Below, piece after piece: positions 1-64,000 of a stretch of 64,000 nucleotides of DNA. A model generated the notes under the pieces. That model worked only from the letters and a program-made list of their open reading frames with translations. It was not told the origin of the DNA and did not search any database. Within the stretch, counting starts at the first letter, position 1. Every line of letters starts with the position of its first letter. Made by a program: the position numbers and the translations under genes. The stretch is from Comamonas sp. lk (GTDB lineage: Bacteria > Pseudomonadota > Gammaproteobacteria > Burkholderiales > Burkholderiaceae_C): positions 124,001 to 188,000 of the forward strand of contig CAMELV010000004.1 of assembly GCA_945925985.1 (NCBI GenBank), written 5' to 3'.

Positions 1-3000
1 TCGACGAATTTCTGGATTACCTGAGATCCCGCAAAGATCACGATCTGGTGCTGGACCTTTCTTTCCTGCGTGAAATCGGCGAGGTCACCAAGCATCTGCG
101 TTTCCGCTTTGTGGCTGGTGTCCAAGAGGCTATTTTTGACAGCAACCGCTTCCAGCACGTCGCCGACAGCCTGCGCCGTGTGAAGGACCGATTCACTCAA
201 GTTCTGCTGGCTCGGCAAGACGTCAGCTTCGTGGTCGCCGAACGTTTGCTCAAAAAAACGGCAGATCAACAGAACAAGATCAGGACGTACCTCACCAAGT
301 TCGCCAAGTTTTACAGCTCAATGAACGAGCGCATGGATGAGTACGTGCGTCTGTTCCCCGTACACCCGGAGTACATCGGCACCTTCGAGCGGCTGATCTT
401 CACCGAAAAGCGGGGTGCACTGGTCACCTTGCGCGACCAGATCCAGGCCGTTTTGAATGACGAAGTCCCCACTGATCGTCCTGGCCTCATCGGCTATGAC
501 AAATTTTGGGAAACCGTGGCATCTAATTCAGTGCTCCGCTCAGACCCCAGCATCGGTCCAGTCTTAAAAGTCTCAGAAGTATTGACCGAGCGCGTACTCA
601 AAGCCTTCACGCGCCCACCGTATAAAGCCATGGCTCTGCGCGTGATCGCGGGGCTATCAGTGCATCGGCTCACCACGGGCGGCGACATTTATGTTCCGGT
701 CGGACCAACAGCCGCCGAATTGCGCGACACCCTGTGCTTGTTCCAACCCGGCATTGAGGAGCTGGGTGGTGACCCTGCTGATGATCTGCTCACCGCTGTC
801 CAGACCACCCTGCGGGAAATCGTCAAAACGGTCAACGGCCAATTCATCTCCAAAGCGCCTGACACCGAGCAGTATTACCTCGACCTCAAGAAGGACGTCG
901 ACTACGACGCTCAGATCGAAAAGCGCGCAGAGGCCCTGTCCGACGATGCGCTTGACCGTGCTTACTACGGCGCCATCAAGCAGCTGATGGAACGCACTGA
1001 CGAAAGCACTTACGTCACGGGTCATCAAATCTGGCAGTACCAGATCGAGTGGCAAGACCACCGCGTCGAACGCAATGGCTACCTGTTCTTCGGTGCGCCA
1101 AACGATCGGCCAACCGCCCAGCCCGAGCGTGATTTTTACGTTTACTTCATCCAACCTTTTGAGCCACCGCGTTTTCGCGATGAGAACAAGTCCGACGAAG
1201 TATTTATCCGACTCAAGGGCAAAGACGAGGCCATCAAGCGCCATCTTGCTTTTTACGCGGCTGCGCAAGACTTGGCCTCGACCGCCAGCGGTGGCGCAAA
1301 GGCCGTCTACCTTGACAAGGCCAAGGACGCTTTAAAAGACATGAGCAAGTGGCTTCAGGAAAAGCAGATGACTGCCTTTGAAGTCACTTACCAGGGCAAG
1401 TCCAAAACACTGCAGGATTGGGCCAAAGGGGTCAACATCCGCGACCGGCTGCGTCTGGGCTCTGAGGAACGTGCCAATTTCCGCGACATCGTCAACGTCG
1501 TCTCCGGCCTTGCACTCAATCAGCAGTTTGCAGAGGTTTCTCCGGAATACCCAACGTTCACTCTGCTTGTGACTGAACAAAACCGCAAGTTATTGGTTGG
1601 TAATGCGCTGAAGGCCTTGGCCGGTGGCACACGGACCAAAGACGCAAACGCGGTGCTCGACGCTCTGGAAATGCTGGACGGCGACCGCATCGAGCCCGGT
1701 CGTTCACGGTACGCACAAGAGGTTCTGAGTCGGTTGAAAGCTAAGGGCCATGGTCAGGTTTTAAACCGTGTTGAGCTCTTGAACGGGCAGACCGATGTGG
1801 AATACTTTCATCCGGTGAAATTCCGGCTGGAGCCCGATTTGTTGGTTACGGTGCTGGGTAGTCTGGTTTATTCGGGCGACATCGTGCTCGCCATCACCGG
1901 CGACAAAATTGACTCTGGAAAAATCACTCTTCTTGCCGAACGCGGCCTCGAAGACCTCAAGCAGTTCAAACATGTCGAGGCACCTAAAGAGATCAATGTC
2001 GCCGTCCTGCGATCGTTGTTCGAGCTGCTCGGCCTGTCACCAGGTCTGGCGCAACTGGCAACGCAAGGCTCCGAGGAACCAGTCAAGCAACTCCTCGAAG
2101 CCGTTTCAAAACTTGTCGGTCGTGTGTTGACGGCTGGTACGGATTTGCAGGGCAAGCTCACCTTCTGGGGTAAGCCGCTGCTCACGGACGTCGAAATCCT
2201 TGACTGGCGCACCCGACTGGAAGCGCTCAAAGCCTTCACCGAGGGCCTAACCCCGTACAACACAGTCGGAAAACTGAAGAACTTGCGCATTGGCTCCGAC
2301 GACATCGACGCCCAGAAAAAGAACCTTGAGGTCTTGGCCTCTGTGGAAAAAATGCTTGATCTGGTAACCGAGTTGGGCAGTACCGCCGCTTACCTGTCAC
2401 AAGCCGAAATGGTGCTGTCCAGCGATCACCCATGGGTTAAGCAGGCGCAAAGCGCTCGCAAAGACATTCTGGACAAACTCGCTTTAGACCGCAACGCGCA
2501 ACATGGCGCCGAGTACCGGCAAACGCTCACCCAGCTCAAGAAGGGGTACCTCAACGCCTATGTCGCCCAGCACAGCAAGGCACGCCTGGGCGTGACTGAG
2601 GACAAAACCAAGACGGCCTTGCGCAAAGACTCCCGCCTGGTTGCCATGCGTGCCTTGGCCGGCATCTCCCTCATGCCCACCAGCCAACTCACGGCATTTG
2701 ACGACAAGCTCGACAAACTCAAGAGTTGTGCCTCTTTGGTGGAGTCGGAGCTTTCTGCAAGCCCTTATTGCCCGCACTGCAACTTTCGACCCGCCAATGA
2801 GCAAGGCGACTTCATTCCGGGAGCGAATGTGCTCAAGCAACTGGATGAGGAGCTTGACCGGTTGCTTGAGGGCTGGCAGCAAACGTTAATCGACAATTTG
2901 GACGATCCAATGATTCAGGCCAACCTTGACCTGCTGAAAGCATCCGCCCGAGAGCTGATCAAGAAGTTTGTTGCGTCAAATAAGCTGGCCGACCCCGTGA

Positions 3001-3200
3001 CGCCGAACTTCGTTAGTGCCGTTCAGGAGGCGTTATCAGGGCTGGAAAAGATTGCTGTCAGTGGCGAAGTCATCAAGGCTGCGCTTCTGCAAGGCGGATC
3101 CCCGGCCACACCGGATGACCTACGAAAGCGGTTCGAAATCTTCCTAAATGACCGCTGCAAGGGCAAGGATGCCAGCAAGCTTCGGTTCGTGGTGGAGTAA
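1..3200 (+). CDS. brxC: BrxC/PglY-like protein (DUF6079 type), 5' truncated by the window
   Basis: The reading frame is open to the first base, so the true start and any N-terminal P-loop ATPase domain lie outside the window. What is visible is over 1060 residues. The first part (DLSFLREIGE, FRFVAGVQEAIFD) resembles the region that follows the ATPase core in DUF6079 proteins, the large ATPases that occupy the BrxC position in BREX type 3 loci. The rest is mostly helical. A CPHC knuckle lies near the C-terminus (about 2770-2780) and could bind metal. It is the first visible gene of a plus-strand operon that continues to PglZ, 36 bp before the SIR2 gene. Family assignment rests on sequence resemblance plus gene order; the catalytic half cannot be checked here. 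Confidence 0.7.
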   Translation, partial: DEFLDYLRSRKDHDLVLDLSFLREIGEVTKHLRFRFVAGVQEAIFDSNRFQHVADSLRRVKDRFTQVLLARQDVSFVVAERLLKKTADQQNKIRTYLTKFAKFYSSMNERMDEYVRLFPVHPEYIGTFERLIFTEKRGALVTLRDQIQAVLNDEVPTDRPGLIGYDKFWETVASNSVLRSDPSIGPVLKVSEVLTERVLKAFTRPPYKAMALRVIAGLSVHRLTTGGDIYVPVGPTAAELRDTLCLFQPGIEELGGDPADDLLTAVQTTLREIVKTVNGQFISKAPDTEQYYLDLKKDVDYDAQIEKRAEALSDDALDRAYYGAIKQLMERTDESTYVTGHQIWQYQIEWQDHRVERNGYLFFGAPNDRPTAQPERDFYVYFIQPFEPPRFRDENKSDEVFIRLKGKDEAIKRHLAFYAAAQDLASTASGGAKAVYLDKAKDALKDMSKWLQEKQMTAFEVTYQGKSKTLQDWAKGVNIRDRLRLGSEERANFRDIVNVVSGLALNQQFAEVSPEYPTFTLLVTEQNRKLLVGNALKALAGGTRTKDANAVLDALEMLDGDRIEPGRSRYAQEVLSRLKAKGHGQVLNRVELLNGQTDVEYFHPVKFRLEPDLLVTVLGSLVYSGDIVLAITGDKIDSGKITLLAERGLEDLKQFKHVEAPKEINVAVLRSLFELLGLSPGLAQLATQGSEEPVKQLLEAVSKLVGRVLTAGTDLQGKLTFWGKPLLTDVEILDWRTRLEALKAFTEGLTPYNTVGKLKNLRIGSDDIDAQKKNLEVLASVEKMLDLVTELGSTAAYLSQAEMVLSSDHPWVKQAQSARKDILDKLALDRNAQHGAEYRQTLTQLKKGYLNAYVAQHSKARLGVTEDKTKTALRKDSRLVAMRALAGISLMPTSQLTAFDDKLDKLKSCASLVESELSASPYCPHCNFRPANEQGDFIPGANVLKQLDEELDRLLEGWQQTLIDNLDDPMIQANLDLLKASARELIKKFVASNKLADPVTPNFVSAVQEALSGLEKIAVSGEVIKAALLQGGSPATPDDLRKRFEIFLNDRCKGKDASKLRFVVE

Positions 3201-3236
3201 TCCAATGACTTTTCTAAAAAATTGGGTGCAGCTGTC

Positions 3237-4604
3237 ATGAGCAACATATTGAAAGTCAGAGATGACTGTGCGCCCATCTACTTTGACGATGCTGCTGAAG
3301 CCGGCAAGTTCAAACTCTGCGAAGGATCCGAAGCCTCATGGCTAAACCAGACCGAAAACTTCGGCATTAGAGACCTACGGAGTCGCATCGAGCCCTGGCT
3401 GACCGCCTTATTTCAATCGGAGCATCTTTCTTTATTAGCTGGCTCGGGACTGACTCATGCAGTTCATTACTTGGCGGCAGATAAGGCTGCGGCTGGCATG
3501 AATGAAGTAAATTTAACAATCTTCAAGGATGAGATCGCAAGGGCGGCAAAAGAGGCCGCACAAAAGGCGGGGCGAGAAACAGGTAACCTCGAAGATCAGC
3601 TTCGCGCCGCTAACGAATTGCTACGCGGGTTGGAGATACTCGGCAAGTCAACAGAAGCCGAAACACTGCGCACTGAGCTGACCGCCACGTTAGAAGCCTT
3701 CGCCAGGTCCATCCTCGAAACAGAATCCGGAATTGCGACAGCGGCTGAGGACAAACGCGAGCAGGCGTTGAACGTTTTGGTGACCTTTCTGATGAGCTTC
3801 GCCAGCCGCACCGGAGTGCGGGACCGTCTAAACATTTTCACCACTAACTACGACCGACTGATTGAAGCAGGGGCCGAAATCGCTGGATTGCACTTGCTGG
3901 ATCGCTTCCTCGGGACCCTGATGCCAATCTTTCGCTCGTCTCGGCTGGATTTGGACATGCACTACAACCCACCAGGCATTCGCGGTGAACCGCGCTATCT
4001 GGAAGGAGTAACCCGCTTTACCAAGCTACATGGCTCGGTGGATTGGATACAGGCCGATAGAGACATTCGCCGCATTGGGTTGCCCTTTGGCGTTAAGGAG
4101 GTTGCGCCCTATTTGCAGGCGCCTGGACTCGATGGCGGCAGTGCCCATAAACTGATGATTTATCCTAATGCAGCCAAAGACAGGGAGACGTCAGACTACC
4201 CTTATGTGGAGCTTTTCCGCGACCTCGCTGCCGCCGTATGTCGCCCCAACAGCGCGTTGATCACCTACGGTTACAGCTTTGGCGACGAGCACATTAACCG
4301 AGTGATCCGCGACATGCTTACAGTCCCGTCCACTCATCTGGTTGTGATTGCTTATAGCGATCCCCTTGGCCGCATCATGCAGACCTACCAAGAGCTAGGA
4401 CGCCCCTCACAGATTAGTCTGCTAATTGGTTCTGCGCTGGCGGATTTAAAAACTTTGACCGAAAGCTTCCTGCCCAAGGCCGCAATCGACAAAACGACCT
4501 TCCGTATGGCCGAGCTTCTTAAGCAGCGTTTTGGGACCAGAGGCATGACCTTGCCAGTCACAGCAGCAGCCGGTAGTGATTTTGACGGGGCAGACATGGC
4601 ATGA
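3237..4604 (+). CDS. SIR2-family NADase-like protein
   Basis: This is a SIR2-like domain protein of about 455 residues. I can see the nucleotide-binding glycine motif (LLAGSGLTH, near residue 68), TTNYDRL near 201, KLHGSVDW near 262 (Leu-His-Gly with the usual catalytic histidine) and YGYSFGDEHINR near 344. These are hallmarks of the SIR2_2 group, many of which deplete NAD+ during phage infection. The ATG at 3237 is preferred over an in-frame TTG at 3222 because the extra residues add nothing recognisable. The stop overlaps the next start by four bases (ATGA at 4601), so it is coupled to the HerA ATPase. SIR2-HerA pairs are known as a stand-alone defence module; here the pair sits inside a BREX-like operon. 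NAD+ hydrolysis is inferred. Confidence 0.88.
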   Translation: MSNILKVRDDCAPIYFDDAAEAGKFKLCEGSEASWLNQTENFGIRDLRSRIEPWLTALFQSEHLSLLAGSGLTHAVHYLAADKAAAGMNEVNLTIFKDEIARAAKEAAQKAGRETGNLEDQLRAANELLRGLEILGKSTEAETLRTELTATLEAFARSILETESGIATAAEDKREQALNVLVTFLMSFASRTGVRDRLNIFTTNYDRLIEAGAEIAGLHLLDRFLGTLMPIFRSSRLDLDMHYNPPGIRGEPRYLEGVTRFTKLHGSVDWIQADRDIRRIGLPFGVKEVAPYLQAPGLDGGSAHKLMIYPNAAKDRETSDYPYVELFRDLAAAVCRPNSALITYGYSFGDEHINRVIRDMLTVPSTHLVVIAYSDPLGRIMQTYQELGRPSQISLLIGSALADLKTLTESFLPKAAIDKTTFRMAELLKQRFGTRGMTLPVTAAAGSDFDGADMA

Positions 4605-6730
4605 GCTTTTCACCCCTTGCCTATGCCGATTCTTTGCGGATCGGCAGCATCGACTTTGTTTCACCCGATGAAATCAAAGTGCTGCTGGACATCGAAGCGC
4701 CCGATAACCTCGCGCTGAATACTGGTACACCAAGACCGTTCCCGCGCATTAATGGTTACGTGTTGATACCCAGTGAAACGGGTTATCTAGTCGCGCAGGT
4801 GGAATGGATCACCATTGAGCGCTCTCAGTACCCAAAGCGCAAAGGCCTGCAAGACTTCGGTCTCGTCGATTTGCCCTATCCGCTTCGAAAGATGAACCTC
4901 AATCCGCTAGGTGGCCTGTTGTATGAAGGTGAGAGCGCTGGCAAAGAGATTTACATTTTCCGGCGCGGCGTCGAAGCCTACCCCACAGTGGGGGCGCCAG
5001 TGCTGTTGCCAACCCAAACCCAATTGCGCGCCATCGTCGAATCTGGCGAAAATCGCCGGGTAAAGATCGGTATCAGCCCACTAGCCGCCAACGCTGAAGT
5101 CAAGATAGACCCCGATCGCCTATTTGGGCGTCATCTGGCAGTGCTGGGTAACACTGGCAGCGGTAAATCTTGCTCGGTCGTCGGGTTAATCCGTTGGTCG
5201 ATGGAAGCAGCCCGGAAAGCTCGTGGCGGAGCAGACCCCAACGCCCGATTTGTTGTGCTCGACCCGAATGGCGAATATGCCAAGGCATTTGATGGCGTGG
5301 GAAAAGTGCGCGTGTTCTCAGTCGACCCGAAACCCAACTGCGGCATCGAGCAGCTTCAGGTGCCGCTTTGGTTCTGGAACAGCGCCGAATGGAGTGCCTT
5401 TACCCAGGCGAGCGCCAAAGCACAGCGGCCTACGCTGATTCAGGCATTGCGTACCGTACGCGATGGTGCAGTGGAAGCCGCTGTCACGCCAAGCCATGAT
5501 ATGCGCCGATTTCTGCGCACCCTCGTCAGCGTCATTCAGATTGAACGCAGTGCCGGGCGCCCTTGGGCGAATTTTCCACACCCAAAAAACTTCAGTGAAA
5601 AAATCAAAAAGTGGCAACAAGGCCTCGAACAGGATGCTTCATTCAGTACGAATGAAAGCGCTGCACTTACGGCACTTAGAGACCAGATTTCAGCATTTTC
5701 TACCGCACGCAGCAGCCAATACCCAACGTACGACTTCACCCGGTCAGAAATTGATGAATTTCTGAGGCTGACTCAAGCCGCCCACGCAGCCTTTGGCGGC
5801 AGTGACACCGACGTTTTGCCCATCGATGCGGACGTGCCCCGAGCGTTTACTGGCGATCAACTGCTGCGCAGTGTGGAAGCCAATGCAGAACTGCTGGGCG
5901 TCTCGGAATACGTCGAGACCATGCTGATGCGAATCCGCACGATCCTGTCAGATAGCCGCATGAAAACCATCACCGGCGATACCGATGGCGCGACGCTGCA
6001 TGACTGGTTGGCCAACACCATCGGCGACAACCAAGCTTCCAACGGCACGGTGACCGTCATCGACCTGTCGCTGGTCCCCGCCGAAGTCGTACATATCGTC
6101 ACTGCGGTTATTGCCCGTATGACGCTGGAAGCGTTACAGCGTTATCGCAAGCTCAATCAGGGCAAAACTTTGCCCACCGTACTTGTGATGGAAGAAGCGC
6201 ACACTTTCATCAAGCGCTACCAGGACGACACCGAGAACCAGAATGCTGCGGCCATTTGTTGCCAAGTTTTCGAAAAAATCGCACGCGAAGGGCGCAAGTT
6301 CGGCCTGGGATTGGTGCTCTCCTCCCAGCGTCCCAGCGAGCTATCGCCCACCGTGCTGTCGCAATGCAACAGTTTCCTGCTGCATCGCATCAGCAACGAC
6401 CGCGATCAGGAGTTGGTGCATAAGCTGGTTCCCGACAATCTGCGTGGTCTGCTGCGCGATCTGCCGTCGCTGCCTTCGCGCCATGCCATCCTTCTGGGCT
6501 GGGCATCCGAGCTTCCGGTGCTGGTGCAGATGAACGCTTTGCCCGACGGCCAACGGCCTAAATCAGACGATCCGGATTTCTGGGCGGTGTGGTCAGGCAA
6601 TCAAGTGGACGCAGCTGGCCAAGATAATTCCGTAGAGCGCAATGTGGATTGGAAGGCTATTTCAGACGATTGGCAGCAAATATCGCATCCAAATGGCAAC
6701 GATGCTTCTGAAAACGGAAATAGCAGCTAG
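4601..6730 (+). CDS. herA: HerA-type hexameric DNA-translocase ATPase
   Basis: This is a 709-residue HerA/DUF87-type ATPase. The N-terminal part has the HAS-barrel character of the family. A Walker A, GNTGSGKS, lies near residue 183, a DPNGEYAKAF segment follows, and the Walker B LVMEEAH lies near 528. ARNEGRKFGLGL-like helicase sequence (reads AREGRKFGLGLVLSSQRPSEL) and an arginine-rich region follow. HerA proteins form hexamers that pump DNA and usually pair with a nuclease or SIR2 partner. Its start overlaps the SIR2 stop, and its TAG stop is immediately followed by the ATG of the next gene, so the four genes from 3237 to 8844 behave as one coupled unit. Function in defence is inferred from the SIR2 partner and the neighbourhood. 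Confidence 0.9.
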   Translation: MSFSPLAYADSLRIGSIDFVSPDEIKVLLDIEAPDNLALNTGTPRPFPRINGYVLIPSETGYLVAQVEWITIERSQYPKRKGLQDFGLVDLPYPLRKMNLNPLGGLLYEGESAGKEIYIFRRGVEAYPTVGAPVLLPTQTQLRAIVESGENRRVKIGISPLAANAEVKIDPDRLFGRHLAVLGNTGSGKSCSVVGLIRWSMEAARKARGGADPNARFVVLDPNGEYAKAFDGVGKVRVFSVDPKPNCGIEQLQVPLWFWNSAEWSAFTQASAKAQRPTLIQALRTVRDGAVEAAVTPSHDMRRFLRTLVSVIQIERSAGRPWANFPHPKNFSEKIKKWQQGLEQDASFSTNESAALTALRDQISAFSTARSSQYPTYDFTRSEIDEFLRLTQAAHAAFGGSDTDVLPIDADVPRAFTGDQLLRSVEANAELLGVSEYVETMLMRIRTILSDSRMKTITGDTDGATLHDWLANTIGDNQASNGTVTVIDLSLVPAEVVHIVTAVIARMTLEALQRYRKLNQGKTLPTVLVMEEAHTFIKRYQDDTENQNAAAICCQVFEKIAREGRKFGLGLVLSSQRPSELSPTVLSQCNSFLLHRISNDRDQELVHKLVPDNLRGLLRDLPSLPSRHAILLGWASELPVLVQMNALPDGQRPKSDDPDFWAVWSGNQVDAAGQDNSVERNVDWKAISDDWQQISHPNGNDASENGNSS

Positions 6731-8092
6731 ATGGCCAAGGCAAGCGGCTTTGCCGTACTCCTCTCTAAAGACCGGATGACAGCATTCCTCGAATGCTTTG
6801 CGGAAGATCGGTCATTTGCCGAGCCAGTGGCGGACTTTCAGCGCAGCCGAAACGTGCCGTTAGTCTGCTTCATCGTCTGTGCGCGCAAGGTTACGCACCT
6901 TGGCCTGGGCCGACGGGGCACTCGTGCAGGTACTGGGCTGAGCCGGTTGAACCTTGATCGAGTTGAAGAGCTCTCGGCACCCTTGTCGGTTCAGCGAATC
7001 ATCAATCGCCTGCCAAAGCGCAATGCCACTTCCGTACGAAAGCGTTTCGAATTAGGTGGCCTGCTGACCGATAAGGGCTTTACGGTCGTCACTGAGACGA
7101 TTCGGCAACTCGCACCTCAAGCCAGCTCAATACTGGATAAGTTTAGCCACACCAGAGCAGAGCGTGTTAAGCGGCTTTCACCCAAAACCAAAGCCAACTT
7201 GGCGCAACAGAAAGAAGCCGTTCTCACGGCATTGTCAATTGCAGGCTTAAGCCGCAACCCCGTTCAAGAGTGGTCACCACCAGATGGGGCTCCGGTGTCG
7301 TTCCTTGAAGGATTGGCTAGTGCTCGACTGCGTGAAGACCCGATGGTGATTCATGACCTGATGCATCTTCCTGGTTTTGACATCATCAAGACTTACCCAT
7401 ACAACGCAGCGGTATTCGAATCAGAGGCGACGTCTGAACGACTCACTGTCATCCTTGCCAACAGGCTTCCACTGGAAGAGCAAACCGGTACCGATCTCAT
7501 CTATTTCAACGAAACGTTCCAGAGCTTTGTCATGATCCAGTACAAAGCGATGGAGCGTGAAGACGGATCGAATGGCGTAACTCAAGCGGTTTTTCGGTTA
7601 CCGAATTCCCAGCTTGCAGAAGAAATCAAGCGGATGGATGCGTTGATGGAAGCCATACAGGCTTGTCAGGCCAACACTGCGCATGATGGGTTTCGTTTGA
7701 CAGCAAATCCATTTTTCCTGAAATTGTGCTCCCGACTGGTCTTCAATCCCGATGACATTGGCTTGGTGCCCGGCATGTATCTGCCACTCGATTATTGGAA
7801 ACTGCTGACCCAAAGCCCTGGCATCCAAGGCCCGCGTGGTGGTCTTCGCATCACATACGAAAACGTTGGTCGCCATTTTGATAACTCCGCCTTTACAACA
7901 ATCGTGTCCAAGGCCTGGGTGGGCACTAAACCAGCACAGTCCGCTGTATTAAGAGAAGTCATACGCCAGACGCTTGAAACAGGGAAGGCAGTCGCCATCG
8001 CGGTAAAACCCAGAAAAATGGATGGTGTTGCTATCAACAATCTGATTGGCCTAAGCGTTATCACGCGCAATAGGGATGGGACTGTTCGATGA
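6731..8092 (+). CDS. Unknown protein, possible PD-(D/E)XK nuclease, in the SIR2-HerA cassette
   Basis: I do not recognise the family of this 453-residue protein. Its middle section (about residues 230-275) reads ERLTVILANRL, then GTDLIYFNE, then SFVMIQYKAM. The spacing of an acidic residue, a second Asp on a hydrophobic strand and a Q-Y-K motif on the next strand is typical of the PD-(D/E)XK nuclease core, including variants that use Gln-x-Lys. No other motif stands out, and there is no signal peptide or membrane segment. It begins with no gap after the HerA stop and overlaps the SfsA-like gene by ATGA at 8089. That fits a nuclease partner of HerA, since HerA ATPases often work with nucleases. 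The fold is a hypothesis from a single motif. Confidence 0.5.
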   Translation: MAKASGFAVLLSKDRMTAFLECFAEDRSFAEPVADFQRSRNVPLVCFIVCARKVTHLGLGRRGTRAGTGLSRLNLDRVEELSAPLSVQRIINRLPKRNATSVRKRFELGGLLTDKGFTVVTETIRQLAPQASSILDKFSHTRAERVKRLSPKTKANLAQQKEAVLTALSIAGLSRNPVQEWSPPDGAPVSFLEGLASARLREDPMVIHDLMHLPGFDIIKTYPYNAAVFESEATSERLTVILANRLPLEEQTGTDLIYFNETFQSFVMIQYKAMEREDGSNGVTQAVFRLPNSQLAEEIKRMDALMEAIQACQANTAHDGFRLTANPFFLKLCSRLVFNPDDIGLVPGMYLPLDYWKLLTQSPGIQGPRGGLRITYENVGRHFDNSAFTTIVSKAWVGTKPAQSAVLREVIRQTLETGKAVAIAVKPRKMDGVAINNLIGLSVITRNRDGTVR

Positions 8093-8844
8093 TTGCTCCC
8101 AACGGCACTGACATCTTTATGCCCTTTCCTCAACCGCAACGCGAGGCAATCTTTTTGCGCCGATCGCAACGTTTTTTGGCAAAAATGGCACTGCCTGAAG
8201 GGGCGGAAGAGCTCGTCTACTGTGCAAACTCCGGCGCCATGACTGGTTGCCTGACATCTGGCATGGTCGCTCTCCTTTGGGATAGCGCTGATCCGGAAAG
8301 AAAACGTCGTTACACATGGCGAGCTGTTAAGTTTCAGGGGGGCTGGATCGGCACTGACACGCATCTTGCAAACCGCATCGTTGAGGAAGCCTTAAGATTG
8401 AAATTGGTACCGGGACTAGAGACCTATTGCACTTTGGCGCGCGAGCAACTTCTGGTTAAGGGTTTTCGTGTGGACTTTGTACTAACCGGACCCTTGGGTG
8501 ATTGCTTATTGGAAGTGAAGAGCGCAACGGTCGTTGAAGGTGGGGTAGCTCGCTTCCCTGACTCGGTTACACCAAGAGGTGTCAAACATCTGAAAGCACT
8601 TAAGGATCAAGCTCTGGCGGGTCAACGCTCAGTCCTCCTTTTTCTTATCCAGCGAGCTGATGCACACAGTTTTGTGGTGAGTAATTCTTATGATCCAGCG
8701 TATGCGGAGGCTTTCGAGGATGCAGTTGCGTCTGGCGTTGAAGTGATTGCGCTAGCAGTCGCAGTTAGTCCTGCAGGATTTGGGATACCCAAAATTCTTC
8801 CTTACGCCCGCGACTCAATGGCGTCAATGAACACAAATAAGTGA
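8089..8844 (+). CDS. SfsA-like DNA/RNA nuclease family protein
   Basis: This 251-residue protein matches SfsA along its whole length: an early QREAIFLRRSQRFLA (compare E. coli LQRATLIQRYKRFLA), CANSGAMTGCLTSGM, the RVDFVL strand, LLEVKSAT and FPDSVTPRGVKHLKAL. The Asp of the RVDF strand and the Glu-x-Lys of EVKS are the expected PD-(D/E)XK-type catalytic residues of the C-terminal domain, behind an N-terminal OB-like part. SfsA is normally a single chromosomal housekeeping-type gene described as a nucleic-acid nuclease and sugar fermentation stimulation protein. Finding one as the last gene of a coupled SIR2-HerA cassette inside a BREX-like operon is odd and suggests recruitment as a defence nuclease. 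It is 18 bp from the next gene. Confidence 0.85.
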   Translation: MIAPNGTDIFMPFPQPQREAIFLRRSQRFLAKMALPEGAEELVYCANSGAMTGCLTSGMVALLWDSADPERKRRYTWRAVKFQGGWIGTDTHLANRIVEEALRLKLVPGLETYCTLAREQLLVKGFRVDFVLTGPLGDCLLEVKSATVVEGGVARFPDSVTPRGVKHLKALKDQALAGQRSVLLFLIQRADAHSFVVSNSYDPAYAEAFEDAVASGVEVIALAVAVSPAGFGIPKILPYARDSMASMNTNK

Positions 8845-8862
8845 ACTTTGGATTTACATCAC

Positions 8863-11652
8863 ATGAATGATTTTTTCACCAAACAAAGCAAAGAGAATGG
8901 TCCGGTTGAATGTTTCGGTCAGACATTCTCCAGCGACGAAGCACGCCGTGAGCATTTTTTAAAGTTATTGGCGGAGAAGTTGAAAGACCCAGCCTTTCGA
9001 AAGACGGAAGGCTTTCCACTTGGAACCGATGATGCCATACTGGCAATGTCTAATCCACCTTACTACACAGCCTGCCCAAATCCCTTCCTTGAGGACTTCG
9101 TGCGCCACTACGGCAAGTCTTATGACCCCGGTGTGAAGTACAGCCGAGAGCCGCAGACGATCGACGTTTCGGTGGGCAAGACAGACGCACTCTATAAAGC
9201 TCACTCATATCACACCAAGGTGCCGCACCTTGCTATCGTGCCTTCGATTCTGCACTACACAGAACCGGGTGACATTGTGTTGGACGGTTTTGGCGGCTCC
9301 GGCATGACAGGCGTTGCCGCACAGTGGTGCGGATCGGCACCATCTGCCTATCGTCATGAATTGGAAACTGAATGGAAAAAGCAAAAAAAGGCTGCTCCGA
9401 GCTGGGGTGCTCGTCGCGTGATCCTTAACGACTTGTCTCCGGCTGCGACATTCATTGCCGCGAACTACAACACGCCGGTCGATGTTGATGCCTTTTCGAA
9501 GGCAGGAAAGCAATTGCTTAAAGATGTAGAAAAAGAAATTGGTTGGATGTATGAGACTCAACATTCCGATGGTAAGACCATTGGTCGCATTGAATATACA
9601 GTATGGAGTGAGGTGCTAAGTTGTAACTCCTGTTCCGGCGAAGTTGTGTTTACTGAAGCCGCACTGGACATGGAGACATACCGTGTCGATGACGTAATAA
9701 CTTGTCCGCATTGTGGTTTAAAGGCAAGCAAAGAGCAGATGGATCTAGTATTTGAATCTTATATTGATTCAGTTACAGGTGAAATATCAAAACGACCTAA
9801 ACGCGCCGCATTTCTAATTCAATACAAGATTGGCAATAGCAGGTATTCAAAAAAGGCAGATGATGCCGACCATGCACTATTGAGAAAAATTGAGAACCTG
9901 CCCACGCCAAAAGAAGTTCCCCTTTTTTCTCTGCCAGACTCGCAAATGACTCGTGTTGGCAGGATGAAAACAACCAATACGGTCACGGTTCCAAGCCTTT
10001 TTCTACCAAGATCCTCGCACGCAATGGCATGCCTGTGGCGTTTAGCCAACGCCAACGGTGACTCTCGCATTCGTCAGATGTTGTTGTTTATGGTGGAACA
10101 AGCAATTTGGGGACTATCTGTACTTAATAGGTATCAACCAATCCAGCAGGGCAGACCCGGCGGGTCGCAAGTTAATCGACAATTAACAGGTGTTTTGTAT
10201 GTCCCTTCACAACATGCCGAATGTAGCCCTGAATACAACCTTGGAGGTAAGTTAGATCGACTAATAAAAGCGTTTGGAACATTTCGGCCAGAAATTGGGA
10301 AATCGATTGTTACTGTTGGCTCTGCAGCAAAGCTTGGGGCAGCAAGTAATTCAATTGACTATATTTTTACAGACCCGCCCTTTGGAGAGAACATCTACTA
10401 TGCTGATCTCAATATCCTAGTTGAGGCATGGCATCGAGTTCTTACTGACACGAAACCAGAAGCGATCGTTGATCGAGTAAGGCAAAAGGGTATTCCGGAG
10501 TACCAGCACCTAATGCAGCGCTGCTTTGCCGAGTATTACCGAGTCCTCAAACCCGGTCGATGGATGACGGTGGTGTTCTCGAATAGCCGTGCCGCCGTCT
10601 GGAACGCAATCCAAGTGGCTCTTCAGCAAGTCGGATTTGTTGTGGCCGAGGTTACGGCCCTAGACAAGGTACAAGGCAGCTTCCAGCAGGTGATGTCCAC
10701 AAATGCAGTTAAGCAGGACCTAGTAATTTCTGCATACAAGCCTAACGGTGGTCTTGAGGAGCGTTTTGATCGACGTGGGGCTACTACCGATTCAGTATGG
10801 GACTTCGTGCAGACGCATTTGAAGCAATTGCCGGTAGTGAAGGTAACCTCCGGCTATCCACAGGAACTTTTGAACATCGTCGAGCGCGACCCGCGTCGCA
10901 TCTACGACCGCATGGCGTCTTGGTTCATCCGCCACGGCACGATGGTGCCGATCTCAACGCCCGAGTTCCTGGCGGAACTTCCGGTACGGTTCCGTGAGAC
11001 GGATGGCATGGTGTTCCTTCCCGAGCAACTAGTCGAGTACGAAAAAGCGCGGGCGCGCATTCCCCAAGTCGCGCAAGCGGAGTTGTTCGTTTCTGACGAG
11101 CGCAGCGCCATTGACTGGCTGACCAACTTTTTGCTCAAGCGGCCTTCTACCCGCTCTGAAATACACCCAGAGTACATTCCGCAGATTGGCTCGGCCAAAC
11201 GCAAGGGCGAGATCATCCCAGAGTTGGATGCGTTACTGGAAGATAACTTCCTTCAATATGACGGTGATGGTGACGTCCCTAATCAGATTTCCAATTACTT
11301 GTCTAAAAACTTCCATGACTGCCGGGGTTTGGAGAAGAGTGACTCCGTCATGAAATCAAGGGCCAAGGATCGCTGGTACGTCCCTGATCCAAACAAGGCG
11401 CAAGACTTGGAGAAGAAGCGCGAGAAGGCACTGCTCAAAGAGTTCGAAACATACAAAGCATTTACGGGACGAAAAATTAAGGAGTCCCGATTGGAAGTCT
11501 TGCGTGCGGGCTTTCGTGCGGCGTGGTCCATCAAGGACTACACAACCATCATCAGCGTGGCCCATATGCTGCCAGATGAGACGTTGCAAGAAGACGAAAA
11601 ACTGCTGCTCTGGTACGACCAGGCTCTGACACGCACCGAGGCCGGTGCCTGA
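8863..11652 (+). CDS. pglXI: BREX-associated DNA adenine methyltransferase (PglXI position)
   Basis: This is a DNA methyltransferase of about 929 residues. The AdoMet-binding motif DGFGGSGMTG is near residue 140 and the catalytic TDPPFGENIYY near 502, the DPP[FY] signature of amino-methyltransferases. Between them lies a zinc-ribbon-like insert with paired CxxC motifs (CNSC and CPHC, around residues 254-290). The ATG at 8863 is chosen over an in-frame TTG at 8848. The stop overlaps the next start by one base (TGATG). In BREX the methyltransferase marks host DNA and takes part in exclusion. The order BrxC, methyltransferase, helicase, PglZ, BrxA is that of BREX type 3, where this gene is PglXI. 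Target specificity cannot be read from sequence. Confidence 0.82.
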   Translation: MNDFFTKQSKENGPVECFGQTFSSDEARREHFLKLLAEKLKDPAFRKTEGFPLGTDDAILAMSNPPYYTACPNPFLEDFVRHYGKSYDPGVKYSREPQTIDVSVGKTDALYKAHSYHTKVPHLAIVPSILHYTEPGDIVLDGFGGSGMTGVAAQWCGSAPSAYRHELETEWKKQKKAAPSWGARRVILNDLSPAATFIAANYNTPVDVDAFSKAGKQLLKDVEKEIGWMYETQHSDGKTIGRIEYTVWSEVLSCNSCSGEVVFTEAALDMETYRVDDVITCPHCGLKASKEQMDLVFESYIDSVTGEISKRPKRAAFLIQYKIGNSRYSKKADDADHALLRKIENLPTPKEVPLFSLPDSQMTRVGRMKTTNTVTVPSLFLPRSSHAMACLWRLANANGDSRIRQMLLFMVEQAIWGLSVLNRYQPIQQGRPGGSQVNRQLTGVLYVPSQHAECSPEYNLGGKLDRLIKAFGTFRPEIGKSIVTVGSAAKLGAASNSIDYIFTDPPFGENIYYADLNILVEAWHRVLTDTKPEAIVDRVRQKGIPEYQHLMQRCFAEYYRVLKPGRWMTVVFSNSRAAVWNAIQVALQQVGFVVAEVTALDKVQGSFQQVMSTNAVKQDLVISAYKPNGGLEERFDRRGATTDSVWDFVQTHLKQLPVVKVTSGYPQELLNIVERDPRRIYDRMASWFIRHGTMVPISTPEFLAELPVRFRETDGMVFLPEQLVEYEKARARIPQVAQAELFVSDERSAIDWLTNFLLKRPSTRSEIHPEYIPQIGSAKRKGEIIPELDALLEDNFLQYDGDGDVPNQISNYLSKNFHDCRGLEKSDSVMKSRAKDRWYVPDPNKAQDLEKKREKALLKEFETYKAFTGRKIKESRLEVLRAGFRAAWSIKDYTTIISVAHMLPDETLQEDEKLLLWYDQALTRTEAGA

Positions 11653-14459
11653 TGGGTGAAGTTGGGCACACCTCAGTTAGTCACGCTGTCGGTGACTGGT
11701 GCTGGCACACCCGTCACGCCACACCCTGCCGCGTCGTGGACAGGCAAGACATCTGGGGTGAGATCGCGTATCGCGTTTGGTTGCCAACCAAAGACGCGGT
11801 TGTGCGTGCTCGCTCGCATGAGCTGACTCAGCTGGACAGCATTCAGCCCTCCGCAGACAGCATTCTTCACACGGCTGCGGCTGCGAAGCTGCTGGACGCG
11901 ATGGAAGACAACTTGCTGCTGGCACCGATCCAGTCCAGCGTGGTTCCGCTGCCCCACCAGCTTTACGCGCTCAACCGGGCCATGAGCCAACATCGCATCC
12001 GCTACCTGCTGGCGGACGAAGTGGGCTTGGGCAAGACCATTGAGGCGGGACTGATCCTGCGCGAACTAAAGCTCCGTGGCATGGCCCAAAGGGTGCTTGT
12101 GGTGGCACCTAAAGGCCTGGTCCGCCAGTGGCAGGCGGAAATGTGTCTGCACTTCGGCGAGAAGCTGCAATACATCGACCCTGCAGAGCTTGCGGCCTTC
12201 CGGCAATGGCGCAACGATGAAGAAAACCTCTGGCGCATGCACGACCAGGTGATTTGTTCACTGGATTCGGTCAAGCCAATTGAAAGCCGGAAAGGCTGGA
12301 GCCTGGAGCAGCTGAATAACTACAACCGGGAACGCTTTGAGGATCTGATTTCAGCCTCGTGGGACCTGGTGATCATTGATGAGTCGCACCGTATGGGTGG
12401 CAGTACCGACCAGGTTGCGCGCTACAAACTTGGTGCAGCCTTGGCCGAGGCGGCACCCTACCTGTTGTTGCTTTCAGCTACGCCACACCAGGGCAAGACG
12501 GATCAGTTTTTGCGTCTGATGCAGTTGATTGACCGGGAGTCTTTCCCTGATGAAAGCAGCGTAAGCCGCGATAGAGTTCGTCCCTTTGTGATTCGCACCG
12601 AAAAACGCAACGCCATCGACGCGGAAGGTCAGGCACTGTTCAAGCCCCGTATCACGAGGCTGCAGCCGGTTGCCTGGCAGGCACGACACGCCGCCCAGCA
12701 ACGCTTGTATGAGGCTGTCACCGACTATGTGCGCCACGGCTACAACCAGGCGCTGGCAGCAAAGCAGCGCCACATTGGCTTTCTGATGATCTTGATGCAG
12801 CGGCTGGTCACCTCCAGCACTGCTGCCATTCGGACAACGCTGGAGAGACGACAGGCACTACTCAATGAGCCACAACCGCAAATGCCGCTGTTTGACGCTT
12901 CTGATATGGATGAATGGGCCGAACTGGACGGTCAGACCCAGGTGGACATTGCGGTTCAAACCTCAGGCTGGGTGCAGGAAAAAGCCGAGGTTGACTTGTT
13001 GTTGACCCTGGCGCGAGAAACCGAAGCTCAGGCAACTGATGCGAAGGCCGAAGCCCTGCTGGAGCTGATTTACAAGCTGCAGCAGGAAGAGAACGACCCC
13101 ACCATGAAGGTCCTGATCTTCACGGAGTTCGTGCCAACCCAGGCCATGCTGGCAGGCTTTCTGGAAAGCCGCGGCTTCTCTGTGGCCTTGCTCAATGGCA
13201 GCATGGACCTGGATACACGCGCCAAGGCGCAGCAGGTCTTTTCGCAGGAGGTTCGGATTCTGGTTTCGACCGATGCTGGCGGTGAGGGCTTGAATCTGCA
13301 GTTCTGCCATGTGATTGTTAACTTTGACATGCCTTGGAACCCCATGCGCATTGAGCAGCGCATTGGTCGCGTGGACCGTATCGGCCAGCGCCATGTGGTG
13401 CGCGCCATCAACTTTGTACTGGAAGACACGGTGGAACACCGCGTTCGGCAGGTGCTGGAGACCAAACTTGAAGTTATTGCGCAGGAATTTGGTGTTGATA
13501 AAGCCTCCGACGTGATGGATTCTGTGGATGCCGAGCCGATCTTTGATGAACTATTCCTGCAAGGGCTTCAGGACCCGGCTTCGATTGAAAAGGCTTGCGA
13601 TGCTGTGATCGATCAGGTGCGTGACAAGGTTGCCGGTGAACGGAAAAACAGCGAGCTGCTGACAGACGCGCATACCTTGGATGCTGATGCCGCACGTAAA
13701 TGGCGTGATCACCCTGCGCAGTTTTGGCTGGAACGCGCCATCACCACCGGCCTGGCTGCGCGAGGTGGCAGTGCCTTGAAGTCTGGAGATTCGTGGCGCA
13801 TCAACTGGACGGACGGCAGCGAGTCGTCGCAGGTTTGCTTTGATGCCCGGACGGCAGAGCAAAACCCGAATTTGGAGTGGGTCACCCTGGAGGATCCGCG
13901 TACCAGGGCTGTGATCAGCGAGCTCTCGCGGTGCGTTTCGGGCCAGCCCTTACCAGTGATCCAGATCAGCGGTCTTCCCGAGTCAGTGCATGGCGTCTGG
14001 TCGTTGTGGGAGATCAGTTTGTCGGCAGAGGGCTTTAAGCGCAAACGGTTCTTGCCTGTATTTGCGACTGATGATGGCCGAACCTTTGTCCCCACAGCCA
14101 AACGAATTTGGGACTTACTGTTGACTGAATCGGTAGAAATTAAAGGAATCACCACGGCAGAACAGGCTGTGAGCTGGTTTGATACATCCCTGGCAGCTGC
14201 AAAAACCCAGGGTGAGCGGATGTTTGCTGAAATGCTTGGTGAGCACCGCACTGGGCTCAAGGAAGAACGTGAACGTGCACTGTATGCCTTCGATGCACGA
14301 AGTAAGGCCATCGGGCGAATTGGTTTGCCCGCTGTGCGTGAACATCGTCGCAAACGGCTCAATGCCGAGCACCAATCGCGTCTTGCCGTATTGGACGAGG
14401 CGCAAGCCAGCGTTCCAGACCTGAACGCCGTACTGATGTTTCGGGTGGGGGCACCATGA
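11652..14459 (+). CDS. brxHII: SNF2-family helicase (BrxHII position)
   Basis: This is a 935-residue SF2 helicase of the SNF2/RapA style. Motif I DEVGLGKTIEAG is near residue 121, motif II IIDESH near 241, motif III LLSATPHQGK near 275, motif V STDAGGEGLNLQ near 540 and motif VI RIGRVDRIGQ near 569. A long C-terminal tail of about 300 residues lacks a motif I can name. SNF2-type helicases occupy the BrxHII place in BREX type 3 and the DrmD place in DISARM; the following PglZ favours BREX. The start shares one base with the methyltransferase stop and the end overlaps pglZ by ATGA, so translation is coupled on both sides. Confidence 0.88.
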   Translation: MGEVGHTSVSHAVGDWCWHTRHATPCRVVDRQDIWGEIAYRVWLPTKDAVVRARSHELTQLDSIQPSADSILHTAAAAKLLDAMEDNLLLAPIQSSVVPLPHQLYALNRAMSQHRIRYLLADEVGLGKTIEAGLILRELKLRGMAQRVLVVAPKGLVRQWQAEMCLHFGEKLQYIDPAELAAFRQWRNDEENLWRMHDQVICSLDSVKPIESRKGWSLEQLNNYNRERFEDLISASWDLVIIDESHRMGGSTDQVARYKLGAALAEAAPYLLLLSATPHQGKTDQFLRLMQLIDRESFPDESSVSRDRVRPFVIRTEKRNAIDAEGQALFKPRITRLQPVAWQARHAAQQRLYEAVTDYVRHGYNQALAAKQRHIGFLMILMQRLVTSSTAAIRTTLERRQALLNEPQPQMPLFDASDMDEWAELDGQTQVDIAVQTSGWVQEKAEVDLLLTLARETEAQATDAKAEALLELIYKLQQEENDPTMKVLIFTEFVPTQAMLAGFLESRGFSVALLNGSMDLDTRAKAQQVFSQEVRILVSTDAGGEGLNLQFCHVIVNFDMPWNPMRIEQRIGRVDRIGQRHVVRAINFVLEDTVEHRVRQVLETKLEVIAQEFGVDKASDVMDSVDAEPIFDELFLQGLQDPASIEKACDAVIDQVRDKVAGERKNSELLTDAHTLDADAARKWRDHPAQFWLERAITTGLAARGGSALKSGDSWRINWTDGSESSQVCFDARTAEQNPNLEWVTLEDPRTRAVISELSRCVSGQPLPVIQISGLPESVHGVWSLWEISLSAEGFKRKRFLPVFATDDGRTFVPTAKRIWDLLLTESVEIKGITTAEQAVSWFDTSLAAAKTQGERMFAEMLGEHRTGLKEERERALYAFDARSKAIGRIGLPAVREHRRKRLNAEHQSRLAVLDEAQASVPDLNAVLMFRVGAP

Positions 14460-16450
14460 ACAACTGGATTGACCACATTCTTAAAGAGTTTCCTGAAGAC
14501 GTTGCGCGGCTGTGGATTGCTACTGACCCCGATGACGTTTTGCTGGATGAACAGGTGCTTGCCAGGTTGCGGGAACGAGGCTTTGAGTTGATGACGTTTG
14601 AAGATTCAGTCGCCTTCCGGGCTGAGTATGAAAATCGTTATCGGTGTGCCTGGGATGAGGGAAAGGCAGGACCTGCCAAGGCGCTTATATTGCACTTGCG
14701 TGGCAACAATACCAGTGAGCTGCCGTGGGATTACCTCAAGCAGGCGAGGCTCGTTAGCTTGAGCTTGGCCAACGTATTCCCAAAGCTCAGTTACCCGGTT
14801 CTGAGACAGATTGGCGCAGAGCATTACGAAGCCCTGTTTGCCGCTCAGGCAAGGCACGCCTCTCAAGTGCATGGCGAAGCTGCAACCAAAGAGTTCATCT
14901 TGACGCACATTTTCAGGATCAGCCCGCATCTGTTGTCGCGGCCTGAGGACTTTTGGCGTGAACTTTTACGCTTGCACTATCGAGACACTGGCCTGCCGAT
15001 GGTTCTGGCGGAACATGTTGCCCATGTACTCAGTGATCAGGCCGTGCTCAAGGGTCTACCGATTGCAGAACTTTTTTCATCGAAGAGCGTTTTGCTTCGG
15101 CTGGTTCAGGCGGCTTGGTATCGGTATTTATCGGGTTTGGGCATCCACGGGACTCGAATTGGAGAAGAATCGTCCCTCGTGCATTTTGACAAAGTAGACG
15201 TTCCGTTTGAGCACCCAGACGTGCGGGTGATCATCGACGCCATGTTCTTGGATGGGCTGCTCCATCCACTCGCAGTACAAAGCCCACCGTCAAACATTCC
15301 AGAGTGGGCGCGAGTTGGCATCATCCAAGACCCATTGGCCTTGCGCAACCTGGTGGCAGAAGGCCTTAAGGGCATTCTTCAGTCAATGCTAACACTGGAG
15401 TCTTCTTACCGAGACTGGGCCAGTTTGTCACGCCGGTTTGGAGAGGTCATCGCCCGTTTCCATGCGTTGGATTCTGCGCGCGCAGACGGTCTGAAAGTCG
15501 CAATGGCAGAGGTACAGTCTGCCGCCGACGAGCACCTGCGGGAATGGGTAGCCAAACACTATGCAGACTTGCCTTCGCTGCCTGTGGCCAAGGGGCCAGT
15601 CATGGTGCACCACGTACCGCGCTATCTGGCAATGCGGCGTGCTGCGGGTGAGTCGAAAGTCGCACTGCTTGTTTTTGATGGTCTGGCTGTGGACCAATGG
15701 GTTCTGATCCGCGAGACCCTGGCGCGGCGAGCTCCAAAACTTGGGTTCGAGGAGAGTGCGTGCTTTGCCTGGCTTCCGACCTTGACGTCGGTGTCCCGAC
15801 AGGCGCTTTTCTCCGGGCTCAAACCCCGTGAATTTGCAGACACCATTGAAACGACTGCACCCGAACCGGCCCAATGGTCACGGTTTTGGCAAGACCAAGG
15901 GCTGCGAGCCAATGAAGTTTTTTACCGCAAAGGCATCAAACGCAATGAGCAACTGGCTGAGCTGGATGCTGCCTTGTCTGGTTCGTCGCTCAAGGTTGCG
16001 GGCCTTGTGGTGGATACAGTGGATGAGATCGTCCATGGTGCCGTGCTTGGTAAGCGTGGCATTGCCAACCAGATCGAAGGCTGGTGCGAAACGGGGTTTC
16101 TTGAGCGGTTGTTCACGCTACTTATCGACAAGGGCTTCCACATCTATCTGACAGCCGATCACGGGAATGTCGAAGCCATTGGCCAAGGACGCCCAAATCA
16201 AGGGGTGGCACCTGAAATGCGCGGAGAACGCGTACGAACGTATCGTAGTGAGACGTTGGTGGCGGAGTCTGCTGCAGCTCAGCCGAACACGTTCCGGCTG
16301 GATATCGCTGGTTTACCGGCGAATTTCATGGCTTTATTCGCAGGTGGACGCACCGCCTTTTTGCCCCAGGGCGAACCAGCTGTCGTACATGGCGGCATCT
16401 CAGTCGAAGAGTTGCTGGTGCCATTTGTAAAAATTAGTCGTGTGAGTTGA
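14456..16450 (+). CDS. pglZ: PglZ-domain protein, BREX alkaline phosphatase-like
   Basis: This 664-residue protein ends in a PglZ domain. VALLVFDGLAVDQW near residue 402 carries the first metal-ligand Asp of the alkaline phosphatase superfamily, followed by the WLPTLTSVSRQALFSG strand-turn with its Thr/Ser nucleophile position. YLTADHGNVEAIGQG near 563 gives the conserved Asp-His metal pair. PglZ is the one component common to all BREX types; its biochemical role is still uncertain. The N-terminal 380 residues are helical and lack a motif I can name. It overlaps the helicase stop and is followed by the BrxA-like gene after five bases. Confidence 0.92.
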   Translation: MNNWIDHILKEFPEDVARLWIATDPDDVLLDEQVLARLRERGFELMTFEDSVAFRAEYENRYRCAWDEGKAGPAKALILHLRGNNTSELPWDYLKQARLVSLSLANVFPKLSYPVLRQIGAEHYEALFAAQARHASQVHGEAATKEFILTHIFRISPHLLSRPEDFWRELLRLHYRDTGLPMVLAEHVAHVLSDQAVLKGLPIAELFSSKSVLLRLVQAAWYRYLSGLGIHGTRIGEESSLVHFDKVDVPFEHPDVRVIIDAMFLDGLLHPLAVQSPPSNIPEWARVGIIQDPLALRNLVAEGLKGILQSMLTLESSYRDWASLSRRFGEVIARFHALDSARADGLKVAMAEVQSAADEHLREWVAKHYADLPSLPVAKGPVMVHHVPRYLAMRRAAGESKVALLVFDGLAVDQWVLIRETLARRAPKLGFEESACFAWLPTLTSVSRQALFSGLKPREFADTIETTAPEPAQWSRFWQDQGLRANEVFYRKGIKRNEQLAELDAALSGSSLKVAGLVVDTVDEIVHGAVLGKRGIANQIEGWCETGFLERLFTLLIDKGFHIYLTADHGNVEAIGQGRPNQGVAPEMRGERVRTYRSETLVAESAAAQPNTFRLDIAGLPANFMALFAGGRTAFLPQGEPAVVHGGISVEELLVPFVKISRVS

Positions 16451-16455
16451 TCTGA

Positions 16456-17181
16456 ATGAATCCAACTGTCCCTCAAATTGGCTTTGACCGGTTCATCCAA
16501 CTGGACTGGGTGACTGCTGCGCTTAAGGTACGCGCAGACATGGCCAGTCTCGATGAGTTGAACGCGCTGCTGGATGCCGCTGGCCTTGGCAAGGAGGCCA
16601 AAGTCAAGACACGAACAAAGTTGAACGCACTTGCGCTTGAACCGAGGGCTGACTTGGTTGACTTTGTTGCGCGTGGAGTGCAACTTTTCAAGGGCACCGA
16701 CGATCCCGCAGAGCTGGCTGCATTTGCATGGGGTGCAGCGATCGCCACTTACCCATTTTTTGGGCAAGTTGCAGAGTTCATTGGACGTTTGAGTTCAATT
16801 CAAGGGGACTGCACGTCATCAGAGATCTACCGTCGAATGATCGAGGTGTACGGCGACCGTCAATCCATGAAAAGATCAGTTCAGTACGTGATCCAAACCC
16901 AAGCCAACTGGGGTGCTATTGAGCGCCTGCAGAAAGGCACGCGATTGGTCCGCTTGCCCACCAAATCAATCACCAAGGATAAAGTCATTGCCTGGCTCGT
17001 TGAGGCGGCATTGCGATATCAGGGTAGGGCTGTCTCGCTTGCTGCGCTGCAGTCTCTGCCAGTTATCTACCCGTTTGTACTGACACAACCTCTTGGCTAT
17101 TTGATGGCAAACAGCCCAATGCTTGAAGTCCGCTCTGAAGGACCAAGCAACCAATTGGTGGCGCTGCGCGCGTCGATTTGA
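16456..17181 (+). CDS. BrxA-like protein closing the BREX operon
   Basis: This is a 241-residue helical protein with no clear catalytic motif. Its segment around residues 55-155 (DPAELAAFAWGAAIATYPFFGQVAEFIGRL, shown in part, then a region with SVQYVIQTQANWGAIE) follows the BrxA/DUF1819 pattern: a helix rich in Ala and Leu leading to a Tyr-Pro-hydrophobic step, then a helix ending in a Trp-Gly turn. BrxA is the last gene of BREX type 3 operons, which is exactly this position, five bases after pglZ. BrxA is a small DNA-binding helical protein. Sequence similarity is weak by eye, so position carries much of the call. It ends convergently with the minus-strand gene at 17194. Confidence 0.55.
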   Translation: MNPTVPQIGFDRFIQLDWVTAALKVRADMASLDELNALLDAAGLGKEAKVKTRTKLNALALEPRADLVDFVARGVQLFKGTDDPAELAAFAWGAAIATYPFFGQVAEFIGRLSSIQGDCTSSEIYRRMIEVYGDRQSMKRSVQYVIQTQANWGAIERLQKGTRLVRLPTKSITKDKVIAWLVEAALRYQGRAVSLAALQSLPVIYPFVLTQPLGYLMANSPMLEVRSEGPSNQLVALRASI

Positions 17182-17193
17182 ATCGAGTTGGCA

Positions 17194-17505
17194 CTAACGA
17201 TTCAAAAACGAAAGATCGACGCCGCTGAGCTCAAGAATTTTTCTCTGCTCGGCGCTGCAAGCAATAAAACAAGCTGGGTGGCGAACATCCGCGTTGCTGA
17301 TAATGTACTCAACCTTGATGTCGTCCAACACATCGATCAATTGTGGGGCGTAATCAGCCACCAAGCAGTCAAACTCAATGGTGGCGTGATATTCGGCCCA
17401 CGCCGCCATTGAGTACAGGGTTCGTGCTGGCCCAAATCTACGAAAAGCAGCGATGCAAGTGTTGAGATGATTGACAGTTAATGTCTTTTTTTCTTTGTTC
17501 GTCAT
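17194..17505 (-). CDS. Small unknown protein downstream of the kfrA-like gene
   Basis: This 103-residue protein belongs to no family I recognise. It begins nine bases after the KfrA-like stop, with a weak GAGA ribosome site, so it is probably the last gene of that minus-strand operon. It has a helical Ala/Tyr-rich centre (TLYSMAAWAEYHATIEFD), then VADYAPQLIDVLDDIKVEYIIS and a single pair of distant cysteines. The opposite strand is open for a shorter 74-codon frame, which I reject because this frame has the more protein-like composition and a sensible neighbour. Confidence 0.5.
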   Translation of the reverse strand: MTNKEKKTLTVNHLNTCIAAFRRFGPARTLYSMAAWAEYHATIEFDCLVADYAPQLIDVLDDIKVEYIISNADVRHPACFIACSAEQRKILELSGVDLSFLNR

Positions 17506-17514
17506 GTGCTGATC

Positions 17515-18450
17515 TCAGTTAGCCGAAGGCATTGTTTTCTGCCCAGATTGCTGTGGCCCTTTGCGAGTTCGATACAAGCGCTTTATTAAACGGGGATCGC
17601 TACCAACCAGACCTTCCAGCGCTTCAATATGCGCTTGCAGATCTGAAATCCTGGACTCCGCCATAGCGGCACGAATAGCCAGTGGCTCAATTTTGTCCAC
17701 AAGTGCAAGCAGCGGCGCGTAACGAGCATCTGCAGCACTCAGCGCTTGGGTTGTCGAATCGAGTTGAAGCTGCAGCAGGTCAAGCCGCTTTTGTGCTTCA
17801 AGCCGCCTATCACGCTCGCGACTGATCTCCTGCTGCAGTGCTGTAGCTTCCTGACGAGAATCAGCTTCCCTGACCCTGGCCTCTTGCTGCCACTCTTTCA
17901 ATGCAGCTTCTCGAAATCGCAGCTCAGCAATTTCAATTTGCAGGCCTGATTGCAAACCCGCTGCGCTCGACAGCAACAGCTTGTGCTCACCAAGTTCAGC
18001 ACCCATCATTTCATGCTGGACTGCCATGGTGTTCCGCTCAGTGATACGTGCTTCCAGCTCCTCCGACAACCTATCAATCTCTGACTCCAGACCTTTTACA
18101 TCCTCCAAAATATTGGTCAACTTGGTATTCTGAGCAACCAAGTCCAAGGAGCACCCATCACGCACGTCTTGCGCAACCTTGCTCAATATGTCTTGAATTG
18201 CAGCAAGATGCTGCTCCAGCGAAGGTGGCGGTAATCGTTCCGGCGTTTTGCCCTGCCGCTGCTGATCACGCCACACTTTCAAAAATGCTTGAATCATGGG
18301 TGTCCCGCCAACTTTGATCTCACCTGGTGGCAAGTGAGCGCCTAAATACTCGCGGACACCGCCCGCACTCGGCCAGGGCACCCCTGATTGCATCAATGCA
18401 TCAGCTGCTGCCGAAACCCGCTCTTGTGTCAAGTTAGATTCTCTCGCCAT
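17515..18450 (-). CDS. KfrA-like coiled-coil DNA-binding protein
   Basis: This is a 311-residue protein. The N-terminal 70 residues match the KfrA_N DNA-binding domain: a first helix (QERVSAAADALMQSG), a PSAGGVREYLGA recognition helix and a third helix ending FLKVWRDQQ. From about residue 105 to 285 the sequence is a long Glu/Lys/Arg/Gln-rich coiled coil. KfrA proteins are found on broad-host-range plasmids, bind repeats in their own promoter, repress themselves and aid plasmid stability, perhaps as part of a filament. Here the ten 8-bp repeats at 18512-18591 lie just upstream of the start, as expected for an autoregulatory or partition site. It suggests that the element has a plasmid-like maintenance phase. 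Confidence 0.85.
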   Translation of the reverse strand: MARESNLTQERVSAAADALMQSGVPWPSAGGVREYLGAHLPPGEIKVGGTPMIQAFLKVWRDQQRQGKTPERLPPPSLEQHLAAIQDILSKVAQDVRDGCSLDLVAQNTKLTNILEDVKGLESEIDRLSEELEARITERNTMAVQHEMMGAELGEHKLLLSSAAGLQSGLQIEIAELRFREAALKEWQQEARVREADSRQEATALQQEISRERDRRLEAQKRLDLLQLQLDSTTQALSAADARYAPLLALVDKIEPLAIRAAMAESRISDLQAHIEALEGLVGSDPRLIKRLYRTRKGPQQSGQKTMPSAN

Positions 18451-18511
18451 TTAATTCACCTCAAAAATTTAATTACTGATAATTTCCAAACCCAACATGG
18501 GCATACGCTTT

Positions 18512-18591
18512 AACGTATTAACGTATTAACGTATTAACGTATTAACGTATAAACGTATAAACGTATAAACGTATGAACGTATGAACGTATA
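18512..18591. repeat. Ten tandem 8-bp repeats upstream of the kfrA-like gene
   Basis: Ten uninterrupted copies of AACGTATN lie head to tail. The last base varies by block: four T, three A, two G, one A. ATACG/CGTAT palindromic cores continue on both sides (GCATACGC before the array, TCATACGTTT after it). The array lies between the stop of the gene at 18597 and the start of the kfrA-like gene at 18450. Probable binding site of the KfrA-like protein acting as operator, centromere-like site, or both. The perfect 8-bp spacing places successive sites on different faces of the helix, which would favour a wrapping or filament-forming protein. Not a CRISPR: no spacers. Confidence 0.85.
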
Positions 18592-18596
18592 AACGG

Positions 18597-19175
18597 TCAT
18601 ACGTTTAACGCAAATTCACCTTTAGACACACTGGGCAGTGTTGTCTCTGTCGAAGAGAAATACACCGGAGAGACGTCATCAACAGCGATATCTGAATGCT
18701 GCAACTTGACTCTTGGCTTTTTGGGAGTGCCTTGTGGCTTTTTCGATTTCTTTGTCTTGACAGCTTTTTTCGCTTTCATAGACGTCAACTTGATATTCCA
18801 TTGCTCAACAAGTTCCAGGTGCAACTTCAGCAGCATTTCGACACCGATTACTCCAGATTTTTTCAAGCTCGGAAATTTTTCGAATAAGCGGATGTAGCGT
18901 GTGACATAAATAATGTTGTCTTCAATGCCGGCTGCAGTCGCAACATGAATGAGTGTTCTGCCATGAAGCATTTCGCTATTTGGCCACGCTCTGCTGGGCG
19001 TTCGGCCATCACAGCATGAGCATTTATTGGCTAAATAAAAGCGTTTATGTGTGCCCCATGTGCCTTCTGGATGTGCAGTGCGATTCTGCAAATCCAGAAA
19101 TTCAAGAGCCACATCAATGATCTTGATGCAACCCACAATTTTTTTTAGTGTTTCAACTTCTACCGGTTTCAACAT
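18597..19175 (-). CDS. Unknown 192-residue protein with a Cys cluster and a basic C-terminal half
   Basis: I do not recognise this protein. The middle holds a CSCCDGRTPSRAWPN segment that may bind metal, followed by HGRTLIHVATAAG and a helical RYIRLFEKFPSLKKSG region. Residues about 132-156 are very rich in Lys and Pro (KAKKAVKTKKSKK), as in nucleic-acid-binding tails. The gene ends six bases from the tandem repeat array, and its last codons run into the palindromic flank of that array. It lies upstream of and codirectional with the kfrA-like gene, and diverges from the polymerase gene across a 510-bp A+T-rich gap. Confidence 0.6.
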   Translation of the reverse strand: MLKPVEVETLKKIVGCIKIIDVALEFLDLQNRTAHPEGTWGTHKRFYLANKCSCCDGRTPSRAWPNSEMLHGRTLIHVATAAGIEDNIIYVTRYIRLFEKFPSLKKSGVIGVEMLLKLHLELVEQWNIKLTSMKAKKAVKTKKSKKPQGTPKKPRVKLQHSDIAVDDVSPVYFSSTETTLPSVSKGEFALNV

Positions 19176-19685
19176 AAATTAACTCCTTAAATTAAATAAA
19201 CCTACACCAATCCAGAGAAAAGCTTCTTCAGCCATCTGCTCCTTCAATGCTGTACTTTATAGGAATTAATGAGCATTTTTAGCCAACTTATGCACTTAAG
19301 ACGTGAATTTGTAATTTTTAAAAGAAGAAAACGATCGACAAATTAAAATATTGAGTGAGCTCACACTACATATATTTATCAAAAACATTTTTTCTCAATG
19401 AAATCAATGATTTACATAAAATCAACGCAAGTAAAATTGCAATTTTTCCGCTTACATTTTGTTACAAATAAATTTGTTAATTTTTATCCATTAATCATTA
19501 AATTCAACGTAAGCTAGGTGATGACTAAAAAACAATACAATATTTTTCCGCATTTACATGCTCAACCCATCCTAAAGATGCACTTTTACAGTCGAATTTA
19601 GCGATAAAAGTCTTCTATTGATGAGACAAAAAAACGATATCGGCACACAGTCGATTTCAAAGGACTGAACTTAACGAGAAATCAA
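19176..19685. other. A+T-rich 510-bp intergenic region between divergent genes, possible origin or control region
   Basis: No gene is visible. The sequence is strongly A+T-rich compared with its surroundings. TTTTTCCGC followed by TTACAT or ATTTACAT occurs twice, near 19444 and 19543, about 98 bp apart in direct orientation. The second copy contains AATATTTTTCCGCA (19539-19552), whose reverse complement recurs in the oriT region at 30200. The region separates the divergent 192-residue protein gene and the family A polymerase gene, so it must hold two promoters. It could also hold a replication origin used by the polymerase; that is conjecture. Confidence 0.45.
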
Positions 19686-21074
19686 ATGGCAACAAATATC
19701 CAAATCATTCCAATTGGGCTTCTGGAACATCTCAAACAAGCCTTTCCGAAGTTGTGCACTCAAAGTCCTCGTAATCAGTTTTGGTTGACTTGGATGATCT
19801 GGCAAGGGCATCACGACTACAGACAGCACACACGTTACGAGGACGCCATGTCGTGGCATCACACGGAGCTGTACAAGTGGTTCCGCAAGGGTCAGTTTGA
19901 GTCCATAAACGATGACATTGGCTTGTTTAGGATCAGCAACAATTGGTCCGCAGCACGCAACGAAACGCGAGCGTTTTGGATGTCGCCCGAGCTGCAGTCC
20001 GTCATGGAGACGTTCACCGGCGAGATGGCACAACGAGTGACGGGAGTTCTCAGAGAGGACGGGAAACAAATTTACAAAGTGCCAAATCCGTTGCGCTCAA
20101 AAAGTAGTGTCCCGCGGAGTAAACAAGTTGTTGATTCGGTCATCAAAAAAACAACCTTGAATCGAGTTCAGGTTAATTGTTCGCAGCTGCGCGTACTGTC
20201 TACCGCTTTAAGCAAGGAATTGAAAGCATATAGCTCGCCTGATTTTTGGCCACATCAGCGCAGTCGTGATGCGACATACAACGTCAAGATTTTTAACGAC
20301 AAACTGCTTATGCTTGCGGAGTCGTCGTATGGCGGTAAGGACACGCTAGTTCACGTTTACATTGAATGTGCAAGCGGTCGTGTCTATGCAACCGGCTTAA
20401 ATTTGCAAAATGCACCCAGGATCGTCAAGGCATTTGCGCTGGCCGGACACTGGAATTATGATATTCAAAATTGCCATTTTTCGGTAATTGACCAGATGGT
20501 GGAGCCACTTGGCTATCAATGCAAAGCCATTCGAAGCTATTTGGCTCGCAAGGATCAATTCCGAAAATCCATTGCATCCCAAGTTGACATTCCAGTGAGT
20601 AAAGCAAAGCAATGCCTCCTGGCAATAATGTACGGCGCAAGAATGACGCTTTCCAAAGGGTGTGCGATTCCCAAAGAAATCGGACTGGAGAAGGCGCAGG
20701 CACTCTATGCAATGCCTGAGTTTTCTGACTTGGCAGCTGAAATTAAAGAATGTAGCAAATTAATTTCTGACCACGCCACTAAAAATGGCAAATGTTTGCC
20801 AAAAAATGCTTTTGGTAAAACGTTACAAGCCAAAGCCACGATCTCTCAAATTCTTTCACATCAAATTAATGGTGTCGAACGGTGTGCACTTGAGGCTGCA
20901 ATATCGGTTTGCCAGGATGATGTACTTCTTTTGCAGCATGACTCTTTAGTGTCGCGCAAACGCTTGGATGTCAAGATTATTGAAGAAGAGATTTTTCAAA
21001 AAACAGGCTATCGATTGTCAATTTCAGAGATCCAGATTCAACCAAAATTCAAAGAATTTCTTCAAAATCAATAA
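19686..21074 (+). CDS. Compact family A polymerase (Pol I-like palm/fingers, no exonuclease domain)
   Basis: This 462-residue protein carries the family A polymerase signatures in its C-terminal half: GLNLQNAPR (237-245), motif A with YDIQNCHF (catalytic Asp near 259), motif B with K308, seven residues, then YG at 316-317, and motif C LLQHDS (Asp 419). The HQING segment before motif C matches the usual Q-I-Q-G helix. About 190 N-terminal residues show no proofreading or 5' nuclease motif. Family A includes DNA polymerase I, phage replicases and single-subunit RNA polymerases, so the substrate (dNTP or rNTP) is not settled by sequence alone. It is half the length of Pol I. Beside a KfrA-like gene and a repeat array, a role in replicating the excised element is plausible. 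Confidence 0.75.
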   Translation: MATNIQIIPIGLLEHLKQAFPKLCTQSPRNQFWLTWMIWQGHHDYRQHTRYEDAMSWHHTELYKWFRKGQFESINDDIGLFRISNNWSAARNETRAFWMSPELQSVMETFTGEMAQRVTGVLREDGKQIYKVPNPLRSKSSVPRSKQVVDSVIKKTTLNRVQVNCSQLRVLSTALSKELKAYSSPDFWPHQRSRDATYNVKIFNDKLLMLAESSYGGKDTLVHVYIECASGRVYATGLNLQNAPRIVKAFALAGHWNYDIQNCHFSVIDQMVEPLGYQCKAIRSYLARKDQFRKSIASQVDIPVSKAKQCLLAIMYGARMTLSKGCAIPKEIGLEKAQALYAMPEFSDLAAEIKECSKLISDHATKNGKCLPKNAFGKTLQAKATISQILSHQINGVERCALEAAISVCQDDVLLLQHDSLVSRKRLDVKIIEEEIFQKTGYRLSISEIQIQPKFKEFLQNQ

Positions 21075-21392
21075 ACTATTGGATAAATTTGCAATTAATG
21101 ATATTCTTCATATAATTCAATGAGTTGCATATGAATTTTTCATAATTTCGACGGATATAGGGTACGTTTGTTTGTTGTGTGTGTGTGGTTGGTTGTGTTC
21201 TTGTTGTTTCTTCTTGCTGTTCGTTTGCCTTGTCTACATGTATGGGTGTTGGATGCTTTCTTTGAGGTGAGTTCATTTTTTTCAGTTGATCAAGATTTTT
21301 TAAGTCATTTTTTTGAGGTTATTTGCATACGTTGTTTAAGAAATTCATATTTTTTAACAACGAATATTTACCCTAAACCCAAGAAAGTAGCC
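21075..21392. other. G/T-rich low-complexity spacer upstream of the Lon-like ATPase
   Basis: The 318-bp gap contains a run rich in TG and TTG steps on the plus strand (about 21163-21230), low in A and C, and then A+T-rich sequence up to the ATG at 21393. A reading frame continuous with the ATPase crosses it, but it begins with TTG without a ribosome site and encodes an improbable Val/Leu/Phe/Cys string. I treat it as non-coding leader. An A+T-rich part at 21075-21140 may hold the promoter. Confidence 0.5.
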
Positions 21393-22610
21393 ATGAAAAC
21401 AACGAGTCATCCAAAGTCAACTGGTCAATTGACAAATACATTGTCGCCATCGTCGGCTAATGCAGAAGGTAATCGTGCGTTACGCGCAGCAAAAGCCAAA
21501 GTCAAGCAATTGGAACTACTCCCAGATCCAGTTGAAGCCTGGACAGAGCAAGATACCGAGTTGGATTTCGAACTTGCTGCACCTGCTGCCGTCACAAAGT
21601 CAGAAAAGTTTATCGCGCAGGCGGGTGAAGCAAGTCACCGGGTCTTCCGGTTCGAAACAGCCATGGCTGAGCAACTTGAGGCCGGTCGGGATGTCGATAC
21701 AACTAAACGGCTGAGGTCATTGCTGCAGCGTTTGCGCACATCCGGCGAGACTCGACCAATACGACGCCCAGTCGAAAAGTGGAAGACGCAGATACATGAA
21801 GTGATCGATCTGGCACCGGCCTTCGAGAAATTTTTGCTGACCATCGTATGGCCGAATCTTGAATTGCTCTCACGCGGCATTCACACCGTGCGTCAATCAC
21901 CCGTGCTGTTGGTAGGGCCTCCCGGCATTGGTAAAACGATGGTGGCCAATCGCCTGGCGGCACTCATGAACGTGCCAGCGCTGTTCCTCAACATGGCGGC
22001 TGAACAAAATAATTCAGCGCTTGCTGGCTCGTCAACGTTCTGGTCGAATTCTAGTCATGGCCGTTTGCTGGACCTGTTGGCATGGGGGATGCACGACCAG
22101 GCACCGGCGGCAAACTCCTTGATCATCTTGGATGAAGTTGACAAGACAAAAGACGGATCGAATGGCTTTGATCCCTTGGCACCGCTTTACAGCCTTCTTG
22201 AGCCAGAAACTGCAGCACATTTCGAGGATCAGAGTGTGCCAGGCTTAAAAATTGGAACTGAATTCACCCGGTGGATTCTGACTGCAAATTCTGCAGACCT
22301 ACTACCTGAGCCGATTCTGTCGCGGGTTGTTCGCTTTGATATCGACCCGCCGACACCGGCTCAGTGCCGAGTGATTGCAGAGAACATGCTGTGCAGCATT
22401 GTCGACAAAATGGGCGTTGACTTTGACCTGACCTTGCCTGACGACGTGCTCGAACTGGCATCCCGAGAGGCTCCACGCCGCTGCAAAACGCGTCTTGAAA
22501 TTGCCGTGGCTTTGAGCGTGGCACGTGACCAGGACCAAGTCACCTTGGCGAACTGGAAGCTGTCGGGCATTGGTCAAAGTAAGCGCAAGGCGACCATGGG
22601 ATTCACCTGA
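21393..22610 (+). CDS. Lon-like AAA+ ATPase without a protease domain
   Basis: This 405-residue AAA+ ATPase has Walker A GPPGIGKT near residue 176 and Walker B LIILDEVDK near 243. SLLEPETAAHF after Walker B and the TANSADLLPEPILSRV sensor-1/arginine-finger segment are the pattern of the Lon ATPase module. The Lon LAN domain and the Ser-Lys protease domain are absent: the protein stops about 75 residues after the small-domain helices. The ATG at 21393 follows AAGAAAG; the longer frame to 21168 is rejected. It could act as a remodeller of a replication or partition complex. It follows the polymerase gene in the same direction. Confidence 0.8.
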   Translation: MKTTSHPKSTGQLTNTLSPSSANAEGNRALRAAKAKVKQLELLPDPVEAWTEQDTELDFELAAPAAVTKSEKFIAQAGEASHRVFRFETAMAEQLEAGRDVDTTKRLRSLLQRLRTSGETRPIRRPVEKWKTQIHEVIDLAPAFEKFLLTIVWPNLELLSRGIHTVRQSPVLLVGPPGIGKTMVANRLAALMNVPALFLNMAAEQNNSALAGSSTFWSNSSHGRLLDLLAWGMHDQAPAANSLIILDEVDKTKDGSNGFDPLAPLYSLLEPETAAHFEDQSVPGLKIGTEFTRWILTANSADLLPEPILSRVVRFDIDPPTPAQCRVIAENMLCSIVDKMGVDFDLTLPDDVLELASREAPRRCKTRLEIAVALSVARDQDQVTLANWKLSGIGQSKRKATMGFT

Positions 22611-22895
22611 TCATCAAGGAGCGGTCGGGGGTTTGATGACGTTGAAGCGGCCAAGGTGCTACTTTGTCGCTCAGCGTCATCAATACCGACTTTGTCATTA
22701 TTTCAACTTCATTGGCTCATGAGAGCCATAGAAATTTGAATACATGCCCGATAAATATGTATTTACCCCCAAACTCAATTAAAAAAGTTCCAATTTAATC
22801 GATTTTTAATATTGTTCAAACTGAATTGTGATTAAATTAATATGTAAGTATTTATTAATCCAACGGCAATTCATTGCCGTCAATGAAAGTTTGAA

Positions 22896-23504
22896 ATGAG
22901 TAAAAGCAAAAGAAATCTTTTTGATTTTAATTTTCCGGATGGTTTTCCTGCGGATATTGCCAAAATCGCAGCACCAGCGGATTCTGATTTGGATGCCTTG
23001 TGCATGGCAGCTTTCGAGTTTTTCGATGAGCTTGATGAAAAGCGAGAGCACGACATATTTCAGTTGCCTGTATCACTCGATGAAACTGAAACTGATGGCG
23101 TGCCGTCGCTGCGAGACATTCGTCACGATCATTTTCGTGCTGTTGACAAATTCCGCAGGATGCAGGAACTCGGTCAAAAGGTCAACGAGCAGCTGTTAAA
23201 TATGCAGGCTTTTGTCAAAACTGGTCAACCCAGGCAACTCAGCATGGATGAAGCATTGACCATGTCGAAACTGCGCATGGATGCAATTTTTGAGTACAAC
23301 AGTCTCATGAAAAATCTGGAGTTCATTGGTTTTTGCGCATTCAATCTTCAAGACCATGCCAGCCGACTATTTGACGATTTGGGCAGAGCCAAAGCCGCAT
23401 GGAAACTGCAGGCTCTCCAGGCACTCAACGACATTTTGAAGAAGACGGACCCGACCTCTGGCCATCCTTCAAAATACGTTTCAACGGCCCAAATCAATCG
23501 GTGA
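22896..23504 (+). CDS. Unknown acidic helical protein
   Basis: This is a 202-residue protein of no recognised family. The N-terminus has FDFNFPDGFP, then an acidic stretch (DSDLDAL, FFDELDEKREHD), then helices with heptad-like leucines between about residues 85 and 190. There is no membrane segment or catalytic motif. A 285-bp A+T-rich spacer precedes it, and it is codirectional with the AAA+ gene. It may be another maintenance-module protein, but nothing in the sequence shows a function. Confidence 0.55.
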   Translation: MSKSKRNLFDFNFPDGFPADIAKIAAPADSDLDALCMAAFEFFDELDEKREHDIFQLPVSLDETETDGVPSLRDIRHDHFRAVDKFRRMQELGQKVNEQLLNMQAFVKTGQPRQLSMDEALTMSKLRMDAIFEYNSLMKNLEFIGFCAFNLQDHASRLFDDLGRAKAAWKLQALQALNDILKKTDPTSGHPSKYVSTAQINR

Positions 23505-23654
23505 CCCAGTGACTAGAAAAATATAAGTTGTAGGAAATTTTTCGACCCTTGGCTTGGCCACTTGGTCTCTAGTGAATGGCCGTGTCTGGTATTCTCGTTA
23601 ATTATCCGAAAGCGACGGTCGTTTTCACTTACGTTTGATTGGGAGTGCTTGGGG

Positions 23655-23855
23655 ATGAGTCCAGTGAACACGTGCCATAAGTGCGGAGCTACAACATATG
23701 CGCAAGTCATCAAACGCGATGCATCAGGCGCCATGCGCCCGACCAGCGTTCACCAATGCACTGGTTGCAAAGCACTGTTTACGAGCTTGCAGGCCTGGCG
23801 TACCGGCCATTCTGCACCGAAGTCAGCAACTTCAGTTACAGTTGAGACGGGTTAA
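23655..23855 (+). CDS. Small zinc-ribbon protein
   Basis: This 66-residue protein has two CxxC knuckles, CHKC near residue 7 and CTGC near 36, about 26 residues apart, which is the layout of a zinc ribbon. The ATG at 23655 follows a G-rich site (GCTTGGGG) and begins just before the first knuckle; the longer in-frame extension upstream to 23562 is not needed. A good intrinsic terminator follows at 23903. Zinc-ribbon microproteins on mobile elements often bind nucleic acid or a polymerase; no partner can be named. Confidence 0.6.
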   Translation: MSPVNTCHKCGATTYAQVIKRDASGAMRPTSVHQCTGCKALFTSLQAWRTGHSAPKSATSVTVETG

Positions 23856-23902
23856 AAGCCCCCGCGCTTCACCTCCCTGAGTGCGGCCATCCTTGATGGT
23901 TG

Positions 23903-23929
23903 AGCCTGGCTTAAGCTGGGCTTTTTTTT
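23903..23929 (+). terminator. Rho-independent terminator after the maintenance module
   Basis: AGCCTGGC, a TTAA loop and GCTGGGCT form an 8-bp stem with two G-T wobbles, followed by seven to eight T residues. It ends the plus-strand run of genes that starts with the polymerase, 48 bp after the zinc-ribbon stop. Confidence 0.8.
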
Positions 23930-24333
23930 AGCCTTTTGACTCAGTCAACTCACTAATTTCGCCACGTTCAGGCCACTTGCTTGGCATAGGGGGGGTAGTG
24001 GTTGTGATTTGGAAGCGCATATAAATAGCGATTGAATTGCCGATTTCCATCGGTTGACAGGAAAATTGAGAGTCGGCAATAAAGAAAAACCTTGGCCTGG
24101 TTCGCAGCGGTTGCAGTCAGACATCTGGAAATCGGGAGCACCCGCTTGGGGCCAGTTGCTGTCATTAGAGACTGACTGGTACCCGGAAGTCAAATGTGGG
24201 TTGGGAGTAGGCTTCAATGGTTACACGGAAACTAGGGATCGCCTCAGCACCACGCAAGAGCGGTTCATCACTTCGTTCGTCGACGCCTTGGCGAAAGTCA
24301 ACAGCGTGCTAGATGCCTTGCGGTGTGCTAGTT
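23930..24333. other. 404-bp gap between the maintenance module and the CBASS locus
   Basis: There is no convincing gene. Short frames exist on both strands (24054-24350 plus, 23945-24217 minus), but neither has a ribosome site or a recognisable product, and the first overlaps the CD-NTase 3' end. A GGCATAGGGGGGGTAG run of seven G lies near 23985-23997. The segment is more G+C-rich than the neighbouring spacers and may be a decayed insertion. Confidence 0.4.
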
Positions 24334-25626
24334 TCAGAGGCTATCGATAGGCACGTCGAAGCGTTCGAGAGCCACGCATACACCATCTTTTATGACGTAA
24401 CACTCAACGTAGTGAGGCCCGGGGAAGTCTGTTTTTTCAGATAGCGTCCAGTCGCCTTTATCGAGATTGATTTGCCCGCGAATACCTCGTTGTTCTGCTA
24501 CGGGGCCCACGTTTCTTACCTTCCACAGCAACGCATCAGGTTGTGGAACCGTGCAACTGGTGGCCTTGAACTTTAAGCTCCGTCCTAAGTGGATGGGGAA
24601 AACTCTCTCCATCCATCGGATGTGCTTCTCATTCCGGCCCTGGAAACTAACTTCGCATTCAATTTGGACTTCAAATTGAACGTCAACGGGATACAGGTCC
24701 TCAATAAATTGTTCAGTGTTATGGAACGAGGTATTCCTTGCCGAAGCTCCCTTGTCTGCAGCTGACAACCTAGGAAATGGCCTGCCAAACACCGCTTTCC
24801 AGCGGTCATCCTTTACGGTCTCCTTATCTGTGTCCAAAGCCTCTTGGCACTTAGCCGCTGCCTTCTTTGCCTTTGCTTGGAACTTACCGCTGGGGAGCAC
24901 TCGGTCTTTGCTGCCAGGCGCTAACCAATAGGCTTGGTCGGGCCTTTCACCGAGATAGGTAAAAACATCTCGAACCAGGTCTGGGTAGCTGGCGTAGCTC
25001 TTGTTGTCGTAGGACTTGTTTTCGTTGAAAAAGTTGTAGCACAAGGTGTCGATGAGCATGCCGCTCATAGGCGCTCCCTTGTGGTTTTTCCAAGCGCGGA
25101 CCATTTTGCAAATACGCTTTAGGTTGTGATTTGAGCGAACTTGGACCGACTGCATTGCGGCCATTTCGTCTTTAGGCCAGCACCATCTCCAAGAGCCATT
25201 TCCATTCGAGTCTGAAAACTTGTAACTGCCATTGGCCTCGACGAAAGCAGGCAAAACCTCAACTCTGTAAGACTTGAAGTCCACCACCACTACTTGCCCG
25301 TCAGCTTTGACCTTTGTGTTCGAGTACCGAACTTTGAGCTTCTCACGAATCTCTGCAAGAAGTTGGGATTGAATGTTTCCCTGACGCTTACAAAACCTGT
25401 CATGCACATGCCAGGGAAGCTCAAAAATCATGTCGAGGTCGCTTACCCCGTTAATGGCCGTATTGCGGCCATACGAACCCACTTGCAGGCAATGCAGGTA
25501 CTCTTGCTCAACGTCCCAATAGTCCTTGTTGAGCCGCTTGGTTATCGCCCGGTACTTGGTGGAGATGTCTTCAGAGTTGGAAACAGCGAGATTTTTGCGA
25601 AAGGTCTCAAATGAAGTTGCACTCAT
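24334..25626 (-). CDS. CBASS nucleotidyltransferase (CD-NTase) with C-terminal AGS-C sensor domain
   Basis: This 430-residue enzyme of the cGAS/DncV-like (SMODS) superfamily has GS at 50-51 and the metal-binding pair SDLDM (Asp 63 and 65). The third acidic residue is likely Glu 123 in RVEVLPAF. It should make a cyclic oligonucleotide in response to phage. Residues from about 300 to the end (DVQFEVQIECEVSF, WMERVFPIHLGRSLKF, GPHYVECYVI) match the AGS-C domain, a beta-sandwich sensor found on some CD-NTases. It starts ten bases after the SLATT gene on the minus strand, so the two form one operon. No Cap2/Cap3 or HORMA/TRIP13 genes are nearby, so this is the minimal type I arrangement. The nucleotide product is unknown. 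Confidence 0.9.
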   Translation of the reverse strand: MSATSFETFRKNLAVSNSEDISTKYRAITKRLNKDYWDVEQEYLHCLQVGSYGRNTAINGVSDLDMIFELPWHVHDRFCKRQGNIQSQLLAEIREKLKVRYSNTKVKADGQVVVVDFKSYRVEVLPAFVEANGSYKFSDSNGNGSWRWCWPKDEMAAMQSVQVRSNHNLKRICKMVRAWKNHKGAPMSGMLIDTLCYNFFNENKSYDNKSYASYPDLVRDVFTYLGERPDQAYWLAPGSKDRVLPSGKFQAKAKKAAAKCQEALDTDKETVKDDRWKAVFGRPFPRLSAADKGASARNTSFHNTEQFIEDLYPVDVQFEVQIECEVSFQGRNEKHIRWMERVFPIHLGRSLKFKATSCTVPQPDALLWKVRNVGPVAEQRGIRGQINLDKGDWTLSEKTDFPGPHYVECYVIKDGVCVALERFDVPIDSL

Positions 25627-25636
25627 GCCGGGCCCC

Positions 25637-26236
25637 TTACTTCGCGCAAAGCTTGATGAAGGGGATGACGTAGTACACAGCGATGAAAACTACTGAACCC
25701 ACCATTGCCACTGAAAAGGTCAATGGAAGTTTGTCGCGAAGCAAGCTAAAGTGCTTCTGCTCATCAATCCATTCCGTTTGTTGTTGCCAGAAGAACTTGT
25801 AATGGGCATACCAATCACTGAGAAACATCTGTTTGCTCACGGCATGTTCAAAGGCACTGTCGTAGAGGGATTTGTGCCGTTCGACATGGGCCGTGAAGTC
25901 GGTGTCTTCGGGCAAAGACTTGACCTCGTAGTACAGCGCGCGCATGTCGTTGTAGACACGGGTTAGATGCACTCCCGCCTTGTCATAGGCCTCTTTCTTC
26001 GAATCGTAGTTCGTGATGTAGAGCGACATCACGCCAAAAATAATCATGACCGCGGACACCTCATTGGTCGCAAGCGGCGGAATGAATAAGGCGTAAACGC
26101 CAACGACTAGCGCGCAGAACCCCAGCCAACCAGGTGCTTTTTCGATCAGGTCCAGTGTCGCAAAGTGTTTTTTAGCCCCGTATCCGAGGTTGTACCCACT
26201 CTCTGCCAGTAGCTTCAAAAGATTGCTCTTGTTCAC
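25637..26236 (-). CDS. SLATT-domain membrane effector of CBASS
   Basis: This is a 199-residue membrane protein. Two helices close together (about 36-55, FCALVVGVYALFIPP, and 60-77, AVMIIFGVMSLYI) are followed by a helical cytoplasmic segment (SDWYAHYKFFWQQQTEWIDEQ) and a third hydrophobic helix at about 173-194. This is the SLATT layout (SMODS and SLOG-associated two-TM effector), closest to the group paired with CD-NTases. SLATT proteins are predicted to form pores when activated by the cyclic nucleotide, killing or arresting the infected cell. It is the first gene of the operon. Confidence 0.85.
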   Translation of the reverse strand: MNKSNLLKLLAESGYNLGYGAKKHFATLDLIEKAPGWLGFCALVVGVYALFIPPLATNEVSAVMIIFGVMSLYITNYDSKKEAYDKAGVHLTRVYNDMRALYYEVKSLPEDTDFTAHVERHKSLYDSAFEHAVSKQMFLSDWYAHYKFFWQQQTEWIDEQKHFSLLRDKLPLTFSVAMVGSVVFIAVYYVIPFIKLCAK

Positions 26237-26577
26237 AATTTCCGCCCCTAAAAAATTTGTATTTGTGTCCTGACGAGCACAAGTATAGGGAAGGGAAGCC
26301 CTCCCGAACGCACTTCACTACTTCTGCTGGTTGCCGGGGTCCTGAACGTTCGCCGGGGTGAACTTCAGTTCCCAAAGCGGAAACACAGATTTGAAAATTG
26401 CTTGCTCTAAACCGGCCACTCAAACTGAGGCTCTTTGATAAATGCCTAGAAAGCAGCCAGTGTGACCATCCGCCATTCGACCAGTGGTCAAAAATGGCCC
26501 CCACCGAATACCTGCACCGCGCTCAGAGGGAAATCGCTAACAACGCATTAGATTCTCGACAACTTATATTTTTCCAT
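26237..26577. other. 341-bp gap upstream of the CBASS operon, with a palindrome
   Basis: There is no gene I can support. It holds the promoter side of the minus-strand CBASS operon and the 3' side of the relaxase gene. A near-perfect 16-bp palindrome, GTTCGCCGGGGTGAAC (26348-26363, one mismatch between arms), overlaps the smaller palindrome GAACGTTC at 26344-26351. It may be an operator for the CBASS operon; no regulator gene is adjacent. Confidence 0.4.
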
Positions 26578-29250
26578 TCACCAGCCACCAGTCGGCTCTG
26601 GTGAGCGGCTCCAAGACCGCTCCAAAGCCTTCCAGCGTTCAAGTTGAAGGCCATGAAGCGTCGCTTGACGCCGACCGGCAGGACCCCAAGCGAAATCGGT
26701 CGCGCGCTTGGCATACAACGCCCAATCACGTTGCATTTTTTCAATCGTGTGTTGCGAGCTGCACTGGATAAGAGCAGCCTCAACATCTTTTCGTTCGTGC
26801 CCTGTCATTTTTAATCGCAGCGCCGCTTGTGCATCAATTCGTGACGTGTCCATGGGCCTGCCCTGCGCGTGTTTGCAGATGTCAGCCCGATGGATCGCAA
26901 AAGCCCTTTCAGCGGGCCCAAATGTGTCATCGTCAGAAAGTTCGAAATGTCCATTATGATGAACGTCATCACGATTTTTGAGTTCTTGCGTCACACGCGA
27001 AAGCCCAAAGTCCAGGGCATTGATCATGTCTGTCGCTTTGGCGCAATCCTGACGCACTGACGCGCGCACGTTGACGATGTGGTGGGGATGTCTTTCGCTG
27101 GTAGAACCCGGCATGGCATGACCAACGGCGCCCTGCCCGCACGCTTCGACTTGAACTTGATACTGAAATTTCATCAGATTTCCGAATTTCACAATCGCCT
27201 GGCTCGCATGCTCAAGATCGACAGCTGGCACGGTTAATAGCAACTCATAACGGCTTGGTTCAACCTCCATCACCGCTCGCGCTTCAAAACCGGCTTGCTG
27301 CAATTCAAGGAGCTGCTGTGCTGAGACGTTAGTGATACGCAATGTCATCCTGTCATCAAAAACCGCTTGGATCGTCCTGTCTTGTTTCAACGGACTTCCA
27401 CCCCGTGACTCATCAAGCATCCTAAATTCATGCTGGATCAAGTCTGCAACCGTCGTGTCATTCTGATTTCCCTCGACCGAAATCATCCTTTCAATGATGT
27501 TGCAACCATTGCCTCTGACATGGGACGCCCGTATTCGGTATCGCGGCGCTTGCATCGCCAAAACGTACGGAGTCAGGGCTTGTTGCATCGGAGCCCAGCT
27601 ACCGGCTTCCTGAGTATATTGACGCAACTTTTCGCGTGCCGCCGCCAATGGCGCCTGCAGCGCCGGATTGGCCAGGAAGATGCCGTTCTGTGCGGCCAAA
27701 TCAATGCATCGCTGCTGAAAGACAGCGCTGCCCTCAATTTCAAAGGCGCCCCATTTTTGGCCGGCCAGCTGCATCGCAGCGACGATCGCAGCATCGTCCA
27801 GATCGTCGCAAACATCAATATGATTTCCGTGATCGATGAATGCCACCGTATGCAAACCAGCAATTGTTTGTACTTTGCTGTACTGCACTTCGCTCCCCAG
27901 TGCATGTGCTTGGAACGCTCGGATGTCTCCGGGTGGCGCGGGTTTGCTTTCCGTTGCGCGTCCACTTGACATAGCTTTCAAACGGGGCCAGCGACTGTGG
28001 CGATAGCGCCATTCGTCCGCATCATCAGCAAACTGACCTTGCCGCAACCAACTCTCAAAATCTGGAAATCCTGAAAACTGCGCCTTAAACTCCGTTCGTT
28101 GGGTCTGGTGTCGAACCTTTAGGTTGAGCTTCTCTGCAACCTGCTGAGCCGCCAGGATGCTCCGCAGTGCCATTCTGGCGGCGCCTATTTGATTCCAATC
28201 TCCGTTCAAAATCTCCTGGCGCTGAACACGCTGTTGCGCCGTGAGTGCTTGTCTTGCTGCATCCTGCTCATTTTGCAATTGGCGTCGAGCCTGATCTCTG
28301 GCAGTGTAAAAAGCCTGGCGCTCTTGAATGAAAGTTTGCCACCTGGGGACTGCTGGCTCAACTGGCTGAAGGGCCTGTGACTTTTCCAGGGCAACTGGTG
28401 TCATCGCCAGGGTGCTATTGATTGAAGGCTGGTAAGGACCCAGTCGCTTCTGCACACGGATCAGCGAGGCGTTGCGGTCGATGCTGCTTGCCTTGACCGC
28501 TGTGTCTCCAACAAAGACTACAGCTCCACTGCCAGTTTTTACGTAGCGCATGCCCATTGATGCCAGGCTTTTATGCAGCTCATCCCAGTTGGAGGCGCCA
28601 GTGATCACTGGGCCTGCCTTTTCGATGGCCAGACGTTGTGCAGATTTGGCACCCGTTCGATGTTCCATGTCCTGGCTGTGTTGCCTTGGCCGTTTGGAGG
28701 ACTTGTCTCCATTGCCATATCTAGCGAGCTGGCCGTTGTCAGTCACTCGATACCGGCCATGCGCTTCACGTTCCCATCCCTGGGCGTGTTCAATCCGGGC
28801 AATGGCGCGGTGTATCCCCTCAAGGTCAAAACCACGGTTTGCTGCGGTCACTTTTTCTGTGACCGGATGCACTCGGGAAATTGCAACATGGCAATGCAAA
28901 TTGTCGGTGTCAAGGTGCAGCGCGTAAATGACGCCATGGCCTTCGAGTCCCAACTCGGTCATGAGCAGTCGAACTGCCTCGTCAACTTGATCAGGTGTTG
29001 GTTGCTCGCCTTCTCGCCAGCTGATCACCAAATGCATGACTGAATTGGCACTGGACTTGGCACCATCAGCCATCGCGGACATCTCGGCCTGGGCACTCTG
29101 CATGTCTTCGCTGATGAAGCCACTGCATGCGCTGTAAAGCACTTTTTCTTGTGTTTTGGATTTTTGGGGCTGCAATATGTAGTTTGTCAGACGCCTCGCG
29201 TACCCAGCCTTCGAGACGATAGCGCCGGACTCAATTTTCTTGATTATCAT
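26578..29250 (-). CDS. MOBP-type conjugative relaxase with LPD7 domain
   Basis: This is a relaxase of about 890 residues. The start is the ATG at 29250 (MIIKKIESGAIVSKAGYARRL), not the upstream in-frame extension, because the family begins with this strand. Tyr 17 or Tyr 24 is the nicking-tyrosine candidate. NLHCHVAISRVHP near residue 140 is the metal-binding His motif. A region of about residues 480-545 (VAFIDHGNHIDVCDD, AMQLAGQKWGAFEIEG) matches the LPD7 domain typical of large mobile-element relaxases. The enzyme nicks oriT and pilots the single strand into a secretion channel. The start overlaps the upstream accessory gene by 20 bp, and the oriT lies just upstream of the operon at 30098-30142. 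Confidence 0.9.
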   Translation of the reverse strand: MIIKKIESGAIVSKAGYARRLTNYILQPQKSKTQEKVLYSACSGFISEDMQSAQAEMSAMADGAKSSANSVMHLVISWREGEQPTPDQVDEAVRLLMTELGLEGHGVIYALHLDTDNLHCHVAISRVHPVTEKVTAANRGFDLEGIHRAIARIEHAQGWEREAHGRYRVTDNGQLARYGNGDKSSKRPRQHSQDMEHRTGAKSAQRLAIEKAGPVITGASNWDELHKSLASMGMRYVKTGSGAVVFVGDTAVKASSIDRNASLIRVQKRLGPYQPSINSTLAMTPVALEKSQALQPVEPAVPRWQTFIQERQAFYTARDQARRQLQNEQDAARQALTAQQRVQRQEILNGDWNQIGAARMALRSILAAQQVAEKLNLKVRHQTQRTEFKAQFSGFPDFESWLRQGQFADDADEWRYRHSRWPRLKAMSSGRATESKPAPPGDIRAFQAHALGSEVQYSKVQTIAGLHTVAFIDHGNHIDVCDDLDDAAIVAAMQLAGQKWGAFEIEGSAVFQQRCIDLAAQNGIFLANPALQAPLAAAREKLRQYTQEAGSWAPMQQALTPYVLAMQAPRYRIRASHVRGNGCNIIERMISVEGNQNDTTVADLIQHEFRMLDESRGGSPLKQDRTIQAVFDDRMTLRITNVSAQQLLELQQAGFEARAVMEVEPSRYELLLTVPAVDLEHASQAIVKFGNLMKFQYQVQVEACGQGAVGHAMPGSTSERHPHHIVNVRASVRQDCAKATDMINALDFGLSRVTQELKNRDDVHHNGHFELSDDDTFGPAERAFAIHRADICKHAQGRPMDTSRIDAQAALRLKMTGHERKDVEAALIQCSSQHTIEKMQRDWALYAKRATDFAWGPAGRRQATLHGLQLERWKALERSWSRSPEPTGGW

Positions 29251-29557
29251 TTGACAATCCCCGTATCGCCATGCGCAGTTCGGTGAGTGCCGCCGCCGTC
29301 TGTGATGCATATGCACCGCCGCTGCTGGTGTGTACAAATTTGAGCAGGCCACCGAGTCGCCGCAATTCACGCAGCATCGCCATGTCTGTTCGTGCAAAAA
29401 TGACTTTGTTTGCGGCCCTACTGCGAAATAGTTCTGAAAGCGTGATGCCGGCTATGTCAGCTTCTTCTGCCAGAAGCACTTTTTCAGTATGGGGCAGGCG
29501 CAGTTTGACGAAGTCGTTTTTGATCTCTTGGGCGTTCTGGGCGCGTGTCATGTTCAC
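29231..29557 (-). CDS. MobC/TraJ-like relaxosome accessory protein
   Basis: This 108-residue basic protein has the ribbon-helix-helix character of relaxosome accessory proteins: a KLRLPHTEKVLLAEEADIAG strand-helix, LSELFRSRAANK and a later LRRLGGLLKFVHT helix that is typical of MobC-like proteins. Such proteins bind the oriT inverted repeat and help melt the nic region for the relaxase. It overlaps the upstream gene by ATGA (29554-29557) and the relaxase start by 20 bp, so the three genes are coupled. Confidence 0.75.
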   Translation of the reverse strand: MNMTRAQNAQEIKNDFVKLRLPHTEKVLLAEEADIAGITLSELFRSRAANKVIFARTDMAMLRELRRLGGLLKFVHTSSGGAYASQTAAALTELRMAIRGLSNDNQEN

Positions 29558-29889
29558 CGCCCGTGTGATTGCATGGCAGCTTCTAATTGCAACCCTGAGC
29601 TCGAATCTTCGTTCGTTGGCTGGATGGGGTTCGATTTGCTTTTTTTATTACTGGGCTTGCGGGCGCGCTGTACGTATGACTTGAGGGTCGTAGTCGCAAT
29701 TGTCAGCCCGCCCGCTTTGAGTGCATCCGAGATTTGACTCAGCGTATATCCCCGCTTTTGCAAGGCAAGAATGTCCTTGGATAAAGCTTTCACAGTTTCT
29801 TGTGCGCTATGCTGGCGTACAGCATTGATGTCCGGCAGTTGTTGAAGATACAGTGACAGATCTCCAATTTCTTGTTTTGTCAATCCCAT
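29554..29889 (-). CDS. Small HTH-like protein, first gene of the mobilisation operon
   Basis: In this 111-residue protein a helix-turn-helix is plausible in residues about 48-76 (YTLSQISDALKAGGLTIATTTLKSYVQRAR), where a Gly turn separates two helices and a Leu-Lys-x-Tyr recognition helix follows. This resembles small TraK/MobC-type accessory proteins and operon regulators of mobilisation genes. The C-terminal third is Ser/Gln-rich and low in structure. The start has a GAGG site eight bases upstream. It lies 209 bp from the oriT nic motif, a position typical of a relaxosome or autoregulatory DNA-binding protein. Confidence 0.6.
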   Translation of the reverse strand: MGLTKQEIGDLSLYLQQLPDINAVRQHSAQETVKALSKDILALQKRGYTLSQISDALKAGGLTIATTTLKSYVQRARKPSNKKSKSNPIQPTNEDSSSGLQLEAAMQSHGR

Positions 29890-30285
29890 TTCATTTACCT
29901 CGTAGATTAAATTATTTCCCCTTCATGCTTGAAGGCCCTGATATTTAATATACAGCTTTAAATGAAACTCAATTATCAAACTCCAATTTTAATCACATAG
30001 TTATTGAAAATTTATTCACGAATCTTTCTGGGATTGTCAAAATAGTCTTGTTATTTACGATTAGACAAATCCACTCATGCAAAAGTCAAATGCAGACAGG
30101 ATGGATTGTGTGGACACATTTCTGCGAAATATGTCTACACAATTAGTTTCGCGTGTTCGGCGCTTCGCTTCTTTCACACATTTAATGCATAAATATTACT
30201 GCGGAAAAATATTCAAGGAAAAATAAAAGCGCCGAAAAGAATTTACTACGATGTTATTAAAGCAAAGATTCAAAACAACAGAATT
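29890..30285. other. A+T-rich spacer holding oriT
   Basis: The 396-bp gap between the mobilisation operon and the 3' end of the SNF2 helicase holds the oriT and presumably the mobilisation promoter in the A+T-rich stretch 29900-30060. TGCGGAAAAATATTC at 30200-30214 is shared in part with sites at 19539-19552 and 45986-45998. No gene is visible. Confidence 0.6.
30098..30142 (-). other. oriT: oriT: nic motif with adjacent 14-bp inverted repeat (RP4/R64 type)
   Basis: On the minus strand CATCCTG (30104-30098) followed by T matches the nic consensus YATCCTG|Y of RP4/R64-like MOBP systems; nicking is predicted between 30098 and 30097. Two bases from the motif lies a 14-bp inverted repeat, 30107-30120 and 30129-30142, with two mismatches and an 8-base loop. 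This is the arrangement known for R64 and RP4, where accessory protein binds the repeat beside nic. It sits directly upstream of the mobilisation operon. Confidence 0.85.
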
Positions 30286-32952
30286 TCAACCAACAAGTTT
30301 GTCAGGCCACAGCAGAATGATTTCGTGAATATCAGGCACCGAAAATGGTAAATCAAGTCCTGGCAAATACTTGTTCACTGCCAGCTTGGCTTGCTTAAGA
30401 AGACTCACAGCCATCGACGTATCCTGTATTTTTCCAACGCAATCTGTGGTGCTGAGGTCATTCAATATATTCAATAGCTGCCAATCTTTAAGGAACTCAA
30501 ACGACTCTTCATGCGCTGCCATTCCAACCACAACCTCTTGAACGTGGGCACCACCGTCAGTGACACGGTCACTGATATGAAACACCACAATCGGCTTGCC
30601 CAACCCCTTTGCAATGGCAACTGAACCAACAAAGTTTTGTGCTTGTTGCAGCGCACGCGCAACTAGAGGGTGCCCAACGCCCACCAAGTCAGTGCCGTTG
30701 TCAAGTTTTGCTTTGCGGTCAAAAACCATTCCGCTGTATTCCCTTCTGATTGCCGGATGATTAAGCCAGCGATCAGGCGTTTTGAATGACAGAGCCTCTC
30801 CGTCTGTCTTGACGCGCCTGCCATTAAGCGACAGGGCACCCAAAAAAAATGGTTTCAATGCGGGTAAATCTATGGGTGGCACATCCTTGAGGCCAGACAG
30901 ATCAAAACTCTGAGCGTGCCCAACCAGTTTTTTCACTGTTTCTATTGCCGTTTCACCACCAAAAGTCCGACTTTGCTCGTCAAACCAAGCGGCAATTTTT
31001 TCCTTGGGTATGTCTTTGGCTTGATGAAAAAGTTGATCAAAAAAGCCAGGGCTTGCCATGCCCAATACCAGTTGAAGCAAATCTTCGGGTTCATCCATTG
31101 CAGCTCCCAGCGCTTGCATGATGCTGGCAAGTTTGGTTTCAAGTTTTCCCCAAATCATGCCTTCAACGGTGTCAGGATTGCGAATCGAGACAACTTCAAC
31201 AACCGCTTTTTGACCATACCTATTCAACCGCCCCACCCGTTGATGCAGCCGCATGGGGTTCCATGGCAGATCAATATGAATCAATGCACTGCAACGTTCT
31301 TGCAAGTCAATGCCCTCACCACCAGCTTCGGTAGAAATTAAGAACCGAATGCGCCCGGCATTAAAGGCATCGCAGACATCGTCCCTTGGCGCACTCTTGC
31401 TAACCACTTGCCCAGAGGGCAATCGAATGTTGTCCAGGCGGTTGTCACCATTGATAAAACCAACGCAATCTGCCCCGTAGCGCGCCATCAAAGCGGACAC
31501 AACCAAAGCTTGTGTTTTTTTGTACTCGGTAAAAAATAGCACCGATCGATCTTCAAATCGCTCATGAACGATTTCAATGATCCGGTCCACCCGTGTTTCA
31601 TGAACCACTGCGTTGGCTGCAGTCAAAAGCTCATCCAAATACTTGGATTCATCCTCCATGAGCCGGAGTTGCCCTTGCTGGTTTTCTTTAATCCACTCCA
31701 CAATGGCTCGGCTTTGCTCATCGTTTTCAGGGTCGTTCTGATCATTACCTAACTCAACCCTGAGTTTTTCTGCCGCATCGTTCGTTCGCCCGCGCCTGGC
31801 TTCAAGCGCACCACGAACTGCTGCGACAGAACTAGATGCCAACTTTTGCAGTGCAATCAACACCAGTATGACCTGGCCACGCTGCTTACTGGAAAGCCCG
31901 CTGGCGTAGGCTTTGCCGAGCTGGATAAAGCTGGTCATCAGCTCATAGAAAAGAGCTTCTTGCGGGCTGTACCTGAAAGTTTCAGGGTACTGCCTGATTG
32001 GCTGAAACAGTAGCTTACCCGCCATGTCCGTTGCTTTTTGCTTGGCGTTGCGGATAAGAAAGGCCGGTAAAGCCTCCAGCATTAAGTTCTCAGGTCGCTT
32101 GGGGCCAAACCGTTTATCAAGCAGCCCCATCAGCGACCAAAAGCCAAAGTCCTTACCGCGATGCGGTGTACCGGTGAACAACAGGCAAGACTCGATCTTG
32201 CCGGATTCCTCAAGTTTTTCCATCAACTGCAAGGCAAGCGTCTTCTTTCCGGTTTCGTCCGCATACAGATGGTGCGCCTCATCCACCAACACCATGTCCC
32301 AGCCCGGCGCATCCAACAATCTTTCGTGTCGACCATTACTGTCTGCGCGCATAGTGGGCAGCGATGCCACCACCATGTTGTGCGTGTTCCAAAAATCTGC
32401 TTTGGGCGTATCAACCTCGGGCCGGTACATTGACATTCGGATATCAAACATCTGCCGCAGCCGTTCCTGCCATTGCTCAACCAATTTGGCTGGTGTCAGT
32501 ATCAACAAGCGTCGAACAGCCCCCTTGGCCAACAGTGGCCACAAGATCAAACCCGCTTCAATGGTTTTTCCCATGCCAACATCATCAGCCACCAGTTTGC
32601 GAATTGGCCAGGCGCGTAAGACACGGTGGCAAACCCAGAGCTGATGCGGCAGCAAAGAAATGCGCGACCGTGAGAAGACACCCCACGCATCGTTGACGGA
32701 TTGGATTGCCAACGCTTGAGCACGCAAAATAACTTCGGATGTTGGCGCAATTGCGCCCGATAGGATGGCTGCGTCCAACGCAAGCACTGGCTTGAGTTCC
32801 TGCGTTCGGACTTCCTCAAGGCCGTGCGTGAAACGGACAACAGTTGTCAACCCGCGATCAAATAGGACTTCGCCTTGACCATGTTTGGCATGAATGACTG
32901 CGCCACCTGCGAGGAATGTCAAGCTCGATTCACTTCGACTAGCGTCATTCAT
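30286..32952 (-). CDS. SNF2-family helicase coupled to the giant GHKL protein
   Basis: This is a helicase of about 888 residues. Motif I DDVGMGKTIEAG is near residue 122, motif II LVDEAHHLY near 218, motif III FTGTPHRGKDFG near 255, motif V STEAGGEGIDLQ near 550 and motif VI RVGRLNRYGQ near 580. An N-terminal 40 residues (GAVIHAKHGQGEVLF, VVRFTHGLEEV) resemble the small beta-barrel that precedes some SNF2/RapA helicases. The ATG at 32952 is chosen because it overlaps the stop of the upstream 2529-residue gene by eight bases (ATGAATGA); the extension to 32988 is rejected. It is a different branch from the BREX helicase at 11652. Likely partner of the giant ATPase in one defence system. Confidence 0.85.
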   Translation of the reverse strand: MNDASRSESSLTFLAGGAVIHAKHGQGEVLFDRGLTTVVRFTHGLEEVRTQELKPVLALDAAILSGAIAPTSEVILRAQALAIQSVNDAWGVFSRSRISLLPHQLWVCHRVLRAWPIRKLVADDVGMGKTIEAGLILWPLLAKGAVRRLLILTPAKLVEQWQERLRQMFDIRMSMYRPEVDTPKADFWNTHNMVVASLPTMRADSNGRHERLLDAPGWDMVLVDEAHHLYADETGKKTLALQLMEKLEESGKIESCLLFTGTPHRGKDFGFWSLMGLLDKRFGPKRPENLMLEALPAFLIRNAKQKATDMAGKLLFQPIRQYPETFRYSPQEALFYELMTSFIQLGKAYASGLSSKQRGQVILVLIALQKLASSSVAAVRGALEARRGRTNDAAEKLRVELGNDQNDPENDEQSRAIVEWIKENQQGQLRLMEDESKYLDELLTAANAVVHETRVDRIIEIVHERFEDRSVLFFTEYKKTQALVVSALMARYGADCVGFINGDNRLDNIRLPSGQVVSKSAPRDDVCDAFNAGRIRFLISTEAGGEGIDLQERCSALIHIDLPWNPMRLHQRVGRLNRYGQKAVVEVVSIRNPDTVEGMIWGKLETKLASIMQALGAAMDEPEDLLQLVLGMASPGFFDQLFHQAKDIPKEKIAAWFDEQSRTFGGETAIETVKKLVGHAQSFDLSGLKDVPPIDLPALKPFFLGALSLNGRRVKTDGEALSFKTPDRWLNHPAIRREYSGMVFDRKAKLDNGTDLVGVGHPLVARALQQAQNFVGSVAIAKGLGKPIVVFHISDRVTDGGAHVQEVVVGMAAHEESFEFLKDWQLLNILNDLSTTDCVGKIQDTSMAVSLLKQAKLAVNKYLPGLDLPFSVPDIHEIILLWPDKLVG

Positions 32953-35900
32953 TTTCAAGATCTCCCTCATAAACAACTGTATTCCCAAGTATCAGTTCTT
33001 GAAGTGCTTGATCTCGTGCCAGGATCAGCAATGGAATGTCGTAGGCTCCAGTGAACGTAGCGTCATCTCCCAAACTTTCACGCAACACACCGTATATCTG
33101 GTCACTTGTGACATCCTCGCCTGCCAGATCGTCAAAGCCTATGCCAACCAGCATTCTCCTCACAGCATTTCCAGGTTTATATGCCCACGCTTTAACAGCT
33201 TCGCCTTCAAGTACACCGCTCCGAAGCAATTCACGGATGACAACATGTTTACCCAATTTCAAACTACCTTTCAGGGTTGGCGCATGAATACCGGAACCAC
33301 TCATTTCAGGGTCAGCACTAGGCGAATAAAAACCTTTCATTTGAGATTGATTTCGATAATCAAGATTTTGAAAAATGTGGACGTAGACATCAAACCACTT
33401 TGCAATTCGATATAGCCGCGGAAAATTGTCCATCCAAATACTGTATGTCTCATCCTCAATTTGTTGCTCACCATACTCATTAAGCACATTCAACCAAGCT
33501 TGGCCATCGTGGTTTGGATTTGCATGACAAAAGACGTCCCAAAAGCCTTTGGATTGCATTTTGTCAATGAACCCCCGATTCTGATAATCGCGAACTCTAC
33601 CTTGACGTTGCATCAGGCCAATTGCAAATAACGTCATCCATGACGCGCGATCTTCATTAACACTTTCAAAGTGACGCGGTACGTTGGCAGGCCAGAATTC
33701 GCGATCAAATTTCTTTAGCTGCTCGACGCTATTTTCTTGCCACCAATCACGAATAGCTTCAAGGGCATCAGTACCTGTCTTCAACTCAGATTCGGGTTCT
33801 TCTTCCCCATGCTCTTCCCAAAGCGGTTTCGAGCTAAACATACCAAACAACTGATTTTTATCCTGAACAGACCAACCAACCAGATACGGTGACGATGGCT
33901 CTAATCCCTCGATCCATGAACCGTGAATTTTGAAGCTTATCCAGGAACGCACATCTGGGTTGCCCAACAAAAATCGTAATGCAGCGACCCTGCCAGACTG
34001 TGGAACCGGTGGCGATGCCAAAATCCATTCGGCAATCACATTTCCCTGGGGCCGTTCAAAGCCAGCATATCGTTGAATCAAAGCAAGTCCTTGCCCTTGA
34101 TAGGACGAATGCAAAATGCAACATGGCGGAGCAAACGGCAAACACTGTTTGTCAAACTCGGCACCTGTTTTCATCAATTGACGCCCTAGATGCCAGCTGC
34201 CGTCTTTGGCCTGAAACAAAAGTCCGCTAATTTTCTGCTTGATGTACTCGCTCTCTTCAAGTGAAGGCTCAATCAATAGCAGGCAAAGTGTGTCCATCAG
34301 TTCTGCGCTACAGCCTTTACTGGGCAACAAATCCAGCAGTAAATTGACGGACATCTCAGGCAACTCAAAGTCATCACTACGGGTTGAGCTGGCCTTTAAC
34401 TGTGCGGCCACACTCAGCGATACCCAACCTGAAACCGGAAAGCGGTCGATGAATTCAGGCCATTTTGTCAAGGCTTCACAGAATTTTTCCCATCTTGAAT
34501 TCAATGCCAAGCAAACCTTTTCAGGGCTGACAAAAGCGCACAGCGGCGCTGACAGACCGTTTGGAATCTCGCCTGCAATGGTCATAAATCGTTCAAGCAA
34601 ACTATGGCCAAACTGACCCAACAGTCGAATGGACTCCCCTTCATCGTTTTTGAGTGCTGGAAACTGCTCCCAAAACGTTGCCCAAAATTCAGATGCCGTC
34701 ACGTCCTTGGCTAGCTTGAATTGAGATCTTGTCCGCTCCCAATTGTCACGTGACCGACGTGTTGCTTGCAACACCAAATCAGCTGCAGTTGACCCCAGCC
34801 GGTCTGCCATAGCCAGATTAGAGCGGGCATTTTCACCATGGGGTAGCCCGCCGCGTCCAGTATCCAACTCAAACTGGCCGTTGAGTATGAATCCACTGGC
34901 CGCAGGCTCACGTGTCGGTGCGGTTACCCAAACACCTGGGGGGAAATGGTCAACATCATCTTGAAAACGAACAAAGCCTCGCGAACCCACCCTCAGAGCA
35001 AAACAACCACTTGCCATTCTGAAGTTAAGCAGTCGAGAGGTACTAAATCCATTTTTTGCAGGTAACTGAATCGCACCAATTTCGATCTGTTGCAAATCAT
35101 CAGTCAACGGTGTAGGCAACCACTGATGATTAGTTCCATTAACTTCTATTGATCGAATCTCCTTGCTGAACACGGCTTGGAGACCCGCGAGTGCCGAAAA
35201 TCGATCCGTGACTTGCGCTTGTTTATCTGCACGATTAATTTTGAACTCGACGACAGTGCCACGCAATCCTGGCGCATCAGGCAAACGATGTCGCTGCAAT
35301 AAATCATCAGAGTCAGTGGTTTCAATCCATTGCGTAGGCAGACACCCTCCAACAATTTTTGCCTTTAAGTCACCACTCCAAATGCATGGCGCGTCGGTGG
35401 CAAGTAGAACGCTCTTGAAACCAAGTCCAAACTTTCCGGTGAGGCCAGTTGTTTCGTCTTTGTCAGATGCAGCAAGTACCAACATACGTTGCAAATCTTC
35501 GCCATAAGATTCATTACGAGCGCTTCCATGCCCCATGTAGTTGATCGGTCGCCCCCAGTGCCCAAACCGAACTGTGTCACCGGTCGTCTCCATGACGAAG
35601 CGGCCAACATGGCTGGAGGGGTGAGCAACGGTCGAATCGCTTTGCATCAATGACTGAAGTTCAGTCACCGCATCGTCTGCGTTTTGCAAAATTTCAAACG
35701 CTATGCTAGATACTTCGTAGCGATTTTGCTCCACGCGTTGACGAATACCGTTCAGCACGGACTCTTGAACCTGTGGGTCCGAAGTCATTAGCCTTGACAA
35801 CTCTGCCTTGGCTTCTTCAATCGCTCGCTTAACCTGATCTGTCGCTTGCTTTGCTTCCTCTTTTTCGGCAAGACTACTTTCCAACTTCGCGAAAGAACTC

Positions 35901-38900
35901 TGCCACTTGGATAGCGCTGGGTTTTTCTTAACTGATCTGAGATTTCGCAGGTCGTAGGGAAGACGGTCGAGAATGAGTCTTCGAGCAACGGCCAGTTCAA
36001 GCTGATTGCTCTTCTCCAGCGTTTCCCATAATGGCCCGAGATTGGGTTCCCGCTGGTTATAAGCCTCACGCAAGATACATTCACAAGTCTTGCGTAGCAT
36101 GCTGGACAAATCTGCTTTGTCATACTGCCCAGGGCGATTCACCTCACGTAGTCGTATTTGAAAGACTGATTTTTCGCCTCTTGTCCCAGCCCAAGTGAGA
36201 TTGCCCATGACCAGTCCATCAACTTGAGTGTCCACTGGGACGCAAATTTCGTCACCAAGCAGTGATCGCACGTAAATCTCTTTCGCATTCGAAATTGTCG
36301 GTAAAAAATGAAGCATCTCCAGTGCATCAAGCTTGGTGTGCTCTCGGCGCTTGATATCCCACACTGGACTATTGCGACTCCCTGGCTCAACCCAACTCAG
36401 TTGATCAGCGAAATATTCAAAAGAATGTGGTTTTAGCCACTCAACGGCCAAATTTCTGTATGCAGGCCCCAACAAGGCAAAAAATGCACCCACTGGGCCA
36501 GAAGGCATCGACTCACGCCAGAGCTTGAAATAGTTCACCAAGGTGAATTGTGATTGCTCTTTGGCAAGTGAAGATGCAACGTCCTCACCAGTCATACCAG
36601 AACTATCAGAACTGCTGCCTGATTCTTTTTTTGCAATGCGGCTTGCAAGATAACCTTCAAGAATTTTCGCTTGCTCACCATGAAGAACACTGCCTTTAGC
36701 AACACCTTGCACACCGACACAAAGAACGTCGGCAGACTTCCATTGACCATCGAGTGCGAGAAGCTGAATTTGGTGCAGAGCATCTGGTAAGTCTTCGCTG
36801 TACTGAGCGAGTTGTTGCAGGTACAAATTAAAGGCGACATGCCGTTTGGAGAGGCCTTGCGCCGAAATTTCATTCAGTACGTCAATTAATTTCTCTACAG
36901 AAAGTGGCTTCTGAATTTCCTTGAGCAGGTACTCCGTCACATCAGTAAGGTTGTCAGATCCAACCGCTTGAACCGCTGCTTTAACTATCGACCAAGCGGG
37001 CAGTGCACTTAGTTCAGCCAGCTGTTCAATTAATGTCTCAGAAATTTCTGATAATGGAATTTCGCCAATCAAATGCCCACCCGCCTCAACCATAAGTTGA
37101 CCAAGTCGCTCAAGACCAGACTTATCGTTCGCGAAGAATGGCTTGAGCACTGAAAAATTGGCATGATCACGCACTTCTTTTGAAATTGCCAATGTTCCCG
37201 CAAAGCAATAGCCACACTCAGAGGCAAGCCGGTCAATATCCGCACCTAGCGGGGCAAAGTCAATGATGTCCTCTGGGCTGAGAGCCCCACCTTTTGCCAG
37301 CGGCAACCATGAGGTGCATCTAAATGCCGAGATTTTTTCCAACGAAGGCAAAGGAACTTTGCCTGCAGATGCCAGAACCAACTGCCAATAAAGCTCCGGC
37401 GTGGTCTGGCCAAGCGCGCGCTCAATGGTTGTCTCATAGCTCCAGGTCGGTACCCATTGTTCTTGTTTCTCACGCAACTTATGGTTTTTTCCAAGTTGGA
37501 TTAAGCGGACACCATTGAGAAACTGAGGGTTGGCCAATCCAGCAGCATCAACATAACAATGATCATCAATTGGACCAAAACCACCTGATGTATCTTGATG
37601 AATCGGCAACGCCTTCCAGAGTCTTTCATCTGCAATGCGAATCAACATCTCAGAGATCTCAGCATCCGTGAATTTGCGTGCTTCGACCTTATCGATGCCG
37701 TTACCACCCATCATGTGTTCAATGACCTCATCCGCACCAACTTTTCGAATACCGAGTCTTTCCCAATCGTCAGACTTTATTGCACCGGCCAAGTTGGAAT
37801 CGACCACGCTCCATGAGTCTGGTTCGACCATGCATTTGAGTTTGATCCAGACTTCGTCTGCCCGACCAGCATTTATCCATAGAGTGGAACCAATATCGTC
37901 GTGATGCAAGATTGAACCGTGAAGTACATACCTCATCCCGCGGATGACGTCATCACCCTTGATGGCTGATGGACTGATGGTTCTGATGAAGTCGCTACGG
38001 ACGGTCATGTCCGCCAGTGCCATTGATCGTCCAGACTTGCCCAACGTCACAAACGCGGCAGTCATGTCATCTGCCGATGGAACTGGCAATGGACGTTGTT
38101 CACCACGTTGTACCCAGCTGGCAATGTCTGCGTTAACAACCCATATTGGCTCGTCGGGCAAGAGTTTGGCCAGTGCTGAAGTGACAGGGTAGGCCGCAAC
38201 ACCATTACCAAATCCTTGCTTAAACAAGAGGCCATGTTGGTGAGCTATCTGCAGTTCGTCAAAAGAAACAGCCATGTTTCTCGCTGTGCGTGCACAGGTC
38301 GCAGTTAAAACTCTGAAAGATCGATTCACGCGAATTGCTTGACCACGCTCATCTTTTTTATCACTCAGCAGTGACAGCACGGATTGAGCAGCGCGTAGCA
38401 AATTTTCAACCTGTTTTGTGGTTTGATGACCATCCGGTGCCGTACTGAGTGAGATCTCTTGATCAATCATCTTCAAAAGATTTCGAACCTCGCTGTCCGT
38501 AGGTTCGCCTTTGGATGCACCTTTTTCGTCAGGATCTAAATCCATGGGTACCAGTAGCTTTTCAGTCTCGACACCCATCAAGAGTTTAAGGGTGACGTCA
38601 TCCAGTCCTGTTAGCGCGTCTGGCTTTCTTGTGCCCACAGCAAATCGAAACTCAGGCCGCACCAAAGAGACCAGTTCCTGAAATATGGAACGCAGGCTGC
38701 GGAACGTTTGCAGTGACTCTTTACGCAAAACATTTCTAAGCACTGCAATCAATTTGTTTTGTACGTCGCTGCCACCGGCAAATCGGCGTTCTTCTGGGCT
38801 CATAAAGCTAACCAGGTAACTCATACCCGTCGAAGAGCAGACTTCATCGTAATCAACCTCATCAAGGACGCGAAGCAGTGTTTGGGCGTCCCAATTCGCG

Positions 38901-40534
38901 TGCGTTAGCATTAAAGATGGCGCTTTTTCGTCTAGCAGCAGGCAACCCTCCACCGTCAGCTCTTTCAACTTCGGAAATAACTTCCAAGGCCGTTGCGGAT
39001 CATCTCTTGGTGGTCTTGGCAACAATAGAAATCGAGAATCTTTAGTGACTTTTATGTGAGCCCACTTCGGTCCATCCGGGGTGACCATTCGCACCCACGC
39101 CTGTTCATGGCATAGAAAATTCCGAAAACTTTCCCAGAATCCTTTGCCAATACCTGTGGTGCTGCTTTTTGAGCGAGCCATAAGTATGGCCCTCGCCAGT
39201 TCATCCTTTTCGTTTTCGTTGATGTCTTTGGCGAACTCGGCGAGAGCAGGCAACAACTGGGGCAAGATGACCTGCTGCGCTACCGATTGGTTCCAACCGG
39301 TGTGCAAATCTGCATCGTCAAGGTCGGCAGATGGCGCAAGCGATGGTTCAGCCAGATGTCCAAAGCCAGCAATTCCCCGCCGACCAGCGTCCACGAAAAA
39401 CTGCCCATGCAAAACAACTCTGTATTGTTGCTGACTCTTTTCAAGTCGAAACTCATAGCTAAGCCCCTCTTCCATTGGCAAAAACACAGCCCAGTCAATG
39501 ACCAACTTGGCTTCTTCGCCGTCCGCCGCCGCACCTGAAACCATTACCGCGCCTTCAGCCTCCGATTTATCTGGAACTGGCTCACGTATGCCGTCACTAT
39601 TCAATCGTCCTGTTTTGGGCCAGACATCCAGCGTCTGGAATTGACTGAAAGGTAAGGCTCCAGGTCGTGCCCGTTGCTGAACCCGAAATCGAAGTCTTCC
39701 CTTACTGGCTCCGCCATCACTCACACTACCAGTGGACACAAGTTCAGCGCTTCTATGATCGACCCGTAGCGTCCCTTCGTCGAATGAAATCTGCACTTTG
39801 AATCCAGATATCTCTCGGGAGCTCGCCAGTTCAATCGATTCAAGACTCTGCAATAGCGGCACGACTGATCGAATTTTTCGGCTGAGCTTTTGGTCATACA
39901 AAAAATGCATCTCGTTGGCACCACCGTCACCAGGGTATTTATCGACAATGCCGCCATAGGGCTTACCCTCCTTTTGCGGAACGTGGTCCCGTCGGCGAAG
40001 GGGTATCCACATCAGGAACCAACTTTCGCAACCTTTGTCCAGCTGCTCATTTGCCACCACAGCTCGCAACAGGTCAAAATCTTGCGAGCCAACTTGATCC
40101 CAAAGGCCGTGGAATAAGTCACCACCGTCTGGATCCCGCCACGGGTTCAACAAAACATCAAAGTTCTGTTGACCGTCATAGGCCACATAAAAGAACGCTT
40201 CACAAAGGTGAAATACGCTCTTCATCCCCAAGCCAAACTTACCGATTGAGCCTGATTCACCCGCTTTGCTATTCAGTCCAAACGAGCGAATGGCGCGCTC
40301 ATCTTCTTTCTTGAACTGCCCGTCGTTGAATGCCCATAACCCCTGGCCTTGTAACAGTGGGTGTGATGACTGGCCCTTAAAGCCAGGATGCATGCCAAAC
40401 GTGAGCCGACGCGCTTTAGCATCGTCCGCGTTTTGAATCAACTCCTTGAGAATCGGGAAACCCGATTTGTAACGATCTCTCAGGTTGTCTGCAATTAAAT
40501 TCACATGGTCAGACTGAAAACCGTAACTCTTCAT
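32945..40534 (-). CDS. Giant 2529-residue protein with two sacsin-like GHKL ATPase modules
   Basis: Two Bergerat-type ATPase modules are visible. The first has KELIQNADDAKA at about 30-41 and IGKFGLGMKSVF near 97-108, with NDGQF as the Asp-x-Gly motif. The second has EILQNADDAV near 1615 and TGKFGLGFKSVL near 1703, with GHWGRPIN in the place of Asp-x-Gly. Both resemble the HSP90-like N-terminal domain of sacsin. The remaining 1900 residues are mixed alpha/beta with no motif I can name and no membrane segment. A good ribosome site (AGGGAAG on the minus strand, 40543-40549) supports the ATG. It is coupled to the SNF2 helicase and lies 110 bp downstream of a WYL regulator gene in the same direction. 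A defence role is inferred. Confidence 0.8.
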   Translation of the reverse strand: MKSYGFQSDHVNLIADNLRDRYKSGFPILKELIQNADDAKARRLTFGMHPGFKGQSSHPLLQGQGLWAFNDGQFKKEDERAIRSFGLNSKAGESGSIGKFGLGMKSVFHLCEAFFYVAYDGQQNFDVLLNPWRDPDGGDLFHGLWDQVGSQDFDLLRAVVANEQLDKGCESWFLMWIPLRRRDHVPQKEGKPYGGIVDKYPGDGGANEMHFLYDQKLSRKIRSVVPLLQSLESIELASSREISGFKVQISFDEGTLRVDHRSAELVSTGSVSDGGASKGRLRFRVQQRARPGALPFSQFQTLDVWPKTGRLNSDGIREPVPDKSEAEGAVMVSGAAADGEEAKLVIDWAVFLPMEEGLSYEFRLEKSQQQYRVVLHGQFFVDAGRRGIAGFGHLAEPSLAPSADLDDADLHTGWNQSVAQQVILPQLLPALAEFAKDINENEKDELARAILMARSKSSTTGIGKGFWESFRNFLCHEQAWVRMVTPDGPKWAHIKVTKDSRFLLLPRPPRDDPQRPWKLFPKLKELTVEGCLLLDEKAPSLMLTHANWDAQTLLRVLDEVDYDEVCSSTGMSYLVSFMSPEERRFAGGSDVQNKLIAVLRNVLRKESLQTFRSLRSIFQELVSLVRPEFRFAVGTRKPDALTGLDDVTLKLLMGVETEKLLVPMDLDPDEKGASKGEPTDSEVRNLLKMIDQEISLSTAPDGHQTTKQVENLLRAAQSVLSLLSDKKDERGQAIRVNRSFRVLTATCARTARNMAVSFDELQIAHQHGLLFKQGFGNGVAAYPVTSALAKLLPDEPIWVVNADIASWVQRGEQRPLPVPSADDMTAAFVTLGKSGRSMALADMTVRSDFIRTISPSAIKGDDVIRGMRYVLHGSILHHDDIGSTLWINAGRADEVWIKLKCMVEPDSWSVVDSNLAGAIKSDDWERLGIRKVGADEVIEHMMGGNGIDKVEARKFTDAEISEMLIRIADERLWKALPIHQDTSGGFGPIDDHCYVDAAGLANPQFLNGVRLIQLGKNHKLREKQEQWVPTWSYETTIERALGQTTPELYWQLVLASAGKVPLPSLEKISAFRCTSWLPLAKGGALSPEDIIDFAPLGADIDRLASECGYCFAGTLAISKEVRDHANFSVLKPFFANDKSGLERLGQLMVEAGGHLIGEIPLSEISETLIEQLAELSALPAWSIVKAAVQAVGSDNLTDVTEYLLKEIQKPLSVEKLIDVLNEISAQGLSKRHVAFNLYLQQLAQYSEDLPDALHQIQLLALDGQWKSADVLCVGVQGVAKGSVLHGEQAKILEGYLASRIAKKESGSSSDSSGMTGEDVASSLAKEQSQFTLVNYFKLWRESMPSGPVGAFFALLGPAYRNLAVEWLKPHSFEYFADQLSWVEPGSRNSPVWDIKRREHTKLDALEMLHFLPTISNAKEIYVRSLLGDEICVPVDTQVDGLVMGNLTWAGTRGEKSVFQIRLREVNRPGQYDKADLSSMLRKTCECILREAYNQREPNLGPLWETLEKSNQLELAVARRLILDRLPYDLRNLRSVKKNPALSKWQSSFAKLESSLAEKEEAKQATDQVKRAIEEAKAELSRLMTSDPQVQESVLNGIRQRVEQNRYEVSSIAFEILQNADDAVTELQSLMQSDSTVAHPSSHVGRFVMETTGDTVRFGHWGRPINYMGHGSARNESYGEDLQRMLVLAASDKDETTGLTGKFGLGFKSVLLATDAPCIWSGDLKAKIVGGCLPTQWIETTDSDDLLQRHRLPDAPGLRGTVVEFKINRADKQAQVTDRFSALAGLQAVFSKEIRSIEVNGTNHQWLPTPLTDDLQQIEIGAIQLPAKNGFSTSRLLNFRMASGCFALRVGSRGFVRFQDDVDHFPPGVWVTAPTREPAASGFILNGQFELDTGRGGLPHGENARSNLAMADRLGSTAADLVLQATRRSRDNWERTRSQFKLAKDVTASEFWATFWEQFPALKNDEGESIRLLGQFGHSLLERFMTIAGEIPNGLSAPLCAFVSPEKVCLALNSRWEKFCEALTKWPEFIDRFPVSGWVSLSVAAQLKASSTRSDDFELPEMSVNLLLDLLPSKGCSAELMDTLCLLLIEPSLEESEYIKQKISGLLFQAKDGSWHLGRQLMKTGAEFDKQCLPFAPPCCILHSSYQGQGLALIQRYAGFERPQGNVIAEWILASPPVPQSGRVAALRFLLGNPDVRSWISFKIHGSWIEGLEPSSPYLVGWSVQDKNQLFGMFSSKPLWEEHGEEEPESELKTGTDALEAIRDWWQENSVEQLKKFDREFWPANVPRHFESVNEDRASWMTLFAIGLMQRQGRVRDYQNRGFIDKMQSKGFWDVFCHANPNHDGQAWLNVLNEYGEQQIEDETYSIWMDNFPRLYRIAKWFDVYVHIFQNLDYRNQSQMKGFYSPSADPEMSGSGIHAPTLKGSLKLGKHVVIRELLRSGVLEGEAVKAWAYKPGNAVRRMLVGIGFDDLAGEDVTSDQIYGVLRESLGDDATFTGAYDIPLLILARDQALQELILGNTVVYEGDLENE

Positions 40535-40644
40535 GGAACTTACTTCCCTTTGATAAATTTTTTAGTTGGATGCAGTCACCATCAACGGTTTATTGACTGG
40601 TTTATCTGTCAATTTAATTGGCCACTTCATCGGAGCAAGGCAAA

Positions 40645-41607
40645 CTACAAATACCCTGCCACCGCCGCCAGCAACCCCTTCTGCACCCGGGTCCGCAGCG
40701 CCGCTGGCCCCAACACCTGCACATCGGCCCCAAAGCGCATGATGTCGCCCACCAGTTCGCGGTCGTCAGCATACGGAAACGAAAGTACGTAGCTGCCATC
40801 TTCTTCAAACGCGCTCTCCTGCTGCGCATGCCAGCATTCACCAGCCACCCAGCGCGCCCGCTCTGGCGTAAAGCGAAGCTTGGCCCAGCCTTTTGGTGAA
40901 CCGCTGAAGATGCCGTAACCCGTGCCCAGAGCCTGGTCAATCGCCTTCGCCGTTATATCCTTTGCTTCTTCGTCCAGCACTTCCAGTCGACTAATGGCAT
41001 CAATGCTGAAGCTGCGCACGTCATCACGCAGGTGGCACCAGGCATCCAAATACCAGTTATCGCGGTAATGCACCAGCCGCTGTGGCGACACCTCGCGTTC
41101 AGTGGTGATGCCGTTTTGCCGGTTCATGTGCCAAATTTTGAGGCGTTGGCCTGCCATGGTGGCCGCTGCGATCAGCTCAAACGATTTGGTGGCACCTTGG
41201 CGTTTTCCAGCATGCACGATGCGAATGCGCTTGGCTATGTCCTGGCTGGTCAGACCATGCTGCTTCATCAATTGCGCCAGGCGCGCTTGCAAGGGTTTGA
41301 GTTTGACGCCCAGCAAGCCAGGCTCCAATTGCTCCAATAGTTGCTGAATCGTCACCAGCGCCAGCAGTTCTTGCTGGCTAAACCACAGGCCGGGCAGTTC
41401 ACACGCAGATGGGTCTTGCACCAGCTGATAACCACCAAGTTCGCGGTTGAATTCAATGGGCACATGAAGTTGGTCACGCAGCTTGGCGATGTCGCGTCTG
41501 AGGGTTGCGCGAGAGACTTCCAGCGTGGTCATCAGGCTGTGTGCAGACACAGCCCGGCTGGCGCTCAGCAAGCTCTTGTACCGGTACAGACGCACAACTT
41601 CGCTCAT
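40645..41607 (-). CDS. WYL-domain transcriptional regulator (first copy)
   Basis: This is a 320-residue regulator. The N-terminal winged HTH has the DeoR-like pattern (LMTTLEVSRATLRRDIAKLRDQL). The WYL domain covers about 140-220 and includes EREVSPQRLVHYRDNWYLDAWCH, with the name-giving Trp-Tyr-Leu. A WCX-type C-terminus (GWAKLRFTPERARWV) follows. BrxR and CapW, which control BREX and CBASS loci, have this design; WYL domains sense nucleic-acid or nucleotide signals and release repression. It lies upstream of the giant GHKL gene on the same strand and is divergent from the gene at 41814. It is paralogous to the regulator at 46954, with matching segments throughout. Its DNA is more G+C-rich than the giant gene. 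Confidence 0.9.
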   Translation of the reverse strand: MSEVVRLYRYKSLLSASRAVSAHSLMTTLEVSRATLRRDIAKLRDQLHVPIEFNRELGGYQLVQDPSACELPGLWFSQQELLALVTIQQLLEQLEPGLLGVKLKPLQARLAQLMKQHGLTSQDIAKRIRIVHAGKRQGATKSFELIAAATMAGQRLKIWHMNRQNGITTEREVSPQRLVHYRDNWYLDAWCHLRDDVRSFSIDAISRLEVLDEEAKDITAKAIDQALGTGYGIFSGSPKGWAKLRFTPERARWVAGECWHAQQESAFEEDGSYVLSFPYADDRELVGDIMRFGADVQVLGPAALRTRVQKGLLAAVAGYL

Positions 41608-41813
41608 TGTTCTCCCTTTGATTGGTTACTGGCTTTTGAAGCTTCTTGTAATCAGGCGTTTAGATCATAGTCGACGAAATATTCACGGGATGAGCCTGCC
41701 AGGCTGTGGTTAGTCACAGTGGTTTGCGTCGATATCGTCGTTGCGCAGACTCACGCCATGACCACGCAATGACATAAGCTGGAATCATTTCAACACACTC
41801 AAGGCGCAAAAAA

Positions 41814-42269
41814 ATGCCATGCATCCGCTATTCGCCCAACCCGATTGAAAACTACGGCTCGCCAACTTCTTCATCAGGCTTTCTTAAGGATGATCAAGAA
41901 GCTTGGAATTTAGCCTATTTGTCGTGGGATTTTGATAAGCGCAAAACTTGGCCCGATCCCCAATTCAGCACCCATGTGAGGCGCACGCTGCAATTCGTCA
42001 TTGCTACCGGTGCGCTTGACCTAACCGACGAGATCAGCAGTGGCAAGAAAGTGAGGGGGTTTCTGCGCGCTCCTGCTCCGGCGGCAGCATATAAGTTGAC
42101 CCACTTACCACGCGTTAAAGAACTGCCTCTGTACTTGGCTTACGGTGAAAAGTGGCTGAACCGACTCAATGACCGCGCTCATCAGTACCGCGAACCACAC
42201 GATGAACGCTTTGATTTCGCCATCGAGGATGTTTCAATCGGCTTGGAAGTAATCCGCATTTATCAATAG
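41814..42269 (+). CDS. Unknown 151-residue protein
   Basis: I do not recognise this protein. Visible features are an N-terminal SPNPIENYGSPTSSSG loop, a WNLAYLSWDFDKRKTWPDP segment rich in Trp, a helix (VRRTLQFVIATGAL) and a C-terminal FDFAIEDVSIGLEVIRIY. There is no signal peptide and no cysteine pair. The ATG follows AAGGCGC. It diverges from the first WYL gene across 206 bp containing the palindrome CGATATCG (41730-41737) and CTGTG-N6-CACAG (41704-41719). Its place next to a WYL gene suggests a regulated accessory component. Confidence 0.55.
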   Translation: MPCIRYSPNPIENYGSPTSSSGFLKDDQEAWNLAYLSWDFDKRKTWPDPQFSTHVRRTLQFVIATGALDLTDEISSGKKVRGFLRAPAPAAAYKLTHLPRVKELPLYLAYGEKWLNRLNDRAHQYREPHDERFDFAIEDVSIGLEVIRIYQ

Positions 42270-42374
42270 CAATTTCATTCTGCCTGGCTGTCAATAAATG
42301 AAGATGTGTTCGATACCGTCCGTCGATTTGTTTGGCTACACCACAAGATTTTCAAATTTCTTTATCTTTAAATT

Positions 42375-42399
42375 TGGTAGCTCACCATTTGAGCCACTA
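42375..42399. promoter_or_regulatory. WYL-regulon operator 1, upstream of the nuclease-helicase gene
   Basis: The inverted repeat is TGGTAGCTCA, five bases (CCATT), TGAGCCACTA. It is one of three near-identical 25-bp sites in this region, all intergenic and all upstream of genes. Nine bases after it comes CAATACC, also found nine bases after site 2, which may be part of a shared -10 region, so a bound repressor would block the promoter. The gene at 42553 begins 154 bp downstream. Confidence 0.75.
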
Positions 42400-42552
42400 T
42401 GCGTCGCACAATACCCTTTCAGCCTGATCAGTTCAATTGAAATCACTCGTTTGAGCGTCAGTTTTGATGCTGCGAAATGGGTTGGAAAGTTAAGATTTTT
42501 TTGGTATGTGGCAAGGCAGTGCCAATGCTGAACATCACACCAAGGGAAAACC

Positions 42553-45500
42553 GTGCAGAAACGTGACAACAGGATTCTTTGCTCCGCATCAGACTTGGTC
42601 AACTACCTGGAGTGCGAGCATCTCACGACCTTGGATCTGATTGATCTTGAAACCCCACTCCCACGAACCAAGGATGACGACCAGGCCAAACTGATTCAAG
42701 CCAAGGGGTACGCCCACGAAGCCGAATTCCTGGAAACGCTGAAAGCTCGACACGTATCCGTCATCGACATTGCTGCACTTGGTGGCAACCTTGAGCAGAA
42801 GGTTGACAACACGCTCAAAGCCATGCGCGAAGGATATGAAATCATCTTCCAGGCGACCTTGACCGACAAGAATCTGATCGGTCATGCGGATTTTTTGCGC
42901 AAGGTTCCCCGCCCATCGGCTCTTGGTGATTGGAGTTACGAAGTTCTGGATACCAAACTGGCCAGGAGCGCAAAGGCCAAGTTCATTATTCAGCTTGGCT
43001 TCTATTCAGCATTGGTTGCGAAAGCACAGGGGCTTGAACCCATTCAAATGCACGTTGTCCTGGGCGACAAAACCGAAGTTGCATATCGCTGTGCTGAATA
43101 TTCGCGCTATCTGAGTCACGTAAACCGTCAGTTTCTCGATCGCGTCACCGGAAGTGCTCTTGAGACTTACCCAGTCCCTTGCGAAAAGTGTGATCTTTGC
43201 AAGTGGAGCGGGCTGTGTGAAGAACGACGGCTCAAGGATGATCACCTGTGCCAGGTAGCCAACATCAGTCGCCTTCAGATCAAAAAATTGGAATCGAACG
43301 GCGTCAGCACCATGGAAGCGCTTGCCACTTTGCCGCCAGAAGTGCGTATCCCGAAAATGACGGTCGAGACCCTGGATAAGCTGCATCGACAAGCCAGATT
43401 GCAACTCCTGGCACGGCAAACAGGGGAAAATCATCTGGAGCTATTGGCTCTGGACGAAGGCGCTGTTCGTGGATTTGCACGTTTGCCTCAATCAGACATT
43501 GGCGACCTGTTCTTTGATATGGAAGGCAATCCCCTGGAAGAGGGCGGGCTTGAGTACCTTTTCGGCCTGTATTTCTTTCAAGATGGAAAGCCTGAGTTCA
43601 AGGCCTTCTGGGGTCATAACCGCTCCGATGAAAAGAAGGCTTTTGAAGCCTTCATGGATTTTGTGACCGGATGGCTTCGCAAGTACCCTGCTGCGCACAT
43701 TTACCACTACGCGCATTACGAACAGACCGCCCTGAAAAAGTTGATGTCACTGCACGGCACCCGTGAGGCAGAAGTGGACAATTTGCTGCGCACGCAAAAA
43801 CTGGTGGATCTTTACAAGGTGGTTCGTGAAGGGATCCGTGTTTCGGAACCCAGGTACTCCATCAAGAACATTGAGCACTTTTATCTTGAGCGCCGATCGG
43901 GCGATGTCACCAATGCCGGTGCCAGCATTGTTTATTACGAAAAATGGAAAGAAACCGGCGACCCCCAACTTCTGAAAGACATCGAGGCTTACAACTTTGA
44001 TGATGTCCGATCCACGTATGAATTGCGCCAGTGGTTGTTGACACTTCGTCCACCCGAACTGCCTTGGGCAAATGTCGTCAATGCAGGGGATGAATCTGCA
44101 ACGCGAGAGGTGGGTGAGCTCACCTTGGAGGAAAAGCGGCTGATTCCCTACCGAGAACGTCTGGTTGACACATTGCCAGACGACCGCACGGTCTGGACTT
44201 TGGCCGATCACTTGCGGGAACTGACCTTCCAGCTGCTCGATTTTCATCGCCGGGCTGCTAAACCCGAGTGGTGGGAAATGTTCTCGCGCATGGAAATGGA
44301 TGTGGATGAACTCCTGGACGATGGCGCTTGCCTGGCAGGTCTGTGGCCGGATCCGGCCAATCCGCCAAAAGATGAGAAACAATCCATTGTTCACACCTAT
44401 CTGTTTCCGGAGCAGGAGTCCAAGCTCAAGACTGGGGACAGTGCCTCAATCACACAGACGGGTGAGCCAGTGCGTGAGCTCAAGATTGATGCCGACCATC
44501 GCCGTGTCAGCTTCAAGCGGACTGCCAAAAAGGGACCGATACAAGAAACCGTCTGCCTTGGCCCTGGAATGCCGGTGTCTACTAAGGCATTGACGGAAGC
44601 AGTTTTCCGGTTCGCCAACAGCATGGTGGTGGGCAATGGCACTTATCCAGCAATTGAAGCTGTGCTGTCGCAGTCGTTGCCCAAAATTCATGGCGTCACT
44701 GCCGGCAACCCAATAGTGCCAGCAGACAACACTTCGCTTCCGAAAATCATTGACGCGATTTCAAACCTTGACAGCAGTTATCTGTTTGTTCAGGGGCCAC
44801 CAGGCGCCGGCAAGACCTATACGGGTTCACACGTCATCGTGGCGTTGCTCAAGCAGGGATGCCGTGTGGGTGTCTCATCGAACAGCCACAAAGCGATTAA
44901 CAATTTGCTTGAAGGCGTGGTGAAGGTCGCCAAAGAGCAAAGCTTCGTCTTCAAGGGGGCCAAGAAATCCACAAGTGGCAAACTAGACTCGTACTTTGAT
45001 GGCGATTACATCGAAGACGTCTTCGACAACGGAGATATCACTGATGCATTTGGCGATGACGGCGAGTATCGACTTATTGCGGGAACCGCTTGGTTGTTCT
45101 CGGATGGTGAAATGGATCAGCAACTGGACTACATCTTTGTCGATGAGGCCGGTCAAGTGGCTTTGGCGAACTTGGTTGCGATGGGCACCAGTGCCAAGAA
45201 CATTGTGCTTCTGGGTGACCAGATGCAGTTGGGACAGCCCATCCAGGGAATTCATCCCGGTCGTTCCGGGGAATCGTCTCTGGAGTTTTTGCTAAGTGGC
45301 TTGGCCACCATTCCGGCAGAGCGAGGTATCTTTCTTGGAACAACCTGGCGAATGCACCCGGATGTGTGCCGGTTTATCTCGGATGCAGTCTATGACGGTC
45401 GACTCGAACCAGAACCCAACAATGCCAAACAGACGTTGTTGCTCACAAAAGATGCCCATCCAGCGTTGAGGCCAACTGGGCTGCGGTATGTCCCGATCGA

Positions 45501-45972
45501 ACATGACGCTTGCTCTCAGCGCAGCCAGGAGGAGGCCGAGCTTGTCCTTCAGTTGGTGAGTAGCCTATTGAAGCAGCGGTTTCGGGACAAACATGGGCCG
45601 GAGCACCCAATGACCCTGAATGACATCCTTGTGGTGGCGCCTTACAACATGCAGGTGAATTTACTTAAACAGGTGCTGCCGGATGGAGCGCGGGTTGGCA
45701 CCGTTGATAAGTTTCAGGGGCAGGAGGCGGAGGCTGTCATCGTCTCCATGGCAACCTCCAGCGGCGAATACCTGCCTCGCTTCATTGAATTTCTGTATAG
45801 CAAGAATCGACTGAATGTTGCTATCTCACGCGCAAAGTGCCTTGCGATCTTCATTGCTAATCCTGCATTGATGGCAATTCGGTGTTCTACGCCGGAAGAG
45901 ATGGCGCTGGTAAATACATTGTGTTGGGTTCAGGAAGTTGGTATCAATGGCCAAAACACATCGCCTAAATAA
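42553..45972 (+). CDS. RecB-like nuclease / RNase H-like / SF1 helicase fusion (TM0106 type)
   Basis: This 1139-residue protein has three parts. Residues 1-240 form a RecB-type PD-(D/E)XK nuclease (GHADFL, then YEVLDTKLA with a Cys set PCEKCDLCKWSGLCEERR near 209 that looks like an iron-sulphur or zinc site). Residues about 315-500 form a predicted RNase H-like exonuclease (IGDLFFDMEGNPLEEGG with Asp and Glu, HYAHYE, YNFDDVRST). From about 740 onward is an SF1 helicase of the Upf1/Dna2 kind: GPPGAGKT near 746, FVDEAGQ near 865, GDQMQLGQP, TVDKFQGQEAE and NVAISRAK. TM0106-family proteins of this build are common in defence islands. It lies behind operator 1. Confidence 0.9.
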   Translation: MQKRDNRILCSASDLVNYLECEHLTTLDLIDLETPLPRTKDDDQAKLIQAKGYAHEAEFLETLKARHVSVIDIAALGGNLEQKVDNTLKAMREGYEIIFQATLTDKNLIGHADFLRKVPRPSALGDWSYEVLDTKLARSAKAKFIIQLGFYSALVAKAQGLEPIQMHVVLGDKTEVAYRCAEYSRYLSHVNRQFLDRVTGSALETYPVPCEKCDLCKWSGLCEERRLKDDHLCQVANISRLQIKKLESNGVSTMEALATLPPEVRIPKMTVETLDKLHRQARLQLLARQTGENHLELLALDEGAVRGFARLPQSDIGDLFFDMEGNPLEEGGLEYLFGLYFFQDGKPEFKAFWGHNRSDEKKAFEAFMDFVTGWLRKYPAAHIYHYAHYEQTALKKLMSLHGTREAEVDNLLRTQKLVDLYKVVREGIRVSEPRYSIKNIEHFYLERRSGDVTNAGASIVYYEKWKETGDPQLLKDIEAYNFDDVRSTYELRQWLLTLRPPELPWANVVNAGDESATREVGELTLEEKRLIPYRERLVDTLPDDRTVWTLADHLRELTFQLLDFHRRAAKPEWWEMFSRMEMDVDELLDDGACLAGLWPDPANPPKDEKQSIVHTYLFPEQESKLKTGDSASITQTGEPVRELKIDADHRRVSFKRTAKKGPIQETVCLGPGMPVSTKALTEAVFRFANSMVVGNGTYPAIEAVLSQSLPKIHGVTAGNPIVPADNTSLPKIIDAISNLDSSYLFVQGPPGAGKTYTGSHVIVALLKQGCRVGVSSNSHKAINNLLEGVVKVAKEQSFVFKGAKKSTSGKLDSYFDGDYIEDVFDNGDITDAFGDDGEYRLIAGTAWLFSDGEMDQQLDYIFVDEAGQVALANLVAMGTSAKNIVLLGDQMQLGQPIQGIHPGRSGESSLEFLLSGLATIPAERGIFLGTTWRMHPDVCRFISDAVYDGRLEPEPNNAKQTLLLTKDAHPALRPTGLRYVPIEHDACSQRSQEEAELVLQLVSSLLKQRFRDKHGPEHPMTLNDILVVAPYNMQVNLLKQVLPDGARVGTVDKFQGQEAEAVIVSMATSSGEYLPRFIEFLYSKNRLNVAISRAKCLAIFIANPALMAIRCSTPEEMALVNTLCWVQEVGINGQNTSPK

Positions 45973-46071
45973 ACTGAATTAGTCCCGGAAAAATATTCCC
46001 AAGTAGCACTTCAAATCGGCATTTCTTTTAATAAGTTGTCGATCAATTTTTTCAACAAATTGGAGCAATAA

Positions 46072-46944
46072 ATGCAATATAGCGATCTCATCGTCGATCA
46101 ACACCTCCCAGATATTTCATATCTCACAGCCAAGCGGCCTGAAATTATTCATCCTCGTGTCACCTTCAAGGGTGATGTGCCCTATGTCTACTGCCAGAAA
46201 AGGTCCGTTACTCTTGAGACGTTTTTGCGTCGATTTGCAAGCGGTGAAGAAGGATTGTGGCTGGCGGGCTATCGGGCCAGCAATGGGCGTCAATCAACCA
46301 TCACTTTCTCTGAGACGCATCGCTTGACCTTGGGGCGAAAATTCTTGAGGACCGTCGAGTCGCTGCGCACGGGATCAAAGAACGCAGATTCCAAAGCATC
46401 TACTGGTGATGACATCACCAATAAGACCCTAGAGTCGACACTCCGTTTGCCAGATGCCGCCTCTAATAGGGAGTTTCTGACACCAATACAAGTGGACCTA
46501 GAACAGGTTTCAAATCTAGTAGCCGATGAATATGCCAATAAGCCTGGCGAAGATGTCGACGCCATCGTAAAGCGAAGGATCGGACAGGGTCCATTCAGAG
46601 CGTTGCTACAAAAATCCTACGGTACATCTTGTTGGTTATCTGGATTGGCCGATAGTCGTTTGCTTATCGCTTCTCATATCGTCCCCTGGTCATTGTCAGA
46701 CCCTAGCCAGAAGACGGACCCAGAAAATGGCCTATTGTTATCAGTCAGCTGGGACGCCCTATTCGACAAAGGCTACGTTTCATTCGATGATGACGGCCAC
46801 TTGCTTTGCTCCGACTTATTAAGTGAAGATACCATAAAGTGCTTAGGCATCTCAAGACAGTCAACGCTTTCTGGCAACTATATGACAGTGACACGCAAAA
46901 GAAATTTGGCATGGCACCGTAAGCAGCATGGCTTCAATTTGTAG
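46072..46944 (+). CDS. HNH endonuclease
   Basis: This 290-residue protein has a C-terminal HNH domain: GQGPFRALLQKSYGTSC, then LIASHIVPWSLSD (first His), ENGLLLSVSWDALFD and a final YVSFDDDGHLL strand. This is the HNH_2 pattern seen in many restriction-like and standalone nucleases. The first 150 residues are a different domain, with TLETFLRRFASGEEGLWLAGYR, of unknown role, possibly target recognition. It is more A+T-rich than the WYL gene that starts nine bases after it. The close spacing suggests co-transcription, yet the composition step suggests a later arrival. No copy of the 25-bp operator is clear in front of it. Confidence 0.85.
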   Translation: MQYSDLIVDQHLPDISYLTAKRPEIIHPRVTFKGDVPYVYCQKRSVTLETFLRRFASGEEGLWLAGYRASNGRQSTITFSETHRLTLGRKFLRTVESLRTGSKNADSKASTGDDITNKTLESTLRLPDAASNREFLTPIQVDLEQVSNLVADEYANKPGEDVDAIVKRRIGQGPFRALLQKSYGTSCWLSGLADSRLLIASHIVPWSLSDPSQKTDPENGLLLSVSWDALFDKGYVSFDDDGHLLCSDLLSEDTIKCLGISRQSTLSGNYMTVTRKRNLAWHRKQHGFNL

Positions 46945-46953
46945 TTTCGTCGT

Positions 46954-47940
46954 ATGAGCCAAGCCGCCCGCATCCGCGACATTGTTGCGATACTCGAAAA
47001 CAGCCACCTGCCCGTCTCTCGTGCGCGGCTACTGGATGAGCTTGAGGTCTCAGCTGCAACGTTCAAGCGTGATCTGGACTTGCTGCGCGATCAAATGCAT
47101 GCGCCAATTAAATGGGTGCCTGGTGAAGGAGGCAGAGACCGCGGCTACATTCTTGAAGACAAAGGTTGGAGTAGCGGAAAACTGGGTTTGCCAAAGGCCT
47201 GGTTCTCCGCATCCGAAATCTACGCCCTGCTGATGATTCACGAGCTGGCCAGTCACATTGGTCCAGGCCTTCTCACTGAACATCTGCAACCGCTGATCAC
47301 ACGTGTCACGCTCATGTTGAGTGCCGCAGAAGATACGCCTGAGGATGTCCGCGCTCGTATTCGCCTCCTGAACTCTGCCAGCAAACGCAGCTGTAGCCCC
47401 CATTTCGAAACGGTTGCACGCGCAGCTGTGAAACGGCGTCGACTGAAACTGCTCTACTTCACCCGCAGTCGCAATGACCGGTCTGAACGTGTCGTCTCTC
47501 CCCAGGTCATTGTTCATTACAAAGAAAACTGGTATCTGGTAGCGTGGTGTCATAAAGCGGATGGCTTGCGCATGTTTGCCCTGGATGCCATTGAGGAAGC
47601 GGTGCTGATGAAGGAGCCCGCGAAGTCGGTGGCCAAAAAACTGGTTGAAGAAATTGTGGGGCGTGATTTTGGTATCTATTCCGGAGAAGAGCGCAGGTTG
47701 GCCAAGCTCCTGTTCACCGCCAAGCAAGCGCCTTGGGTTCGTTCGGAGACCTGGCACAAGGATCAAGTGGGCGAATCCAAAGAAGATGGCGGGTTTCTCC
47801 TTACGGTGCCCTACAGTGACCCGCGTGAACTGGTGCTGGAAATCCTGCGCTATGGCCCGGATGTCCGGGTACTTGAGCCACCAGAGCTGCAACAAGAAGT
47901 GGCCCAGCGACTGCGTGCTGCCGCCGACCAATACGCGTAA
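46954..47940 (+). CDS. WYL-domain transcriptional regulator (second copy)
   Basis: This is a 328-residue regulator with the same layout as the one at 40645: a wHTH (LLDELEVSAATFKRDLDLLRDQM), a WYL domain containing SPQVIVHYKENWYLVAWCHK, and a C-terminal WCX-like part (RRLAKLLFTAKQAPWV). The two share many identical stretches and are paralogues. It is the best candidate for the protein that binds the three 25-bp operators, because one of them starts nine bases after its stop and the others lie on either side. WYL repressors of BREX (BrxR) and CBASS (CapW) bind inverted repeats of this size. Confidence 0.9.
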   Translation: MSQAARIRDIVAILENSHLPVSRARLLDELEVSAATFKRDLDLLRDQMHAPIKWVPGEGGRDRGYILEDKGWSSGKLGLPKAWFSASEIYALLMIHELASHIGPGLLTEHLQPLITRVTLMLSAAEDTPEDVRARIRLLNSASKRSCSPHFETVARAAVKRRRLKLLYFTRSRNDRSERVVSPQVIVHYKENWYLVAWCHKADGLRMFALDAIEEAVLMKEPAKSVAKKLVEEIVGRDFGIYSGEERRLAKLLFTAKQAPWVRSETWHKDQVGESKEDGGFLLTVPYSDPRELVLEILRYGPDVRVLEPPELQQEVAQRLRAAADQYA

Positions 47941-47948
47941 TCGCTATT

Positions 47949-47973
47949 TAGTAGCTCATTCTGCGAGCCACTA
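47949..47973. promoter_or_regulatory. WYL-regulon operator 2, upstream of the DUF2130 gene
   Basis: TAGTAGCTCA, five bases (TTCTG), CGAGCCACTA. It has the same arms and spacing as sites 1 and 3. ACAATACC follows, with CAATACC nine bases from the repeat end exactly as at site 1. It lies nine bases after the stop of the second WYL gene and 132 bp before the ATG of the DUF2130 gene. Confidence 0.78.
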
Positions 47974-48104
47974 CCGGCTCAACAATACCTTCTGTTTCAG
48001 TGCTTTCAAGCAGAAGCACGTTTTGCCAATGATCTTTGGCAACGATGGAACTCGGCCCAGCACTACCGGAATGCATCGCATTTCATCATCAGGAAGGGAT
48101 CAGC

Positions 48105-49412
48105 ATGCAGAAAAAAATCATCATTGCCTCCGATGAAGTCATCGTCTGTCCTAAATGCAACCACCAGTTTTCGCTGGACCAGGGGATCACGCGTCACACG
48201 ATTGAGCGCTATGAACACGATTTTTCTGATGCCCTAGCCATTCAGACCAGGGAGTTGGAAGCCACGCTGGCAAAGGAAGCGGAGCGGAAAGCCAGCAAGC
48301 TCTTCACGGCCCAGTTGGCAAAACTCCAGGAGGACCTTGCCGACTTGCGCAAAGCAGAGAAAGTAGCCCGAGCGCAGGTGGCAAGTGCCCAGCTGGAGGC
48401 CAAGACTCGTGCCAAAGCTGAATTTGCCCTGGAGAAGGCGGCATTAGCCGAGGAGCTGGCCGACAAAAATAAGCTGGTCCAGAGCTTTCGCGAGCAGGAA
48501 CTGGCGCTTCGAAAGCAACAAAAGCAGCTTGAGGAGCAACAGGCCAATATGCAGGTGGAGTTGGAGCGCAAGCTTGATGAAGAGCGAAAGCGTCTCACCA
48601 CCCAAATCGGCACCCGTGAGGCGGAACGCTTTTCCCTGATCGAGGCCGAGTACAAGAAGAAGATTGACGATGCCCAAAAAGCCAATGAGGACTTGCGCCG
48701 CAAGCTCGACCAGGGTTCCCAGCAGCTTCAAGGCGAAGTTCTGGAGTTGGAACTGGAGCATATGCTGGCAAATGCCTTCTTCCATGATCTCATTGAGGAG
48801 GTCAAAAAGGGCCAGCGCGGTGCGGATGTTGTGCAGACGGTGCGAACCCCCATGGGCCAGATCTGCGGCAAGATCATCTGGGAAGCCAAACGGGCCGAAA
48901 ACTGGTCTGACAAGTGGCTGCAAAAGCTCAAAGATGACCAGCAGACCGCCAATGCGGACTTGGCAGTCATTGTCACCACCGTCATGCCCAAGGGCATCAC
49001 CGACAGCTTTTGCCGAATTGGCGATGTCTGGGTTGTTTCACCCGAGGTGATGCGTCCGGTGGCAGAAACCCTGCGCGTGATATTGCTGGAGGCACAGCGT
49101 CTGAAGCTGGTCAATACGGGTCGTAACGAAAAGATGGAGCAGCTGTACAACTATCTCTCCAGCGCCCAGTTCGCTCAAAGAGTACGCACCATGCTGGAGG
49201 GATTTGTCGCCATGCGATCTGATCTGGATTCCGAGAAACGTGCAATGCAGAAGATCTGGGCCAAACGGCAGACTCAAATTGAACGAGTCACCGGCAGCAT
49301 GGTGTCCGTCGTTGGCGAACTGCAGGCGATTGCCCAGGATCAATTGCCTCAACTGGATTCCATGATGGAACTTGATGCCATTGGCATGGACGACAACAGT
49401 AATGACGCGTGA
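48105..49412 (+). CDS. DUF2130 coiled-coil protein with a restriction-endonuclease-like core
   Basis: In this protein of about 435 residues a CPKC zinc knuckle near residue 13 is followed by a long Ala/Glu/Lys/Gln coiled coil (about 40-215). The C-terminal core matches DUF2130: GQRGADVVQTV followed by IIWEAKRAENW, the Asp and Glu-x-Lys layout of a PD-(D/E)XK nuclease. The ATG at 48105 follows AGGAAGGG and is preferred over an upstream frame to 48036. DUF2130 proteins are widespread and poorly understood; the coiled coil could make a rod with nuclease heads. It lies between operators 2 and 3, so it appears to be a member of the WYL regulon. Confidence 0.85.
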   Translation: MQKKIIIASDEVIVCPKCNHQFSLDQGITRHTIERYEHDFSDALAIQTRELEATLAKEAERKASKLFTAQLAKLQEDLADLRKAEKVARAQVASAQLEAKTRAKAEFALEKAALAEELADKNKLVQSFREQELALRKQQKQLEEQQANMQVELERKLDEERKRLTTQIGTREAERFSLIEAEYKKKIDDAQKANEDLRRKLDQGSQQLQGEVLELELEHMLANAFFHDLIEEVKKGQRGADVVQTVRTPMGQICGKIIWEAKRAENWSDKWLQKLKDDQQTANADLAVIVTTVMPKGITDSFCRIGDVWVVSPEVMRPVAETLRVILLEAQRLKLVNTGRNEKMEQLYNYLSSAQFAQRVRTMLEGFVAMRSDLDSEKRAMQKIWAKRQTQIERVTGSMVSVVGELQAIAQDQLPQLDSMMELDAIGMDDNSNDA

Positions 49413-49422
49413 TCGTGCCATT

Positions 49423-49447
49423 TAGTAGCTCATTCGGTGAGCCACTA
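49423..49447. promoter_or_regulatory. WYL-regulon operator 3, upstream of the DUF4258-like gene
   Basis: TAGTAGCTCA, five bases (TTCGG), TGAGCCACTA. This is the most symmetrical of the three copies: the arms differ from a perfect 10-bp inverted repeat by one base. It sits 10 bp after the DUF2130 stop and 43 bp before the next ATG, so it is better explained as a control site than as part of either gene. Confidence 0.78.
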
Positions 49448-49490
49448 CTTTCATTACAGTCGATTACTCACCCACCAACTGGAGATTCAA

Positions 49491-49769
49491 ATGCAGCCCT
49501 TGACCCGACACGCTTCAATTCGAATGCAGCAGCGAGGCATAACGCCAGACACTGTTGACGCACTCCTGGCCTACGGCGCCAAGGAATATGACCACCGTGG
49601 TGCAAGGGTGGTCTACTTTGACAAGCAGGCCCGATCCAGGATGCTCGCCAAGGTTGGCGTGGCTCATTACAAGTCGATTGAGGGAAAACTCAACGCCTAC
49701 GCAGTTCTTTCCGACGGTGGCGATCTGATCACCGTTGGGCATCGGCACAAACGCATCAATCGGCACTGA
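49491..49769 (+). CDS. DUF4258-like small protein
   Basis: This 92-residue protein opens with TRHASIRMQQRGI and contains LLAYGAKEYDHRGARVVYFDKQAR. The RHA-x-R-M-x-Q-R-G-I opening is that of DUF4258 proteins, a family related to small RNase-like toxins, though toxicity has not been shown here. The ATG at 49491 follows GGAG and is preferred to an in-frame upstream start at 49437, which would cross operator 3. The next gene begins nine bases after its stop, so the two probably form one operon. Confidence 0.7.
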   Translation: MQPLTRHASIRMQQRGITPDTVDALLAYGAKEYDHRGARVVYFDKQARSRMLAKVGVAHYKSIEGKLNAYAVLSDGGDLITVGHRHKRINRH

Positions 49770-49778
49770 GGGAATTCC

Positions 49779-50297
49779 ATGACTGTATTGCTTGAGGGCA
49801 TGAGCCTGGTTATTGAAAATCGTGTTCTGAACGAACGCTATCCGAGCGGCGTAAATGGTTTTCGCTTGATGTGGGACAACGGTTCATTCTGCACCGATGG
49901 AACCATTTCCCGACTTTCGTTCTTCGAGTCGGATGATGGCTTTTGCACATTAATGTCGTTGCCATCCTTTGGATTAGAGGTGTCTTCAACGGTGGCGACT
50001 GACGTGGCAGTCTTCATGCACGGATGCCGCTTATGGGCCCCCTGCTTATGGCTGGAGGCTTCAGAAGAGGGGGACCACCACCCTTGCTGTTGGCACTTTG
50101 CAGAAAAGCGTGAAAGCCGGATGAGCGTTCCAACTTACTTTCAACCCGGATTGGGGTTGTCGACCCGAGGGGAACTGGATGAGCGCGAAATGCGAAAAGC
50201 CATCAGACGAGATGGAGAAATGAATGGCGTGTCACTTTTCCGTGATCTTGGCACCAACAAGGTTTTTGGTGGCCCTGGACCTTTGACAAGGCATTAA
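49779..50297 (+). CDS. Unknown 172-residue protein
   Basis: I recognise no family. The N-terminal half is beta-rich (LEGMSLVIENRVLNERY, GFRLMWDNGSFCTDGTISRLSFF), and there is a Cys/Trp-rich middle (HGCRLWAPCLWLEASEEGDHHPCCWHF) that may bind metal. The C-terminal half is charged and helical (ELDEREMRKAIRRDGEM). It follows the DUF4258-like gene by nine bases and is probably co-transcribed from the promoter at operator 3. Confidence 0.6.
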   Translation: MTVLLEGMSLVIENRVLNERYPSGVNGFRLMWDNGSFCTDGTISRLSFFESDDGFCTLMSLPSFGLEVSSTVATDVAVFMHGCRLWAPCLWLEASEEGDHHPCCWHFAEKRESRMSVPTYFQPGLGLSTRGELDEREMRKAIRRDGEMNGVSLFRDLGTNKVFGGPGPLTRH

Positions 50298-50876
50298 GCC
50301 GACTGGACTCTGTCAAGTTCTGCAGTGCCCATCTCTCACCTCCCAAAAAAACCTATTTTTTCCCAGCGCACCAAGGTTAGGTTAGATACTGATGATGCTG
50401 AATGAGACAGCCGAAAGATCTTAAAAATTGGACATTTTTCCTGACATCGAATACAGTTGACCTCGTCGCAGTAGTTGAGCTCTTCAGTAGTTTTTTTCCT
50501 GAAATTGAGCCAGATTCTCCCGACATATTTGCAAGTGGTCAGTTGTGACCACGCCTAATTTAGCCACCCGCCTTGCGGGATTTGAGTATCAACACATTGT
50601 TGATGCGCCCGCAGATTTTGATCTCTGGGCTGGCTATCTTGAGTTCACATGCAAATTACCATCACACAATTTATTGCGCTTGTCCTGCTGAGTCTGTCAC
50701 TCGCACGCTCTTCATCGACATTTCTGAGCCTGGTTGAACGCCTTAAGCAAGCCAGCTCCAAATCGATTCTTCGTCGAACTGCTTATGCTGTGTGCGCGAG
50801 TGTCACAGCGCTACCTGACTTCTTTTGCAGTTCAAAAGCCGTAGATTTTGTCATTCTGCTTGCGAAGGTCTGAAGT
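50298..50876. other. 579-bp region with three short overlapping frames before the coupling ATPase
   Basis: No recognisable gene lies here. Three small frames follow each other: 50402-50548 (48 residues, ATG), 50545-50691 (48 residues, GTG, overlapping the first by GTGA) and 50649-50873 (74 residues, hydrophobic N-terminus QFIALVLLSLSLA), which ends three bases before the coupling ATPase start. The chain of overlaps looks like an operon of microproteins, but it could equally be one decayed gene broken by frameshifts. Codon use does not decide it. Confidence 0.35.
50649..50873 (+). CDS. Possible small membrane-anchored protein before the coupling ATPase
   Basis: A 74-codon frame with an N-terminal hydrophobic segment of about 17 residues (FIALVLLSLSL) followed by a basic stretch (LVERLKQASSKSILRR). 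It ends three bases before the ATG of the VirD4/TraD-like ATPase, which itself has no membrane helices. A separate small membrane protein could supply that anchor. No clear ribosome site is visible, and it overlaps another tiny frame, so existence is doubtful. Confidence 0.3.
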   Translation: MQITITQFIALVLLSLSLARSSSTFLSLVERLKQASSKSILRRTAYAVCASVTALPDFFCSSKAVDFVILLAKV

Positions 50877-52754
50877 ATGGCAGTCGCAAATCGATCCTCA
50901 TCCAAAACGCGTTTGGCAACCACTATCAAAATTGGTCAGTCCAAGCTCACTTTACGAATACACAGTCAAGAATTTCGGATTCTGGTGCGCAACACAGCAC
51001 GGCTATGCGCCGCGCAGGCAATTGAGCAAGAAAAACTGCAATGTCGCAGCATGCCGGTGCTGCAAAAACGGTATCGAGACGCAATTTTTTGCACTCTTGC
51101 ACTTAATCGAGATGGCGAAGACTTGGCCCAAAGCCCAATTTTTGAGGTTTACGATTTTGACGACCTTGAATTCTGGTCAGTGCTTGAGGCAGCATGGAAC
51201 GTGAGCTATCGAAAGTTGACGGCATCCAAAAAAGCTCGTCTACATCGAATCAGCAAAGCATCCGCAGTTTGCACTGTGCAGATTCTGCGCGATGGCATAG
51301 ACAACCTTGATAAAACACTGGCATTGCAGCGAGAAATTCAGACTCCAGCAGGAGCAGCAGTTGGGCTTAAAGCCCACAAGAAATTAAAGGCGCTTATCCA
51401 AGTACCTATCCCATGGCGTGAGGATGATCCGGATCTACGCGTTGGCGTAGATGGATCGTTTTTTGGGTACACCACGCTACATCCGAGTGTGATCAACAAC
51501 GCCCTTGCTATTGGCGGGACCGGCTCAGGAAAAAGTCAATCTGTGGTGCTGCCGCTTTTGAAGGCGTTGCTGAAGTACGAACTGCGAGACGGCAAAGAGG
51601 CCTCCTTGCTGGTTATCGACCCAAAGCGCGAACTGATTGCGCATGTGCGCTCGACTCTGGCTGAACGCGGCGAAACAGATCGTCTCGTCATTATTGGCGA
51701 CAGTATGCCGGTGCCTCTGTTTACGAAGGACAGCACCCTGAGCATGTCAGACCGCCTTGCGAAGCTTGAAATTTTTGCACCAACAGAGCATGCAAGTGGT
51801 GACCATTCGTATTGGAAAAATTTGGGTATGAGCGTGGTGCGCGACTTATTGCAGCTTGAGTGGGCATTTAGCCAAAACACGGGGGGGAAACGGCTTGCTG
51901 CGCTGATGTGCCGAGAACTCAAACTTTCCCACATTGAAAGTACCGGATTCTGGCAATACTTACGTGCTGTGTTGGCTCACTCGCGAACAAGCAAGTCAAG
52001 CCTGAGGGAAGTTGATGCCCTCCTTCGTGGCCTGTGTTTACAGGCGCACGTGGAAAGTCAAGCCACTCAGGTCATGCAGGTTTACGCCGCGGACGACGAG
52101 CTAATGCGCCAATGGTGCTATGCAGTCCAATCTGCAGAGCCTCTCATAAATGCGCTTGCGAACACTGATATCGCCCGGTACGTAGATCTTGATCCGATAC
52201 AGACTGATCACAGCATTCACACCGACATTCCCGAGCTCATTGAGCATGGCAAGGTCGTACTTTTTTGCCCCGAGCCCACGGAAGGTCATCGGGTGGCGGC
52301 AATGGCACTTAAACAGAAATTTTTTGAGTCTGTTTTTTCACGTGCTGACCAAAAACGCCCAATCGGAATTGTGATCGATGAGTGCCAAAAATTTATCACT
52401 AACGATAGCGAAACTGGGGAGCAAGGATTTCTAGATCGCTGTCGGGCGTATCGCTGTCTGGTTGTGATGGCAACGCAATCAATTTCCTCACTCAAGCACG
52501 CACTGGGAAGTAACAGCGCTGCGCAAACAGCAATTGAAATCGTGACAGCCAACACCCCCAGCAAGTTCATCTTGCGTACAACAGATGTTGAAACAGTCGC
52601 TTGGCTTAAATCTCAGTTGCCTGTAGCAAGCGATGGCGACCCGCATGTTATTGACGTTCGCAGGCCTGCATCCCTGAAGCCCGGGGAGGCATATTTCCTT
52701 CTCGCCAATGGCACCTGGGGGCGCAGGCGTGCTCACCTTACATCACGACCGTAA
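50877..52754 (+). CDS. Soluble VirD4/TraD-like coupling ATPase
   Basis: This 625-residue ATPase is of the type IV coupling protein family. Walker A GGTGSGKSQS is near residue 212, LLVIDPKREL near 245, Walker B IVIDECQKFI near 500, and the sensor-like LVVMATQSISSLKHAL follows, ending with NTPSKFILRTTDVETV. Coupling proteins hand the relaxase-DNA complex to the secretion channel. The usual N-terminal transmembrane helices are absent: the first 130 residues are basic and then helical. It therefore resembles truncated or soluble coupling proteins, perhaps anchored by a separate partner. It is 18 bp from the ClpP-like gene. No other type IV secretion gene is visible in the window. Confidence 0.85.
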   Translation: MAVANRSSSKTRLATTIKIGQSKLTLRIHSQEFRILVRNTARLCAAQAIEQEKLQCRSMPVLQKRYRDAIFCTLALNRDGEDLAQSPIFEVYDFDDLEFWSVLEAAWNVSYRKLTASKKARLHRISKASAVCTVQILRDGIDNLDKTLALQREIQTPAGAAVGLKAHKKLKALIQVPIPWREDDPDLRVGVDGSFFGYTTLHPSVINNALAIGGTGSGKSQSVVLPLLKALLKYELRDGKEASLLVIDPKRELIAHVRSTLAERGETDRLVIIGDSMPVPLFTKDSTLSMSDRLAKLEIFAPTEHASGDHSYWKNLGMSVVRDLLQLEWAFSQNTGGKRLAALMCRELKLSHIESTGFWQYLRAVLAHSRTSKSSLREVDALLRGLCLQAHVESQATQVMQVYAADDELMRQWCYAVQSAEPLINALANTDIARYVDLDPIQTDHSIHTDIPELIEHGKVVLFCPEPTEGHRVAAMALKQKFFESVFSRADQKRPIGIVIDECQKFITNDSETGEQGFLDRCRAYRCLVVMATQSISSLKHALGSNSAAQTAIEIVTANTPSKFILRTTDVETVAWLKSQLPVASDGDPHVIDVRRPASLKPGEAYFLLANGTWGRRRAHLTSRP

Positions 52755-52772
52755 ATTCAATAAAAGACATTC

Positions 52773-53579
52773 ATGACAAACACACAAGTTAACATCCATT
52801 TGCGCGACGATATAGGCATCATTGACGTGGATTCTGAAATCACTGAGCGCCTGGCAATTTCAGTTGAAACCGCCCTCGCAAAACTCTTTGGATACTACAA
52901 ATATGAGCGCATTATTTTGCGAATTAGTTCACCTGGTGGCCTGCTTGGTGCCCTGCGGCACATCCTGGAATACATCCAAAATTGGCGTCTCAAAGGCTAT
53001 CTGGTTGAAACCGAGGTCACATTTTGTGCCGCAAGTGCAGCGGCTGTACTTTTGTCTTTTGGGGAGGTGGGAGCTCGCACAGCACACCGCCACACGTCGG
53101 TGCTTTATCATCATTCTCGCGTCGGTGGCACCGCTTCAGTTATCACTGCCTCAGGCGCAAACTACCTGGCATCTTTGCTGGCTTCGACTGACCAAAATTT
53201 ATTACTTCGTTTGATCACCCATGTCGTAAATGGCTCCGGGGGCATTCGTGCGTTTAGTACCCAAGGCAGTGTTCGCTGTGAACTGTTGAGCGTTCACAGT
53301 GAAGACATCTCAATGGCACTTGAGTTGCCTGCGGGAGTAAAGCGGCCACACTGGTTTAAACCGATTTTGGCTATGTACCGCGTGATTGGTGAAAAATCAA
53401 ACCACGATGCATACCGCCAATATTTGGCGAAACGAATGGAGTCAGACACACCAATGGACTTGCGGGAAGCGTACGCACTGTGTCTGATTGACCGCGTACA
53501 TGGCGTTCCTGCACTTCAATTTCTCCCAGAAACGAGTCCTGTTCAAATTCAAAGCCCCCAACATTTACCTTCACTCTGA
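52773..53579 (+). CDS. ClpP-like serine protease
   Basis: This 268-residue protein has the ClpP/SppA fold: LRISSPGGLLGALRHI near residues 49-64 (oxyanion-type Gly-Gly), then VTFCAASAAAVLLSFGEVGART with the Ser of AAS near 87 as nucleophile, and TSVLYHHSRVGG with a His near 113 in the catalytic place. The second half is divergent. It follows the coupling ATPase by 18 bp in the same operon. ClpP-like enzymes beside conjugation ATPases occur on some plasmids and islands, but what they cleave is not established. It is too short to be an SppA and lacks a signal peptide, so it should act in the cytoplasm. Confidence 0.75.
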   Translation: MTNTQVNIHLRDDIGIIDVDSEITERLAISVETALAKLFGYYKYERIILRISSPGGLLGALRHILEYIQNWRLKGYLVETEVTFCAASAAAVLLSFGEVGARTAHRHTSVLYHHSRVGGTASVITASGANYLASLLASTDQNLLLRLITHVVNGSGGIRAFSTQGSVRCELLSVHSEDISMALELPAGVKRPHWFKPILAMYRVIGEKSNHDAYRQYLAKRMESDTPMDLREAYALCLIDRVHGVPALQFLPETSPVQIQSPQHLPSL

Positions 53580-53921
53580 AATGCTCTTGGTTTCGGCTGG
53601 GAATCCAAGACTGGCTCCATCGGGGTGCTCGTTATCTGCAAAAAATCAGCTCAGTTGAAAGTTAAAATTCTTCTGTCTTTCACTTGATTTCAAGAAAATA
53701 GTGATGTGTTGAGCAATAGTTTCACCCTGCCCGAAGCCGTGGATTTTCGCCGTAATGAGATTTCCTAGCCGTGAACATTGGCTAAATATGAACAATAGAT
53801 TCCTATCTATCCATATTTCTCTATTTACAGGATGCCAAAACAGTCATTACGCATATGCTTCAGGCGTCAAAAATAAGACGTTTAGCAATTGGGATCATCT
53901 AAAATTAAATATCGCTTATGT
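53580..53921. other. 342-bp gap between convergent genes
   Basis: A+T-rich with no gene. It separates the ClpP-like gene (plus) from the DNA-binding protein gene (minus), so only terminators are expected. I see no strong hairpin with a T run. Confidence 0.5.
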
Positions 53922-54671
53922 CTAGCTTAACCGCTTCAAAAAATACTCTTTATTCTTTTTAATTGATGCATTCAATGCCCTTAGTCGCTCATTAAAATCA
54001 AACTCCACTCTTCCATTGTGAATCATCTGATTATAAGAATTATTCCAAAGCTGTAGACCAGCTTGCGCAGGCGTGTAAAACTTTATCTCAATCTTTCCAA
54101 AAATAAAATCAAGCAAATTTTGCTCTCTATCAGAATCTAGTCTAGAACTCAGATTCCATGCATCGTCGATTATTGAACGACTTCCATCCATCTCAAGTTT
54201 TATAAAATATGGTCGCTTTACAAAAACCCAAGATGCCAGACCAGCATTGACAGCGGCTTCATGCGAATCGGTAACTCTAATTTCTCTATGAAAATAGCGT
54301 AAATCGCCTAGTTTGTATTGAATAGGCTGATTTTGACCCAGTGCGTCATGATCAAAGATTTTATAAAATGGAATGCGATGAGATGTGTGATGGCGAGCAT
54401 TTGTGGTTGCACGGCGAAGCTCTTCTAGCTTTTTCTCTGAAATACCCAAGTACAAAGCAGCCAACTCTGGCTCAAGCGTTGTATCGTCATGAAACGAAGC
54501 AATCTTTGAACGTTGTGCGGCAAGTTCAAGTTTTTGCTCCAAGGTTAAACGAACTCTACCGCCTGTCTTTTTCCGTGTTGTAAGAGAAAGCGAATTAGTG
54601 ACAGTAATTTTGACCTTTTTGGCAGGTACAGGTGGAAGAGTCGTCTCTTCGAATTTCTTTTTTGAAGACAT
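53922..54671 (-). CDS. Putative HTH/excisionase-type DNA-binding protein
   Basis: This is about 249 residues from the ATG at 54671 (MSSKKKFEE); a longer frame to 54767 adds an improbable Arg/Cys/Ser-rich leader. Residues about 65-120 read LEPELAALYLGISEKKLEELR, then IPFYKIFDHD and YKLGDLRYFHREI, which is the pattern of a MerR/excisionase-like winged HTH in which a beginning helix pair is followed by a wing and a Tyr-x-x-x-Asp-Leu step. The remainder is unknown. It lies next to the integrase gene on the same strand, 176 bp downstream of its stop, the usual place for a directionality factor or regulator. Confidence 0.55.
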   Translation of the reverse strand: MSSKKKFEETTLPPVPAKKVKITVTNSLSLTTRKKTGGRVRLTLEQKLELAAQRSKIASFHDDTTLEPELAALYLGISEKKLEELRRATTNARHHTSHRIPFYKIFDHDALGQNQPIQYKLGDLRYFHREIRVTDSHEAAVNAGLASWVFVKRPYFIKLEMDGSRSIIDDAWNLSSRLDSDREQNLLDFIFGKIEIKFYTPAQAGLQLWNNSYNQMIHNGRVEFDFNERLRALNASIKKNKEYFLKRLS

Positions 54672-54846
54672 GGACATTGATTTCGAACAAGCGCTTAAGG
54701 ACCGTGCACAAGCACGGGACGCGTTGCGAATCGTACCCCAATAATGAAGTCTTCTTACGCCCATCAATGGTCAAACACATGTCAGAATAACGATGAGATT
54801 CCGATCAAAATCCAAACTGGAAACGCGGAGATTCCAAATTCTGTTT

Positions 54847-56343
54847 TTACTTTGATTCCTTGGGACTTTGAGTCGAAACAACAATGTCTTCTGTTTCTGG
54901 AACCCTGGCCACCCCTTTTGGCCGCAGCGCGTTGTATACAAGGGGAGCTTTGGTAAGAATAAGCTCCTCAACTCTCGTCATGCGGTCCAGCATGTCCTCC
55001 CACTCTTGTGAGGTATATCGACCTACCGACTCCCCACCGGCAATCGCATGACCCAGCATCCGTTTGGTTTGTCGATCAGAAAAACCCAACTTTTCACAGG
55101 CAGCGCCGAAGGTACGACGCAAATCATGTCCGCGCACAATGGTTAGTCCAGCCATATCCCTGACAGTTTTCATTGCTTGGGTTGGATCAGACAAATAAGG
55201 TTTTTTTGACAGTGGCGAACTGGTCGGGAACACCCAAGTTTGACCAGTGAGTTGCTCGTCCCGGTGTAGCTTGAGCAAGCGTAATGCGAACGGGCCAATG
55301 GGAAATTCATGGTCACCCCGATTTTTTGCATCGCCCACGAATCCCACACCCGCAACGGTATCAATCCAGCGACTCACCGGAGCCTCAGCATCAGTGATTC
55401 GATCACGCCATTGAAAAGTCGCTGACTCCCCGCGTCGCATTCCCCAAAGGAGAGTTAGCAAAATGAAATCGGCAGAAACGACGTTTTTCTTTCTATAGTT
55501 CCAAGCTGCTTTTATGTACGGACCGACTGTGCTATTGAAGGACAATGGATTACGAATTCCTTTTACTTTGTAAGAACGCTCAAGTTGTTCGTGCGTTCTA
55601 TACCGGCTCTCGGTTCGAAGAATCGTGAATGGGTTGTAGGTCAGCGATGGTGGACGGCCTGCTGAGTGGGCATCGTGAATTTCTCGCTCAATCGCTTTTT
55701 CAACAGCTGCTGTGGCCCACCTGCCCATCGCCTCAGCTGCTGTGCGATGACCTTTTTCGACTGCATAAAAATCAAAGCGATCCAGCACTTCGTTGGCCGC
55801 AATCAAACGCACCTTTCGGTTTTCCCAATCCTTTAATTTTTGTCGAGCTTTTTTGAGCGACAGTTCAGAATTTAACTTGATCGGTGGCTGTTTTGACTTT
55901 AAGAATTTCAAGTAGGTGTCCCAAACTTGTCCCATCGTCAACTCCGACGCTTCAATTTCGTCAGCGATGCCCTTTGGGTTAGCACCGTGAACTTTTGCGA
56001 GCTGTACGAGACCCCACGCTTGATCCCGAGCCTCTGTTAACGACATCGGCCTTTGCGAGCCTTTTTTACCAGCTGCAAGGCCTACAGGAATTTTCAATTT
56101 TCGACCGGCTACTCGCTTATCGATTAGAAAAATGGCCGCAGTGCGACCGATTCTCATTGCAAATCCAGGCGGTGCCTCCTTATGATCGTCGTAGACAAGA
56201 TAATTCGCTCCGTGGAATGGAATGTATTTCGGCCCAGTTGAATCAGGATTGGGAGCTTTCGGGCCCAACACGCCGTACTTTTCAGTCCCCTGCATTTCGC
56301 GGAACATCTCAAACACGTTTTCTGATCTCAATGTCAATTTCAT
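54847..56343 (-). CDS. int: Tyrosine recombinase/integrase of the element
   Basis: This is a 498-residue tyrosine recombinase. Catalytic residues are visible: LLWGMRRGESATFQW (first Arg), RGHDLRRTFGAAC (His-x-x-Arg), KRMLGHAIAGGESVGRYTSQEW (His, then the Tyr nucleophile). The ATG at 56343 is chosen because AGAGGAAG lies five bases upstream on the minus strand; an 18-residue upstream extension is rejected. It reads away from mutS. The gene sits at the G+C boundary between island and chromosome, so it is probably the integrase that inserted the element beside mutS. The attachment site should lie between it and mutS at 56344-56570. Confidence 0.92.
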   Translation of the reverse strand: MKLTLRSENVFEMFREMQGTEKYGVLGPKAPNPDSTGPKYIPFHGANYLVYDDHKEAPPGFAMRIGRTAAIFLIDKRVAGRKLKIPVGLAAGKKGSQRPMSLTEARDQAWGLVQLAKVHGANPKGIADEIEASELTMGQVWDTYLKFLKSKQPPIKLNSELSLKKARQKLKDWENRKVRLIAANEVLDRFDFYAVEKGHRTAAEAMGRWATAAVEKAIEREIHDAHSAGRPPSLTYNPFTILRTESRYRTHEQLERSYKVKGIRNPLSFNSTVGPYIKAAWNYRKKNVVSADFILLTLLWGMRRGESATFQWRDRITDAEAPVSRWIDTVAGVGFVGDAKNRGDHEFPIGPFALRLLKLHRDEQLTGQTWVFPTSSPLSKKPYLSDPTQAMKTVRDMAGLTIVRGHDLRRTFGAACEKLGFSDRQTKRMLGHAIAGGESVGRYTSQEWEDMLDRMTRVEELILTKAPLVYNALRPKGVARVPETEDIVVSTQSPKESK

Positions 56344-56502
56344 CGTCTTCCTCTGTGTGTGCCCCAGCGCATCCGTTTGCGATGCAATTGCCGCCAATCT
56401 TTGTCAGATGGGTATCCATGCCGCCAATTTTTCTGAATTATGCTCTGTTTTCTACTTTTGGCGGCTATTTGGCGGCGTTTTTAATTCCACGACAGATGCT
56501 TT

Positions 56503-56538
56503 TAGAGGGAACTAGAGGGCATTAGAGGGCATTAGAAA
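56503..56538. repeat. 10-bp tandem repeats between integrase and mutS, candidate attachment region
   Basis: TAGAGGGAAC, TAGAGGGCAT, TAGAGGGCAT and a partial TAGAAA lie head to tail, 33 bp from the mutS ATG. They lie exactly where island composition gives way to chromosome composition. They could be the core or arm-type sites for the integrase. The other end of the element, outside the window, would be needed to confirm. Confidence 0.5.
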
Positions 56539-56570
56539 TTTGAAAGATCACCAATGAAAAATACAAAATA

Positions 56571-59180
56571 ATGACTGACTTAGAGAGTAACTTGGCAAAC
56601 ATTCCACAGCACACCCCAATGATGGCGCAGTACCTGGGCCTCAAAGCGGATTACCCCGACACCCTGCTGTTTTACCGCATGGGGGATTTTTACGAGATGT
56701 TTGATGCCGACGCCGAGAAGGCGGCGCGGCTGTTGAACATCACGCTCACCAGCCGAGGCCAGTCGGCCGGGGTGCCGGTGCTGATGGCCGGGGTGCCGTT
56801 TCATTCGGTAGAAACCTATCTGGCGCGGCTGATCAAGCTGGGTGAGTCGGTGGCGATTTGCGAGCAGGTGGGTGAGGTGGGTGGCAAGGGGCCAGTCGAG
56901 CGCAAGGTGATGCGGGTGGTGACGCCCGGCACGCTGACCGACATGGCGCTGCTGGGCGACAAGACCGAATCGCTGCTGCTGGCGGTGCACCAGGGGCCGC
57001 GCCAGCGCTGCGGCCTGGCCTGGCTCAGCATCACGCGCGGCGAGGTGCTGTTGGCCGAGTGCACGCCCGATGAGTTGCCCGAGTGGGTGGCGCGCATTGG
57101 CCCGGGCGAGGTGCTGTACAGCGCCGGTGCCACGCCGGCCTTTGAGGGCCGGCTGCGCGCCCTGCCCGGCTTGTCGCTGATGGTGTCACTCACGGTGCGG
57201 CCAGATTTCCAGTTTGACTCAGCATTAGGCCAGCGCAAACTGCAAGAGCAGTTGCAGTCCACCAGCCTGGCCGCCTGGCAGGCGGACGGCCTGCCGCAGG
57301 CCCACGCCGCCGCCGCCGCGCTGCTGGCCTACGCCGAGCACACCCAGGGCCGGGCTTTGAGCCATGTGCACAGCCTCAAAGTTCAGCGCCATGACGAGCT
57401 GATCGACCTGCCGCACAGCACCCGGCGCAACCTGGAACTGACACAAACCCTGCGCGGCGAAGACCAGCCCACGCTGCTGTCGCTGCTGGACAGCTGCGTC
57501 ACCGGCATGGGCAGCCGGCTGCTGCGCAACTGGCTGCTCACGCCCCGGCGCGACCGGCACGAGGCTCGCACCCGGCTGGGCGCCATTGCCGCGCTGCGCA
57601 GCGGTCCCTGGCAGGCGCTGCGCGACGCGCTCAAGGGCAGCAGCGATGTGGAGCGCATCACCGCACGGTTGGCGCTGCACCAGGTGCGGCCGCGCGAGCT
57701 GGTGGCGCTTCAGCAGACGCTACAAAAAACAGAGCGCATGATGCCCGCGCTACAAGGGCTGGAGCCCTATTTGGCTCAAATTTCAGCACAACTGGCAGCG
57801 CCCCCCGGCGCGGCCGAGCTGCTGCTGCAGGCCATCGCCCCCGAGCCGGCCGCTCTGGTGCGCGACGGCGGCGTGATCGCTACCGGCTTTGACGCCGAGC
57901 TGGACGAGCTGCGCGCCATCCAGACCAACTGCGACAGCTTTCTGCTGGACCTGGAGGGCCGCGAAAAAGCCCGCACCGGCATTGCCAACCTGCGGGTGCA
58001 GTACAACAAGGTGCACGGCTTTTTCATTGAGGTCACCCAGGGCCAGATTGACAAGGTGCCCGACGATTACCGCCGCCGCCAGACGCTCAAAAACGCCGAG
58101 CGTTTCATCACACCCGAACTCAAAGCCTTTGAGGACAAGGCGCTGAGCGCGCAAGAGCGCGCCCTGGCCCGCGAGAAATGGCTGTACGAGCAACTGCTGG
58201 ACCAGCTGCAGCCGTCGGTGCCGGCGCTGACCCGGCTGGCCGGCGCGCTGGCCGCTCTGGACGCGTTGTGCGCACTGACCGAACGCTCGCTGACACTGGA
58301 CTGGTGCGCACCGCAGTTTGTGCGCGAGCCCTGCCTGGACATCACCGCCGGGCGGCACCCGGTGGTGCAGGCGCGCCTGGCCGAGACCAGCCGGGGCAGC
58401 TTCATCGCCAACGACACGCACCTGGGCCCCAAGCAGCGCATGCAGATCATCACCGGCCCCAACATGGGCGGCAAATCCACCTACATGCGCCAGGTGGCGG
58501 TGATCGTGTTGCTGGCCAGCATCGGCAGCCATGTGCCGGCCAGCGCCTGCCGCTTGGGGCCGATTGACGCCATCCACACCCGCATCGGCGCGGCCGATGA
58601 CCTGGCCAACGCGCAGTCCACCTTCATGCTGGAGATGTTGGAGGCCGCGCAGATTTTGCACAGCGCCACGCCGCAGTCGCTGGTGCTGATGGATGAGATC
58701 GGGCGAGGCACGTCCACCTTTGACGGCCTGGCTCTGGCCGCCAGCATTGCCGCCCAGCTGCACGACCGCACCCAGGCCTACACCCTGTTTGCCACCCACT
58801 ACTTTGAGCTGACCGAGTTTCCGGCCTCGCACCACGCGGCGGTGAACGTGCACGTGAGCGCGGCCGAATCGGGCCGCGACATCGTGTTTTTGCATGAGCT
58901 GCAGGCCGGCCCGGCCAGCCGCAGCTACGGCATCCAGGTGGCGCGGCTGGCCGGTATGCCCGCCGCAGTGCTGAACCAGGCCCGCCACACGCTGGACGCG
59001 CTGGAGCAGCAGGCCACTGCCGCGCAGGCCCAGGTGGACCTGTTTGCAGCCGCGCCCGACGAGGCCCCACCCCCAACCAGCGCCGTGGACCACGCGCTGG
59101 CCGGCATTGACCCCGACGCATTAAGCCCGCGCGAGGCGCTGGAGGCGCTGTACCAGCTTAAGAAGTTGGCAGGGGGCTAA
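56571..59180 (+). CDS. mutS: DNA mismatch repair protein MutS
   Basis: This is an 869-residue full-length MutS. The mismatch-reading [11 protein letters not shown] lies near residues 34-44, with the Phe-x-Glu element present. The ATPase domain has Walker [11 protein letters not shown] near 628 and Walker [17 protein letters not shown] near 705, followed by [13 protein letters not shown]. The C-terminal tail ([15 protein letters not shown]) is the dimer/tetramer part. It recognises mispairs and recruits MutL. The gene is G+C-rich and marks the chromosomal side of the junction. The ATG at 56571 lies only 33 bp from the tandem repeats, so the element's insertion may have replaced or moved the native promoter. 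Confidence 0.98.
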
Positions 59181-59279
59181 GGGGCGGCAGCAATGAAACA
59201 TTCGCCTGCAATTCGTCCCAGGGGAGGTCTCTGGTCAGCAGCAGCAAGTTGCCACCAGCCCAAATGGTCAAGAAACCTG

Positions 59280-59582
59280 CTAAGCGCAAAGTCTGACAAC
59301 TTCTGGTGAATGCGCTGCAATCCGCAGCAAGGTTTTGGCCGCCCCTGAGGGCTCTCGTCTGCCCTGCTCCCAGTCCTGCAAGGTGCGTACTGACACTCCC
59401 AGTAATTGGGCAAAGTCTGCTTGGGAAACGCCTAACTTTGTCCGAGCCTCAGCAGCGGGCGTCAGTGTCACCACGGAGGTACGGGCAGCCTTTCCCGCCT
59501 TCATTTGCTGTACCGATTGCAACAAGTCGGTCTGAAATTGCGCCATTTCTTTGTCCAAAGTCTTGTCAATTGCCTTAACCAT
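59280..59582 (-). CDS. Helix-turn-helix antitoxin (HigA/NadS type)
   Basis: In this 100-residue protein an N-terminal 45-residue helical arm precedes an XRE-type HTH (TKLGVSQADFAQLLGVSVRTLQDWEQGRREPSG, residues about 47-81). This is the NadS/HigA antitoxin design. It overlaps the upstream toxin gene by eight bases on the minus strand. The antitoxin should bind and neutralise the toxin and repress the operon. It sits in the chromosomal part, after mutS. Confidence 0.85.
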   Translation of the reverse strand: MVKAIDKTLDKEMAQFQTDLLQSVQQMKAGKAARTSVVTLTPAAEARTKLGVSQADFAQLLGVSVRTLQDWEQGRREPSGAAKTLLRIAAHSPEVVRLCA

Positions 59583-59886
59583 TTGTTACCTCGCTCCTAA
59601 GTTTTGCCAAGAATTCAACCGGAAGGTTGTCAAACTTTGCCTTGGCATACACGATCAGAAGCCATGTGTGCCCTTCTAATTCGTTGAAATAGATCACTCG
59701 AACACCACCGCGCTTCCCCATGCCACCGCGGCTCCAGCGGACCTTACGACAACCATTGGAGCCAGGTACCACATCACCGGCAAGCGGATTCGCGGCGATC
59801 CAGTTGATAAATTCGGTGCGTTCTGATTCCGACCACACACTGGCTGCATACCTTTGAAATACTTCGGTCTCTGAGACAGTGTGCAT
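59575..59886 (-). CDS. RelE/HigB-family toxin
   Basis: This 103-residue protein has the RelE-fold pattern: SESERTEFINWIAANPLAGDVVPGSNGCRKVRWSRGG followed by GVRVIYFNELEGHTWLLIVYAKAKFDNL. The Arg, Lys and Tyr residues of the RelE active-site strand are in place. Such toxins cut mRNA on the ribosome. Toxin before antitoxin is the HigBA order. The pair is encoded on the minus strand and convergent with mutS. Confidence 0.85.
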   Translation of the reverse strand: MHTVSETEVFQRYAASVWSESERTEFINWIAANPLAGDVVPGSNGCRKVRWSRGGMGKRGGVRVIYFNELEGHTWLLIVYAKAKFDNLPVEFLAKLRSEVTNG

Positions 59887-60031
59887 GCCCCAGATTGTAC
59901 GGCTTTGCCGTAAAAAAATTTTTAATGCCCTCAGGCCAGCAGTTGCACATTGCCTTTCCCCTCTCGAAACCCCGTACTCCTATTGGTAAACACAGGTAGT
60001 GAACTAGGCTACAGATAGGTGGTTTTTTAGG

Positions 60032-60538
60032 TTAATGGACGACAAACTGCCCATGCAGTCCCAGCGGCAGGCCGTAGGGCAGCGCCAACTGTGCCACAGG
60101 CCCGTCGGCCAGGGCGGCGGCTGGGCTTGGGTGCCGTTGGGGCGCGGCACATACAGGTGCTCTTCGGCAAGCCAGTCGGGGCCGTAGCTGTAGGCTTGCA
60201 CCTGCTCAGCCGTCACGGCCAGCACGCGGTCGGCCCCATAGCGCTGGCTGAGGCTGGCCGGGGTGGTCTGCATCAGCACCGTTAGCGCCGTGCGCTCGCC
60301 GGTAAAGCGGCGGTCAAAGCTGGGAAACTCCACGCCCTGCATGAGCCCCAGAAAATCTGGTGTAAGGGGCATACGCCGGCCTTATCACGCCCTGCTCTTC
60401 CCAGGCGTTGCCCAGGTGAAACACACCGCCATTGGGCAGCTCAAAGCGCTTCACACTGAAATCGGCACGGCTCACCACCAGCGTAATCAGCGGCGAGTCA
60501 GGGGCAATGCAGTGGGGATGGTCATGGTGCGGCCCCGC
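60032..60538 (-). pseudogene. Carotenoid oxygenase C-terminal remnant, frameshifted
   Basis: Three reading frames on the minus strand carry consecutive pieces of a carotenoid cleavage oxygenase C-terminus: FELPNGGVFHLGNAWEEQG with its His-Asn, then MQGVEFPSFDRRFTGER through WLAEEHLYVPRPN, then VAQLALPYGLPLGLHGQFVVH and a stop at 60032. At least two frameshifts separate them. The front two thirds of the gene, with the other iron-binding His residues, are missing: the DUF2141 gene abuts the fragment. It is a dead gene of chromosomal origin. Confidence 0.75.
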
Positions 60539-61024
60539 TTATTGAACCTTGAGCTCAATCGCCAATCCCTGCGCCGGCAGGGCGACGCTGGCGGCCTGAA
60601 AGCTGGGTGGGCCAAAGCTGCCGCGCGCATTGTTGGCGAAACCGTAGGGCTCAGAGGGCAGGCCCATCAGGTTGTTGTTGAGCTGGCCATTGGCGTCCAG
60701 ATCGTGGTAGGCCGACACGGCGTAGGTGCCTGGGGTCAGATCACGCAGTACCAGCGTCACCCGGCCGGCGGCGTCGCGTTCGGCTGCAGCAGCCATGACA
60801 CCCTTGGTCTCAGTTTTGGGGAAGGTCGAGGCGCTGTGGAACAGACCCAGCATGACATTGCCGGCGTTGGAGGTAATGTTGCTGACCACCACCGTCAGGT
60901 CCGCAGCCTGGGCTGGCACCACGCTCAGCCAACCGGCACAGGTGGCGAGCAGCAGGCCGGCAGCCAGTGATGGGCGTCGGGTTGAACGAGTTGGAGGCGT
61001 TGAACGGGTTGAAGGTGAGGACAT
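60539..61024 (-). CDS. Secreted DUF2141 protein
   Basis: In this 161-residue protein a signal peptide is clear at residues about 18-41 (AAGLLLATCAGWLSVVPAQA, cut before ADLTV). The mature part matches DUF2141: VMLGLFHSASTFP, VTLVLRDLTPGTYAVSAYHDLDANGQL, GFANNARGSFGPPSF. It is a small beta-sandwich protein, probably periplasmic, of unknown role. In several bacteria it sits near carotenoid-metabolism genes, which agrees with the remnant next to it. It starts with Ser/Thr/Arg repeats before the hydrophobic core; an internal start cannot be excluded. Confidence 0.85.
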   Translation of the reverse strand: MSSPSTRSTPPTRSTRRPSLAAGLLLATCAGWLSVVPAQAADLTVVVSNITSNAGNVMLGLFHSASTFPKTETKGVMAAAAERDAAGRVTLVLRDLTPGTYAVSAYHDLDANGQLNNNLMGLPSEPYGFANNARGSFGPPSFQAASVALPAQGLAIELKVQ

Positions 61025-61181
61025 AAGAGGCTCCGTTAGGGTTGGGCGCCGCAGTGTCTAAGCGACGCGGGCCGGGCACCAGCCCGATGCGACAGAACGC
61101 CCCAAACCGGGTGCCAGCAGCAGCACAGCCGGCGCCAAAGGTACTGTCGCCAAGCCCCCGGCCGCTCAGGCGCTCAGACGT

Positions 61182-62336
61182 TCAGCCGCTCAGCATTGCG
61201 ATGTACGCCGCATAGCTGTAGTTGCGGTTTTTCTTGTGCCCGGTCTGCTCAGCGACGATGCCCAAACTCTCCAGCGCCTTGACCGCTGCGTTGGCCGTGG
61301 GGAAGCTGGTGCCCAGTTTTTGGCGCACCTGCTCGATCGTGAAGCGCGGCATCATGGGCAGCATCTCGAACAGGCGGTAACTGGCCGGCCCGGCCTTGGG
61401 GGCTGCCAGCAGGCGACGGCGGTCGGCTGCCAACAGCGTGGCGATGGCCACAATGCCGCGTTCGGCCTCCAGCGCGGCAACCGCCACGCCTTCCAGAAAA
61501 AAAGCCACCCAGCCCTCCCAGTCACCCTCGGTACGCACGTTGGACAGACGCCGGTAGTACTCGGCCTGGTGTTGCTTCAGGTAGCCGCTGAGGTACAGCA
61601 GCGGCTCAGGCAGCAGGCGCCAGTGCTCCAGCAGCGCGGCAATCAGCAAGCGCCCGATTCGGCCATTGCCATCCAGAAAAGGGTGAATCGTCTCAAACTG
61701 CAGGTGAATCAGCGCCGTCTTGACCAGCGGTGGCAGGTGCGCCGACACATCGTCCATGCTGTGAATAAACCGCTCCAGGTCAGCCAGCAGGTCTGGCACC
61801 CGCTCTGGCGGTGGCGGCACAAACACCGCATTGCCGGGCCGGGTGCCGCCGATCCAGTTTTGCGAGCGGCGTAATTCGCCAGGCTGCTTGCCCTTGCCAC
61901 GCGCGCCATAGAGCAACAGGCGGTGAGCGTTGCAGAGCAGCCGAACACTCAAGGGGAGGCCAGCCGGGTCACGCAGTTCGGCCTGCACCAGGCGAAAGGC
62001 GCGCAGGTAGTTGCTGACCTCTTCAACATCGTCGGTATTGCTGGGCGCAAAGCCGGCCTCATCGTCAAACAAATCGGCCAGCGTGGCTTGGGTGCCTTCA
62101 ATCTGTGAGGTCAGCAGCGCCTCTTTGCGAACGGCGCTGTACAGCAGCCAATCCACCGAGGGCACCAAACCAGCCACGCCAGATAGCCTGGCCAGCGCCA
62201 GCTCGGCCACCCGGTTGGCTGCCACATAGCTCTCTGCTGCCAGCTCGGGCTGGGCTGGTGGGAGCGCATGCGGCACAAAAGCCTGAACCGATTCCCCCAA
62301 AGTGGTGGACAGGGTGTAGGTGCCAGTGATGCGCAT
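61182..62336 (-). CDS. Fic-domain protein with N-terminal inhibitory helix
   Basis: This 384-residue Fic protein has the catalytic loop HPFLDGNGRIGRLL at about 219-232, which holds the His for AMP transfer. Upstream at about 75-85 is TSQIEGTQATL, the Ser/Thr-x-x-x-Glu-Gly inhibitory motif of class II Fic enzymes. The C-terminal 80 residues form a winged helix (FTIEQVRQKLGTSFPTANAAVKALESLGIV). It probably AMPylates a host protein and is held inactive until released. The winged helix suggests autoregulation; the inverted repeat just upstream at 62370-62387 is a suitable site. Confidence 0.9.
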   Translation of the reverse strand: MRITGTYTLSTTLGESVQAFVPHALPPAQPELAAESYVAANRVAELALARLSGVAGLVPSVDWLLYSAVRKEALLTSQIEGTQATLADLFDDEAGFAPSNTDDVEEVSNYLRAFRLVQAELRDPAGLPLSVRLLCNAHRLLLYGARGKGKQPGELRRSQNWIGGTRPGNAVFVPPPPERVPDLLADLERFIHSMDDVSAHLPPLVKTALIHLQFETIHPFLDGNGRIGRLLIAALLEHWRLLPEPLLYLSGYLKQHQAEYYRRLSNVRTEGDWEGWVAFFLEGVAVAALEAERGIVAIATLLAADRRRLLAAPKAGPASYRLFEMLPMMPRFTIEQVRQKLGTSFPTANAAVKALESLGIVAEQTGHKKNRNYSYAAYIAMLSG

Positions 62337-62369
62337 GGTGTGAAAGAATTTTTAATGAAGCTTTATCAA

Positions 62370-62387
62370 ATTAAAGCACTCTTTAAT
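62370..62387. promoter_or_regulatory. Inverted repeat upstream of the Fic gene, candidate operator
   Basis: ATTAAAG, four bases (CACT), CTTTAAT: a perfect 7-bp inverted repeat, 34 bp from the Fic ATG and inside an A+T-rich island of otherwise G+C-rich DNA. Two further half-site-like matches, TTTAAT at 62351 and CTTTAT at 62361, follow it toward the gene. It probably overlaps the promoter. Confidence 0.55.
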
Positions 62388-62444
62388 ATAAAACGCAACT
62401 GTGAAAATGGTTGGCAAAAAGAATCAAGTGGCAACCCACTGTGG

Positions 62445-63665
62445 TCAGTTGGCTTTGCCAACCACCAAACGCGCCGATACCGCAGTCGCCAGGGCCGACA
62501 GCGCCAGGCAGGCCCAGATCACCAGGCTGTAACTGCCGGTATGGTCAAACACCAGTCCGGCCAGCACCGGGCCGAGCAGGTTGCCCAAGGCGGCGCCGCT
62601 GTAAAGCATGCCGATGATGCTGGCCACGGCGCGGGCACCAAAGTAATCCATGCACAGGGCCGGCAGCAGGGACACGATGCCGCCATAACTCAGGCCAAAA
62701 CACAGCGCAAACAGCGCAAACAGGGGGTAACTGGCCGCCCCCGCCCAGAGCAGGTAAGTGGCGCCCATGGCGCCCTGCATCAGCACCAGGGTGAGCGTGC
62801 GACCCAGCCGGTCAGCCAGGGCGCCGATGACCAGACGACCCACCAAGCTGCCGATGCCGATCAAGCCCACCAGCCCCACCGCCTGTGCTGTGTCGATACC
62901 TGCGTCACGCGCTGCGGCCGACACATGGGCAAAGGGCACAAACATCGAGGGTGCCGCCAGCACCGCGCCCAGGTACAGCCACCAGAAAGTGCGGCTGTGC
63001 AGCGCCTCGCGCAGGGTGTGGCCGGGTAGCGGCAGTTTGGCGCCGCCGCTGGCGGCCTGGGCTGCGGGGGCGCGGCGCATCAGGGCGGCGCAGCCCAGGC
63101 CCAGCACCAGCACGGCCAGCGCCAGCAGTCGCAGCGCGTCGCGCCACTGCAGCCAGGCAATGGCCCCTGTGGCCAGCAGCGGCACCACCAGCGTGCCGGC
63201 ACCAATGCCAGCGCTGGCAATACCCGCCGCCAGGCCGCGCCGGCGCGTGAACCAGGGCTGCACACAGGCGATGGACGGGGTGTACACCAGCGCAATGCCA
63301 ATACCTATGCCCACGCCGTAGCACAGGTACACCGTCGCCATGGACTGCGCCAGGCTGGTGCCCAGCAGACCGGCCGCAATACAGACCATGCCGCTCATGC
63401 AAACGGCGCGCGGGCCAAACCGGTCTGCCAGCATGCCGCCGCCCACACCCAGCACAAAGTAAATCAGCCCGCACAGGCCAAAGACCAGGGCCACATCGGC
63501 TCGCTGCGCAGAAAATTCGACCGCGAACGACGCAAAGAAGGCCGCAAAGGAATACGACACGCCAAAGATCAGCGCCAGGCTGCCGAAGCAGGCCCAGACC
63601 ACCACCCAGGCGTAGGGCGGTTCCTGCGGAACCTGCGGCGGTGCTGGGGCTGGGGTGTCTGTCAT
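62445..63665 (-). CDS. Major facilitator superfamily transporter (monocarboxylate/OFA-like)
   Basis: This 406-residue membrane protein has about 12 helices, a proline-rich cytoplasmic N-terminus (PAPAPPQVPQEPPYAWVV) and the MFS loop GMLADRFGPRAV after helix 2. The PPYAWVVVWACFG opening and FTRRRGLAAGIASAG are those of monocarboxylate/oxalate-formate-type MFS carriers. Substrate is probably an organic acid; no residue visible settles it. It is divergent from the protease gene at 63736. Confidence 0.88.
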   Translation of the reverse strand: MTDTPAPAPPQVPQEPPYAWVVVWACFGSLALIFGVSYSFAAFFASFAVEFSAQRADVALVFGLCGLIYFVLGVGGGMLADRFGPRAVCMSGMVCIAAGLLGTSLAQSMATVYLCYGVGIGIGIALVYTPSIACVQPWFTRRRGLAAGIASAGIGAGTLVVPLLATGAIAWLQWRDALRLLALAVLVLGLGCAALMRRAPAAQAASGGAKLPLPGHTLREALHSRTFWWLYLGAVLAAPSMFVPFAHVSAAARDAGIDTAQAVGLVGLIGIGSLVGRLVIGALADRLGRTLTLVLMQGAMGATYLLWAGAASYPLFALFALCFGLSYGGIVSLLPALCMDYFGARAVASIIGMLYSGAALGNLLGPVLAGLVFDHTGSYSLVIWACLALSALATAVSARLVVGKAN

Positions 63666-63735
63666 GCCGGCTCAGTCTATCAGGCGGTTTGCGGCAGCCC
63701 GGCCATCTACACTTGAGCCTTTGCCCCCCAGAACC

Positions 63736-64000
63736 ATGACCTACTGCGTCGCCATCAAACTCAAAGCCGGTCTGGTGTTTTTGTCAGATTCCCGCACCAA
63801 CGCCGGGCTGGACCAGATCAGCACATTCCGCAAGATGATCGTCTATGAAAAGCCCGGTGAGCGCTTCATGGTGCTGCTGTCGGCCGGCAACCTGAGCGTG
63901 TCGCAGTCGGTGCGTGAGATCTTGCAGGTGGAGCAACTGCCCGACGCCGAGGGTGGCGAGCCCATCACCATCTGGAACGCGCGCAGTATGTTTGACGCCA
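63736..64000 (+). CDS. Proteasome-type protease, 3' end outside the window
   Basis: The first 88 residues are visible. MTYCVAIKLKAGLVFLSDSRTNAG with later FRKMIVYEKPGERFMVLLSAGNLSVSQ is the start of the bacterial proteasome-type protease (BPH/anbu-like, Ntn-hydrolase fold). Here Thr 2 could act as the N-terminal nucleophile after removal of Met 1. The rest lies beyond 64000. Confidence 0.8.
   Translation, partial: MTYCVAIKLKAGLVFLSDSRTNAGLDQISTFRKMIVYEKPGERFMVLLSAGNLSVSQSVREILQVEQLPDAEGGEPITIWNARSMFDA

Follow-up and report, generated by a model that had tools for sequence, protein, structure and literature searches.

Introduction

Tiamat is a single-gene system whose product, TmtA, is large and begins with a GHKL module. 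In the MORC/paraMORC operons a GHKL-S5 ATPase is instead encoded beside an SF2 helicase, which in one group is of the SWI2/SNF2 kind (Iyer et al., 2008; PMC2292703). As that survey presents them, these operons are mobile and patchy in distribution, stand mostly with methylases and nucleases, and have been proposed to loop DNA; it names a MORC-specific S5 motif and reports an SFII helicase gene in ~70% of MORC neighborhoods, mostly in restriction-modification contexts. The GHKL ATPase is also described as the energy-using part of VcSduA (GHKL-Shedu), which has been tested as an anti-phage protein and whose GHKL part carries a fused nuclease (PMC12137116). Eukaryotic sacsin carries tandem Hsp90-like modules, for which an Asn160-type adenine contact, a lid Lys and a middle-domain Arg have been described (PMC9880540). 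With respect to helicases, DrmD of DISARM, BrxHII of BREX, the HmaA/BR helicases and ArmA of ARMADA are described as RapA-like SNF2 motors, with DrmAB, BrxC-PglZ, DUF499-MTase or a YprA helicase as partners (PMC12839542, PMC12458937). BR/Hma systems in particular are defined by DUF499 ATPase and N6-methylase partners (PMC12839542). The words GHKL, sacsin and Hsp90 are absent from the main texts of both of these papers.

Here we describe a pair of genes from Comamonas sp. lk that encodes a giant protein with two GHKL modules (P0001) and an SNF2 motor (P0002), located in a 64,000-nucleotide stretch of DNA that was analyzed as a whole and is hereafter called the window. The general features of MORC/paraMORC operons, namely a GHKL domain, an S5/middle domain with catalytic motifs and an SFII helicase neighbor, are present in the pair. 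Because the two genes stay paired in widely different bacteria, frequently next to established virus-defense genes, we consider that they probably make up the unvarying core of a hitherto undescribed system of two genes against invaders, most likely phages; its defensive role is one that we infer from the company the genes keep.

The Giant Protein and Its Two ATP Sites

P0001 is encoded on the minus strand (32945–40534) as a single unbroken frame of 2529 residues. Its boundaries can be estimated as a first GHKL/Hsp90-middle module (residues ~1–430), a mostly helical, solenoid-like region (~430–1590), a second GHKL/Hsp90-middle module (~1590–1960) and a conserved C-terminal helical region (~2100–2529). 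The preliminary description had recognized two GHKL modules in this protein, and their motifs do lie at the residues it gave. Module 1 (ATP-site residues 31–112; 40199–40444, minus strand) contains ELIQNADDA at 31–39 with Glu31, Asn35 and Asp38, NDG at 70–72 (Asn70-Asp71-Gly72), the lid residue Lys90, and IGKFGLG at 97–103 with Gly98, Gly101 and Gly103. Module 2 (residues 1614–1711; 35402–35695, minus strand) correspondingly contains EILQNADDA at 1614–1622 with Glu1614, Asn1618 and Asp1621, HWG at 1659–1661 within His1659-Trp1660-Gly1661-Arg1662, the lid residue Lys1692, and TGKFGLG at 1699–1705 with Gly1700, Gly1703 and Gly1705. The sacsin-type nature of the modules is borne out by profiles: Pfam SACS scores 111 bits (cut-off 32.8) and the NCBIfam sacsin N-terminal ATP-binding-like family 116 bits (cut-off 50), each over two stretches, and module 1 matches the solved sacsin SR1 structure 5v47 at 1.3e-10. 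These motifs are not a matter of chance: of 31 full-length homologues of the giant, 30 or all 31 retain, in each of the two modules, the G2 glycines and the Glu, Asn and Asp of the N-box; a middle-domain Arg is present in each module in all 31.

It had also been suggested that the two modules may differ in ATP binding. The underlying difference is real and conserved among homologues, with Asn-Asp-Gly as G1 in module 1 and His-Trp-Gly-Arg in module 2, and by motif alignment the exchange of Asn for His falls at the adenine-contacting position. An inactive second module does not follow, however, because both modules retain the catalytic Glu and the middle-domain Arg.

Structural comparison places the likeness of the giant at the level of domains. 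The predicted model of module 2 resembles the N and middle domains of TRAP1/Hsp90 in Foldseek, so that an Hsp90 fold is predicted for this module, and a viral fold library returned matches at the GHKL level (Hsp90-like proteins, RIIA, topoisomerases). Over the whole chain the agreement is loose (query-normalized TM 0.20–0.29, rmsd 9–19 Å, among the matches listed), and the Foldseek likeness is therefore domain-level only. The center of the giant looks like a solenoid; its best Foldseek matches are exportins (E 1.6e-3).

SACS is the sole Pfam match of P0001 at E 0.001. The giant has two modules, whereas sacsin has three together with ubiquitin-like, DnaJ and HEPN domains, none of which was found in P0001, and its partner is a DNA motor. 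Pfam and NCBIfam family scans likewise detected no nuclease or methylase domain in either the giant or the helicase; VcSduA, by contrast, has its fused nuclease where the giant has a motor as its partner. An active site of unrecognized type could possibly exist, for example around Arg2434, Glu2435 and Asp2499, which are invariant in the homologue alignment of the C-terminal region. Tiamat does not account for the giant, as no TmtA model matches it over full length. Eight of these models align with its GHKL parts: the best stretch of the best model spans only 28–112, and best stretches take in ~85–110 residues of models 1300–1780 residues long. With ~2500 residues, a pair of sacsin-type modules and an extended helical stretch, the protein is also unlike the GHKL components of MORC/paraMORC.

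The SNF2 Motor

P0002 is a RapA/BrxHII-like SNF2 motor of 888 residues on the minus strand (30286–32952), with its ATG at 32952 and its stop at 30286; an alternative TTG start at 32988 would lengthen it to 900 residues. The 8-bp start-stop overlap with the giant reported earlier is confirmed as ATGAATGA (32945–32952, minus strand). A promoter and terminator scan remained below shuffle expectation. P0002 has an SNF2 core with an intact Walker A motif (Lys129), DEAH motif and motif VI arginines, all of them invariant (30 of 30), and its nearest solved relative is RapA.

In size P0002 is similar to DrmD, BrxHII, HmaA/BR helicases and ArmA, yet it belongs to a separate orthologue group and has the giant as its partner. 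It is not the BREX helicase of the window, where BREX genes (48–17181) include their own BrxH (11652–14459), which fits the BrxH model over full length at 1409 bits; P0002 matches that model over 96–663 only, at 255 bits. Nor does it belong to BR/Hma, the partner of P0002 being a GHKL giant with SACS only. The prospect that the pair is a known system under another name had been raised at the outset. DISARM, weighed below, does not account for it, and searches of PADLOC 2023, NCBIfam (June 2026) and the full-text literature turned up no system that matches.

Conservation and Distribution of the Pair

The giant and the helicase form a fixed two-gene unit in which order and close spacing are kept. 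Helicase orthologues (n = 45; 42–76% identity within the group) come from many bacterial phyla, as judged by record titles, and were compared with 35 more distant helicase loci (≤34% identity). A homologue of the giant, whole or partial, lies upstream of the helicase in 43 of the 45 orthologue loci, the other two having no upstream DNA and hence being uninformative; the possibility that homologues would usually be found apart, contemplated in the preliminary description, is thus not what is seen. Counting from first possible start codons, 40 of these 43 loci have frames that overlap or are separated by no more than 27 nt. Among the 35 more distant helicases, a distant form of the giant is found upstream in three (L081, L089 and L091, Verrucomicrobia), of which L091 was missed by default profile-search filters and detected only with the filters off. 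The two proteins have diverged together: the correlation of their distances is 0.925 over 30 pairs, a value equaled in none of 5000 permutations. Their trees have 13 of 27 splits in common and show 11 conflicts among well-supported splits, so exchange of partners or poor tree resolution is possible.

This constant unit of two genes is thinly scattered. Among 369 genomes of the class and 398 of the phylum, the full giant occurs in its own genome only, and none was found in 50,697 phage records. The pair is also found on four plasmids with cyanobacterial, deinococcal and alphaproteobacterial hosts and in one IMG/VR contig, and Thiocystis minor has it twice. A survey of 27 whole genomes selected for carrying the pair, with one contig-end fragment (G453:C197) set aside, found no additional giant without an adjacent helicase. 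Exceptions to the pairing are two plasmid matches: in Synechocystis B12 the giant is truncated, and the one in Haematobacter is a giant of another kind.

Neighboring Genes

The partners of the pair, unlike the pair itself, vary from locus to locus. A WYL-domain regulator (40645–41607, minus strand) ends 110 nt before the start of the giant. The preliminary description placed such a regulator upstream, correctly as to position, but it is not a conserved part and was rejected as a component: among the loci searched (phmmer, 1e-5), a homologue stands directly before the giant in one other orthologue locus only, L021. It is probably a regulator of the island. Divergent from it, ~2 kb from the giant start, lies a TM0106-family RecB-like nuclease-helicase (42553–45972, plus strand). 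This family is above cut-off in 7 of 29 genomes and close to the pair in three, the other two being L055, where it overlaps the giant frame, and L037, ~4.5 kb upstream; in plasmid L016 it is ~9 kb away. A constant third component was accordingly rejected, and TM0106 is better described as an occasional neighbor and possible accessory nuclease. No constant upstream gene was found: across 23 loci, the upstream genes fall into no more than eight shared groups, all of them small (two to four proteins).

The company of the pairs is nonetheless rich in defense genes, including BREX, DISARM and restriction genes and, in the window, a CD-NTase and SLATT pair. The longest neighbor matches a PADLOC model at 1e-20 in 10 of 20 loci, the other 10 sampled neighbors matching none, versus 1 of 10 control windows, a small control drawn from one genome with shorter longest proteins. 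In pooled scans no single PADLOC family exceeds 2 of 94 or 2 of 86 neighbors; therefore no particular defense partner recurs. Residence in defense islands is in itself an association.

Proposed Action and Alternative Explanations

The two proteins probably act as one complex; the preliminary description had likewise supposed that they act together, with the giant as a possible sensor or clamp. The giant would be a double clamp of the Hsp90/sacsin type, with an extended helical region connecting two GHKL plus middle-domain ATPase modules, and these modules may close upon ATP binding and re-open upon hydrolysis; a RapA-type motor would translocate on double-stranded DNA. Direct interference is proposed because neither protein has a detectable nuclease or methylase. 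Tentatively, and with considerable doubt, we suggest that the motor runs along incoming or replicating invader DNA and that the clamp is loaded on, or closes around, this DNA or a nucleoprotein there, such as a replication or transcription complex, and that phage replication or transcription is thereby blocked or stripped. A nuclease, where needed, might be lent by variable neighbors such as the TM0106 enzyme. It is possible, although we hold it at less than even confidence, that the pair is an undescribed immune system spread thinly over many phyla. In such a system the RapA-like SNF2 motor would place the double sacsin/Hsp90 clamp, whose two ATP sites are unequal (one of Asn type, one of the conserved His-Trp-Gly-Arg type), on invader DNA or nucleoprotein, which would be halted uncut. 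If so, a bacterial sacsin-type machine would serve as a DNA-bound immune clamp, giving a widely but thinly spread defense with an unusual effector logic, a DNA motor teamed with an Hsp90-type clamp of very large size and no recognized nuclease or modification, and offering bacterial homologues for the genetic study of sacsin-type tandem ATPase modules.

Several other explanations must be weighed. The pair could be a MORC/paraMORC-like restriction accessory, supplying DNA looping and a motor to adjoining restriction-modification systems and working only with their methylase and nuclease genes, as the helicases so common in MORC neighborhoods might suggest. Restriction enzymes or methylases do adjoin several pairs, but they vary from locus to locus and neither kind of gene is constant; the methylase of the window, PglX (8848–11652), belongs to BREX, and the nearest nuclease-type gene is the equally inconstant TM0106. 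Such variable company fits island membership just as well, and we regard this account as unlikely. Action mainly on plasmids and mobile elements, comparable in effect to Wadjet, or service to competing mobile elements, would agree with the MobP relaxase and phage-type integrase in the window and with the plasmid-borne homologues. Many defense systems travel on mobile elements, however, and in the sample it is likewise common for a pair to stand on a chromosomal contig beside phage-defense genes, which leaves this explanation similarly improbable.

A role in stress or proteostasis, unrelated to invaders, would make the giant a sacsin/Hsp90-like chaperone and the helicase a RapA-like recycler of stalled RNA polymerase, as the relatives of the modules and of the motor would allow; the very patchy distribution, the plasmid-borne copies and the defense-gene company ill suit housekeeping, and we consider it very unlikely. 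Finally, the helicase might be a DrmD and the giant an accessory of DISARM, a proposal that we find scarcely credible. In its favor, the PADLOC model PDLC02634, labeled "DrmD," fits P0002 over full length at 910 bits, a few pairs have DISARM genes close by, and DUF1998/MZB, a domain that is not DISARM-specific, is above cut-off somewhere in 13 of 28 genomes. Yet P0002 falls short of both curated DrmD cut-offs (NCBIfam NF038317, 261.6 vs. 610 bits; NF038318, 137.7 vs. 950 bits), its own genome has no match to PF09369 (DUF1998/MZB, DrmB-type), and just four of the 28 genomes (G431, G435, G442 and G452) have the domain on the contig that holds the pair and within ~20 kb of it. Locus L027, moreover, carries DISARM genes after the pair, among them a separate, canonical DrmD of 1046 residues (PDLC02621, 1554 bits). 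DISARM membership was rejected on these grounds. If the two-gene defense system is confirmed, the label of PDLC02634 would be corrected, as this model fits a helicase whose orthologues accompany the giant and, for the most part, do not accompany DISARM.

A conserved pair of genes

The gene for the giant protein (40534..32945, minus strand) is intact and encodes 2529 residues. It shares 8 bp, ATGAATGA, with the gene for the SNF2 helicase (32952..30286, minus strand; 888 residues), and a WYL regulator lies beside the pair, 110 nt upstream of the giant. The coordinates and motifs of the giant, the overlap and the regulator all stand as put forward in the preliminary description. The source genome is a 4.29-Mb draft in 72 contigs, and the nearest helicase relative found (genome G014, 76% identity) belongs to the same genus.

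The same description named homologues usually found apart as a finding that would refute its proposal; the homologues are usually found together. GTDB genomes were scanned by pattern with six helicases and the best 80 loci taken, comprising 45 helicases with 42-76% identity and 35 more distant ones with 26-34%. Among these loci, 43 of the 45 closer helicases have a giant homologue, whole or in part, upstream on the same strand; the remaining two (loci L020 and L036) have less than 220 nt of DNA upstream of the helicase. For 40 of the 43, reading each frame from its first possible start codon, the two genes either overlap or have no more than 27 nt between them. The gap measures 819 nt in L022 and 677 nt in L023, and the giant of L048 is assigned from about 90 profile positions (70 bits). 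L024 (223-8578) carries an N-terminal remnant of about 166 profile positions, then 7.8 kb with type IIG restriction/methylase-like genes before the helicase, and represents either a broken pair or an assembly join. In several loci (e.g., L013, L016, L035, L060, L061) the giant is broken up into two to four frames; the cyanobacterial L013, L035 and L060 share a break near profile position 825 that gives separate genes, which suggests that its parts are able to work as subunits.

Three of the 35 distant helicases, all from Verrucomicrobia (L081, L089, L091), have a distant giant homologue upstream (E 3e-19 to 1.7e-27), and the other 32, some with little upstream DNA, gave no match. The verrucomicrobial loci (L081:4060-9858, L089:1-1329, L091:4276-9996) keep the same gene order with helicases at about 29% identity, and the giant of L091 is smaller (1906 aa). 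When giants were sought in 27 genomes reached via pair loci, and thus chosen for having the pair, matches fell at the known loci, except for an additional copy in Thiocystis minor (L115), likewise with its helicase, and a contig-end fragment (G453:C197). Two plasmids are exceptions to the pairing: that of Synechocystis B12 (L018), with a truncated giant and adjacent transposases, and that of Haematobacter, with a different giant, a TM0106 nuclease and no SNF2 gene in the DNA viewed.

Across 30 pairs, the pairwise distances among giants and among helicases have a correlation of 0.925, a value reached by 0 of 5000 permutations, and the two trees hold 13 of 27 splits in common, with 11 conflicts between well-supported splits. 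The genes have largely been inherited jointly, with room for exchange or weak tree resolution, and we have little doubt that they form a functional unit.

The full giant occurs solely in the source genome among 369 class genomes and 398 phylum genomes sampled, in searches that scored at most two candidates per genome, so that absence is not strict; the phylum sample gave two further matches, to the GHKL part only. Hosts of the pair or helicase among the best 80 loci include Pseudomonadota lineages, Acidobacteriaceae, Desulfobacteraceae, Planctomycetota, Chloroflexota, Gemmatimonadetes, cyanobacteria, Verrucomicrobiales, Treponema and others. Plasmid-borne copies of the pair occur in Trichormus, two Deinococcus and Sphingomonas, and a further copy lies in an IMG/VR contig (L099). 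Being rare, scattered, and on plasmids and islands, it has a spread that fits horizontal transfer.

Two ATP sites in the giant

Two stretches of the giant match sacsin-type ATP-binding modules, and scans with Pfam and NCBIfam (each at E 0.001) returned no other domain. For module 1 there is also a match to a solved structure, the SR1 domain of sacsin (1.3e-10). Conservation was counted over 31 full-length homologues. The module 1 N-box (Glu31, Asn35, Asp38) is intact in all 30 rows with residues, one row being gapped; position 70 holds Asn in 29 rows, Asp in one and a gap in one, and Gly98, Gly101 and Gly103 are conserved in 30, with one gap. Their module 2 equivalents (Glu1614, Asn1618, Asp1621, Gly1700, Gly1703, Gly1705) are invariant (31/31), as are lid Lys1692 and middle-domain Arg385 and Arg1894; lid Lys90 is kept in 30 of 31. 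The N-box, G1, lid Lys and middle-domain Arg match residues that Perna et al. (PMC9880540) name in sacsin (Glu116, Asn120, Asn160, Lys180, Arg474), with N70 and H1659 equated with sacsin Asn160 / Hsp90 Asp79 by our own motif alignment. Module 1 has Asn-Asp-Gly (residue 71 is Asp in 25 and Asn in 5 of the 31) where module 2 has His-Trp-Gly (His 29/31, Trp 26/31, Gly 31/31, with Arg 31/31), a difference first noted in the source protein that proves consistent across the homologues. Judged from these residues, the two ATP sites differ consistently from each other and both look catalytic.

A model of residues 1560-2529 (pLDDT 86.5, pTM 0.60) resembles the Hsp90/TRAP1 N-terminal and middle domains in a structure search (best E 2.0e-8), the whole-chain fit being loose (TM by query 0.20-0.29, rmsd 9-19 Å, among the 50 matches listed); at the level of the GHKL fold there was also a weak resemblance to phage RIIA proteins. 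Residues 400-1590 (pLDDT 84.4, pTM 0.45) are modelled as mostly helical and weakly like exportin-type solenoids, with no structure match below E 0.001. Conservation is also high in the C-terminal region (2100-2529), where Arg2434, Glu2435 and Asp2499 are invariant.

The helicase and DISARM

The helicase Walker A (Gly128, Lys129, Thr130), DEAH (224-227) and motif VI (Gln571, Arg572, Arg575) residues are conserved in 30 of 30 sequences, and a search of solved structures at 1e-20 found five relatives, all RapA sequences (4.2e-46 to 8.5e-45). Pfam and NCBIfam scans reported no nuclease or methylase domain in either protein. The top PADLOC model for the helicase is PDLC02634, "DrmD" (910 bits, full length), with BrxH next (255 bits). 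The first label would make the pair part of DISARM, and membership of an already described system was the other finding that the preliminary description gave as a refutation. The identification with DISARM failed. The helicase falls below the NCBIfam DrmD equivalogs (261.6 vs. a cut-off of 610; 137.7 vs. 950), and the source genome has no match to a DrmB-type domain (DUF1998/MZB); such a domain shares a contig with the pair, at a distance of up to about 20 kb, in only 4 of 28 genomes, though 13 of 28 have one in some place. In L027, moreover, the pair adjoins a DISARM with a DrmD of its own. PDLC02634 is probably a mislabel in the PADLOC library; we infer that the name came from loci like Trichormus plasmid C, which has drmA, drmC and a DUF1998 gene close to the pair.

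Searches of open-licence PMC full texts, a scope outside which subscription journals and most preprints fall, brought up no description of the pair, and an earlier report may exist. The nearest literature consists of Iyer 2008 (PMC2292703), Rakesh and Krishnan 2026 on BREX-related systems (PMC12839542), the YprA/ARMADA preprint (PMC12458937), and the VcSduA (PMC12137116), HEPN (PMC3710099) and death-domain (PMC8195603) papers.

Genomic neighbours

BREX genes (BrxC, PglX-I, BrxH, PglZ and BrxA models) occupy 48-17181 on the plus strand, and among them lie SIR2 (3222-4604), HerA (4601-6730) and SfsA (8089-8844) genes and a further gene at 6731-8092, all plus. The minus strand carries a CBASS-like pair of a SMODS/AGS_C CD-NTase and an adjoining SLATT_6 two-TM protein (24334-26236) and, near the giant-helicase pair, a TraI/MobP relaxase (26578-29397; TraI_middle, LPD7 and RepB_primase_C domains), with a small gene (29554-29889) between relaxase and pair. 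A TM0106 RecB-like nuclease-helicase (42553-45972, plus) and HNH, WYL, DUF2130 and integrase genes are also present in the window.

From 26 eligible loci the first 20 were taken, and their longest neighbour (up to 1400 aa) matched a PADLOC model (cut-off 1e-20) in 10 of 20 cases. The controls, which were the longest frames in ten source-genome stretches of 12.5 kb and on average shorter than the test proteins, gave 1 match in 10, a weak one to IetA. Ten hand-picked proteins, kept out of this count, gave eight matches. Pooled neighbours (94 and 86) matched DrmMI, SspC, GajB, BrxL, and restriction and methylase families, none in more than two members of a pool. A defence role for the pair is a probable one. 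Comparison of the genes upstream in 23 loci gave just eight shared groups, all small, so there is no constant third gene.

A proposed mode of action

Modules that join a GHKL domain to a middle domain, as in Hsp90, MutL and topoisomerases, shut on ATP and serve as clamps or gates, and RapA-like SNF2 proteins are motors on double-stranded DNA. Clamp or gate action of such GHKL modules is also argued in PMC2292703. A fixed pair of clamp-type and motor-type proteins, in which no nuclease was found, is best read as a motor-loaded obstructing clamp: the helicase would load the giant onto invader DNA, where the clamp would obstruct processes on that DNA directly. We lean towards regarding the pair as an undescribed two-gene anti-invader system; that it blocks the invader without cleavage is a tentative and rather doubtful proposal. 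The TM0106 nuclease-helicase is possibly a nuclease lent to the pair.

TM0106 genes recur near some pairs (L055:1-2559, L016:29893-33228), and in Henriciella (L055) the TM0106 frame and the giant's start overlap. On Haematobacter plasmid pOT1-5 (L118, 1174-15300), the TM0106 nuclease belongs to a different operon, together with a 1405-aa protein and a 2103-aa sacsin-like protein, with a WYL gene at the edge.
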